31,120 nt of DNA from a virus. The stretch lies in IMG/VR virus record IMGVR_UViG_3300024475_000182, positions 1 to 31,120 of that record; one strand, 5' to 3'. The translations under genes and the position numbers were made by a program. The notes beneath the pieces were generated by a model. That model had not been told where the DNA came from and did not search any database. It saw nothing but the letters and a program-made list of their open reading frames with translations. Shown here piece after piece: positions 1 to 31,120 of the stretch (within the stretch, counting starts at the first letter, position 1; each line of letters begins with the position of its first letter).

Positions 1-105
1 ATAAGCAAAGTAGCCATCATAATGGTTGTGAGTTCCACATTCACAATGAAAGTCCATACATAAATCTGTTCCTTTCCATTGTATAAAGTTATTTTCGGTT
101 TTCAT
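1..105 (-). CDS. Hypothetical phage protein, partial (C-terminus outside window)
   Basis: The first 35 codons of a leftward gene starting at ATG 105-103; the rest runs off the left edge. The visible part carries a WKGTD-LCMDF segment followed by HCECG and HNHYDGYFAY, a Cys/His-rich pattern that could bind zinc. From memory, the W-K-G-T-D-x-C-x-D-x-x-C-x-C-G pattern recurs in small uncharacterised phage proteins of diverse hosts. No function is known to me. It lies downstream of the 185-463 gene on the same strand, separated by a hairpin. Confidence 0.6.
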   Translation of the reverse strand, partial: MKTENNFIQWKGTDLCMDFHCECGTHNHYDGYFAY

Positions 106-137
106 AAGTCGTAATTTTACTATTCATATTCTAATTC

Positions 138-166
138 GTTGTAATCACATTAAAACGTGTTACAAC
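138..166. other. Intergenic inverted repeat (hairpin)
   Basis: GTTGTAA (138-144) pairs perfectly with TTACAAC (160-166), and the inner CAC (146-148) pairs with GTG (157-159), leaving one bulged base. It sits between two leftward genes. There is no T-run on either side, so it may be an RNA processing or attenuation structure, or a protein-binding site, rather than an intrinsic terminator. Confidence 0.45.
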
Positions 167-184
167 AATGTATAACAAACAAAA

Positions 185-463
185 CTAAAACTCACTATTT
201 TTTATATAATTAGTGTTTTTATCTCCGTTTATTTCAAGCTGTAAATGGTTTGGCTCGTTGTGTGTTTGCCTCAATACATCCTTAAACATTTCATTATCAA
301 AAATCTTTAATACTTCTTCATCACTTACTGCATCTATATTAGATATTTTTCTAACCCATATATAATTATCAACTAACTTACTACTCTTCCAAAACTCAAA
401 CCATTTTGGTTTCTTCAAATAAGGTTGGTTTTCTTTTGCATAAAAAGATAATGTGTATTTCAT
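185..463 (-). CDS. Hypothetical protein, 92 aa
   Basis: An unrecognised 92-residue protein, first gene of the leftward unit that leaves the window. The N-terminal third is rich in aromatic and basic residues (PKWFEFWKSS, YIWVRKI), and the remainder is mixed and charged. No signal peptide, membrane segment or known motif is visible. The ATG at 463-461 lies about 60 bases downstream of a well-formed Bacteroidota-type promoter on the minus strand, which supports it as a transcribed gene. Confidence 0.65.
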   Translation of the reverse strand: MKYTLSFYAKENQPYLKKPKWFEFWKSSKLVDNYIWVRKISNIDAVSDEEVLKIFDNEMFKDVLRQTHNEPNHLQLEINGDKNTNYIKNSEF

Positions 464-532
464 TTTTATTTACTTTATTAATTATTAAATCGTTTCATTT
501 GTTATACTTTCAAGTTAGAGTTAATTATACAG

Positions 533-564
533 CAAACATATTAAATTAAAATAACATACACAAA
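533..564 (-). promoter_or_regulatory. Bacteroidota-type promoter for the leftward unit
   Basis: Read on the minus strand, the -7 box is TATGTTTG (540-533), matching TAnnTTTG. The -33 box is TTTG (564-561), with 20 bases between them. It points at the 92-aa gene starting at 463. Confidence 0.6.
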
Positions 565-582
565 TAAAAGACTAAAAACAAG

Positions 583-600
583 ATATTCATCTACGAATAT
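583..600. other. Short inverted repeat in the divergent control region
   Basis: ATATTC (583-588), loop ATCTAC, GAATAT (595-600). It lies between the leftward promoter and the rightward early genes. It is a possible operator half-site pair or weak structure; AT-rich chance is a real alternative. Confidence 0.3.
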
Positions 601-620
601 TTATTCCCTAAATTTAGAAC

Positions 621-647
621 ATAGTTATCCTGTATTGGTATAACTAT
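621..647. promoter_or_regulatory. Perfect 8-bp inverted repeat, candidate operator
   Basis: ATAGTTAT (621-628) and ATAACTAT (640-647) form a perfect dyad with an 11-base spacer, giving 19 bp between arm centres. This is typical geometry for a dimeric repressor. It lies in the spacer between divergent transcription units, the usual place for a phage control operator. The binding protein is not identified; no obvious repressor gene is adjacent. Confidence 0.4.
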
Positions 648-688
648 AATGTTTTCTTTACATACTTAAATCTTAATACTTAAAGATA

Positions 689-729
689 ATATCTTTATCT
701 TCGCCTTTTGGGAGGCTACGATAAGATAT
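689..729 (+). promoter_or_regulatory. Hairpin overlapping the start of the 728-817 mini-gene
   Basis: ATATCTTTATC (689-699) pairs with GATAAGATAT (720-729) with one bulge. An inner GCC/GGC stem (703-705 with 714-716) sits above a 3x3 internal loop, with an apical loop TTTTGGGA. The 3' arm contains the AAGAT leader and the first two bases of the ATG at 728, so folding would hide the translation start. Confidence 0.45.
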
Positions 730-817
730 GGTTAAAAGGAGAAGTATTTCATTTTATGAAGACGAAGTTATATTAAAAAAATTAGAAAGTCAATACCTAT
801 CTGTTAATAACAATTAA
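728..817 (+). CDS. Mini-protein, 29 aa, basic N-terminus
   Basis: A 29-codon frame from ATG 728 preceded by GATAAGAT, the same leader style (AATAAGATATG) found before several other small genes here. The product starts with a basic MVKRRS segment followed by a short amphipathic helix-like stretch (DEVILKKLESQYL). It has no recognised family. Its start lies in the 3' arm of a stable hairpin, so translation may be controlled. It could be a leader peptide rather than a functional protein. Confidence 0.4.
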   Translation: MVKRRSISFYEDEVILKKLESQYLSVNNN

Positions 818-839
818 CAATTATGTTATTTATTTATGA

Positions 840-847
840 TATATTTG
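840..847 (+). promoter_or_regulatory. Candidate -7 box upstream of 868 gene
   Basis: TATATTTG matches TAnnTTTG and would start transcription just ahead of ATG 868. No good -33 TTG is seen at the right distance, so this may be a weak or activator-dependent promoter. Confidence 0.4.
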
Positions 848-867
848 ATATAAATAAAGCATAACTT

Positions 868-1248
868 ATGGATAATGAGAGAGATACAGAAGGTTTAACA
901 CATTTAAGATGGTCTATGTTTGATTCTCCAGATTCTGAAGGTTCTGGTTATTTATTTATGGAAAGAGAGCCTGTATACATTTTAGACGTTGTTTGTAAGA
1001 TGTATAGAATAAGACCAGACATTATATTAGGGTATACTTCAAAACCTGTAGCTGATAAAATGTTCCTGCCATCAAAGAATGCACATAGGGTTGGTTTAGG
1101 AATAAGGATTAGAGTCTTATCTACAAAGAAGAGAATGAGGCTTATTAAAGGACTTATAGAGTGTGGTATAGAAAGAATAGCTGTTAGCGAGGATACCTTA
1201 TACTTTGACACGGATAGTTTACAACCTGCTTACTTTGCTATTTGGTAA
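868..1248 (+). CDS. Degenerate peptidase M15-like protein, 126 aa
   Basis: The layout follows the small M15 (D-Ala-D-Ala carboxypeptidase-type) endolysins I know from Bacteroidota phages. An early MFDSPDSEGSG (17-27) is followed by a helix, I-x-x-GY (52-56), S-x-x-H-x-x-G (69-76), a helix with R-x-x-x-x-I-x-x-x-I-x-x-G, then IERI and a final D-x-D with a P before an aromatic tail. However, the family's zinc ligands look lost. His73 remains, but the Asp of the S-x-H-x-x-G-x-A-x-D motif is Arg80, and the His of the closing H-x-D is Tyr112 (YFD). The product is therefore probably not an active peptidase. It is the first larger gene of the early rightward block, not beside a holin, which also argues against a lysis role. 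It could be a binding domain or an inhibitor. Confidence 0.55.
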   Translation: MDNERDTEGLTHLRWSMFDSPDSEGSGYLFMEREPVYILDVVCKMYRIRPDIILGYTSKPVADKMFLPSKNAHRVGLGIRIRVLSTKKRMRLIKGLIECGIERIAVSEDTLYFDTDSLQPAYFAIW

Positions 1249-1265
1249 AAATACATTACTTATTT

Positions 1266-1297
1266 TTTGGTAGTCTAGATTATGTTTATTAGCTTTG
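1266..1297 (+). promoter_or_regulatory. Bacteroidota-type promoter for the early operon
   Basis: -33 TTTG (1266-1269), 20-base spacer, -7 TAGCTTTG (1290-1297), a full match to TAnnTTTG. The predicted start is near 1303, just ahead of ATG 1316. It probably drives the replication and recombination genes downstream. Confidence 0.65.
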
Positions 1298-1315
1298 TTT
1301 AAAACATAAACATAC

Positions 1316-1513
1316 ATGATTACATTACGAAGATTTAACGAAGTTAAGAATTGGATTTATAAAGCACCAGATGATGATGGTAACTTACACGACTATTCTT
1401 GCTTCTATACAAACAAAGAAGATGCATTGTATTGGTACTACAACAGGTATCTAAGAAAGATGCCAGACACAATGAAGAGAAATTTAATACTAATAGATTT
1501 AAGAAATGGGTAA
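1316..1513 (+). CDS. Hypothetical protein, 65 aa
   Basis: A small charged, aromatic-rich protein (YNRYLRKM, ALYWYY) with no recognised motif. It is the first gene after the strong 1266-1297 promoter. Its 3' end overlaps the next start (ATG 1506) by 8 bases, implying translational coupling. A different frame across 1399-1596 is also open, but it crosses this gene's end and has no leader, so it was not kept. Confidence 0.6.
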   Translation: MITLRRFNEVKNWIYKAPDDDGNLHDYSCFYTNKEDALYWYYNRYLRKMPDTMKRNLILIDLRNG

Positions 1514-1643
1514 AACTAAAGAATTATTTCAAGAAGATAGAGAAAGAACAAACCACTTTACTTATGGAGACTATAGGTTTTGGGAAGAAAATGTAAACCC
1601 AATAACAGGATGGTTAGATGGTAAAGAGCAAAACAGAAGATAA
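1506..1643 (+). CDS. Hypothetical protein, 45 aa
   Basis: A 45-codon frame overlapping the preceding stop and ending two bases before the next ATG (1646), so it fills the gap in a tightly packed operon. The product begins MGKTKELFQEDRE and contains FTYGDYRFWEENVNP. Hydrophilic N-terminus and aromatic centre; no known function. A similar MGKxKELF start occurs in short phage proteins of Bacteroidota as I recall them. Confidence 0.55.
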   Translation: MGKTKELFQEDRERTNHFTYGDYRFWEENVNPITGWLDGKEQNRR

Positions 1644-1645
1644 CT

Positions 1646-1945
1646 ATGGACTACTCAAAATCAATAGAAGAAATACGAAACAAAACTATAAACTTATTAC
1701 TAGAGTTTACAGATAATAAGAATGTAAGTAATTACCTAAGAGATGTAGACAGGGAATTAGAAAGATTAAATTCAGCTATCAGTAGAGAACCAAAGGTAGG
1801 TTGGATAGCTATAGATGATATGATGTGGGATATGTTAAAGGAAGATACTAACCTTACTAGGGTATGTGTAGAGTTTAAGGTTAGGAAAGAGAAAGACTAT
1901 CTACACGCTAACAAGAGAAATATTAATATAAATTTGGTGGATTAA
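1646..1945 (+). CDS. Hypothetical protein, 99 aa
   Basis: Unrecognised. The N-terminal half (1-45) is a charged helical stretch with heptad-like hydrophobics (IEEIRNKTINLLLEF, VDRELERLNSAI), consistent with a helical dimer. The C-terminal half has a W-x-x-x-DDMMWDML segment and a basic tail. It lies between two other small early genes and starts 3 bases after the preceding stop. Confidence 0.6.
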   Translation: MDYSKSIEEIRNKTINLLLEFTDNKNVSNYLRDVDRELERLNSAISREPKVGWIAIDDMMWDMLKEDTNLTRVCVEFKVRKEKDYLHANKRNININLVD

Positions 1946-1981
1946 AATATTAATTGTAGATTGCACCATAAAACAATTATA

Positions 1982-2146
1982 ATGAGCGATACAATAGATT
2001 ACCTAAATCAAAGAATCAAAGCTTTAGAAGCTTTAACAGGAAGATTAACAATAGAGAAAGACCAACTTAAAGAACTAGTTATAGAACTTTGTGAGGCAGA
2101 CGAACTGCCAGATGGTTATAAAGAAATAATATTAAGGTCGTTATGA
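1982..2146 (+). CDS. Small coiled-coil protein, 54 aa
   Basis: The ATG at 1982 is preferred to an upstream in-frame TTG (1961) because it has an AACAATTATA leader like neighbouring genes. The protein is a predicted helix with heptads (IDYLNQRIKALEALTGRL, IEKDQLKELVIEL) and an acidic end. It ends in ATGA overlap with the next gene, suggesting the two are co-translated. Unknown role. Confidence 0.55.
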   Translation: MSDTIDYLNQRIKALEALTGRLTIEKDQLKELVIELCEADELPDGYKEIILRSL

Positions 2147-2289
2147 TACTAGTATTATTAACATTACTATTACTTATTGCATCGATAGTGCATTTGATAG
2201 TTGTGATTAAAAAGACCAAGTCTGAATTAAGATATTGGATTAGAAAGTATTTAGAAATTAGTAAATTAAACAATAATAAAGATGAGTAA
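2143..2289 (+). CDS. Small single-pass membrane protein, 48 aa
   Basis: Residues 1-22 are a continuous hydrophobic segment (MILVLLTLLLLIASIVHLIV), followed by a basic juxtamembrane stretch (KKTKSELRYWIRK) and a short polar tail. This predicts an inner-membrane anchor with a cytoplasmic C-terminus. It overlaps the upstream stop (ATGA) and the downstream ERF gene start (ATGAGTAA), so it lies within the same operon. Too simple to assign; a membrane-targeting accessory or antiholin-like role are both only guesses. Confidence 0.55.
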   Translation: MILVLLTLLLLIASIVHLIVVIKKTKSELRYWIRKYLEISKLNNNKDE

Positions 2290-2842
2290 AAAAGATTTAG
2301 ATTTTAACGACAAGTTAATCGCAATTCAAAAAGAATTGAAAGCACCAAAGAACCAAAGGAATAATTTTGGTAAGTACAACTACAGAAGCTGTGAAGACAT
2401 ACTAGAGGCAGTTAAGCCATTACTAAGTAAGTATGCTTTAGCTTTAACTATCTCTGATGAGATAAAAGAACTAGGAGGTATATTGTTTGCAGAAGCAACA
2501 GTTACATTAGGAGATATGGATGCAAAGGTTAGTGTACAAGCACAGGCAGGTATAGACCCTAATAGAAAAGGAATGGACATAGCACAATCATTTGGTAGTA
2601 GTTCATCTTATGCAAGAAAGTATGCGTTAAATGGAATGTTCTTAATAGACGACACTAAAGATGCTGATGCTACAAATACACACGGCAAAGGTGCTAAGTC
2701 AGCAGAACCAACTAAATGGTTAAACGAAGGTACACCAGAGTTCCCTAAAGCACAGAAATGGTTAAAGGAAGGTGGAGATATAGATACCCTTAGAACCAAG
2801 TATAAGATTAGTAAGAAAGTCGCAGAGGCTTTATTAAAATAA
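2282..2842 (+). CDS. erf: ERF-family single-strand annealing protein
   Basis: This 186-aa protein matches the ERF family of phage single-strand annealing recombinases. Signs are NFGKYNYRSCEDILEAVKPLL near residues 28-48, then the conserved G-S-S-S-S-Y-A-R-K-Y-A-L block (105-116) and a D-x-x-x-D-A-D-A acidic stretch (123-130). ERF proteins pair complementary single strands during replication, end repair or circularisation. The C-terminal 50 residues form a basic, helical tail with a W-L-x-E-G repeat (146-150 and 165-169), resembling the small C-terminal module seen on phage ERF or exonuclease proteins. Partners in this window are SSB, the RecE-like exonuclease (6217) and RusA. Confidence 0.85.
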   Translation: MSKKDLDFNDKLIAIQKELKAPKNQRNNFGKYNYRSCEDILEAVKPLLSKYALALTISDEIKELGGILFAEATVTLGDMDAKVSVQAQAGIDPNRKGMDIAQSFGSSSSYARKYALNGMFLIDDTKDADATNTHGKGAKSAEPTKWLNEGTPEFPKAQKWLKEGGDIDTLRTKYKISKKVAEALLK

Positions 2843-2850
2843 ATATCCGA

Positions 2851-2876
2851 TGTGTCTACGGATTCTTTTAGACACA
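2851..2876 (+). other. Intergenic hairpin between ERF and SSB genes
   Basis: TGTGTCTA (2851-2858) and TAGACACA (2869-2876) are a perfect 8-bp inverted repeat with a 10-base loop. No proper T-run follows (AAATTTAAA), so it may tune relative expression of the two genes by processing or attenuation rather than end transcription. Confidence 0.45.
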
Positions 2877-2894
2877 AATTTAAACAATTATAAT

Positions 2895-3203
2895 ATGAGT
2901 GCATTAATTAATGTTAGTATCAACTTAGACAAGTTGCCTAAACAAAAAATCGTAAAAGGTAAAGCAGGTAATTATTACAACTTTACACTATCGGTAAATG
3001 ACGATACCAATCAGTATGGTCAGAACGTTTCAGTATTTGATTCTCAAACTAAAGAGGAGAGAGAAGCTAAGAAAGCTAAAGACTATTTAGGTAATGGTCA
3101 AGTGGTATGGACAGATGGAAATTGTACTAAAGCAGTTTTCCAATCCAAGGAGAACAATGTTAAATCAACACAGACAACTGTATCAAACGATTTGCCATTT
3201 TAA
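2895..3203 (+). CDS. ssb: Single-stranded DNA-binding protein (OB-fold SSB)
   Basis: 102 aa, shorter than cellular SSB. It shows an OB-fold-like strand pattern (INVSINLDKL, YYNFTLSVNDD, YGQNVSVFD) and ends in the acidic SNDLPF tip typical of SSB tails that recruit partner proteins. It probably coats single-stranded DNA for the ERF and replication proteins. The ATG at 2895 follows an ACAATTATAAT leader; an upstream in-frame alternative at 2850 would include the hairpin and was rejected. Confidence 0.75.
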   Translation: MSALINVSINLDKLPKQKIVKGKAGNYYNFTLSVNDDTNQYGQNVSVFDSQTKEEREAKKAKDYLGNGQVVWTDGNCTKAVFQSKENNVKSTQTTVSNDLPF

Positions 3204-3209
3204 TTTATT

Positions 3210-3237
3210 GGGGAGGTGTAAAAGCTTCCCCTTTTTT
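3210..3237 (+). terminator. Intrinsic terminator or attenuator after SSB
   Basis: GGGGAGG (3210-3216) pairs with CTTCCCC (3225-3231) with one G-T wobble, followed by six T. The next gene starts only 12 bases later, so partial read-through is likely and this may lower expression of the downstream replication genes. Confidence 0.75.
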
Positions 3238-3248
3238 ATTACAACACT

Positions 3249-3386
3249 ATGGAAGCATTTGACGAAGAATTAAACAACTACTATGAGTCTTTAGAAGACA
3301 ATAGTGAATGTATGGAATGTGGTATAGAGATACAGCTTGGCAAACAATACTGTTGCTTTAGTTGTCTAGACGCATCAAACAGATAA
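3249..3386 (+). CDS. Small zinc-ribbon-like protein, 45 aa
   Basis: An acidic N-terminus (MEAFDEELNNYYESLED) is followed by C-M-E-C (24-27) and Q-Y-C-C-F-S-C (36-42), two Cys pairs spaced like a small zinc ribbon. It fills the gap between the terminator and the ATPase gene. It probably binds a metal; its target is unknown. It overlaps an upstream TTG extension of the next gene, one reason for choosing the later ATG for that gene. Confidence 0.55.
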   Translation: MEAFDEELNNYYESLEDNSECMECGIEIQLGKQYCCFSCLDASNR

Positions 3387-3400
3387 ACAAACAAATCAAT

Positions 3401-4249
3401 ATGAGTATAGAAGAAAAAGAAGAACAAAGAATGTTGATGGCTCTACTAGAGGAAGATGCTTATGTAGACATATCTGAAGAGATAAAAGAACCTCCAATAG
3501 CTATATCCTGTGGAGAAGCTAACCTAACCACTTTAAAGGGAGATAAGACTTATACAATACCTTTAGCCACTTATGGCAACTTTAGCTTTATACAAGCACC
3601 TCCTAAAAGTATGAAGACCTACTTTGTAAGTTTACTAGTAAGTACATACCTAAAAGGCAGTAACAAGTTTAGTGGACACATAAAAGGATTAAGGGATAAG
3701 AGAAGGGTTATACACTTTGATACGGAGCAAGGCAGGTATCACGCACAAAAGGTGTTTAGAAGACCTGTAGATATGAATGCAGGAGAGATTGATGATGACT
3801 ATCACACTTATGCTTTAAGAAAGATGTCTTATACAGAAAGAATAGATTTTATAGAATACATACTAACTGATAAGCTACAGTCTAAGAATATTGGATTAGT
3901 TGTCATTGATGGAATTGCTGATTTAGTTTCGGATGTAAATAATATTACAGAGTCTTCTGAGATAGTACAAAGGATTATGAGATGGACAGCAGAGCATAAC
4001 TGCCATATCATTACAGTTATACATAGTAACTTTGGGTCAACTAAGCCTACAGGTCACTTAGGTTCTTTCCTTGAGAAGAAGACGGAGACACAGATACAAC
4101 TAGAGAAGAACACGCAGAACAAAGGATGGGTTACTGTTAGCTGTAAAAGAAGTAGAAGCTTTTCCTTTGATGACTTTAGTTTTAAGGTTAACCAAGCAGG
4201 TTTGCCAGAAGTAGTAAATACTGAATATCTAGATTCTTTATCGTTTTGA
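3401..4249 (+). CDS. RepA/RecA-like AAA ATPase, probable replicative helicase or loader
   Basis: 282 aa from ATG 3401. A RecA-type core is visible. A Walker A-like loop APPKSMKT (66-73) is followed by DTEQ (107-110), Walker B GLVVIDG (165-171) and a VIHSN sensor segment (206-210). This is the order of the AAA_25/RepA hexameric helicase-like family common in phages. The Walker A lacks the canonical glycines but keeps Lys72-Thr73. It probably acts in DNA replication as helicase or helicase-like ATPase. A TTG start at 3362 would add 13 residues but overlaps the upstream gene. Its stop overlaps the RusA start. Confidence 0.7.
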   Translation: MSIEEKEEQRMLMALLEEDAYVDISEEIKEPPIAISCGEANLTTLKGDKTYTIPLATYGNFSFIQAPPKSMKTYFVSLLVSTYLKGSNKFSGHIKGLRDKRRVIHFDTEQGRYHAQKVFRRPVDMNAGEIDDDYHTYALRKMSYTERIDFIEYILTDKLQSKNIGLVVIDGIADLVSDVNNITESSEIVQRIMRWTAEHNCHIITVIHSNFGSTKPTGHLGSFLEKKTETQIQLEKNTQNKGWVTVSCKRSRSFSFDDFSFKVNQAGLPEVVNTEYLDSLSF

Positions 4250-4647
4250 GCGAACTAAAACTTATAGTACCTATGTATGTAGTAGTACCTAGAAAGAAGA
4301 AGAAGAATCTCAATGTTTGGCTTAATATGAATAAGTTTATTCACTTGCATTATATGGTTAAAGGTAATGCTAAAAAAGTATTCTTTGAGGTTATGAGAGA
4401 CCAGCTAGAAGGCGTTAAGATAGACACACCTGTTAATATAACTTACCAGTTATTTAGCCCAGATAAAAGGAGAAGAGATAAAATGAATGCGATAGCTGTT
4501 GTATCTAAATTTCTATTGGATGCCATAACACACTATGGTTGCTGGGAAGATGACAATGATGACTTTGTTAAAATAGAGACACTACTACCTACAGAATACG
4601 ACAAAGGTAATGGTAGAATAGAAGTTGTAATTGTTAATAACTTTTAG
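4246..4647 (+). CDS. rusA: RusA-family Holliday junction resolvase
   Basis: 133 aa with a likely TTG start overlapping the preceding TGA (TTGA). Starting at the next ATG (4273) would remove the first beta strand (LKLIVP) expected for RusA. The family block is PDKRRRDKMN (72-81), then K88, L-D-A-I and W-E-D-D-N (100-104). RusA enzymes cut four-way DNA junctions, clearing recombination intermediates before packaging. The E. coli metal residue D72 position appears to be Met80; D78 and the D102-D103 pair remain. Variants with MN at this site are, as I recall, common in phage members. Confidence 0.75.
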   Translation: MSELKLIVPMYVVVPRKKKKNLNVWLNMNKFIHLHYMVKGNAKKVFFEVMRDQLEGVKIDTPVNITYQLFSPDKRRRDKMNAIAVVSKFLLDAITHYGCWEDDNDDFVKIETLLPTEYDKGNGRIEVVIVNNF

Positions 4648-4680
4648 TTATTATATTTTTATTTTGTTATATATTTATGT

Positions 4681-5271
4681 ATGACTAAGAATGAGTTATT
4701 AGCAGAGCTTTACAAGAGCCACAAAAAGTGGGTTGGATTGGCTGTTAAGTTTGTAGGCTCTAATATGTTTGCTGAGGATTTAGTACAAGAAGCATATTTA
4801 AAAATACACAGGTCTTTAAAAGACGTTAATAAGATTTTAAACGAAGATAACGGAATACGATTCGGTTACTTCTACAGTACTTTGTTTAGTGTTTGTATTG
4901 ATTATAAGAGGGTAAAAAGTAAGCAGCCTCTCGTTGAGTATGATGAGGTTGTTTACTCTTACCAAGTTTTAGAAGCTTTTGACATTAAAGAAAACTATGC
5001 CTTCCAGAACTTAATGGATAGTATCGACAAGGAGATAAAGCAATGGCATAGGTACGATATAATGTTTACGGACATTTACTACAAGACAGATATATCTCTA
5101 AGAGGTCTAGAAAAAGAAAGCAAGTTTATAGATGAGAATGGTAATCAGTACAAAGGCATAAGCCTAACTTCACTATACAACACATCTAAGAACTGCAAGA
5201 GAAGACTAAGAGAAAAGTTTGATGAAGATGCTCAAGATTACTTTAACGGAGACTACGACAAATTATTATAA
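4681..5271 (+). CDS. Sigma-70-like RNA polymerase sigma factor (phage-encoded)
   Basis: 196 aa. The N-terminal part resembles sigma region 2, with AEDLVQEAYLKIHR at 31-44 preceded by a helix (WVGLAVKFVG). The C-terminal part (about 138-178) looks like region 4 helix-turn-helix (ISLRGLEKES, ISLTSLYNTSKNCKRRLREKF) ending in a DYFNGDYDKLL tail. It would steer host RNA polymerase to phage promoters, plausibly late genes. No anti-sigma partner is visible. It sits in the middle of the early/replication block and is followed two bases later by the next gene. A DNA-binding regulator with a sigma-like fold is the alternative. Confidence 0.7.
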   Translation: MTKNELLAELYKSHKKWVGLAVKFVGSNMFAEDLVQEAYLKIHRSLKDVNKILNEDNGIRFGYFYSTLFSVCIDYKRVKSKQPLVEYDEVVYSYQVLEAFDIKENYAFQNLMDSIDKEIKQWHRYDIMFTDIYYKTDISLRGLEKESKFIDENGNQYKGISLTSLYNTSKNCKRRLREKFDEDAQDYFNGDYDKLL

Positions 5272-5273
5272 AC

Positions 5274-5696
5274 ATGGAAGAATTTAAAGGAGATAAAAGA
5301 ACTAAAGCTTACAAGGAATGGAAAGCTAAGTTTGATAAAGACAATGAGAATAAGTCTAAAGGACTTGGAGATACTGTAGCCAAGATAACAAAAGCTACAG
5401 GCATCAAGAAGGTTGTTAAGTTTATTGCTGGAGAAGACTGTGGTTGTGATGAGAGACAAGATAAGCTGAATAAAGTATTTAAGTACAGGAATGTTAAATG
5501 TTTAACTGAAGATGAGTTTAACACTTTAGCTAAGTACTTTGACACTAACCAAACGATATACAATAAACACGCACAGAAAGAGTTACTACCTATAGCACAA
5601 AGAATATTTAGTATAAGGATAACAGGATGTACCTCTTGTGCATTTAAAGGAAAGGTTCTTAATCCATTGAAATCAGTTTACTCTACATACAAATAG
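5274..5696 (+). CDS. Conserved Bacteroidota phage protein of unknown function, Cys-containing
   Basis: 140 aa. A basic helical N-terminus leads into GLGDTVAKITKATGIKK (30-46), then GEDCGCDERQDKLN (53-66) and a C-terminal C-T-S-C pair. The Gly-Leu-Gly-Asp-Thr and C-G-C-D-E-R segments are familiar from short proteins in Bacteroidota phage genomes, where no role is known to me. Four cysteines in two pairs could hold zinc. It follows the sigma-like gene at two bases and precedes a nuclease-like gene at two bases. Confidence 0.6.
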   Translation: MEEFKGDKRTKAYKEWKAKFDKDNENKSKGLGDTVAKITKATGIKKVVKFIAGEDCGCDERQDKLNKVFKYRNVKCLTEDEFNTLAKYFDTNQTIYNKHAQKELLPIAQRIFSIRITGCTSCAFKGKVLNPLKSVYSTYK

Positions 5697-5698
5697 AT

Positions 5699-6169
5699 AT
5701 GAGTTTTTTAAGAGGTAATATAGGAGAGAGTTTATGGCTTAACGAATTGTCTAAGACACATACAGACATAGAGAAAGCACCAAACAAAAAGTTTTATGAT
5801 TGGGATATAAAAGCTAACTACAAAGGTAACGAGGTTACTTACGAGGTTAAGTATGACTCTAAAGGTTACTACTATGCTGATAGATACTCAAGACCTGTAA
5901 ACTTATACATAGAGTTCCAGAATACAAAGAAGGGAGAAGATAGTGGTATCATTGCATCTAAGGCAACGTACTACGTTTACATACTAAAGAGCCTAGAAGG
6001 TGTAGAAACTGCTTATGTATTTAAAAGACTGGACCTACTTAATCATCTAAGAAACAATGATGTTAAGGTTAAAGGTAACAGCTTTGGAGGAGATAACAAT
6101 GCTAAAGGATGGACACCTCCACTAAACTCACTAGAACATCTAATTGTAAAAAAGATAAAGTTTATTTGA
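5699..6169 (+). CDS. PD-(D/E)XK nuclease-like protein, 156 aa
   Basis: The core pattern is G-E-S/L (9-12), FYDWDIK (32-38) and VTYEVKYD (46-53). It gives D36, E49 and K51 in the spacing of a PD-(D/E)XK active site, then NLYIEF and a K-A-T-Y-Y-V-Y-I-L strand. Such enzymes include resolvases and restriction-like nucleases. Next to RusA, the exonuclease and the ERF protein it probably acts on DNA during recombination or host DNA breakdown. Substrate not determinable here. Confidence 0.6.
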   Translation: MSFLRGNIGESLWLNELSKTHTDIEKAPNKKFYDWDIKANYKGNEVTYEVKYDSKGYYYADRYSRPVNLYIEFQNTKKGEDSGIIASKATYYVYILKSLEGVETAYVFKRLDLLNHLRNNDVKVKGNSFGGDNNAKGWTPPLNSLEHLIVKKIKFI

Positions 6170-6195
6170 TTTAACAAATAATATTACTATATTGC
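6165..6195 (+). promoter_or_regulatory. Possible promoter before the exonuclease gene
   Basis: TTTG at 6165-6168, 19 bases, then TATATTGC at 6188-6195, which misses one T of TAnnTTTG. The position ahead of ATG 6217 is right, and it lies in one of the few gaps of the block. Weak match. Confidence 0.35.
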
Positions 6196-6216
6196 AGTTC
6201 ATTTAAATACAACATT

Positions 6217-6987
6217 ATGAAAAATATAAAACTGCTAAACGGAGATGAGTTCAAAGTCTCTGATATTATACCTAAGATGTATGATGATTCTTTTTACTAT
6301 GGCTACTTAGGTCAACACGCATTATCATCTTCTTCCTGCAAGAAATTAATAGAGTCTCCTAAAGCATACGCAACATCACTCACTGAAGGTTCTCCAGACA
6401 GTCAAGCACTTAGAGATGGTAGACTAACACACTTATGTGTACTAGAACCACATAGACTTGATGAGTTTACATTTGTAGATGGAACTAAAGCCAGTAAGAG
6501 TTTTAAGTTAACAGCAGAAGAGTTAGGTAAAGATTTGGTTTATACCAATCTAGAACTTAACAAGGCACAGAAGATAGCTGAAGCTGTATTGGCTAATGAA
6601 GAAGCTGCTGCTTTACTAAGTGGATGTGAGTTTGAGATACCTGCAATAGGAGAGTTTATGGGATTACCATTTAGAGGTAAGGCAGATGCAAAGAAAGGAA
6701 CAACTATCATAGACTTAAAGACTACAGCTAACATACAAGACTTTGAGTACTCAGCTAAGAAATATAGTTATGACTTACAGGCTGCTTTGTATCTAGACTT
6801 GTTTGATGCAGATGACTTTATATTCCTAGTAGTAGACAAGAGAACGTTAGATGTTGGAGTCTATACTATTACAGCAGGATTTGTAGATAGTGGACTACAG
6901 AAGCTACAGGTGGCTACAGACGCTTATAAGAATTATATTATGAGTGACTACGATTTAGAACAGTATACATTTTACGGAGAATTGTAG
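6217..6987 (+). CDS. RecE/exonuclease VIII-like PD-(D/E)XK exonuclease
   Basis: 256 aa. The pattern fits the phage RecE-type nuclease family (DUF3799-like). It has YHxLS-like LSSSSCKKL near 36-44, G-R-L-T-H-L-C-V-L-E-P with His72, F-R-G-K-A-D with Asp157, TTIIDLKTT with Asp166 and Lys168, then Y-D-L-Q-A-A-L-Y with Gln188. These are the metal and catalytic positions of the fold. The enzyme would resect double-strand ends to give single strands for the ERF annealer, the classic exonuclease/annealase pair. Here the two genes are 3.4 kb apart instead of adjacent. Confidence 0.8.
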   Translation: MKNIKLLNGDEFKVSDIIPKMYDDSFYYGYLGQHALSSSSCKKLIESPKAYATSLTEGSPDSQALRDGRLTHLCVLEPHRLDEFTFVDGTKASKSFKLTAEELGKDLVYTNLELNKAQKIAEAVLANEEAAALLSGCEFEIPAIGEFMGLPFRGKADAKKGTTIIDLKTTANIQDFEYSAKKYSYDLQAALYLDLFDADDFIFLVVDKRTLDVGVYTITAGFVDSGLQKLQVATDAYKNYIMSDYDLEQYTFYGEL

Positions 6988-6988
6988 T

Positions 6989-7207
6989 ATGCCATTTAAC
7001 AAGGATGTGTCTGACCACTTCTATGAACTAGGACTTGACTTACTATTTATAGGTTATACTAGAGCAGACCTAAGGCTTTGGATTAAGAAAGCAGAAGAAG
7101 ATGAGTCTTATGAGGAGTGTGACGGATTACTTAGAGCGTTAAACTTTAAAGGTAGTATGGAGGAAATGGGATATAACTATGGCGAAGAAGAAGAAGACTT
7201 CATTTAA
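6989..7207 (+). CDS. Small acidic hypothetical protein, 72 aa
   Basis: Starts two bases after the exonuclease stop and overlaps the next gene by 29 bases. Acidic, with GLDLLFIGYTRADLRLWIKK in the first half and a run of Glu/Asp at the C-terminus (NYGEEEEDFI). No known family. It could be an exonuclease accessory or inhibitor by position only. Confidence 0.55.
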   Translation: MPFNKDVSDHFYELGLDLLFIGYTRADLRLWIKKAEEDESYEECDGLLRALNFKGSMEEMGYNYGEEEEDFI

Positions 7208-7421
7208 TTATTACAAGACAAACAACGAGGCTCAGAGTCATTGCTTTAAAAAAGGGTATGTAATATACCCAGAGGCATTTGAAGGTAGCTGGAGAGTATC
7301 AATAGAGCTAGGACATAGGAAGCATACATATCCAGAGTTATTGTCGCTTACAGAGGCTTATATTAAAATATGGAAAGAATACGAAAAAATACAAAACAGA
7401 GATAACAATGACAAAACGTAG
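7179..7421 (+). CDS. Hypothetical protein, 80 aa
   Basis: Starts with the basic MAKKKKTS inside the preceding gene and overlaps the next gene by 14 bases. It contains a G-Y-V-I-Y-P-E-A-F segment, W-R-V-S-I-E-L and a helical C-terminus. The alternating strands and helix suggest a small alpha/beta domain. Similar short proteins occur in Bacteroidota phages as I recall; function unknown. Confidence 0.55.
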   Translation: MAKKKKTSFNYYKTNNEAQSHCFKKGYVIYPEAFEGSWRVSIELGHRKHTYPELLSLTEAYIKIWKEYEKIQNRDNNDKT

Positions 7422-7962
7422 AACATACAATGTAGAAGCAGCTAAACAATTAGCTGATAAATTTGTAGAAACAACAGGATTAGATTTAACAAGCACATCA
7501 AGATATCAAGAACAAGCATACCTAAGAGCTTTATTCTATAAGGTAATGTGTGATATAAACGGAATGAACGATAGGATGATATCTGAATGGTTTGGAGATA
7601 TAGGAGTAAAAAGAAATAGGTCATCTATATTCCACGCATTAAGAAAGATAGATGTTTACTATGAAAGCTTTGTAAAGTTTAGGAATGTCTATGACTTATT
7701 CTTTGATGATAAGAAAAAAGACAGACTAAGAATAGAGAGCAAGAAGTCTGAAAGGGTTAGGTTAATAAATGAAAAGATAGACAGGAGAAATAATCCAATA
7801 GAAAGAAATAAGATACACGAGTTAGCAGATGTTATTCCAGAGGATAGAATGGATGAAATGTATGAGATGATGACGTTAAGGATGAAATCTTGGGCTTGGA
7901 AATCAAAAGATAGATGTGAGGTAATACAGAGCAGTACATCAATGGATGGAATGTGCTGGTAA
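7408..7962 (+). CDS. DnaA C-terminal-like helix-turn-helix protein, 184 aa
   Basis: Residues about 30-100 resemble the DnaA domain IV DNA-binding region. A helix (YLRALFYKVMCDI) is followed by ISEWFGDIGVKRNRSSIFHALRKID (58-82), which parallels the DHSTVxHAxRKI signature of DnaA. No AAA ATPase core is present, so it is not a full initiator. It may mark the phage origin or regulate transcription. The C-terminal 80 residues are highly charged helices. It directly precedes the terminase genes after a 41-base gap. Confidence 0.6.
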   Translation: MTKRRTYNVEAAKQLADKFVETTGLDLTSTSRYQEQAYLRALFYKVMCDINGMNDRMISEWFGDIGVKRNRSSIFHALRKIDVYYESFVKFRNVYDLFFDDKKKDRLRIESKKSERVRLINEKIDRRNNPIERNKIHELADVIPEDRMDEMYEMMTLRMKSWAWKSKDRCEVIQSSTSMDGMCW

Positions 7963-8003
7963 ACAAAACCTAAACATATCGTTATAGTATTAAGATTAAA
8001 CTT

Positions 8004-8375
8004 ATGGCTAAATCAAATGAGATTAAACCTACTGATGGTAGGAAGTATAACAAAAGGAAGAAAGGTCAGTTAGATGTTGTTAAACCTACTACAGCAGCTA
8101 TAAACAAAGCTAAGAGAGAAAGGATGAAGGAGTTCGGAGTCAAAGCCATTAAAAAGGTGTTTGGTTCTGAACAAGACTTCTGGATGAGTCTAGCAGAAGA
8201 GGCTAAGAAAAACCATAACGATAGAAAACTATTACTAGAGTATGTCTATGGGAAACCTAAAGATGGGTTTGGTAATGCTACACAGAAATCAGCAACACCT
8301 GTCATAAATTTCTATGGACACCAACCTCCTACACAAGAAGATATTATAGATGTAACACCAGAAGATGAAGAATAG
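8004..8375 (+). CDS. terS: Probable terminase small subunit
   Basis: 123 aa, immediately upstream of and overlapping the large subunit by 11 bases. The basic N-terminus (KYNKRKKGQLDVVKP) is followed by a helical region. LLLEYVYGKPKD (72-83) is a segment typical of small DNA-binding phage proteins in the terminase small position. An acidic tail (DVTPEDEE) follows. It would recognise phage DNA and stimulate the packaging motor. Assignment rests mainly on position and size. Confidence 0.6.
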   Translation: MAKSNEIKPTDGRKYNKRKKGQLDVVKPTTAAINKAKRERMKEFGVKAIKKVFGSEQDFWMSLAEEAKKNHNDRKLLLEYVYGKPKDGFGNATQKSATPVINFYGHQPPTQEDIIDVTPEDEE

Positions 8376-9579
8376 CATAAACTTACACGATAAGTACATA
8401 CCTTTATTTAAAAGTAAGACAAGATATAATGTTATTACTGGAGGTAGGGGTAGCGGTAAGTCTTTTGGTATAAACGTATTCCTACTAAACCTTACATACG
8501 AAAGTGGACACAAGATATTGTTTACTCGTTATACAATGGCATCAGCCAATACATCTATTATACCAGAATTTGTAGAGAAAATTGATATGATGGGAGTAAA
8601 TGCTCACTTTAGGATAACTAAGGATGAGATAACTAACCTACAGACAGGTTCTTCCATTATATTTAAGGGTATAAGGACATCTAGTGGTAATCAGACAGCT
8701 GCACTCAAGTCTTTAAACGGAATTACAACGTTTGTAGTCGATGAAGCAGAGGAACTTGATGATGAAGGTACATTTGACAAGATAGACTTCTCTATAAGGT
8801 CTCTAAACAAGCAAAACAGGGTTATTTTGATACTAAACCCAACTACAAAGGAGCATTGGATATACCAAAGGTTCTTTTTAGGTAATATTGTTGATGATGG
8901 TTACAATGGAACTAAAGGAGACACAACTTACATCCATACAACCTATAAAGATAATAAAGATAACCTATCGGATTCCTTTATGGCTAGAATACTAGATATG
9001 AAAGCTAAAAGACCAGATAAATACCAACACCAGATACTAGGAGGATGGTTAGCTAAGGCAGAAGGAACAATTATAAGAAATTGGAAAGTTGGAGACTACA
9101 TACAGACAGAAAAGACCATTTATGGACAGGATTTTGGGTTCTCTGAAGACCCTACAACACTTGTAAAGATATCTGTAGATGATTTTAACAATAGAGTCTA
9201 TGTAAAGGAGATTTATGGTAAAACAGGACTTTCTACTTCAGATATAGCAAATATGAATAGAGCTGAATGTGGCTTAGACTTGATAGTTTGTGACTCATCT
9301 GAACCTAGACTTATAAAGGAGCTAAAGAAGAAAGGATTGAACATACAACCTGCTGTAAAGAAAAGTGGTAGTATACTATCTGGTATAGCACTTATGCAGG
9401 ACTATGAGATAATAGTAGACCCTAGAAGTAAAGGTGTTATAAAGGAGTTTAATAACTATGTATGGCACGAGAAAGGTGTAAGACCAATCGATAAGTTTAA
9501 TCACTTCTGTGATGCTATAAGATATGCCTTGATGAGATTAGCTACAAGTAAGAACAAAGGAATCTACACAATAAGATAG
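8365..9579 (+). CDS. terL: Terminase large subunit (ATPase and nuclease)
   Basis: 404 aa, a typical length for PBSX-type large terminases. ATPase domain: Walker A GGRGSGKS (26-33), Walker B TFVVDEAE (123-130) and a coupling motif LILNPTT (156-162). Nuclease domain, RNase H fold: Asp258 in GQDFGF, Asp312 in VCDSSEP and Asp385 in HFCDAIRY. It cuts concatemeric DNA and pumps it into the prohead through the portal. The portal gene is far away at 28.6 kb. A terminator and the first repeat pair begin directly after its stop. Confidence 0.93.
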   Translation: MKNSINLHDKYIPLFKSKTRYNVITGGRGSGKSFGINVFLLNLTYESGHKILFTRYTMASANTSIIPEFVEKIDMMGVNAHFRITKDEITNLQTGSSIIFKGIRTSSGNQTAALKSLNGITTFVVDEAEELDDEGTFDKIDFSIRSLNKQNRVILILNPTTKEHWIYQRFFLGNIVDDGYNGTKGDTTYIHTTYKDNKDNLSDSFMARILDMKAKRPDKYQHQILGGWLAKAEGTIIRNWKVGDYIQTEKTIYGQDFGFSEDPTTLVKISVDDFNNRVYVKEIYGKTGLSTSDIANMNRAECGLDLIVCDSSEPRLIKELKKKGLNIQPAVKKSGSILSGIALMQDYEIIVDPRSKGVIKEFNNYVWHEKGVRPIDKFNHFCDAIRYALMRLATSKNKGIYTIR

Positions 9580-9582
9580 AGC

Positions 9583-9682
9583 GTTTAATATAAAGGGGTG
9601 CGTTTATTATGAAGGGGTAACAATTGATTTTGTTGCTCCTTTCTCTGTTTAATATGATGGGCTATGTTTAATATGAGGGGCT
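9583..9682 (+). repeat. Direct-repeat array A: two pairs of a 17-bp repeat
   Basis: Four direct copies of GTTTAATATGAGGGGCT or close variants at 9583-9599, 9602-9618, 9647-9663 and 9666-9682. Within each pair the copies start exactly 19 bp apart; the two pairs start 45 bp apart (second copy to third). The first pair is the most divergent (ends GGGGT). The second copy overlaps the 5' arm of the terminator at 9612-9641. The same architecture is found at 11392-11492. Confidence 0.85.
9612..9641 (+). terminator. Intrinsic terminator after terL
   Basis: AAGGGGTAACAA (9612-9623) pairs with TTGTTGCTCCTT (9630-9641) through 12 pairs including two G-T wobbles, with loop TTGATT, followed by the T-rich TCTCTGTTT. 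It ends the long early/packaging operon. Its 5' arm is shared with the second repeat copy of array A. Confidence 0.65.
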
Positions 9683-9857
9683 TCAATTAATTGCTGGTTA
9701 TACTAAAAAATAATAGTAGATTTATTTTGTTATGTGAAAATATTGTTGTAGACGTATGCATGTGTTCCTTTATTAAGTTATGCTACAAATCTAGAATAGT
9801 ATCAAAAGGTATCAAATCATAAAAAAAGTTAAATTGCAAAGTTTTTTATATTTTTTG
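9683..9857 (+). other. Non-coding leader region A with conserved TGCATGTG block
   Basis: No gene found. It holds AAAATAATAGTAGATT (about 9707-9722) and TGCATGTG (9757-9764), both also present in the same order before promoter B (11536-11552 and 11578-11585). The distance from TGCATGTG to the -7 box is similar at the two loci (123 and 116 bases). Candidate regulator-binding block; also possibly a remnant of a duplication. Confidence 0.55.
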
Positions 9858-9887
9858 TTGTGTAATTAAAAAAAAGAGTTATATTTG
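9858..9887 (+). promoter_or_regulatory. Promoter A (Bacteroidota type)
   Basis: -33 TTG (9858-9860), 19-base spacer, -7 TATATTTG (9880-9887). The -33 is preceded by a TTTTTTGTTG stretch shared with promoter B. The predicted start is about 30 bases before ATG 9924. Confidence 0.75.
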
Positions 9888-9923
9888 CTTCAGAAACAAA
9901 TAATAATAACTTAAAACAATAAT

Positions 9924-10169
9924 ATGAAAGAACAAATTAAAGTAAACTTACAAAGCGAAAACGGAGTATATTTAACCTATAAATTATACCATACAATTAA
10001 TGGCTATACAAATATTTATTTGATTAATGCAAAAATATGTGGTGTAAATGATTGTAATGAAAACGCTTTGTATATTTCAGCTATCGGATGCAGTGCATTA
10101 ACTAATAACGAAGAAACTTTAATGGATGAATTTGCAATCGAATTATTAGAAAACTATCTACAAAAATAA
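9924..10169 (+). CDS. Hypothetical protein, 81 aa (first gene of cassette A)
   Basis: First gene after promoter A. A compact, probably soluble protein: strand-rich first half (IKVNLQSENGVYLTYKLYH), three cysteines (C39, C44, C56), and a C-terminal acidic helix (LMDEFAIELLENYLQK). No recognised family. The ATG follows an AAACAATAAT leader. Likely an accessory protein, given its place in a small-gene cassette with its own promoter. Confidence 0.6.
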   Translation: MKEQIKVNLQSENGVYLTYKLYHTINGYTNIYLINAKICGVNDCNENALYISAIGCSALTNNEETLMDEFAIELLENYLQK

Positions 10170-10214
10170 AAACAATATAAATATAAGTACAGAGAACAAT
10201 TAAATAAATAAGAT

Positions 10215-10367
10215 ATGAAAGTAAGTCAATTAATAAACGAACTGCAAAAGCTACCTAAAGATTTAGATGTAATTTTGTGGAGTGAACACCTAGAAGATAA
10301 CTTTAATATTTCATCGATTGAAGTAGATAGTATAAATAAAACAGAAGCAATAATTATAGTAGACTAA
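10215..10367 (+). CDS. Hypothetical protein, 50 aa
   Basis: Starts MKVSQLINELQKLPKDLDVI, a pattern I associate with very small phage proteins that open with K-V-S-x-L-I-x-x-L-x-x-L-P-x-D. The rest is acidic with a final beta strand (EAIIIVD). It has the AATAAGATATG leader repeated at 10375 and 11326. Function unknown. Confidence 0.55.
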   Translation: MKVSQLINELQKLPKDLDVILWSEHLEDNFNISSIEVDSINKTEAIIIVD

Positions 10368-10374
10368 ATAAGAT

Positions 10375-10710
10375 ATGAGTACAATAGATAATAACAGATT
10401 GATAGCAGAATTTATGGGATTAGAAACTCCAGACGGATGCTATTTCGAGCATCTAACTAAAAAAGGAGAAAGAAAATCATCTCACTTTTTGTTATTAGAA
10501 TATCATATATCTTGGGACTGGCTAATGCCCGTAGTTGAGAAGATTGAAAGTGATGAAAGGTATGATGTTGACATATTACAATATGGCACAAGAATTACTG
10601 ATAATCAAAAAGAGATAGTTAACAATATTGCTGACATATCATTTGATAAAAAGATTGAGCATACATACGATGCAGTAGTAGAATTTATTAAAAACTTTAA
10701 AATTAAATAA
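10375..10710 (+). CDS. Phage ABA-sandwich-domain-like protein, 111 aa
   Basis: Begins NNRLIAEFMGLETPDG and contains the stretch EYHISWDWLMPVVEKIE (about 42-58), the hallmark of the small alpha-beta-alpha sandwich domain common in phage accessory proteins. The C-terminal helix (YDAVVEFIKNF) completes the fold. The role is not established; these proteins typically accumulate in accessory regions. It lies 7 bases after the previous stop with an AATAAGATATG leader. Confidence 0.6.
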   Translation: MSTIDNNRLIAEFMGLETPDGCYFEHLTKKGERKSSHFLLLEYHISWDWLMPVVEKIESDERYDVDILQYGTRITDNQKEIVNNIADISFDKKIEHTYDAVVEFIKNFKIK

Positions 10711-10711
10711 C

Positions 10712-10918
10712 ATGATGATAGAAGAATTATTAAGTGAGCCAATAGTGTTTGTTTACTCGGAAACTGATGACGCATCAGCGACATACGAATTTAATTACGA
10801 AGAAATAAAACAAGTTATTGAGGCACACAATGAAGATTTTGACACGAACTACAAAACCATCACAGAATTTAATGATGGCGAAGAGTATAGAAAAATAGAT
10901 ATTAACCTACCATTTTAA
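10712..10918 (+). CDS. Small acidic hypothetical protein, 68 aa
   Basis: Starts at ATGATG (10712; the second Met at 10715 is equally possible) one base after the preceding stop. Strongly acidic (ETDDASATYEFNYEEI, HNEDFDTNY). Could mimic nucleic acid or bind a basic partner, but this is speculation from charge alone. It ends INLPF. Unrecognised. Confidence 0.55.
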   Translation: MMIEELLSEPIVFVYSETDDASATYEFNYEEIKQVIEAHNEDFDTNYKTITEFNDGEEYRKIDINLPF

Positions 10919-10928
10919 ACAATATAAT

Positions 10929-11132
10929 ATGAACATAAACATTTTGAAAGCAGTACAGATTTACACTACTAAAAAAGAATTTATAGTGTACACAACTAAA
11001 GACAATAAGATTGATAAGATGATACTTACAAATGATTTAACTAGACATCGTAAAAAGTTCGGTAGAGATAGTAGATTTTTATTGACTGATACATTAAAAA
11101 AACAATTAAGAATAATTAATATAACTTTATAA
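10929..11132 (+). CDS. Hypothetical protein, 67 aa; paralogue of the 13249 gene
   Basis: Basic, small protein. TKKEFIVYTT, then NKI, then LTNDLTRHRKKF. The same series (TKKTFICFN, NKI, LTNDLIRFRSRY) is present in the gene at 13249-13455 in cassette B, with the same length and position relative to the cassette end. This is direct evidence that the cassettes share a gene by duplication or parallel acquisition. The strand-strand-helix pattern with R/K-rich helix suggests nucleic-acid binding. No known family. Confidence 0.6.
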   Translation: MNINILKAVQIYTTKKEFIVYTTKDNKIDKMILTNDLTRHRKKFGRDSRFLLTDTLKKQLRIINITL

Positions 11133-11133
11133 T

Positions 11134-11322
11134 ATGAATTGGATAATAGAAGACGAATTCGGAAACCATTGTTTCCCACAAAAATCATTTGAAGATTATG
11201 AGGATGGTTGGGAATTTTTATATCAAACATTTCCAGTAATATATTACGAAGATGGAACACAAGATGACCAAGAAGAAGAATTATCCTCATACTTTGTAGT
11301 AACTAACGAACTAAATAAATAA
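11134..11322 (+). CDS. Hypothetical acidic protein, 62 aa
   Basis: Contains WIIEDEFGNHCF, EDGWEFLYQTFP and a D/E-rich region before SSYFVV. This resembles small phage proteins with a W-x-I-x-D-x-x-G start, an E-x-A/G-W-x-F-L centre and a Y-x-V-V end; their role is unknown. It starts one base after the previous stop with a TTTATAAT leader. Confidence 0.55.
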   Translation: MNWIIEDEFGNHCFPQKSFEDYEDGWEFLYQTFPVIYYEDGTQDDQEEELSSYFVVTNELNK

Positions 11323-11325
11323 GAT

Positions 11326-11352
11326 ATGAGATTACCCGAGATAGAATTTTAA
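11326..11352 (+). other. Eight-codon reading frame before the cassette A terminator
   Basis: ATG with the full AATAAGATATG leader opens only eight codons (MRLPEIEF) and ends 8 bases before a strong terminator. It may be the 5' remnant of a gene lost when the terminator or repeat array was joined here. It could also be a chance frame. Confidence 0.25.
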
Positions 11353-11360
11353 AATAAATT

Positions 11361-11385
11361 AAGCCACTTTAACGAGTGGCTTTTT
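11361..11385 (+). terminator. Intrinsic terminator ending cassette A
   Basis: AAGCCACT (11361-11368) pairs perfectly with AGTGGCTT (11375-11382), loop TTAACG, and a T-run to 11385. It stands 6 bases before repeat array B, mirroring the terminator/repeat association at the end of terL. Confidence 0.85.
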
Positions 11386-11391
11386 ATTTCT

Positions 11392-11492
11392 GTTTAATAT
11401 GAGGGGCTTTGTTTAATATGAGGGGCTATTGTTAATGTAAGTAGATAATTATATCTGTTTAACAAGAGGGGCTTTGTTTAACAAGAGGGGCT
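11392..11492 (+). repeat. Direct-repeat array B: two pairs of a 17-bp repeat
   Basis: Copies at 11392-11408, 11411-11427 (both GTTTAATATGAGGGGCT) and 11457-11473, 11476-11492 (both GTTTAACAAGAGGGGCT). Each pair is in exact 19-bp register, and the pairs are 46 bp apart (second copy to third), the same layout as array A. GTTTAA and GGGGCT are invariant in this array; the middle five bases differ between the two pairs but not within a pair. Confidence 0.9.
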
Positions 11493-11671
11493 CTTTATAA
11501 TCATTGCACATATTATTTTGACTCATTATAAATAAGAAAATAATTTGGTAGATTAAAATATTTTTTGTATTCATGTGTGCATGTGCTTTTATACCTTACA
11601 AAGCTATATTTTATAAAATACCTCAAGCGCAAAAAAACATCAATTTTTGTAACATTTTTTAATTTTTTTTG
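11493..11671 (+). other. Non-coding leader region B with conserved TGCATGTG block
   Basis: No gene found. AAAATAATTTGGTAGATT at about 11536-11553 and TGCATGTG at 11578-11585 match leader region A in order and rough spacing. The TGCATGTG block here is extended to CATGTGTGCATGTGC, which contains CATGTG twice. Then comes a T-rich run leading into promoter B. Confidence 0.55.
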
Positions 11672-11701
11672 TTGTTTATTCATTATAAAATATTACATTT
11701 G
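11672..11701 (+). promoter_or_regulatory. Promoter B (Bacteroidota type)
   Basis: -33 TTG (11672-11674), 19 bases, -7 TACATTTG (11694-11701). The preceding TTTTTTTTGTTG is shared with promoter A and the spacer length is identical. Drives the cassette B genes from 11752. Confidence 0.75.
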
Positions 11702-11751
11702 CTCAAGGGTAAAAAGTTTACCTACATTAAAAAACACTTAAAATACTGAAA

Positions 11752-11949
11752 ATGAGTAACTTAAAAGAAACAAAAACAGAAAAATCAAATTTAACTTTAG
11801 CTTTCGAGCAAGTAAAAAAACTTAATTTAGGGCTAACACTAGAGCAGTATATTGATTTAAATGATGTCCTTTATACCTTGTCAATTAATCAATTTTCTAA
11901 GGGGATGAAAGAAGCAAACGAAATTCATAATAAATATAATAACCTATAA
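11752..11949 (+). CDS. Hypothetical protein, 65 aa (first gene of cassette B)
   Basis: Hydrophilic Lys/Glu-rich N-terminus followed by two helices (LAFEQVKKLNLGLTLEQYIDL, LYTLSINQFSKGMKEANEIH). Looks like a small all-helical protein. No recognised family. About 50 bases downstream of promoter B's -7 box. Confidence 0.6.
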   Translation: MSNLKETKTEKSNLTLAFEQVKKLNLGLTLEQYIDLNDVLYTLSINQFSKGMKEANEIHNKYNNL

Positions 11950-11961
11950 AAAATTAATATC

Positions 11962-12204
11962 ATGAAAAAAAGTAAAACAATACTAGATTTTGTAGCAGTT
12001 GATAAAGTGATAATGTATTCTTTTAACTATGAGTATAATTTTATTGAAAATGCTTTCGGTGAATATTTAGTGGACCACTTGAGAGCTAAATTTTCTAACT
12101 ACTGCAAAAGGTTTGGAAATTCTCAAACTGCATTCATGTACTTGTATACGGACTTGAGCAGCGACAACAAACAATTATTAATTAACTATATTTTAAACAA
12201 GTAA
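11962..12204 (+). CDS. Hypothetical protein, 80 aa
   Basis: A helical, aromatic-rich protein (VIMYSFNYEYNFIENAFGEYL, AFMYLYTDLSSDNKQLL) with basic ends. No motif recognised. The leader AATTAATATC before ATG is shared with 12209 and 13249, suggesting a common translation signal within this cassette. Confidence 0.55.
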   Translation: MKKSKTILDFVAVDKVIMYSFNYEYNFIENAFGEYLVDHLRAKFSNYCKRFGNSQTAFMYLYTDLSSDNKQLLINYILNK

Positions 12205-12208
12205 TATC

Positions 12209-12340
12209 ATGCAAGTATATTTTAAAAATATTAAATCTATATTGAAAATAAATAAGTCCGGGAGATGGCAAGGCAACATCAATGTTTATAAATACATATT
12301 GAAATACACAATAAAATACATAATAAAACAAACAAAATGA
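12209..12340 (+). CDS. Small basic protein, 43 aa
   Basis: Strongly Lys/Ile/Tyr-rich (MQVYFKNIKSILKINK, YKYILKYTIKYIIKQTK), net very basic, with a single SGRWQG turn. It overlaps the next gene by ATGA. May be a real basic peptide, or simply an open frame in AT-rich DNA; the ATGA overlap and the shared leader support translation. Confidence 0.4.
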   Translation: MQVYFKNIKSILKINKSGRWQGNINVYKYILKYTIKYIIKQTK

Positions 12341-12516
12341 GAAAAGACGTATTAATACTAGAAATTAGCAACATATTAAATGACACTGGGGCTTATGCAA
12401 AAATCGAAAAACTATTGCAAAAATATAATTTAGATATTGAGCAAACTATTTACGATTATGATTTTGAGAATAATTTAGTAAAGCCAATAATTGAACAATA
12501 CCAAGACAATAACTAA
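12337..12516 (+). CDS. Hypothetical acidic protein, 59 aa
   Basis: ATGA overlap with the upstream gene. All-helical look: ILEISNILNDTG, KIEKLLQKYNLDIEQTIYDYDFE. Acidic, opposite in charge to its immediate upstream neighbour, so a small antitoxin-like or partner role can be imagined but has no other support. Confidence 0.5.
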   Translation: MRKDVLILEISNILNDTGAYAKIEKLLQKYNLDIEQTIYDYDFENNLVKPIIEQYQDNN

Positions 12517-12527
12517 AAAGTAATAAT

Positions 12528-12614
12528 ATGAAAACAATTAAACAAGTATTAAAAAAAGCAAATCAAATCTTAAAAGAATGCGCAAAGGGTGCATCTTATG
12601 CTATTAACAATTAA
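12528..12614 (+). CDS. Mini-protein, 28 aa
   Basis: ATG with the AGTAATAAT leader and a short amphipathic basic helix (MKTIKQVLKKANQILKECAKG). Fits exactly between two other genes. Too short for any assignment. Confidence 0.35.
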   Translation: MKTIKQVLKKANQILKECAKGASYAINN

Positions 12615-12625
12615 AACTTTATACA

Positions 12626-13237
12626 ATGAATTTACTAACACAAAACACAAAAATAAAACTAACGGGAATAGAATTAAAAAAGAAAGTTTTTAACTTTAGT
12701 ATACCCGCTTTTAAAACTGCTTTAGGAAAAATTACTTGCCCTTTTGCCGATAGTTGTGTAAAATTTTGTTATGCTCAAAAAGGAAATTATAAAAGGTTTC
12801 CAAGCGTCCGTAATTCTATGGAGCAAAAATATACACTAACTAAACAAGATAATTTTATACAATTAATGAATAAGGAAATAATAAAAAAGAAGCCCGACTT
12901 TATTCGTGTACATGATAGTGGGGACTATTACAGCCCTAAATATTTAAATAAGTGGTTAACTATTGCAATAGAAAATCCAGCAGTAAAATTCTATAGTTAT
13001 ACTAATAGTATTAAGTTTATAAAGGACCTTAAAAATATCCCGATAAACTTTGACTTTATATTTTCCGATAGTGGTAAGCAAGTTAATTTAATAGATAAAA
13101 ACAAAGATAGACACACAAAGATTTTTAAGAGTTCCAGCGAACTAAAAAAAGAGGGTTATACTGACGCATCTAAAATAGATTTGTATAGTACAAAGTGGTA
13201 CAACAAAACAAACAAAGTAGGTTTAATATTTCACTAA
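12626..13237 (+). CDS. GP88-like phage protein (Cys-cluster family), 203 aa
   Basis: Resembles the family named after mycobacteriophage gene product 88. Shared elements are a Cys cluster CPFADSCVKFCYAQKG (C38, C44, C48) and RVHDSGDYYS (94-103). These are followed by a W-L-x-I-A helix and KFYSYTNSI (121-129). The conserved cysteines suggest a metal or iron-sulfur site, and the HDSGD motif looks catalytic, but no reaction is established to my knowledge. By far the largest gene of cassette B, so it is probably the cassette's main product. The short genes before it may assist it. Confidence 0.6.
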   Translation: MNLLTQNTKIKLTGIELKKKVFNFSIPAFKTALGKITCPFADSCVKFCYAQKGNYKRFPSVRNSMEQKYTLTKQDNFIQLMNKEIIKKKPDFIRVHDSGDYYSPKYLNKWLTIAIENPAVKFYSYTNSIKFIKDLKNIPINFDFIFSDSGKQVNLIDKNKDRHTKIFKSSSELKKEGYTDASKIDLYSTKWYNKTNKVGLIFH

Positions 13238-13248
13238 AAAATAACATC

Positions 13249-13455
13249 ATGACAAACAATTATAAAATAAGTTTAACACTATTATTAAAACTTAGCAAGA
13301 CTAAAAAAACATTCATCTGTTTTAATGTAGAAAATAATAAAATAAAAGAGTTCGTTTTAACTAATGACTTAATTCGTTTTAGAAGTAGATACAATACTTT
13401 TAAATTAGTTGAAATAATTAAACCAAAATTGAACAAATTAACTATTGAAATATAA
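13249..13455 (+). CDS. Hypothetical protein, 68 aa; paralogue of the 10929 gene
   Basis: ATG 13249 (leader ATAACATC) is chosen over an upstream in-frame alternative inside the GP88-like gene. TKKTFICFN, NKI and LTNDLIRFRSRY align without gaps to the 10929 product (TKKEFIVYT, NKI, LTNDLTRHRKKF). Basic, probably a small strand-plus-helix domain; unknown function. It lies second to last in cassette B, comparable to the paralogue's position near the end of cassette A. Confidence 0.6.
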   Translation: MTNNYKISLTLLLKLSKTKKTFICFNVENNKIKEFVLTNDLIRFRSRYNTFKLVEIIKPKLNKLTIEI

Positions 13456-13459
13456 AACC

Positions 13460-13624
13460 ATGAAAACACAATTTTATTTTTATTACAAAGAAGGAGGGAC
13501 AAAACATACTGCAGGGATAAGAGACTGCAAATATCCAAAGCGTACAAAAATCTATAAACAACTATTCAATAGTTTAGAACGGGGTTTTGTCGAGGTAATT
13601 GGATGGGGTCCAATAGATGAATAA
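13460..13624 (+). CDS. Hypothetical protein, 54 aa
   Basis: Last gene of cassette B. It starts with an aromatic strand (KTQFYFYYKEGG) and has a basic middle (DCKYPKRTKIYKQLF). It ends VEVIGWGPIDE. Strand-helix-strand pattern; no known family. The start lies 5 bases after the preceding stop, and it ends 24 bases before a terminator. Confidence 0.5.
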   Translation: MKTQFYFYYKEGGTKHTAGIRDCKYPKRTKIYKQLFNSLERGFVEVIGWGPIDE

Positions 13625-13647
13625 ATACTAACATATCAATATAAATT

Positions 13648-13674
13648 AAGCTACTTTTTTAGTAGCTTTTTTTT
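13648..13674 (+). terminator. Intrinsic terminator ending cassette B
   Basis: AAGCTACT (13648-13655) and AGTAGCTT (13661-13668) pair perfectly around a TTTTT loop and run into eight T (13667-13674). Ends rightward transcription ahead of the convergent minus operon. Confidence 0.85.
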
Positions 13675-13976
13675 ATGCAATAATTTTGTAAGTTATTGAG
13701 GATTAAATATAGTAGGGTAATGTGGGGTAAACCAGCCAAATTAAGACGTTTAAGACACTTTTATACCAAAATAATATCAATATACTAGTTATTTATTAGG
13801 ATAGCTTAAAATAGACGTAAATCCTCTTTTATGGGAAGTAAGATGCCCAATGTTATGAATTCAACCAAATATCTTTTCAATAAAAACTGGATATTCGAAT
13901 CTGAAAAAATAGAAAAAAGTAGTTTACTATAGGGTTGATTTTCCATTTTGTAAAGTACTGATTTACAACACTTGTC
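13675..13976. other. Gene-free spacer between convergent operons
   Basis: About 300 bases with no convincing gene. The best frame is 33 codons from ATG 13831 with no good leader. A perfect inverted repeat TTGTAAA/TTTACAA (13948-13954 and 13962-13968) lies near the right end. A stretch at about 13700-13735 (GGATTAAATATAGTAGGGT) vaguely recalls the 17-bp repeat but is too divergent to call. This may be a decayed third cassette front or a recombination joint. Confidence 0.4.
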
Positions 13977-14017
13977 AAAAAAAAGTTGTCGCTACTTTTA
14001 CAAAACATGCGACACTT
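13977..14017 (-). terminator. Intrinsic terminator of the minus-strand operon
   Basis: Read on the minus strand, AAGTGTCGC (14017-14009) pairs with GCGACAACTT (13992-13983) with one bulged A, then eight T. It begins two bases after the stop of the last minus gene (14019). Confidence 0.7.
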
Positions 14018-14018
14018 T

Positions 14019-14426
14019 TCATTTTCTGTGTCTTTCTACTGTTCTTATTGTTACTCCTAGTATGTCTGATATATCTTTATTGTTTATATCTGGCTTTAGG
14101 TTTAGTATTTCTTGTATCTTTTGTTTAGTCTTTATATTAGCTACTCTACTTATCTCCTTTATACGGATATCTATCTCTAGACTTCTTCTCATATCTTCTA
14201 GGTACTGTGAATATCTGTTCTTATATTCTTTATTCCACTTATAGACGTTTACGTGTATCCAAGACATAGGTTTGTTATAGTTAGTAAAGTTAGCTACATA
14301 GTGTCTATTCCAATTACCATCTAATTTGGACATCCATACAAACTCATAACCATCGTATACTACTTTATGGTTAGTTATGTCTTTTAGTTGTTTAAGGTGG
14401 TTATCTGACCAACTTGTCTTATACAT
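14019..14426 (-). CDS. Helix-turn-helix DNA-binding protein, 135 aa
   Basis: The C-terminus (113-134) reads as a helix-turn-helix: INNKDISDILGVTIRTVERH, in the style of LuxR- or resolvase-type recognition helices. The N-terminal 75 residues are aromatic-rich (YEFVWMSKLDGNWNRHYV, WIHVNVYKWN) and unassigned. The start overlaps the methyltransferase 3' end by 8 bases, so they are coupled. Probably regulates phage transcription, perhaps this operon; alternatively an HNH-like or homing protein that lost its nuclease, for which I see no motif. Confidence 0.6.
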   Translation of the reverse strand: MYKTSWSDNHLKQLKDITNHKVVYDGYEFVWMSKLDGNWNRHYVANFTNYNKPMSWIHVNVYKWNKEYKNRYSQYLEDMRRSLEIDIRIKEISRVANIKTKQKIQEILNLKPDINNKDISDILGVTIRTVERHRK

Positions 14427-15060
14427 CTACAGTCCATTGTTTAGCCATTGCTTCTGCAATACCTTGAAAAGTTTTACTTCTTAACGTTCTTCTTTCTCCA
14501 GGAGTTTTAGCTTGTTTAAGTGCATCAAAATACCATTTAGGCTGTTTCTTCTTTACACCTTTCTTAGACATAAACTCAATAAACTCTCCCTTTTCTACTA
14601 TATTAGTAGGTTCTAGTTTTGGTAGGTTTTTAAGCCATAAGCAAGTGCTTTTTTGTGCTTTATCTCCAAACATCCAAGGTTGTACTATTTGCTCTGGTTT
14701 TCTTATCTGACTACTTATAACACTTATGGGATTTTCTATTGCTATTTTATCTATTGGTGCATCCATAAGCCTCTGAACAAAATCTAATGCTTCTGCCTGG
14801 CTATTCCACCTGTCTTCATTCTTGCTACCGTCTTTGTTGTATAACCATCTTGCACCACTAACTGCCAGGAAAGTACAAGGTGGGTGTGCTATCATCATAT
14901 CCCAACCTTTTTCTATAACTTCAAATACATCTTGTTGGTAATGCCATTCTGAATGACCTCCACTACAAGGCAATAAATCACAACTAAATGCTTCGTGTCC
15001 TAATTTTCTTACTTCTTTTGTTACTGCTTGACTTTCTTCACGAGCTACTAATATTCTCAT
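14419..15060 (-). CDS. Small DNA cytosine-5 methyltransferase-like protein, 213 aa
   Basis: Motifs: VAREESQAVTKEVRKLGH (5-22) replacing the usual SAM-binding motif I, C-D-L-L-P-C-S-G-G-H (27-36), the catalytic HPPCT with Cys62, and AIENP (107-111, motif VI ENV-like). KSTCLWL (137-143) and a closing RSKTFQGIAEAMAKQW (194-209) follow. These fit C5-cytosine methyltransferases, though it is much shorter than stand-alone enzymes and seems to lack a target recognition domain. It would protect phage DNA from host restriction. Starting at ATG 15060 avoids overlap with the upstream gene; an earlier in-frame ATG at 15114 would overlap it. Confidence 0.7.
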   Translation of the reverse strand: MRILVAREESQAVTKEVRKLGHEAFSCDLLPCSGGHSEWHYQQDVFEVIEKGWDMMIAHPPCTFLAVSGARWLYNKDGSKNEDRWNSQAEALDFVQRLMDAPIDKIAIENPISVISSQIRKPEQIVQPWMFGDKAQKSTCLWLKNLPKLEPTNIVEKGEFIEFMSKKGVKKKQPKWYFDALKQAKTPGERRTLRSKTFQGIAEAMAKQWTVDV

Positions 15061-15088
15061 AATTTCCTTGTTTATACATCTATAGTTA

Positions 15089-15262
15089 TTAAAATGCCTT
15101 GTATTGATTAACATTCATACTTTCGTAGTATTTAATATTCTTTTTCTTTTCTCTGATTAAAGAATTTATCTCTGCTCTTTGACTAAGTAGTTTTAAATGT
15201 TCTTGATTAAGAGTATTTATAGCTGAATCTATTTCTTGTTGAGTGTATGTTTTGTGTTCCAT
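15089..15262 (-). CDS. Small helical hypothetical protein, 57 aa
   Basis: A charged helix-rich protein (IDSAINTLNQEHLKLLSQRAEINSLIREKKK, shown only to illustrate its heptads at about 11-41) likely to form a coiled coil, with a polar tail MNVNQYKAF. No family recognised. Sits between two identical 20-bp direct repeats (15071-15090 and 15273-15292), which suggests it was inserted, or can be deleted, by recombination. Confidence 0.5.
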   Translation of the reverse strand: MEHKTYTQQEIDSAINTLNQEHLKLLSQRAEINSLIREKKKNIKYYESMNVNQYKAF

Positions 15263-15273
15263 AATTTATTTAT

Positions 15274-15420
15274 TTATACATCTATAGTTATTGTTTCTGT
15301 ATCATTCTCCGAGTCTCTTATGAGTTTAAGAATGGAATTGTATCCTTCCATCTCGGAGATATAATTGTTCTTTATGCAACCTATGATGTGCATTAATCTA
15401 AGTTTATACTTATCAGACAT
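15274..15420 (-). CDS. Hypothetical protein, 48 aa
   Basis: MSDKYKLRLMHIIGCIKNN, then a helix (MEGYNSILKLIRDSEND) and a Thr/Ile-rich end. Its ATG shares a base with the preceding stop (TAATG). Unrecognised small early-type protein. Confidence 0.5.
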   Translation of the reverse strand: MSDKYKLRLMHIIGCIKNNYISEMEGYNSILKLIRDSENDTETITIDV

Positions 15421-15566
15421 TATAGACCTGTAGTTATGCCATTATCCATAACTTGTATCATATGTCTGAAGGTGCTTTTTTCTTGTTCTCCTGTTACGTC
15501 TACTCCATTGATGAAGAATCTGTAGTGGTCTTTCTTATCTGTTGGTATTATTTCAAATTTATTCAT
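15420..15566 (-). CDS. Hypothetical protein, 48 aa
   Basis: Strand-rich opening (NKFEIIPTDKKDHYRFFINGVDV) then a helix (TFRHMIQVMDNG). Joined by TAATG to the next gene and separated by two bases from the upstream one. No known family; the F-x-I-x-G-x-D-V pattern resembles a small beta-hairpin domain. Confidence 0.5.
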   Translation of the reverse strand: MNKFEIIPTDKKDHYRFFINGVDVTGEQEKSTFRHMIQVMDNGITTGL

Positions 15567-15568
15567 AA

Positions 15569-15736
15569 TTATCTTTCTTCGTTAAAGGTTAAAAATTCGT
15601 TCATTATTTTCTCTGGACAAACTATACCACTTGATTTCAAGTTAAGTTTAAATATAATAATGTCTATAGATGTGCAAAATTGAAAAAACTTTATTTGATT
15701 TCTTCTGTTAAATATAAATTGATAATCATACTTCAT
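15569..15736 (-). CDS. Hypothetical protein, 55 aa
   Basis: Basic N-terminus (YDYQFIFNRRNQIKFFQF) and an acidic helical end (EKIMNEFLTFNEER). An AGAGG sequence directly abuts the ATG, one of the few Shine-Dalgarno-like leaders here, but it is too close to be normal. Overlaps the upstream gene by 11 bases. Unrecognised. Confidence 0.45.
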   Translation of the reverse strand: MKYDYQFIFNRRNQIKFFQFCTSIDIIIFKLNLKSSGIVCPEKIMNEFLTFNEER

Positions 15737-15881
15737 CCTCTTTTGGTATTAAGGTTTCTAATTGTTTTTCTAGTTCTTCTACTTTTCGGTTAAGTTTGTT
15801 AGTGGCAACGTATATTGACGTTATAGCACTTTCTATAATCTTAAACCTCTCTTTGGTTGTATGCTTCTTCTTTAAACTCAT
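15726..15881 (-). CDS. Small coiled-coil protein, 51 aa
   Basis: Basic MSLKKKHTTKERF start followed by a long helix with heptads (ESAITSIYVATNKLNRKVEELEKQLETL is one continuous helix, about 17-44). Likely an oligomerising accessory protein. Its end overlaps the next gene; its start is 3 bases from the small membrane-protein gene's stop. Confidence 0.5.
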   Translation of the reverse strand: MSLKKKHTTKERFKIIESAITSIYVATNKLNRKVEELEKQLETLIPKEDEV

Positions 15882-15883
15882 AA

Positions 15884-15988
15884 TTAATATAATAGTTTTA
15901 ATACGATGCCATAAATTAGCATCCCTACTGTTAGTGAAAATGCTAGAAATAGTATTATTCCTTCTAGCACATTTGGTTTATTTTTCAT
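15884..15988 (-). CDS. Tiny single-pass membrane protein, 34 aa
   Basis: MKNKPNVLEG then a 20-residue hydrophobic segment (IILFLAFSLTVGMLIYGIVL) and a KLLY end. ATGA overlap with the upstream gene. One-helix phage membrane peptides can be holin-like, superinfection-exclusion or membrane-anchor factors; there is no lysin next to it, so a holin call is not justified. Confidence 0.5.
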   Translation of the reverse strand: MKNKPNVLEGIILFLAFSLTVGMLIYGIVLKLLY

Positions 15989-16143
15989 AGTTCTTTGTAT
16001 TTGTCTTTTAATGATACATAGTGATAATCAGACTTACTTAGTTTTAGGTCTATTAAGTCATCCATTGCTTCCTGTCTTCTTATACAAGCAGGTAATTTGT
16101 CTATTAGTTGTTGTAGTTTCTGTATTAATTTCTTTCTGTACAT
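15985..16143 (-). CDS. Hypothetical protein, 52 aa
   Basis: Basic helical first half (YRKKLIQKLQQLIDKLPAC) and a D-L-K-L-S-K-S-D-Y-H-Y-V-S-L segment. Starts 3 bases after the DUF5664-like gene, ends in ATGA overlap with the membrane-protein gene. Unrecognised. Confidence 0.5.
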   Translation of the reverse strand: MYRKKLIQKLQQLIDKLPACIRRQEAMDDLIDLKLSKSDYHYVSLKDKYKEL

Positions 16144-16146
16144 ATC

Positions 16147-16506
16147 TTATAGTTTATTAGTTAGGTATCTTTCTAGTCCTGCTAATGCTCTCCAAGCTAC
16201 CTTTGTTAGGTGTAAAATACCATCTTCATCTACAGGATTAACTGTATGGTCTATTAAGTGCCTAGTTAGAGCATCGTATTCGTCTTTTGACTTATTCATA
16301 TCCCAATGTAGTGGTTTGTCTGGATGATGTTGGTCATTACCAGCCTTACTACACTTAGAAACCTCTTTTAAAGCATTTGGGAAGTACTTTAGTACTCCAC
16401 TAAACACAGGTATGTTTTTTCTAGCTTCAGCATTGCTTAAAACCTTCTCTACATACTTATATTGCCCATCTTCTTGCATTTCTGCCCATTTTTCTCTTGT
16501 ATTCAT
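16147..16506 (-). CDS. DUF5664 (dATP/dGTP diphosphohydrolase N-terminal-like, MazZ-type) protein, 119 aa
   Basis: The block K-Y-F-P-N-A-L-K-E-V-S (40-50), AGNDQHHPDKPLHWD (55-69), then DEYDALTRHLIDH (75-87) and DGILHLTKVAWRALAGL (95-111) is the signature of DUF5664, a MazG-like helical NTP pyrophosphohydrolase-related domain. A member in Vibrio phage phiVC8 (MazZ) hydrolyses dGTP/dATP-type nucleotides and belongs to the 2-aminoadenine pathway. No PurZ or DatZ gene is seen in this window, so a link to modified bases is not claimed; a nucleotide-pool role is more cautious. Second gene of the minus operon. Confidence 0.65.
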   Translation of the reverse strand: MNTREKWAEMQEDGQYKYVEKVLSNAEARKNIPVFSGVLKYFPNALKEVSKCSKAGNDQHHPDKPLHWDMNKSKDEYDALTRHLIDHTVNPVDEDGILHLTKVAWRALAGLERYLTNKL

Positions 16507-16507
16507 A

Positions 16508-16669
16508 CTAATTCTTTTGATATATTCTGGTTATTACTAATTGAATGATTCCAAAGTAGAAAACAATGTCTTCTTCGTAAACTTCTTCGCTTTCGAAGGG
16601 ATAATGCCTTAATCCTAGCAATAAACCCTTAAAAAACCCAATTCTTACCTCATATCTTACTAAATCCAT
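16508..16669 (-). CDS. Hypothetical protein, 53 aa (first gene of minus operon)
   Basis: MDLVRYEVRIGFFKGLLLGLRHYPFE, then an acidic patch and FYFGIIQLVITRIYQKN. The V-R-I-G-F-F-x-G-x-x-L-G-x-R-x-Y pattern resembles very small phage proteins with a shared beta-hairpin; function unknown. Its stop is one base from the DUF5664-like start. Preceded by a minus-strand promoter box. Confidence 0.5.
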   Translation of the reverse strand: MDLVRYEVRIGFFKGLLLGLRHYPFESEEVYEEDIVFYFGIIQLVITRIYQKN

Positions 16670-16698
16670 TGATTAAATTGTTAATAATTAATATTAAA

Positions 16699-16728
16699 TT
16701 GACTTTGATATTAGCAAATATAGTTTTA
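16699..16728 (+). promoter_or_regulatory. Candidate promoter for the virion operon
   Basis: TTG at 16699-16701, 19 bases, TAGTTTTA at 16721-16728 (one mismatch to TAnnTTTG). It overlaps the divergent minus -7 box, so the two promoters may compete. This could instead be a late promoter read by the phage sigma-like factor, with its own consensus. Confidence 0.35.
16715..16722 (-). promoter_or_regulatory. -7 box for the minus operon
   Basis: Minus strand TATATTTG (16722-16715), a full TAnnTTTG match, about 45 bases before ATG 16669. No clear -33 TTG at 19-20 bases, so it may depend on an activator. Confidence 0.45.
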
Positions 16729-16782
16729 TTTTATTTATTTACCTAATAAAAAGACAAAAAACATAAAAAACGTTATAAGATT

Positions 16783-17502
16783 ATGAGTAAAATAGAACTT
16801 GATATTAGTGTTCCTAAAAATTTAAGTGGTATAACTGTACAGCAGTACCAAGAATACGCTAAACTATGGGAAGACAACAAGGAAGTGGAGAATTATGAGT
16901 TTATCAACAAGAAAACACTAGAGATATTCTGTGGATTGGACTTAAAGGAGTCTTATAAGATACCAATTAACACTTTTGATAGCATATTAAGTCACATAAA
17001 TGACTGTTTTAATGAAGACAAGCCATTTATAAACAGATTTAAAATGATTAGTGCAGAAGGTGTTGCTGTAGAGTTTGGTTTTGAGCCATCTCTAGATAAA
17101 ATATCATACGGAGCATTTAAAGATGCTGAAAATTACATTGGAAACGTAAAAGACTTGCATAAATTAATGGCTGTTCTTTACAGACCTGTAATAAAAGACA
17201 TAAGCACTAAGCACCACTACAGAATAGCTGACTATGAGGGTAGTGATAAGTTCTCCGAAGTGATGAAAGATGCACCAGTTAACGTAGCATTAGGAATGAA
17301 GGTTTTTTTTTATCGTTTAGGGACAAAATTGTCGAAATATACAATGGACTCTTTAATGGAGCAGGCGAAATTAACGACCAACAAGGAAGGAAAGCAGCTT
17401 TTGGAAGAAAATGGGGAGATTATCAGTCGTTTCTATGCCTCGCACAAGACGATGTACGAAGACTTGACGAAGTCTCAAAGCTTCCATTACACCAATGTAT
17501 GA
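16783..17502 (+). CDS. Tail assembly chaperone, 0-frame product (G-like), 239 aa
   Basis: First gene of the virion operon. The 0-frame product has a strand-rich N-terminus (IELDISVPKNLSGITVQQYQEYAKL) and an L-H-K-L-M-A-V-L-Y-R-P centre (126-136). It ends in a helical C-terminus (FYRLGTKLSKYTMDSLMEQAKL). Bacteroidota phages carry proteins like this, as I recall, in the position where tailed phages encode the G/GT tail chaperones that coat the tape measure before tail polymerisation. The run of nine T at 17303-17311 is inside the gene, and a long -1 frame continues to 17579. Confidence 0.65.
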   Translation: MSKIELDISVPKNLSGITVQQYQEYAKLWEDNKEVENYEFINKKTLEIFCGLDLKESYKIPINTFDSILSHINDCFNEDKPFINRFKMISAEGVAVEFGFEPSLDKISYGAFKDAENYIGNVKDLHKLMAVLYRPVIKDISTKHHYRIADYEGSDKFSEVMKDAPVNVALGMKVFFYRLGTKLSKYTMDSLMEQAKLTTNKEGKQLLEENGEIISRFYASHKTMYEDLTKSQSFHYTNV

Positions 17503-17579
17503 TGTACTTGGAATATGTACAGGACAGAGCGAAATTAGAGGCTAGATTAGTAAAAGATATACAAAATAAGAATAGATAA
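17310..17579 (+). CDS. Predicted -1 frameshift extension of tail chaperone (GT-like)
   Basis: From the slippery run T TTT TTT (17304-17310, in the 0-frame phase X XXY YYZ) the -1 frame stays open for 89 codons, to TAA 17577-17579. It reads like a real protein: GRKAAFGRKWGDYQSFLCLA, then DEVSKLPLHQCMMYLEYV, then a charged helix end. Its stop forms TAATG with the next gene, so this frame, not the 0-frame, abuts its neighbour. The fusion would be 265 aa (176 shared plus 89). Tailed phages commonly make a minor GT product this way. A sequencing error in the homopolymer is the alternative, but both frames look coding. No hairpin strong enough to be a clear stimulator was found downstream. Confidence 0.7.
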   Translation, partial: LSFRDKIVEIYNGLFNGAGEINDQQGRKAAFGRKWGDYQSFLCLAQDDVRRLDEVSKLPLHQCMMYLEYVQDRAKLEARLVKDIQNKNR

Positions 17580-18040
17580 TGGCACAAAACCAAGTTTACA
17601 ACGTACTAGACAGCTTAAAGGCACAATTATTACAGCATCCACAATGTAATACTGTTACTACAGGTAACTTATCTGATGTTGACCTAGCGAAAACAACGAT
17701 ATTTCCCTTAACACACTTAATTGTTGATACAACAACCCTAAGTTCTAAGACAATTACAATAACATTAAACGTTATTTGTATGGATATAGTCGATATAAAC
17801 AAAGATAAAGCTACAGATAACTTCTATGGTAACGACAACTCTCAAGATATCTTAAATACGCAACTAAACGTCTTAAATTACCTATTTATGCAATTAAAGA
17901 GGGGAGACTTATGGGATATTAGGCTAATTACCGATGAGGATATGAATGCAACTCCTTTTATGGAGAAATATGAGAATATGTTAGCTGGATGGGAAGGTTC
18001 TATACAAATACAATTACCTAACGAGATAAATATCTGTTAA
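17579..18040 (+). CDS. Tail terminator-like structural protein, 153 aa
   Basis: A Bacteroidota phage protein type: FPLTHLIVDTTTLSSKTITITLNVICMDIVDINKD (shown in parts: FPLTHLIVDT, ITLNVICMDIVD) and NSQDILNTQLNVLNYL. LAGWEGSIQIQLPNEINIC lies at the end. The size, strand-helix pattern and position after the chaperone and before a gp10-like gene fit a tail terminator or tail-completion protein. No direct motif proves it. TAATG couplings at both ends. Confidence 0.5.
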   Translation: MAQNQVYNVLDSLKAQLLQHPQCNTVTTGNLSDVDLAKTTIFPLTHLIVDTTTLSSKTITITLNVICMDIVDINKDKATDNFYGNDNSQDILNTQLNVLNYLFMQLKRGDLWDIRLITDEDMNATPFMEKYENMLAGWEGSIQIQLPNEINIC

Positions 18041-18573
18041 TGGAAAAGAAAAACCTTGCAGCAGAGCTAAATAAGATAGCTGAAGAATTTAAGGTTAGGC
18101 TTCAAAGAGGAGCTAGACTAGATAAGACTGTTGCTACAGGTAAGTTTGCCAACTCGTTTGATGTTAAAGTAAAAGATGATTCTATAGAAGTAAAATCTAA
18201 TGCAGAATACGCAAAGTATGTTGTTGATGGTGCTTTACCATCCAATAGTAATGTAGGTTGGGAGAAGAAGAGGCAAGGAATAGAGTCTTGGATAAAGGCT
18301 AAAGGTATTAGACCTTATAGACAACTAAAGAGTGGATATAAGTTTGCTAAAACATCAACAATAAAAGATAGTGCTTATAAAAGTGCTGTTTTTGCTATAA
18401 TGAAGAGTATAGCTGATAGAGGTACAATAAAAAGGTTTGGCTACAAAGGTAGTAATTTATTTGAAAGAGTGTATAAGGAGATTGAAGGTAAGATAGGTGC
18501 TGATATAACGGAAGCATACTCTGAAGATTTAAGAATTGAATTAAGAAAAATAATAAATATAAGCAATGAGTAA
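18040..18573 (+). CDS. HK97 gp10-like tail-completion protein, 177 aa
   Basis: Helix (LAAELNKIAEEFKVRLQRGARL), then ATGKFANSFDVKVKDDSIEV and NAEYAKYVVDGALPS (75-89). This is the small all-in-one layout of gp10-type proteins, in which A-x-Y-A-x-x-V-x-x-G is typical. Such proteins help join or finish the head-tail interface. A long helical C-terminus follows. Starts by TAATG on the previous gene; overlaps the next by 8 bases. Confidence 0.65.
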   Translation: MEKKNLAAELNKIAEEFKVRLQRGARLDKTVATGKFANSFDVKVKDDSIEVKSNAEYAKYVVDGALPSNSNVGWEKKRQGIESWIKAKGIRPYRQLKSGYKFAKTSTIKDSAYKSAVFAIMKSIADRGTIKRFGYKGSNLFERVYKEIEGKIGADITEAYSEDLRIELRKIINISNE

Positions 18574-19705
18574 GATACTAGCAAGAAGTCCTTATTGGAT
18601 TAATGCAACAGCTACAGGTTTAATAAATGCTTCTATAGAGCTATGGGTTTATGAAGGAGTAATGGTAGATGATAGACCAACCACACCTAGCTACACTATA
18701 ACCTCTACTGTTACGGATACTCCTAACAATGTATATTGGGATATTTCTGATTTAGCAAAAGACTTTATAAATACAAAATACCATCCTACTGTTGATTCTG
18801 CTTCTGTATGGGTTGACTACAGAATTACCACAGTAACAGACACAGGGACAACTCAAGGCTCAATACAGAGTGGAGATTATGCTGTTTATGGATATTCTTA
18901 CTATGAGGATGGTTATAACTTTGCTCCTGTTAATGGTTGTCTTATGGACAGTGATATAATATACAAGCTAGAAGACAATGACGTATCTATTCCTTTAGCT
19001 AGAAGACTGTTTAAGGATATATCTTTTTTTAACGGAGATGAGCTAGTGCATTCTGTAGTAAACGAACCTCCTTCTGATTGGAATGACTCAGATGAAATGA
19101 TAGAATACTTTGGATTAGATAATTACGATAGCTTTCAGCAAAGAATATATTCTAACGGTGGCACTTTTGAAACCAATAAGTGTATAGAGGCGTTTTTAGA
19201 TGAGCAAGAAATATATCCTGTTACAAAAGTAGTTGTTTCTTCTTATGACTCTTCTGTCCCATTAAGAACAATAATTGTAGAAAACATAAGCGAATGCAAA
19301 TACACTCCTTATAAGATAATATTTAGAAATAAATATGGTGCTAAACAAGAATTATGGTTCTTTAAGGCATCTAGACTATCTATGCAAGTCGAGAGAGAGC
19401 AGTATCAAGGTAATACAATAAAAGATTACAGGAGTGGAAATATATCATCTCACAGGAATGTAAACTTTGCTACTACATCCAAAGAAACATTAACTATAAA
19501 TAGTGGTTTTGTTCCAGAGGAATTTAATGAGGTGTTTAAGCAACTTATGCTTAGTGAGCAGGTGTGGATAGATTACAAGCAACAAGTATTGCCAATAAAT
19601 GTATCTAACCAAACCATAGACTACAAGACTAAACTAAATAATAAACTAATAAATTACACAATAGACGTAGAATTTTCTTTTAATACAACAAATAACGTTA
19701 GGTAG
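18566..19705 (+). CDS. Tail-tip structural protein (Dit-position), 379 aa
   Basis: Opens with the A-R-S-P-Y-W segment found in Bacteroidota phage tail proteins as I recall them, then Ser/Thr-rich beta strands (TPSYTITSTVTD, SVWVDYRITTV) and a second beta-rich half (KIIFRNKYGAKQELWFF). No enzyme motif is visible. Followed without a gap by the large FN3 protein. Likely a baseplate or distal-tail component; Dit-like placement is by synteny. Confidence 0.5.
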   Translation: MSKILARSPYWINATATGLINASIELWVYEGVMVDDRPTTPSYTITSTVTDTPNNVYWDISDLAKDFINTKYHPTVDSASVWVDYRITTVTDTGTTQGSIQSGDYAVYGYSYYEDGYNFAPVNGCLMDSDIIYKLEDNDVSIPLARRLFKDISFFNGDELVHSVVNEPPSDWNDSDEMIEYFGLDNYDSFQQRIYSNGGTFETNKCIEAFLDEQEIYPVTKVVVSSYDSSVPLRTIIVENISECKYTPYKIIFRNKYGAKQELWFFKASRLSMQVEREQYQGNTIKDYRSGNISSHRNVNFATTSKETLTINSGFVPEEFNEVFKQLMLSEQVWIDYKQQVLPINVSNQTIDYKTKLNNKLINYTIDVEFSFNTTNNVR

Positions 19706-22700
19706 ATGAAAAACTTAGAGCTTTACATAAGTAATGAAAGAGTTGACTTGTTTGATTTTGAGGCAATAAACTTAAATCAAAAGATAAAGGATGTTAGAGA
19801 TATTAGTAAGATTTTTACGGACTACTCTCAATCATTTAAAGTACCTGCTTCATCAAACAATAACAAGATATTTAAACATTACTACAACTTTGGTATTCAA
19901 GATGGTTACGATGCTAGATTTAAAGCTGATGGATTAATTAAGGTAGGTGGCGCAGACTTTAGATTTGGAAAGGTAAGGTTAGATGGTGTTGATATGAGGG
20001 AAAACAAACCCTTTGCTTATAGGCTTGTGTTCTTTGGAACTACAGTAAATCTTGGAGGTATACTAGGGGATGATAAATTATCAAATTTAGATTATTTAAA
20101 TAAGTTTAATCACGCATACGACTATAATACTGTTAGAAATGGTTTTATTACAGGCTTACAATACGACTCAACTTCGGAGTCAATGATTACTGGTGTTGCA
20201 GGAGATATCGTGTATCCATTTATATCTTGCTACTCTTATTATTATTACGACTCAACTTCAGAAGACCACGGACAACTAGATATAGTACCTCCTAGTAGAA
20301 ACTTACACAAACATAGTGGTACAGCACATAACGGAATAGACTATAGAGATTTAAAACCATCTATAAAGGTAAGACACATAATAAATGCTATAGAAGCTAA
20401 GTATAGTGGATTGTTTTTTGATAAGACTTGGCTAGACACACCTCCTTTCAATGAACTTTACTTGCATCTTCATAGAGATAAAGGCTTTTTAAGTGCAGTA
20501 GAAAATTCTGAAAGAGTATTTACTCAGCAAGACTTTGGGGTTAACTTGGATTTAGGTAATATTGTTACTAACGAATATGATAGCTACACTTTAACGTATA
20601 GTATAAGTCCTGTATCTGGAACAGGTAATTATAGTTTAAGAGTTGTAGATACACGTTCTGGAGAAACGTTAGGTTATTCTAATAACTTAAACGGAGATGG
20701 TAGTTTAGTCATAGACTATAGTGTTTTGTCTTCTGAAGACCCTAGAAATTGGAACTTAAACTTCTACATAACAACAGATAGCGATTCTGACTTAGATACC
20801 TTTAATGCTTCTTTAGATATAACCAAAAAATTTGCTGTATTTTATCTTGGAACGTTTGTTCAGTATTCTTTTACGGATTTCAGTTATACAAGTCCTAATT
20901 CTCCAGAAACAACAGCTTCAAATGTAGTTGTAACAAGTCAAATACCAGAGATGAAGATTATAGACTTCTTACAATCAATATTTAAGATGTTTAACCTAAC
21001 AGCTTATTTCCAAAGAGATGAAGGAGTTCCGTCAAAGAGTAGGATAATGATAGAGCCACTAAACACCTACTATTCTAGTGGAGGAGTAATAGATATATCT
21101 GATTATGTAAATATAGATGAAACTGATATTTCAAGGTCTCCGATATATTCTGAAATAAACTTTAAGTACGATAAACCTAAGACTTTTGGTATAAAAAACC
21201 AAAACGAATTACTAGATGACGAGTTTGGAGATTTAACTAGAGACAATAGGGATTTAGATAACTTTGTTTCTGATGGAGGAAAGTACGATATCAAGTTAGG
21301 TTTTGAACATTTATTATACGAAAGAACTACAGACCCTAATAATGTAAATTATACAACACCGATACAGTATGGTTGGTTAGTAGATGATAATCAGAACACA
21401 GTAAAGACAAATCCAATAATACACTTTGTTGTTTCTACAGGAGTTAATACAACTAACTACCCTGTAGCTTTTACTGGAAATGTAAGTCCAACTACAAATC
21501 CTTTGATAGGACAATATTACAGACCTAGTAATGTTAATTCTGGTGGTTCTCAGACGCTAAACTTCAACATCGAATATGATGAGTTTACTGGGTTGGAAAA
21601 TACAAACAGTTTATACAATTCATTTTATTCTTCTTATGTTGAAAAGGTTTTTAATCCATCAACTAGATTGTTTAAAACAAAAGCTATGCTTCCTTTAAGT
21701 ATATTGCTTAGGTATAAGTTAAATGATGTTTTTAGAATAAATGGATTAGATTATAATATAAACCAATTAAAAACAAACCTGTTAACTGGTAAGTCTGATA
21801 TAGAATTGGTTAGTGGAAACTTCGCTGAAGAAGTAGCTCCAGATGCTCCATTCGATATTGTTATAGCTAATAGAAATGCAAATACAATTACAATAGAATG
21901 GTCTATACCAACAACAGGAATTAGAGCTGTCTACTACAAGTCTTACGTTAATAATGTTGAGGTAGATTTTGGAGAAATAACTTATACAGGAAGTACTCCA
22001 AACACACCTAGCTCATTACTGAAGAACTTAGAGACAGGTGTATCTTATAACATACAAGTTTCTTCGCTAAGTATAGATTTAGCTGAGTCTCAAAGGTCGG
22101 AAACATTAACAGCTTCAACAACTACAAATTCAGTTACTCCATCTGACCCATCAAACCTAGCTGTAGTTAGCGTTACAGATAATTCAGTAAGATTAGGTTG
22201 GAGTCTATCTTTTTTTGATGTTAATGCAGGAGAGACAGGTTACAGTATTTATGGAAGAATAGGAAATTCTGGAGACTTCTTATTTCATTCAAATGTATCT
22301 AGTGAGGAATTTGGAGATTTACAAAATAAATATGATGTCACAGGATTAAGTGCTGGAGTTCAATATCAGTTTAAAGTTAGAGCTTTTGATACTTTTGCAG
22401 CTCAGCCTAATTCTGGATTTAGTAATACTGTAACAACTCAAACTACAGATGTAACAGATTTAGTTCCTCCAAATGTTCCTACAGAGTTTACAGCAAGTAA
22501 TATTACTGCAACAAGCGTAACCCTTTCTTGGTTAGCTTCCTTTAATCCAGATGGCACTCCTGCGTCTGGCTATAAGCTTTATCAAGGAACTACATTAATA
22601 GCAAATTTAACGACAACTACGACTTATAACGTTACAGGATTAACAAGTGGAACTCTTTATAAGTTTTTTGTGTCAGCTTATGATGCTAACGGAAATGAAA

Positions 22701-22738
22701 GTGATACTAATGGACCACTAAATGTAACAACACTATAA
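19706..22738 (+). CDS. Large tail-tip/receptor-binding protein with three FN3 domains, 1010 aa
   Basis: The N-terminus MKNLELYISNERVDLF followed by KIKDVRDISKIFTDYSQSF and VPAS is the entry signature of a Bacteroidota phage tail protein family placed at the tail tip (Tal-like). Residues 1-700 are beta-rich with hydrophobic strands. Three fibronectin type III-like domains close the protein, at about 711-808, 809-915 and 920-1010. Each shows the V-T-L-S-W or I-T-I-E-W strand and a terminal GTLYKFFVSAYD-type strand. FN3 repeats on tails commonly assist weak binding to cell-surface glycans. No lytic domain is visible. Confidence 0.65.
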   Translation: MKNLELYISNERVDLFDFEAINLNQKIKDVRDISKIFTDYSQSFKVPASSNNNKIFKHYYNFGIQDGYDARFKADGLIKVGGADFRFGKVRLDGVDMRENKPFAYRLVFFGTTVNLGGILGDDKLSNLDYLNKFNHAYDYNTVRNGFITGLQYDSTSESMITGVAGDIVYPFISCYSYYYYDSTSEDHGQLDIVPPSRNLHKHSGTAHNGIDYRDLKPSIKVRHIINAIEAKYSGLFFDKTWLDTPPFNELYLHLHRDKGFLSAVENSERVFTQQDFGVNLDLGNIVTNEYDSYTLTYSISPVSGTGNYSLRVVDTRSGETLGYSNNLNGDGSLVIDYSVLSSEDPRNWNLNFYITTDSDSDLDTFNASLDITKKFAVFYLGTFVQYSFTDFSYTSPNSPETTASNVVVTSQIPEMKIIDFLQSIFKMFNLTAYFQRDEGVPSKSRIMIEPLNTYYSSGGVIDISDYVNIDETDISRSPIYSEINFKYDKPKTFGIKNQNELLDDEFGDLTRDNRDLDNFVSDGGKYDIKLGFEHLLYERTTDPNNVNYTTPIQYGWLVDDNQNTVKTNPIIHFVVSTGVNTTNYPVAFTGNVSPTTNPLIGQYYRPSNVNSGGSQTLNFNIEYDEFTGLENTNSLYNSFYSSYVEKVFNPSTRLFKTKAMLPLSILLRYKLNDVFRINGLDYNINQLKTNLLTGKSDIELVSGNFAEEVAPDAPFDIVIANRNANTITIEWSIPTTGIRAVYYKSYVNNVEVDFGEITYTGSTPNTPSSLLKNLETGVSYNIQVSSLSIDLAESQRSETLTASTTTNSVTPSDPSNLAVVSVTDNSVRLGWSLSFFDVNAGETGYSIYGRIGNSGDFLFHSNVSSEEFGDLQNKYDVTGLSAGVQYQFKVRAFDTFAAQPNSGFSNTVTTQTTDVTDLVPPNVPTEFTASNITATSVTLSWLASFNPDGTPASGYKLYQGTTLIANLTTTTTYNVTGLTSGTLYKFFVSAYDANGNESDTNGPLNVTTL

Positions 22739-22739
22739 T

Positions 22740-22880
22740 ATGTTAAAAGATATAATAGATTTATTAAACGAAGATGATTGGCTAATATCTGATGAGGATA
22801 TATTAATAGCTAAAGGAAAATATCAATCCATTACAAACTGGAAAGAATTTAAGTACAACATAAAACAAAGAAGATTATAA
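22740..22880 (+). CDS. Small acidic-to-basic hypothetical protein, 46 aa
   Basis: Lies exactly between the tail-tip and tape-measure genes. Acidic helix (MLKDIIDLLNEDDWLISDED), then a basic end (KYNIKQRRL). Could be a small tail assembly factor; otherwise unknown. Confidence 0.5.
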   Translation: MLKDIIDLLNEDDWLISDEDILIAKGKYQSITNWKEFKYNIKQRRL

Positions 22881-22881
22881 G

Positions 22882-25056
22882 ATGGCAGAAGAAAATAAGA
22901 TTTTATACAGAATTACTGTAGACGCAAAAACTGCAACAGGTACTATATCAAATATGTCTGGTGGGTTTAAAAGGACTCAAATAGCTGTAGAAGACCTTAA
23001 TGAGGTTTTAGGAGAGATGAACGGAGAGATGTCAAGAACTACTGGAGGTATCGGTAGGACTATGGCTTCGTTAAAAAGGCAGAGGTCTAATTTACAAATA
23101 AACAGTAAAGAATATCAGAATGTGACAAAATCGATGAGATTCTATCAGAGTCAAATGGATATGTCTACTGGAGCAACTGGTTCTGCATCTTCTGCTGCTA
23201 TGGAATTAGGTAGGGTTTTATCTGATGCACCTTATGGTATTAGAGGTGTTGCGAATAACATTTCTCAGTTTGCTTCTCAAATGGCTTTTGCTGCTAAATC
23301 AACAGGTAGTTTAAGATTAGCTGTTAAAGACTTATTTAAAGCTTTAACTGGACCTTTAGGTATATTACTAGCTATACAAGGTGTTATTGCTGTTATTGAG
23401 AAAATGTCAATGTCTAAAAAGAAAGCTAAGGAAGATTCTGAGAACCTAAATAAAGCATTAAAGAATGAAATTAAAACACTAGAAGGTTACGAATCTGTTT
23501 TAAACAATGCAAACTCTAGTTTAGAGGATAGAAACGGGGCTATAATGGCTGCTATAGCTGGTAATAAGAAATACGCTAAATCTATACTAGAAGGAAATGA
23601 TACGTTGGTTGGTCAAGAATCTGCACTTAAAGCCTTACTTGAAGAAAAGAAAAAGCAATTAGAATTAGACAATAAACTTAAAGAATTAAATCCCTTAAAC
23701 GAGAAGCTTAAAGAAGAAACTAGGTCTGTAGAATCATTAAAAGCTAAACTTGAAGAGTTAAAAAGTAGTCACATTAGGGTCGCAGCATCAGGTAAGGATG
23801 GAAGTGATGGAGCTATGAGGAGGTATTTAGAAGAAAGATTAGGATTGCAAGAACTTATAAATGACCTAGAAAGACAAAAGGAATTGCTAGATGAAATTCA
23901 AGGATTAGTTGAGCCACCTAGACAAGTTGTAGAACGCTCTGTAGAATGGTATAAGCAACAAATATCTTTCGCTGAAAAAACAAGAGAACAATTATCAACA
24001 AATAGCAAGGCTTACAGAGACCAAACAAAAGTTATAGAGGGGTTAATAAAAAAATTAGAAGAAATTACTGGAAAAAAAGGAGCTAAAAGAAAAAAAGTAG
24101 ATTATTTTGACTTTAAAGGATTAGAAGAGGGTCGTGGAAAGATTATAGATGAAATAATGAAGACTAATGAAAAAATAGCTTTATTATCTGCCAAAGACAA
24201 AAAGAGTAGACTTATAATACAAAGAGACTTTCATTTAAGAAGACTTATGGCTGTAGATGGAGCTAACTCTGAACTGGTTCAAGCGTATGAAAAATATTAC
24301 AGAAAGCTAATAGAAACAGCAGAAGAAGGAGAAATAAGTTTAGGCGAAATAGTATTGAAACCTCCAAGAACAGAAGGTGCTGACAAGTACGAGATAGCTG
24401 CTGTTAGACTACAAAAAGCTTCAGAAAACTACATTCAAGTTCAAAGTAGTTTAACTAGCTTTATGAGTGGGGAGTTTGACAGACAACTAACTATAGAGCA
24501 AAATAAAACAAATGCTTTAAATAACGAACTAAACCAGAGGCTTTTAAATGAGAATTTATCTAAAGATGAAAGAGAGAGAATACAATTACAGATAGGTCAA
24601 AATGATGAAAAGTTAAGAAAGAAGCAAGAACAGATAGAGAAAAAAAGATTTAGAATGAATAAGGCTGCTAATATAGCAGGTGCTTTAGTTAATACAGCTG
24701 CAGCAGCAGCAGGAGTTATGGCTGAAGCTAAAGGTGGGTTCTTTGCAAGGCTTTCTCAAGCCTTACCAACCATTGCTTTTGGATTAGCTCAAGTAGCTAC
24801 TATTGCTAGAACAAAGTTTCAGTCTTCAGCAGGTAGTGGAGGTTCAATAGGGGCAGCAGCAGGTCGAAGTGGTGGAGAAGGAGACTCTAGGGAGTTTAAC
24901 TTCAACTTAGCAGGAAGCACACAATCAAATCAACTAACACAATCAATAGCTAGTCAATTAAGCCAACCGATACAAACGTATGTGGTTTCATCAGAAATAA
25001 CTACTCAACAACAATTAGATTTAAATATAGCTAACACAGCAACAATAGGAGGTTAA
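22882..25056 (+). CDS. Tail tape measure protein, 724 aa
   Basis: The early block MELGRVLSDAPYGIRGVANN (about 109-128) is a conserved segment of Bacteroidota phage tape-measure proteins as I know them. Hydrophobic stretches lie at about 155-175 (LTGPLGILLAIQGVIAVIEK) and 594-650 (IAGALVNTAAAAAGVMAE). Long heptad-rich charged helices fill the rest. The protein sets tail length and is ejected with DNA. Using the usual rule of about 0.15 nm per residue, its length suggests a tail near 110 nm, consistent with a siphovirus. It follows, rather than precedes, the tip genes. Confidence 0.8.
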   Translation: MAEENKILYRITVDAKTATGTISNMSGGFKRTQIAVEDLNEVLGEMNGEMSRTTGGIGRTMASLKRQRSNLQINSKEYQNVTKSMRFYQSQMDMSTGATGSASSAAMELGRVLSDAPYGIRGVANNISQFASQMAFAAKSTGSLRLAVKDLFKALTGPLGILLAIQGVIAVIEKMSMSKKKAKEDSENLNKALKNEIKTLEGYESVLNNANSSLEDRNGAIMAAIAGNKKYAKSILEGNDTLVGQESALKALLEEKKKQLELDNKLKELNPLNEKLKEETRSVESLKAKLEELKSSHIRVAASGKDGSDGAMRRYLEERLGLQELINDLERQKELLDEIQGLVEPPRQVVERSVEWYKQQISFAEKTREQLSTNSKAYRDQTKVIEGLIKKLEEITGKKGAKRKKVDYFDFKGLEEGRGKIIDEIMKTNEKIALLSAKDKKSRLIIQRDFHLRRLMAVDGANSELVQAYEKYYRKLIETAEEGEISLGEIVLKPPRTEGADKYEIAAVRLQKASENYIQVQSSLTSFMSGEFDRQLTIEQNKTNALNNELNQRLLNENLSKDERERIQLQIGQNDEKLRKKQEQIEKKRFRMNKAANIAGALVNTAAAAAGVMAEAKGGFFARLSQALPTIAFGLAQVATIARTKFQSSAGSGGSIGAAAGRSGGEGDSREFNFNLAGSTQSNQLTQSIASQLSQPIQTYVVSSEITTQQQLDLNIANTATIGG

Positions 25057-25067
25057 AAACAATAATT

Positions 25068-25970
25068 ATGGAAGATTTAGACATCATAGAATTAATAATA
25101 GACGAAAACAATCTAGAGGATGGAATAGAAGCTATCTCGCTAGTAGAAAGTCCTGCAATAGAAGAAAACTTTGTAGCTTTAAGTAGACACAAAGTAGAAT
25201 TCAAATCTGTAGATGACGAGAAAAGAATTGTAGTAGGACTAGCTTTAGTTCCAGACAAAGAAATATTTAGGAAAAGTGGAGACTACGCTTACAAGATAAT
25301 GTTCTCTAAAGAGACTGTTAAGAAGGCATCTGAACTTTACCTTAAAAGACTAAAGAATAATAATGCTACTATAGAACACGAACTAGCAGTAAAAGGAGTA
25401 TCTCTTATAGAGTCTTGGATAGTAGAAGACCCTAATATGGATAAAACTAACTTATACAAGTTGGATGCTCCAGAAGGTGCTTGGGCTGTAGTTATGAAGA
25501 TTGACAACGATGAGATATGGGAAGACGTAAAGCAGGGTAAATATCTTGGATTTAGTATAGAAGGTTTCTTTAGTCAAAAAGAACAAGAGTTAGCTAAGCA
25601 AGAATTAAAGTCTTATAGTGACTATCCACAGTCTGCAACTAACAATGCTAAAAGAGCGTTAGCTTGGGTAGAAAAGAATGGCTGGGGAAGCTGTGGTACT
25701 CCTGTTGGAAAACAAAGAGCAAACCAACTAGCTAATAGAGAGCCACTAACTAGAGATACAATATCTAGAATGGCATCATTTAAAAGACATCAGCAACACA
25801 AAGATGTGCCTTATTCGGAAGGATGTGGTGGTCTTATGTGGGATTGCTGGGGAGGAACTAGTGGAGTTGAATGGGCAATAAACAAGCTAGAGAAGTTATC
25901 TTTGTCTGAAGAAGATACTGAAGCTTTAGCAGTATTAAATGAAATCCTAAACAAGTTAAAAGATGAGTAG
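25068..25970 (+). CDS. XkdF-like prohead protease with C-terminal accessory domain, 300 aa
   Basis: The N-terminal 175 residues fit the XkdF-type putative serine protease. Parts are ISLVESPAIEENFVALS (23-39), ATIEHELAVKG with candidate His104 and EGAWAVVMKID (136-146), then YLGFSIEGFF with candidate Ser163. It would trim scaffold and capsid proteins during head maturation. Residues about 183-275 form a separate Cys/Gly/Trp-rich domain (NGWGSCGTPVGKQRANQL, CGGLMWDCWGG) which, from memory, is attached to head proteins in Bacteroidota phages and has no known role. It directly precedes a scaffold-like and the capsid gene. Confidence 0.7.
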   Translation: MEDLDIIELIIDENNLEDGIEAISLVESPAIEENFVALSRHKVEFKSVDDEKRIVVGLALVPDKEIFRKSGDYAYKIMFSKETVKKASELYLKRLKNNNATIEHELAVKGVSLIESWIVEDPNMDKTNLYKLDAPEGAWAVVMKIDNDEIWEDVKQGKYLGFSIEGFFSQKEQELAKQELKSYSDYPQSATNNAKRALAWVEKNGWGSCGTPVGKQRANQLANREPLTRDTISRMASFKRHQQHKDVPYSEGCGGLMWDCWGGTSGVEWAINKLEKLSLSEEDTEALAVLNEILNKLKDE

Positions 25971-26103
25971 AAGAAGAGAACAAGAGTGGAGTAGAACATC
26001 TCCAAAGAACAAGAGAAGAGCTTGTCTATGTAAAGATGGTAGTAGATACAGTAGAGACTGTTGTAAAGGCAGAATGATTAATCAAGGTATTGGTAATATC
26101 TAA
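25963..26103 (+). CDS. Basic Cys-rich mini-protein, 46 aa
   Basis: Arg/Lys-rich start (MSRRREQEWSRTSPKNKRRA), then CLCKDGSRYSRDCCKGRMINQGIGNI in two parts: C-L-C (31-33) and D-C-C-K-G (42-46 minus the end). A C-x-C-K-D-G plus C-C pattern with an N-Q-G-I-G-N end recurs in head-gene clusters of Bacteroidota phages as I recall. It may be a minor head or DNA-binding component. Overlaps the protease gene by 8 bases. Confidence 0.55.
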   Translation: MSRRREQEWSRTSPKNKRRACLCKDGSRYSRDCCKGRMINQGIGNI

Positions 26104-26174
26104 ATCAAAAATACAACAATATTTATATTACTAGTTATTAGTGTTATAGAGTTATTAATAATAAATTTTAATTT

Positions 26175-26645
26175 ATGAAAAGTCCAAAAGAAATTGTAGA
26201 TGCTTTCAAAAGTATTTTACTTTCTTCTGAAGAAGTAGTTGAAACACCTGTAGAAGAGGTTGTTGAACTAGCTGAGGAAAAAGTAGAACAAGCTGAGGAA
26301 GTTATCGAAGAAGCTCCTATCGCAGAGGAAGAAGTTATTTCTGAAGATTCAGATATTGAGTCACTAAAAAAGAAATACGATTCTTTATACGAAGAGTTAG
26401 ATTCATTAAAGGCTTCTGTTAAGCAGATGATGGAAATCGTTTCTCCTTCAGAAGAGAAAGATGTTCCTGCTGAGTTATCAGAGGAAGTAGAAATTAAGGA
26501 AGAAGTTACTGAACTATCCGTAGAATCAGAAGAAATAGTACATTCTCCAGAAGCTCAAGTAGAGCAAAAACAACAACACTTATATTCACAAAGCAGAAGT
26601 AGAACTGTGAAAGATTCAATCTACAACAAACTATTTAATAAATAA
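26175..26645 (+). CDS. Scaffold-like acidic protein, 156 aa
   Basis: Extremely Glu/Val-rich, with many E-E-V repeats (about 20-55), one predicted coiled coil (KKKYDSLYEELDSLKASVKQMMEI, about 65-88) and a basic C-terminus (SRSRTVKDSIYNKLFNK). An acidic helical body with a basic capsid-binding end, directly between the protease and the capsid gene, is the usual scaffold design. No homology is claimed. Confidence 0.6.
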   Translation: MKSPKEIVDAFKSILLSSEEVVETPVEEVVELAEEKVEQAEEVIEEAPIAEEEVISEDSDIESLKKKYDSLYEELDSLKASVKQMMEIVSPSEEKDVPAELSEEVEIKEEVTELSVESEEIVHSPEAQVEQKQQHLYSQSRSRTVKDSIYNKLFNK

Positions 26646-26651
26646 AAAAAG

Positions 26652-27581
26652 ATGGCAACAACAACTTCAATTACAACAACTTACGCAGGAGAAAAAGCAG
26701 CAGGGTACATCTCAGCAGCTTTATTATCTGCAAATACTATCGAAAATGGTGGTATTACTGTTAAACCAAATGTAAAGTTCAAGCAAGTAATCAAGAGACT
26801 TTCTACCACAGACTTAATCGCTGATGGAAGCTGTGATTTCGCTGCTACTGATACTGTTACTTTAGACGAGAAAATATTACAACCAGAGGAATTCCAAGTA
26901 AACTTAAACTTGTGTAAATCTGATTTTAGAGATGATTGGGATGCAATATCTATGGGATATTCTGCATTTGACAACCTACCTCCTTCTTTCCAAGAGTTTT
27001 TAATCGCTGAGATTATTGCTAAGATTGCTGAAAAGAATGAGAAAAATATCTGGATGGGTGCTACTGCAACTGCTGGAGAATTTGACGGATTAGTAGCTTT
27101 AGCTACTGCTGATGCAACTGTAAATGACGTAGTAGGAACTACTATTACTGCTGCTAACGTAATCGCTGAAATGGGTAAAGTAGTAGATGCTATGCCTTCT
27201 GCATTATACGGAAAGTCAGATGTAAAATTATACGTTGCTCAAAACGTTTATAAAGCTTATGTAAGAGCTTTAGGAGGTTTTGGAGCTGCTGGAGTAGGAG
27301 CTGCTGGTTACGAATCAAAAGGAAATAACCAAGCTATCAACTCATTATTATTTGATGGAGTAGAGGTATTCTTAGCAAACGGATTAGACTCTAACTATAT
27401 GTACTTAGCTGAAGCTTCTAACATCTTCTTTGGAACAGGATTATTATCTGACCACAACGAAGTAAAAGTATTAGATATGGCTGATTTAGATGGTTCACAA
27501 AATGTACGTTTCGTAATGAGATTTACTGCAGGTGTACAACACGGATTTGGTTCAGACATCGTTCTTTACACTCCAGCTTAA
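26652..27581 (+). CDS. Major capsid protein (HK97-fold type), 309 aa
   Basis: Size and alternating strand-helix pattern suit a major capsid protein. It has a Thr-rich N-terminus (TTTSITTTYAGEKA), an N-arm-like first region and A-I-S-M-G-Y-S-A-F and L-I-A-E-I-I-A-K-I-A-E-K helices. A beta-rich P-domain-like end (VRFVMRFTAGVQHGFG) closes it. It follows scaffold and protease, as expected. Isoleucine is written mostly as ATC or ATT rather than the ATA common in neighbours, in line with high expression. A perfect hairpin follows. Confidence 0.75.
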   Translation: MATTTSITTTYAGEKAAGYISAALLSANTIENGGITVKPNVKFKQVIKRLSTTDLIADGSCDFAATDTVTLDEKILQPEEFQVNLNLCKSDFRDDWDAISMGYSAFDNLPPSFQEFLIAEIIAKIAEKNEKNIWMGATATAGEFDGLVALATADATVNDVVGTTITAANVIAEMGKVVDAMPSALYGKSDVKLYVAQNVYKAYVRALGGFGAAGVGAAGYESKGNNQAINSLLFDGVEVFLANGLDSNYMYLAEASNIFFGTGLLSDHNEVKVLDMADLDGSQNVRFVMRFTAGVQHGFGSDIVLYTPA

Positions 27582-27602
27582 TTAACTGATTATTAACAAT
27601 AA

Positions 27603-27624
27603 CCCTCCTCTTTTATGAGGAGGG
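27603..27624 (+). other. Strong hairpin after the major capsid gene
   Basis: CCCTCCTC (27603-27610) and GAGGAGGG (27617-27624) pair perfectly around TTTTAT. No T-run follows, so it may act as a stabilising 3' structure on the capsid message and allow read-through to 27647, rather than as a strict terminator. Confidence 0.7.
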
Positions 27625-27646
27625 ATATTAAAACCCAATACAACAA

Positions 27647-28180
27647 ATGGCTTGTGATTTAACATTAGGAAGAAAAGAAGTATGTAAAGATTCGGTTGGA
27701 GGTATAAAAGCTATCTACTTCTCGAATTTTGAAGATACTACTCCTGCTAGTTACACATTTGATGCTACTAATACAGATGTTATTGACGCTGTATCTGGAA
27801 CACCAAACGTATACAAGTATGAAGTAAGAGATGCTTCTTCTTTCACGCAAAATATTCAGTCTAGTGCTGAAACAGGAACTACTGCCTTCGAACAAGTAGT
27901 TGAATTGACCTTGAAAAAATTAACTGTTGATGACCATAAAGAATTAAAATTACTTTCTTATGGTAGACCAAGAGTTATCGTTCAAGACCAAAATGACAAT
28001 TACTTTTTAGCTGGATTTGAAAATGGCTGTCAAGTAACTGCTGGTACTATCGTAACAGGACAAGCAATGAATGACCTAAGTGGTTATACATTAACTTTAA
28101 CTGGTATGGAAAAGAAACCTGCTAACTTCTTAGACTCTGACCCTGCAACTGTAGGATTTACTGTTGTAGTTCAAGCATAG
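27647..28180 (+). CDS. Probable major tail (tube) protein, 177 aa
   Basis: Begins MACDLTLGRKEVCKDSVGGIKAIYF, familiar from Bacteroidota phage virion proteins. Strand-rich body with LTLKKLTVDDHKELKLL, GRPRVIVQDQNDNYFLAGFENG and TGQAMNDLSGYTLTLTG. The last stretch resembles the beta-sandwich of tail tube proteins. It is isolated between a capsid-side hairpin and a UUCG terminator, which fits a highly expressed stand-alone message. A head decoration protein is the alternative. Confidence 0.55.
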   Translation: MACDLTLGRKEVCKDSVGGIKAIYFSNFEDTTPASYTFDATNTDVIDAVSGTPNVYKYEVRDASSFTQNIQSSAETGTTAFEQVVELTLKKLTVDDHKELKLLSYGRPRVIVQDQNDNYFLAGFENGCQVTAGTIVTGQAMNDLSGYTLTLTGMEKKPANFLDSDPATVGFTVVVQA

Positions 28181-28208
28181 TTTTACGTTTACTTTATGTT
28201 TTTAGTTT

Positions 28209-28236
28209 AGGTCTACTTCGGTAGACCTTTTCTTTT
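28209..28236 (+). terminator. Intrinsic terminator with TTCG tetraloop
   Basis: AGGTCTAC (28209-28216), loop TTCG, GTAGACCT (28221-28228), then TTTCTTTT. A perfect 8-bp stem capped by a very stable UUCG loop. Confidence 0.9.
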
Positions 28237-28274
28237 ACAACAAAAACAAAAAAGTAAATATACGTTATAAGTTT

Positions 28275-28625
28275 ATGATTAGATTATTGCCAACATCAAG
28301 CTCACAAACTTTTTCTATCTTACCTAGAACATTAGATACAACAGGTATCGATGCTACAATAAGAGAAGACGGAACAGGCAATGTAGTAACAATTTCAAAT
28401 GTTACAGCATCAGTTAACAATGACTACATAGATATAACTCTATCTTCAGATAAGTTTATAGCTGAAAGAGCCTATGTTTTAGAGATGACTAGGGGTGCAA
28501 ATTTATGGTATAGAGATAAGATATACGTTACAAGTCAAACAGACACGGATATTTACCATACTATAAGTACTGGTTACTATGAAGAGAACGATACAGATGG
28601 CGATGATAAATACATAACAATATAA
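28275..28625 (+). CDS. Hypothetical virion-associated protein, 116 aa
   Basis: All-beta sequence with regular short strands (QTFSILPRTL, NVVTISNVTASV, DYIDITLSS, AYVLEMTRG), like a single Ig-type or small beta-sandwich domain. It directly overlaps the portal start by one base (TAATG). Candidate minor head component; unrecognised. Confidence 0.5.
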   Translation: MIRLLPTSSSQTFSILPRTLDTTGIDATIREDGTGNVVTISNVTASVNNDYIDITLSSDKFIAERAYVLEMTRGANLWYRDKIYVTSQTDTDIYHTISTGYYEENDTDGDDKYITI

Positions 28626-30385
28626 TGGGTAAAATAAATATTAAAAAGAATTATTCAGTAAGTAAGCCAAAGACGTATACTAAGAACTTTAGTGTTGTTG
28701 AACTATCTACCTATGAGATGCCAAAGGCTATAGAGAGAAAAGGAGATAATTGGGTTAGCTGGGGAGAAGACAACAATCACTTTGGTAGACTAATAGACTT
28801 AAATTTAGGTAGTCCTACTAACTCAAGATGTATCAAAGGTATATCTGATATGATTTATGGTAGAGGATTAGAATGTACTGATAGTAAAGAGAAGCCTGTA
28901 GAGTGGGCAGAGACTCAATTAATATTTAAGCCTAAAGACATTAAAAGAATAGTAAACGACAGGAAAGAGCTAGGAATGGCTGCTATTCAAGTTGTTTACA
29001 ATAAAAGTAAAAAGAGAGTACTAAAAGCATTACACTTTCCAATAGAAACTCTTAGAGCTGAGAAAGCTGTAGATGGAATTATAAAGGCTTGGTACTATCA
29101 TCCTAATTGGGCTGAGTACAAAAGAGGCGATAAGCCTAAAAGAATACCTGCTTTCGGTCAAGGTGGTAAGAGGGAAACTTCTGAGATATTTGTATCTAAA
29201 CCTTATCAAAGTGGATTTTGGTATTACACTCCTAGTGACTATCACGGATGTTTACAGTACTGTGATTTAGAAGTAGAGGTATCTAACTACCATATCAACA
29301 ATATAAAGAATGGTTTACAGCCTAGCTTATTTATTAATTTCAATAATGGTATTCCTCCAGAGGAGACTCAAGAAATAATAGAAAGCAAGATAAATGATAA
29401 GTTTGGAGGAACAAACAATGCAGGTAGAACAATTATAGCTTTTAACGAAGACAAAGATAGTTCTGCAACTATAGACCCTATACACTTACCAGATGCTCAC
29501 GCACAATATCAGTTCTTAGCTGATGAGAGTAGAGAAAAAATAATGTTAGGACACGGAATTGTATCTCCTATTTTATTAGGTATTAAGGATAACACAGGTT
29601 TTGGTAACAATGCAGAAGAATTAAGAACTGCATCTATACTTATGGATAACTTTGTTATTAGACCTTTCCAAAAGGATTTATTAGATGATTTCTGTGAGAT
29701 ATTATCTGTAAATGGAATATATCTAAACTTATACTTTGTTACTTTACAACCTATTGAGTTTACAGAATTAGATAACATCTCTACTAAGATTAAAAGAGAA
29801 GAAGAAACAGGAGAGAAGTTAAGTTCTCAAGAAGAGCCAACAGACTTTTCTGATGAAGAAGGAGATAATATGTTAGAGCAATTAGAAGGCTTAGGAGAGA
29901 TTATAAGCGATGATTGGGAGGTTATACATACTGAGAAGTATGCTGAGGAGTTAAGTGAGGTTAAAATGGCTGAAATTAAGTCTAGCAATAAGTCGTCTAA
30001 AGAAGATAGTGAAATCTATAAAGTTAGATACGCTTATATGCCTGTAAGAAAATCTCCAGACAGTAGAACTTTCTGCAAGAAGATGGAAACGTTCACAGAA
30101 AGAAAGATAGTATTTAGAAAGGAAGATATTAATATGATGTCTTTTAGAGGTGTAAATAACGAGTTAGGTCATAACAGACAAAACTATAGTTTACTAAAAT
30201 TTAAGGGAGGTAAAAACTGTCATCATTTCTGGGAGTTAAGAGTATACAAGTTGAAAGGAGATAAGAGAGTAGAGCCTAATTCGGCTTACGAGAAAGGTTT
30301 AAAAGAACCTAAAAATCCAAATGAGATGACTGAAAGAATGATTGATAGACCAGACAGAGGAGCTTACCCAACTAATAAAAAATAA
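28625..30385 (+). CDS. Portal protein with C-terminal extension, 586 aa
   Basis: Residues 1-about 400 have the portal layout of Bacteroidota phages. The parts are WGEDNNHFGRLIDL, S-R-C-I-K-G-I-S-D-M-I-Y-G-R-G, LFINFNNGIPPEETQEI and LADESREKIMLGHGIVSPILLGI, the portal clip/stem region. It forms the dodecameric DNA entry channel. The C-terminal 120 residues form a separate Cys/His-bearing domain. YMPVRKSPDSRTFCKKM leads to RKEDINMMSFRGVNNELG (near 498) and GGKNCHHFWELRVYK (near 528). This extension is familiar from head proteins of these phages; its role is unknown. The portal is encoded about 19 kb from its terminase partner. Confidence 0.75.
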   Translation: MGKINIKKNYSVSKPKTYTKNFSVVELSTYEMPKAIERKGDNWVSWGEDNNHFGRLIDLNLGSPTNSRCIKGISDMIYGRGLECTDSKEKPVEWAETQLIFKPKDIKRIVNDRKELGMAAIQVVYNKSKKRVLKALHFPIETLRAEKAVDGIIKAWYYHPNWAEYKRGDKPKRIPAFGQGGKRETSEIFVSKPYQSGFWYYTPSDYHGCLQYCDLEVEVSNYHINNIKNGLQPSLFINFNNGIPPEETQEIIESKINDKFGGTNNAGRTIIAFNEDKDSSATIDPIHLPDAHAQYQFLADESREKIMLGHGIVSPILLGIKDNTGFGNNAEELRTASILMDNFVIRPFQKDLLDDFCEILSVNGIYLNLYFVTLQPIEFTELDNISTKIKREEETGEKLSSQEEPTDFSDEEGDNMLEQLEGLGEIISDDWEVIHTEKYAEELSEVKMAEIKSSNKSSKEDSEIYKVRYAYMPVRKSPDSRTFCKKMETFTERKIVFRKEDINMMSFRGVNNELGHNRQNYSLLKFKGGKNCHHFWELRVYKLKGDKRVEPNSAYEKGLKEPKNPNEMTERMIDRPDRGAYPTNKK

Positions 30386-30388
30386 GAT

Positions 30389-30910
30389 ATGGCGACTAAA
30401 GCATTATTTATAACATTAAATGACTTAAAAAGAAAGTCTATTATATCTGGAAATACAGATGATGATAAGCTAATACAGTTTGTAGAGGTTGCTCAAGATT
30501 TGCATATCCAAAATTATTTAGGTGGAAACCTATACGACAAGTTACAGGACTTGATACTAACAGACACACTTAATGATGTTGCTAACGTTAACTATAAGAA
30601 TTTAATTAATCAGTATGTGAAGCCTATGTTGATTTGGTTTAGCCAAAGTTCTTACTTACCATTTGCCTCTTACAATATCGGTAATGGTGGTATCTATAAG
30701 CATATTGGAGATAATAAACAAGCTATAGATAAAGATGAGTTGGTGCATTTAATGGGTAAAGTTAACGAGACTGCTGACTTTTATACTAGGAGATTTTTAG
30801 ATTATATGGATTATAATAACAATCTGTTCCCAGAATATAATACATCTACAAATGAGCAGATGAATCCAGATACAGATTCTAATTTCTCTGGAGGTATATT
30901 TTTAGGATAG
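30389..30910 (+). CDS. Head-tail connector-like protein (DUF6712-type), 173 aa
   Basis: Opening ITLNDLKRKSIISGNTDDDKLIQFVEVAQDLHIQNYLG in parts: LNDLKRKSIISGN, DDDKLIQF and AQDLHIQNYLG. These are the hallmark of a helical family seen after portal or capsid genes in Bacteroidota phages, which I recall as DUF6712. Such small helical proteins usually form the neck ring below the portal. The AATAAGATATG leader is present before ATG 30389. Confidence 0.6.
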   Translation: MATKALFITLNDLKRKSIISGNTDDDKLIQFVEVAQDLHIQNYLGGNLYDKLQDLILTDTLNDVANVNYKNLINQYVKPMLIWFSQSSYLPFASYNIGNGGIYKHIGDNKQAIDKDELVHLMGKVNETADFYTRRFLDYMDYNNNLFPEYNTSTNEQMNPDTDSNFSGGIFLG

Positions 30911-30911
30911 T

Positions 30912-31016
30912 ATGAAGAAAAAGATTTATAAACCAAAAGACTCCAATGTTAAGAAGATGGAGATATTGTTTAAAAAAATAAAAGAAAAAGATAATGGCAA
31001 ACGAAATATACGATAG
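30912..31016 (+). CDS. Small basic protein, 34 aa
   Basis: One base after the preceding stop. Lysine-rich (KKKIYKPKDSNVKKMEILFKKIKEKD). Overlaps the next gene by 23 bases. A plausible minor DNA-binding or assembly peptide, but short enough to be uncertain. Confidence 0.4.
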   Translation: MKKKIYKPKDSNVKKMEILFKKIKEKDNGKRNIR

Positions 31017-31120
31017 TTCTTGGTGGGGTAACACAATAGATACTGCATCTTCTATTGGAACATCAACTGAAATGATACAAGGTCAGTTTAATATGAATGA
31101 CAGACAAGAAGTTGAAGCAG
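30994..31120 (+). CDS. Structural protein, partial (C-terminus outside window)
   Basis: ATG 30994 opens MANEIYDSSWWGNTIDTASS and runs off the right edge after 42 codons. An I-Y-x-x-S-W-W-G-N start is familiar from neck or tail proteins of Bacteroidota phages in this location. Function not assigned. Confidence 0.5.
   Translation, partial: MANEIYDSSWWGNTIDTASSIGTSTEMIQGQFNMNDRQEVEA

Follow-up and report, generated by a model that had tools for sequence, protein, structure and literature searches.

Two short arrays of direct repeats border the first group of small genes behind the terminase large subunit gene (terL) in a stretch of viral DNA 31,120 nucleotides long (the window), raising the question of whether such repeats are protein-binding sites, packaging or replication signals, RNA elements, or places at which genes are exchanged.

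Repeat arrays of the window

The terL gene (8365..9579, + strand) is the left neighbour of array A, whose unit 1 (9583..9599) lies three bases from the terL stop codon; the end of unit 2 (9602..9618) starts the stem of a terminator-like hairpin after terL (9611..9642; 13 pairs, of which 4 are G-C, and a 3' side rich in T), and units 3 (9647..9663) and 4 (9666..9682) follow. A leftward promoter-like site (9786..9816, − strand), matched to the Bacteroidota consensus, points back through the array, and a rightward one (9853..9887) precedes cassette 1, a run of six small ORFs (9924..11322) whose content and order vary in the ten relatives compared. A second terminator-like hairpin (11361..11382, 9 pairs) stands before array B, with units at 11392..11408, 11411..11427, 11457..11473 and 11476..11492; a further rightward promoter-like site (11667..11701) leads to cassette 2 (11752..13624), small ORFs that include a GP88-family protein (12626-13237). 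The three promoter-like sites are pattern matches. No gene lies between the units of either array.

Searching the window with GTTTAATATGAGGGGCT at up to 3 mismatches returns exactly these 8 copies, all on the + strand, whereas the shuffled window gives a mean of 0.08 and a maximum of 1; the first two copies of array A carry 3 mismatches each. The sequence-only reading had described eight repeats in two loci, paired at a 19-bp offset with the pairs 45 or 46 apart, and this description holds: the offset is 19 in 4/4 pairs, with a step of 45 (array A) or 46 (array B) from unit 2 to unit 3. The pair-wise homogenisation it had seen in array B is true of the window, where the middle bases are uniform within pairs and different between them; however, it does not extend to the nine relatives in which array B is complete (L007, L010-L016 and L018, some possibly one genotype). 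Pair 1 is mixed (ACAAG then ATATG type) in all nine; pair 2 is mixed in seven and agrees in its middle bases in the other two, L007 and L014. The 19/45/19 layout occurs in 12/12 loci from L007 to L018, a count that is not independent because these loci were selected by a 19-nt pattern.

The repeat family and its link to terL

The repeat unit consists of an 11-nt core, GTTTAAYATNA, and an arm rich in G or C; the core may have some likeness to boxA. Across 150 loci there are 703 armed and 89 armless cores, while four permuted motifs give 0-2 armed and 20-32 armless, so the core is no chance motif. Most armed cores are intergenic, 131/703 falling inside mechanically called ORFs, 110 of these on the other strand. 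In this analysis the family was found only in virus records, and the G-type pair has no match in genome_contigs. The DNA of array B has no match among 50,697 phage records, and the array DNA of another locus (L071) has one weak partial match there (38 nt, E 0.1).

At least two cores lie within 600 nt of terL in 72 of 75 loci chosen by terL, these being the loci with at least 100 nt after the gene out of 79 examined; L054 and L055 have terL and no core in the 384 and 600 nt examined, respectively. TerL is encoded in 106 of the 118 loci numbered from pattern scans, some of which are contigs also found by TerL, and all 196 unit pairs in those 106 loci lie on the TerL strand. The view of the arrays as a genuine element, conserved and for the most part between genes, associated with terL and with the borders of small-gene cassettes, is supported.

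So constant a position after terL is what a packaging site (pac or cos) or a replication origin that happens to lie beside the gene might show, and a neighbouring gene (8004-8375), a small-terminase candidate by position only and without a family match, is present in 94/94 eligible loci. Such a role, among those proposed by the sequence-only reading, is nevertheless very improbable, because units also occur at other gene ends and in intrinsic terminators, and genes are inserted between them. Variable genes separate terL from further arrays 1.1-3.8 kb after it, units occur elsewhere in long records and arrays are scattered in long linear ones, the half of Nonlabens phage P12024L that was examined has a related TerL and no armed core after terL, and the GC skew keeps its sign across the arrays.

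Spacing and protein binding

On a second explanation, a protein of phage or host origin binds the units, which would form an operator, activator or iteron-like array, and cassette shuffling would follow as a side effect of conservation in the intergenic DNA. Tandem copies of a conserved 11-nt core, on one strand and beside promoter-like sites, fit this, as does the predominance of one spacing: in 139 distinct arrays, each with at least 3 units, 19 nt is the commonest step (240/506). However, the other steps span 15-60 nt, led by 17 (48), 23 (31), 25 (26), 43 (24), 45 (19), 26 (14) and 58 (13), in place of the constant spacing expected of an iteron or operator array, and with no evident helical phase the strict oligomer geometry proposed earlier is not supported in the wider sample. 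The arm after the core may be either G- or C-rich, and units also sit inside terminators and at gene junctions elsewhere. Only two cores, one per strand, occur in the window outside its arrays, which rules out the unit as a general promoter or operator of this phage.

The case for the binding candidates named earlier is weak. By tblastn the sigma-like protein is found at 42/46 eligible terL loci, which favours protein binding; the HTH protein (14019) is found at 13/27 and the DnaA-like protein (7408) at 57/89, so that neither seems obligatory. Binding sites are, on balance, a rather unlikely account of the units.

Two other principles were considered for the unit and rejected. Mini-ORFs, in which the 19-nt spacing would place an ATG in frame with the TAA of the next unit, are broken by the 17- and 23-nt spacings and by ATT-type cores that have no such ATG; G-quadruplexes, as a principle common to all arrays, would not fit those with C-rich arms.

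Terminators, promoters and RNA structure

Terminator-like sites number 7 in positions 9300-17000 of the window against 1.7 expected, and several units outside the terL arrays sit in hairpin-plus-T-run terminators. By the rule applied here, under which some calls are doubtful, a clear terminator is begun by 61/813 armed cores, a share too small for termination to be the sole role of the units. Promoter-like sites occur within 300 nt after 103/164 arrays, compared with 17 (sd 3.9) under a Markov null; the pattern is frequent on the other strand as well (67/164). Promoter and stem-loop are in this way combined, by sequence pattern, in one intergenic module. Judged by promoter type and by the relatives of TerL, the host probably belongs to the Bacteroidota.

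RNA pairing between the arms is weakly indicated. Adjacent G/C arms number 116 against 103 (sd 5), with 16/2000 shuffles as high; stem length is 4.91 against 4.68 (sd 0.12; 21/500) for G-then-C pairs and 4.85 against 4.70 (61/500) for C-then-G pairs; and fold energy against unit-order shuffles has a mean z of -0.24. Many arrays, those of the window included, have no C-rich arm, and arm-to-arm pairing is therefore impossible there. Rfam gave no match over the gathering score in 6 sources (87,546 bases), and the six matches of a permissive search of a 2.2-kb stretch all fell under it.

These data bear on a third explanation, that the unit is a post-transcriptional element kept for RNA reasons, acting as the leader of leftward genes and, for transcripts running rightward, as half a terminator. 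Consistent with it are terminators whose loop contains the core and a leftward promoter-like site at 13/17 occupied loci (those with ORFs between units) against 45/100 others. The start codons of 21/23 leftward ORFs between units follow a unit at a distance of 3-22 nt, and those of 20/23 at 9-22 nt, so the unit may act as a leader. The fold signal is, however, weak or absent, Rfam gives nothing over its cut-off, and 100/120 loci, like the window itself, have no ORF between units; as the main reason for the arrays this explanation is unlikely.

Gene insertions at cassette edges

The sequence-only reading had asked whether the pairs sit before small-gene cassettes in related phages, and they do. 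The stretch from terL through array A matches the window in 10/10 chosen relatives; the match ends at 9907-9944 in eight of them and at 10183 in two, then resumes at 11315-11348 in 9/9 relatives that reach so far. The resumed match is one stretch across the whole of array B in 7 of those 9, while the alignment of L198 takes in only the first part of the array. Gene content between modules is shuffled among these ten close relatives and in the insertion pairs below, as is described for the promoter and stem-loop modules of T4-type phages.

ORFs between two units number 24, in 20 of 120 loci; one (L120) looks spurious, and since they belong to only a few gene families and to near-duplicate phages they are not 24 independent events. 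The cleanest pair is L020/L019, in which a 515-nt insert is bounded by a 44-nt two-unit repeat and the flanks are 97.1% identical up to +150, then 99.7% over 779 nt. L177/L022 differ by a 207-nt insert with an 18-nt repeat inside a unit, the right flank being identical for 40 nt only and then 82-86%; L171/L177 differ by a 264-nt insert between the end of terL and the first unit. In L089/L078 and L075/L072, too, the break coincides with a unit or the terL end, or adjoins one of them. Small accessory genes present in one near twin and absent from the other, at the units, suggest gene swapping without an integrase.

Insertions of this form are also what site-specific recombination of the integron or transposon kind might leave, with single genes between repeats and both empty and occupied sites. 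The first box of an integron attC site reads RYYYAAC, and 62/645 units begin with a sequence that fits it. The second box reads GTTRRRY, and lytic phages, a Polaribacter phage among them, reportedly carry integrase-less attC clusters (PMC9892861). Against this, neither strand of the 139 arrays proper holds a RYYYAAC...GTTRRRY pair spaced 40-140 nt, the insert repeats are unequal in length (44 nt, 18 nt), and tyrosine recombinase (PF00589), serine recombinase (PF00239) and Y1 transposase (PF01797) families were each found in 0/23 records, though an integrase might be supplied by the host; this explanation is highly unlikely.

Proposed cassette exchange at the units

The preferred reading, given a probability of roughly 0.5, is that each array is the repeat component of a composite module between genes, and that its units serve cassette exchange by short homology. 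Read directly from the sequence are the unit (core plus arm), the fact that it accompanies terL and stands at the edges of cassettes, and the ending of gene insertions at, or beside, a unit or the end of terL. The module would run from terminator-like hairpin through unit array to promoter-like sites, and, in a group of phages, would keep terL and the small-gene cassettes that follow it apart from one another. Its direct-repeat units would offer short identity to the phage's own annealing-type recombination, so that cassettes could be added, removed or exchanged; the terminators and promoters would make a new cassette work at once, and some units may also form a terminator hairpin together with a neighbour. 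The candidate engine is an ERF-family single-strand annealing protein encoded at 2282..2842 (+ strand, E 1.4e-35), a family found in 18/23 records and missed in 5/23; a DUF3799/PDDEXK nuclease-like protein (6217..6987, + strand, E 1.3e-20) has a homologue in only 14/70 eligible loci. Recombination between repeats does not explain the conservation of this particular core.

A more specific version of cassette exchange, proposed tentatively, is that the permanent core-arm array behind terL may be an integrase-free docking port where Erf-type annealing brings in and removes single genes, with each unit serving as homology, as half-terminator in the rightward direction and as 5' leader for leftward genes. 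How phages gain and lose small accessory genes without an integrase is judged here to be a standing question; the near-identical occupied and empty sites, the defined repeat and the constant address behind terL make it testable in this system. The repeat would also offer an inexpensive marker by which to locate accessory cassettes in uncultivated phages.

Comparison with known systems

A search of titles and abstracts, with most subscription journals outside its coverage, found no paper on this repeat. In mosaic phages, boundary or linker sequences between modules are conserved short exchange sites; here, as against those, the boundary itself is a multi-copy array with a conserved core.

The start-associated sequences (SAS/ESAS) of cluster K mycobacteriophages typically lie 3-7 bp before the starts of many genes, on the gene strand (PMC3203893). 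They resemble the units in being short, asymmetric, phage-specific repeats at gene junctions, mostly in one orientation and absent or rare in host genomes; the present units, however, cluster after terL and mostly occupy the opposite strand from any genes they enclose. The attC arrays and CALINs reported in phages share small cassettes separated by short recombination-associated repeats, with no phage integrase found (PMC9892861). In contrast, the present arrays hold no R-box pairs, their units are shorter, and inserts carry a direct-repeat duplication.

Promoter early stem-loops (PeSLs) are reportedly due to Arbiol et al. 2010 and Comeau et al. 2014. In T4-type phages these promoter plus stem-loop modules are credited with modular gene shuffling (PMC4503421, PMC3950731). 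The likeness lies in composite promoter and stem-loop modules and in the shuffling of genes between them; the differences are that a tandem core-arm array stands here between terminator and promoter, tied to terL, that single genes sit between units, and that the host is probably of the Bacteroidota. The best reading of the locus is of modules like PeSLs, whose units would give the short homology for cassette exchange.

Repeat units and modules

A repeat search of the window recovered all eight repeat copies exactly where the sequence-only reading had placed them, as four plus-strand units each in array A (9583−9682) and array B (11392−11492). The unit consists of an 11-nt core, GTTTAAYATNA, and an arm; in 645 units from 139 arrays, a set that also admits a few core variants, the arm is G-rich in 518, C-rich in 89 and of another kind in 38. 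Across 150 non-redundant loci 703 cores carry an arm and 89 do not, against 0−2 and 20−32, respectively, for four permuted motifs; 131 of the 703 armed cores fall inside mechanically called ORFs, with 110 of these on the other strand. A second repeat of the CCGTCTTTGTTATGRAGG type, related to the unit, is present in some arrays. The commonest unit step in the 139 arrays is 19 nt, yet this is no rule, and the earlier proposal of a protein binding the repeats as a regular oligomer is not favoured. It is possible that a protein binds the core; however, HTH 14019 and DnaA-like 7408, the window proteins suggested for this role, are not constant companions of the arrays in the eligible loci.

As delineated by pattern, each module combines a terminator-like hairpin, an array and promoter-like sites. 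Three bases separate the terL stop codon from array A, whose first unit begins at 9583, and the hairpin of this array (9611−9642) begins at the end of the second unit; the hairpin at 11361−11382 precedes array B. Pattern matches place a rightward promoter-like site of the Bacteroidota kind ~170 nt past each array (9853−9887 and 11667−11701), and a leftward site also follows array A (9786−9816). The promoter pattern follows 103 of 164 arrays (17 expected; 67 of 164 on the other strand), and the leftward match occurs in 13/17 occupied loci versus 45/100 others. In L033, L037, L090 and other loci the array or the first promoter-like site is directly followed by alternating purine/pyrimidine runs, which a strict rule finds in 16 of 181 modules. 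The leader after the second promoter-like site of L028 resembles rRNA boxA, and TTGACATA is found in 6/181 modules. An AT-rich palindrome-like element of the TTTAGAATNATTCTAAA type follows the arrays in many loci (e.g., L022 and L088), and lies within 150 nt in 75/181 modules by a loose rule applied with no control. A lone core with no arm also lies at 31086−31096, close to where the 31,120-base virus record ends on the right.

Distribution among phages

A close pattern with 19-nt spacing retrieved 12 IMG/VR contigs, a choice biased toward 19-nt layouts; array A is spaced 19/45/19 in all 12, and array B 19/46/19 in nine, with the first pair alone in two and none in one. Loci chosen by TerL (the best 80 of 593; 79 examined, the TerL of L039 being cut) are less biased, and link the units to terL: at least two cores lie within 600 nt past the gene in 72 of the 75 loci whose sequence extends 100 nt or more beyond terL, one of the 75 has a single core in that span, and L054 and L055 have no core within the bases covered by the 600-nt scan. 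Looser patterns matched at least 120 stretches for the G type and 53 for the C type. TerL is encoded in 106 of the 118 pattern-scan loci (L007−L018 and L094−L199, partly the same contigs as the TerL-chosen set), at 58−99% identity over a segment; all 196 of their 19-nt unit pairs share the strand of TerL, 195 of them no more than 4.5 kb downstream, although the flanks are limited and other unit positions are therefore under-sampled.

An exact copy of the G-type pair is absent from genome_contigs. In Nonlabens phage P12024L, with a TerL 52% identical to that of the window, no armed core follows terL within record positions 18000−35652; a gene matching window ORF 16783 directly follows its terL, so the 9.6−16.8 kb region of the window looks like an insertion relative to this phage.

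The core is present in 22/22 long records, largely on one strand, with a few lone cores within coding sequence. Copies distant from terL are often at gene ends, and several are intrinsic terminators in which one core precedes the 5' arm and a second occupies the loop. For the units in general, arm-to-arm pairing has weak support. Neither the origin nor the packaging role raised earlier is favoured. By eye, two units in L106 (5994−6029, plus strand) and in L160 (8093−8128, reverse-complement numbering) fall on an apparent gene junction, where they seem to supply the final codons of one gene and the opening codons of the gene that follows; the opening codons resemble a lipoprotein signal.

Cassette change and insertion sites

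Ten near relatives selected for comparison with the window indicate that the cassette changes between modules. All ten match from terL through array A; the match ends at 9907−9944 in eight and at 10183 in two, and restarts at 11315−11348 in all nine that reach array B, which is covered in one stretch in seven, through its first part only in L198 and by two overlapping pieces in L023. Some cassette genes reappear in different order, e.g., in L010. The small proteins at 10929−11132 (cassette 1) and 13195−13455 (cassette 2) appear by eye to be mutual relatives, as if a cassette gene had been copied.

Aligned relatives place the insert ends at or adjoining units or the terL end. Identity between L020 and L019 is 97.1% as far as +150 past terL and 99.7% over 779 nt beyond the break, where L020 position 622 meets L019 position 107; the difference is an insert of 515 nt whose 44-nt repeat contains two units, and L020 versus L036 has the same break points (flanks 89.5% and 82.1%). 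Between L177 and L022 the difference is 207 nt, and the accompanying 18-nt repeat falls within a unit; the right flank here is identical for 40 nt and thereafter just 82−86%. A 264-nt difference separates L171 from L177, running from the terL end (+10) to the first unit (94.8% and 87.2%); L089 versus L078 breaks at a unit end (+72) and restarts 8 nt before another unit (88.6%), and the alignment of L075 with L072 breaks at +3 and picks up again 10 nt short of the first unit (87.1%).

Between two units 24 ORFs were found, in 20 of 120 non-redundant loci; only a small number of gene families is represented, and the L120 ORF appears spurious. All except one are on the strand opposite to terL; in 18 of these 23 the distance between stop codon and left unit is −1 to +6 nt, and in 20 the start codon and the right unit are 9−22 nt apart. 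Gene-sized gaps number 42 in 35 loci when terL-to-first-unit genes are included. Judged by eye, L075 carries rightward relatives of a leftward two-gene block that is present in both L171 and L129. A putative HNH homing endonuclease gene, also recognized by eye, occupies the docking position between terL and the first unit in L191 and L194.

Recombination proteins

Window genes include those for an ERF annealing protein (2282−2842) and a DUF3799 nuclease-like protein; ERF occurs in 18/23 records, and PF00589 tyrosine recombinase, PF00239 serine recombinase and PF01797 Y1 transposase each in 0/23. Of 70 eligible loci, 14 have the nuclease-like protein, and TerL exceeds 95% in each of the 14. We infer that Erf uses the units, and cassettes would be exchanged through short-homology annealing; the terminators may insulate the cassettes, and the promoter-like sites may drive the inserted genes. 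Record G017 (58,119 bases) has two equal-score ERF matches separated by 36,951 bases, as though the contig covered a ~37 kb circular map more than once.

Comparison with known systems

No publication on this core-arm repeat is among the titles and abstracts listed by the literature searches. The best reading is a docking module resembling the PeSL, to which we give a probability of about 0.5. The PeSL of T4-type phages, as covered in PMC4503421, PMC3950731 and PMC4177764, is the nearest described idea; SAS repeats (PMC3203893) and phage attC clusters (PMC9892861) are each nearer than the PeSL in some traits and unlike the present units in others.

Follow-up and report, generated by a model that had tools for sequence, protein, structure and literature searches.

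Does a run of nine T residues inside a marine bacteriophage gene join that gene to a second, overlapping reading frame, and if so, is the shift made by the ribosome or by RNA polymerase? The window, as the whole stretch of DNA analyzed is called here, is a 31,120-bp virus record with a G+C content of 32%, and an earlier note on it had predicted a programmed -1 frameshift in a tail chaperone gene at this run.

The T9 run and its reading frames

All features described in this section lie on the plus strand. By normal decoding, the 0-frame ORF (16783–17502) yields a G-like protein of 239 amino acids ending at the TGA at 17500–17502. Within it, the T9 run (17303–17311), read as GTT TTT TTT TAT, is the only A or T run of at least nine nucleotides in the window, and it contains the heptamer T_TTT_TTT (17304–17310) in the X_XXY_YYZ phase. 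From the heptamer, the -1 frame is open to a TAA at 17577–17579, which gives a T-like extension (17304–17579) of 91 codons plus the stop, or 89 codons when counted from 17310; the stop forms a TAATG overlap with the ATG (17579–17581) of the next ORF, a gene encoding 153 amino acids (17579–18040). The two frames overlap at 17312–17499, and a further stretch 3′ of the 0-frame TGA (17503–17576) is read in the -1 frame only. A conserved motif of the extension, FFLxFRxR...KWGWYQS, ends as KWGDYQS in the window copy. In the 14 other window genes, which contributed 657 stop-free stretches in the -1 frame, the longest was 52 codons; the open -1 frame at T9 exceeds chance expectation. The ORF limits, the phase of the heptamer, the length of the open frame and the stop–start overlap that the earlier note had given for this gene all hold at these positions.

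Relatives of the gene and constraint on the overlap

Close relatives of the 0-frame protein were found on nine virus contigs, with 82–97% amino acid identity, and all nine have the T9, the same open -1 extension, and DNA that is near-invariant between the run and the 0-frame stop; in these same contigs the gene 5′ of the run is free to vary. More distant relatives were recruited with the next gene as bait, with the extension, with the 0-frame protein, and by remote alignment and genome searches, giving several hundred loci, among them one in the cultured Nonlabens phage P12024L and others carried by bacterial genomes. Hundreds of related phages retain the T run. Where profile searches found both halves at a locus, the extension was in the -1 frame in 300 of 300 cases, so that disrupted -1 frames in relatives, which the earlier note had named as evidence to seek against the shift, were seen at 0 of 300 loci, and every one of the 240 distinct junctions fell on a T run. 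These relatives were divided into 72 lineages, defined by extension identity <70%. The hidden C-terminal domain that the earlier note had proposed to be reached by a programmed -1 shift at T9 is strongly supported by this comparison.

A chance ORF was ruled out by the relatives from independent samples, the cultured phage and the genome-borne copies. Sequencing error was likewise rejected: T9 recurs in independent metagenome contigs, in P12024L and in the genome-borne copies, and homopolymer miscounting is therefore excluded. One family copy (L209, JAHZJZ010000222.1) lies on a contig of an ‘Epsilonproteobacteria’ MAG, although the family is otherwise found mainly in Bacteroidota phages; its placement is likely binning contamination. 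With L302 as the query, a viral relative was not found.

Analysis of codon substitution in relatives, the check that the earlier note had suggested, revealed that synonymous differences in the 0-frame (the share of identical-amino-acid codons that differ synonymously) fall at the run and recover in the next gene. Among 398 moderately diverged pairs, the share was 0.277 upstream of the run, fell to 0.090 within the overlap, and rose again to 0.289 in the next gene. When 258 pairs of an anchored set were resolved by position, the five codons preceding the run gave 0.261 and the five that start with the run gave 0.009, with values of mostly 0.05–0.12 further on; the onset of the constraint therefore coincides with the run. 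Within the window clade, the share dropped from 0.192 upstream to 0.032 in the overlap. An early ATG or GTG in the extension is absent in 69 of the 72 lineages, and thus an independent start is no explanation of the extension. Judged from these comparisons, the -1 frame is a real, dual-coded, conserved extension beginning at the T run.

Flavobacterium phage 6H came up in a fold search (described below), and a tblastn search started from it reached distant cultured phages, Duneviridae and others, in which both parts are present in one ORF of 274–301 amino acids, specifically FPSV-F7, 23T, laban6-1, Ingeline_1, and Microcystis phage Mea-Yong924-1. In profile comparisons, residues 11–209 of the fusion ORF aligned with G (E = 9e-11), ending at FF, and residues 207–281 aligned with T (E = 1e-5), starting at FF. 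In the fused forms the T run at the junction does not exceed T6, and an extension in another frame was not found. The fused forms support a G–T fusion as the predicted product of the shift and, across the genomes compared, show that a long T run accompanies the split arrangement. The recorded host of Mea-Yong924-1 (L313) is a cyanobacterium, yet the fused form otherwise occurs in phages of Bacteroidota. In 6H itself (L308, NC_021867; 10352–10927, minus strand), gp10 ends early, at 191 amino acids, and the T part lies in another frame, at a place where FPSV-F7 and 23T have one continuous ORF of 293 amino acids. As these close relatives are continuous, 6H was rejected as a relative lacking T9 and its frame break was attributed to a local difference, possibly a sequence error.

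Run length and the mechanism of the shift

At the 240 distinct junctions the run was T9 in 194, T10 in 45, and T12 in one; T7 or T8 runs were absent, and the run was at least nine in 72/72 lineages. T9 was seen in all three codon phases: the usual NTT TTT TTT TNN, as in the window; TTT TTT TTT CTG (e.g., L209 and L220); and NNT TTT TTT TTN, with a first codon of GGT in L215, GCT in L218 and L301 (e.g., GCT TTT TTT TTG), ACT in L302, and TAT in L304. Where a T was lost at one end of the run, a T was gained at the other. When 5′ and 3′ extents were shuffled, in a procedure that ignores relatedness, 0 of 200,000 shuffles left every one of the 72 lineages with a run of at least nine, and the lineages behind this argument are not independent of one another. 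On a tree whose deep branches are long and uncertain, ∼12 changes of labels (run ends plus fused form) were counted, with zero visits to lengths below nine. Hydrophobic codons beside the heptamer may account for part of the nine-T length.

The in-phase T_TTT_TTT is present in one copy in each of the 72 lineages, and neither another heptamer nor a TTC interruption was found in any of them. Upstream in the same genes, Phe is encoded by 460 TTT and 153 TTC codons (25% TTC), and C at the Z position would be synonymous in both frames in most lineages, including those with the commonest context (TTT TAY). Searches around the site for stimulators revealed no downstream RNA structure (mean Z -0.18 versus -0.08 to -0.33 in controls), no upstream fold stimulator, no enrichment of Shine–Dalgarno (SD)-like elements (0.18 versus a background of 0.15), and no Rfam match. 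A stimulator is usual, but not obligatory, for ribosomal -1 frameshifting. Seven in-phase T are enough for a ribosome, whereas the 9-bp RNA:DNA hybrid of a polymerase calls for approximately nine, in any phase. Transcriptional slippage therefore fits better with a run of at least nine T in any codon phase and without stimulators, and since the in-phase T_TTT_TTT is always present, ribosomal slippage may coexist with it. On these patterns, transcriptional slippage from U9 to U10 is favored, with somewhat better than even confidence, over ribosomal slippage as the source of the fusion, and the two may act together.

Under the proposed mechanism, two proteins with the same first ∼176 residues would come from one gene. 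The 239-amino-acid G-like protein would result from normal decoding, and a minority of products would shift at T9 and gain the 91-codon -1 domain, forming a GT-like protein of ∼265 amino acids. At the run, the ∼9-bp hybrid of RNA polymerase would be wholly rU:dA, and the transcript would slip back with the addition of one U (U10), placing the -1 frame in register; ribosomes that slip by -1 on the in-phase U_UUU_UUU may also contribute to the fusion. One extra U gives exactly the 265-amino-acid fusion, and the U8 and U11 readings end at 178–179 amino acids because the +1 frame is closed by a TAG (17318–17320, plus strand) 6 nt past the run. A +1 stop occurs at this 6-nt spacing in 60 of the 72 lineages and within nine codons in all; the spacing is partly expected from base composition and coding.

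Transcription insertions in Escherichia coli and Buchnera are concentrated in A/T runs, are ∼80% single-nucleotide, and rise exponentially with run length, and the RNA:DNA hybrid is 9 bp (PMC5574713). T runs >8 are cited for transcriptional realignment (PMC3711429), and many bacteria avoid A/T runs from nine on (a 9A/9T threshold), although some AT-rich bacteria may suppress slippage (PMC1088944). A published measurement of T9 slippage by a Bacteroidota RNA polymerase was not found in the literature searched. The window encodes a protein with a sigma-70 region 2 (4681–5271; Pfam E = 1e-6), and P12024L encodes one too (gp35); the window protein suggests use of the host RNA polymerase, which it could direct to late genes.

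The earlier note had instead implied slippage on the X_XXY_YYZ heptamer. In a classical programmed -1 ribosomal frameshift, two Phe tRNAs would slip in tandem on U_UUU_UUU, and several points speak for it: the heptamer is in phase in 72/72 lineages, low-level -1 ribosomal shifting occurs for this gene pair in lambda and many tailed phages (PMC5009743), and in E. coli both UUU and UUC are prone to shifting and pyrimidine-only ZZN codons are good shifters (PMC4066793). However, a ribosomal shift does not explain why T7 and T8 are missing, why the nine-T floor slides through the codon phases, or why U_UUU_UUC and all other heptamers are absent from the 72 lineages, and neither a downstream structure nor an SD-like element accompanies the site. 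As the sole mechanism it is possible but rather doubtful.

Two further readings were weighed. If the -1 ORF were a separate small gene, expressed unfused by coupled re-initiation within or near the end of G, the window’s ATGATG (-1 frame), which overlaps the 0-frame TGA, could serve as its start, and P12024L gp40/gp41 are indeed annotated as two genes; however, an ATG near the 0-frame stop occurs in just 27 of the 72 lineages, early -1 starts are as scarce as described above, both the conserved -1 domain and the drop in synonymous differences set in at the T run, which lies 5′ of any such start, and distant relatives carry the fusion as one ORF, all of which make re-initiation very improbable. 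Phase variation at the DNA level, with the T run acting through replication slippage as a hypermutable on/off switch for the fusion, would accord with the different run lengths among lineages (9, 10, and 12) and with the general hypermutability of long T runs, but is hardly credible, given that the extension keeps to the -1 frame at all 300 loci whatever the run length and that in no genome was a gain or loss of T found to have placed the extension in frame.

Gene identity and comparison with known systems

The virion genes of the window include a terminase, a portal, a head protease, a capsid-like gene, and an HK97-gp10-like gene (18040–18573), and the recoded gene is the first plus-strand gene of this block, in agreement with the earlier note that it opens the virion operon. 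A gap (16507–16782) separates it from the upstream gene (16147–16506), which is on the opposite strand, and the gap should therefore hold the promoter of the virion operon. In several relatives (L030, L078, L116, L238, L252, and L293), a second T9 is present ∼500–640 nt upstream of the slippage run, near the gene start; this second run looks terminator-like, consistent with the gene opening a transcription unit. A weak tape-measure candidate is present at 22882–25056 (PHROG 18891, E = 0.004), and four genes lie between it and the recoded gene.

The 0-frame protein matched PHROG 32199, to which no function is assigned, in 56/56 members (55 aligned relatives), and 4 of 56 also had a weak match to a ‘tail protein’ PHROG. 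PHROG 38404 matched the extension in 19 of 66 family members; the window copy did not match at E < 0.1. AlphaFold predicted the 0-frame protein with a pLDDT of 87 and the extension as all-helical with a pLDDT of 81. No relevant Pfam, function-named PHROG, PDB sequence, or PDB fold match was found for either part, and the best match to a chaperone-named fold was not significant (E = 0.53); the gene is therefore not filed under a known chaperone family. Significant matches in a fold search of viral predictions were all to uncharacterized proteins, including those of P12024S and Flavobacterium phage 6H.

The candidate identity of the gene comes from its architecture, with a G part plus a predicted frame-shifted GT product in the virion block of a tailed phage, the arrangement expected of a G/GT-type chaperone. 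The best reading of the gene is probably a G/GT-type tail-assembly chaperone, and the pair would act like lambda gpG/gpGT, in which G coats the tape measure and T brings in the tail-tube protein. The tail-chaperone assignment of the earlier note thus stands as a good inference from architecture, but known chaperone families, PDB entries, and annotated relatives gave no match that would bear it out. The recoding could instead be real in some other virion-assembly or connector factor, a reading compatible with either slippage mechanism: the gene heads the virion block beside connector-type genes (the HK97-gp10-like gene in the window and an adaptor in Ingeline_1), it is not directly before the tape-measure candidate, and it matches no chaperone family. 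Against this, no recoded gene of long-tailed phages is better known than the one with the G/GT-type frame shift (PMC5009743), and the sizes of ∼240 + 90 amino acids, the layout, and the all-helical extension fit G/GT; a connector factor is accordingly considered unlikely.

Frame-shifted tail chaperones are well known. In the open-access literature searched, no report was found of this gene family, of its T9 site, or of a tail chaperone made by transcriptional slippage. It is about an even prospect, taken as one joint claim from the sequence patterns, that in a large group of Bacteroidota phages the proportions of the tail-assembly chaperone pair are set when RNA polymerase slips on a T run that must be nine or longer, in place of the ribosomal shift that other tailed phages use, and that the overlap of ∼65 codons is dual-coded. 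If true, these phages would offer a testable case in which a fixed ratio of short to long chaperone is solved at transcription rather than translation, and the junction collection would be a large natural data set for minimum homopolymer length. Annotation is also corrected: PHROG 32199 and PHROG 38404, both families without an assigned function, represent the two halves of a single recoded gene, and PHROG 25418 contains the in-frame fusion of those halves.

Among known systems, lambda gpG/gpGT and its tailed-phage relatives (PMC5009743) share with the window gene a common N-terminal part, a -1 extension that ends the first gene, a neighborhood of virion genes, and an in-phase heptamer. The window gene differs in being without detectable sequence or fold similarity to gpG/gpGT and in not lying directly before the weak tape-measure candidate, and its family differs in its homopolymer of at least nine T and in the lack of detected stimulators. 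The Nonlabens phages P12024L and P12024S (Inhavirus) encode the same two domains as the window gene (gp40/gp41 and gp38/gp39), and the T9 and -1 relation are confirmed in P12024L; however, the overlap is only 84 nt and the domains are annotated as two hypothetical proteins without a noted frame shift. The fusions of Duneviridae and related phages (Flavobacterium FPSV-F7, 23T, and laban6-1, Cellulophaga Ingeline, and Mea-Yong924-1; PHROG 25418) contain homologous G and T parts with the same FF joint, but in a single ORF with a short junction run and no alternative-frame extension. Outside phages, transcriptional slippage on a U run in Shigella flexneri mxiE inserts one nucleotide and joins two overlapping ORFs (PMC1088944), just as a single inserted U is predicted to join the 0-frame ORF of the window to its overlapping ORF; mxiE, however, is a bacterial regulator, whereas the window gene belongs to a family that would serve phage assembly, is found mostly in Bacteroidota phages, and combines a long dual-coded overlap with slippage that is predicted. 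In Thermus thermophilus dnaX, slippage on A9 results in a shorter product (PMC1088944), and the likeness to the window is a nine-nucleotide homopolymer that gives two products from one gene, whereas dnaX differs in that its slippage shortens the product, its gene is cellular, and its run is of A.
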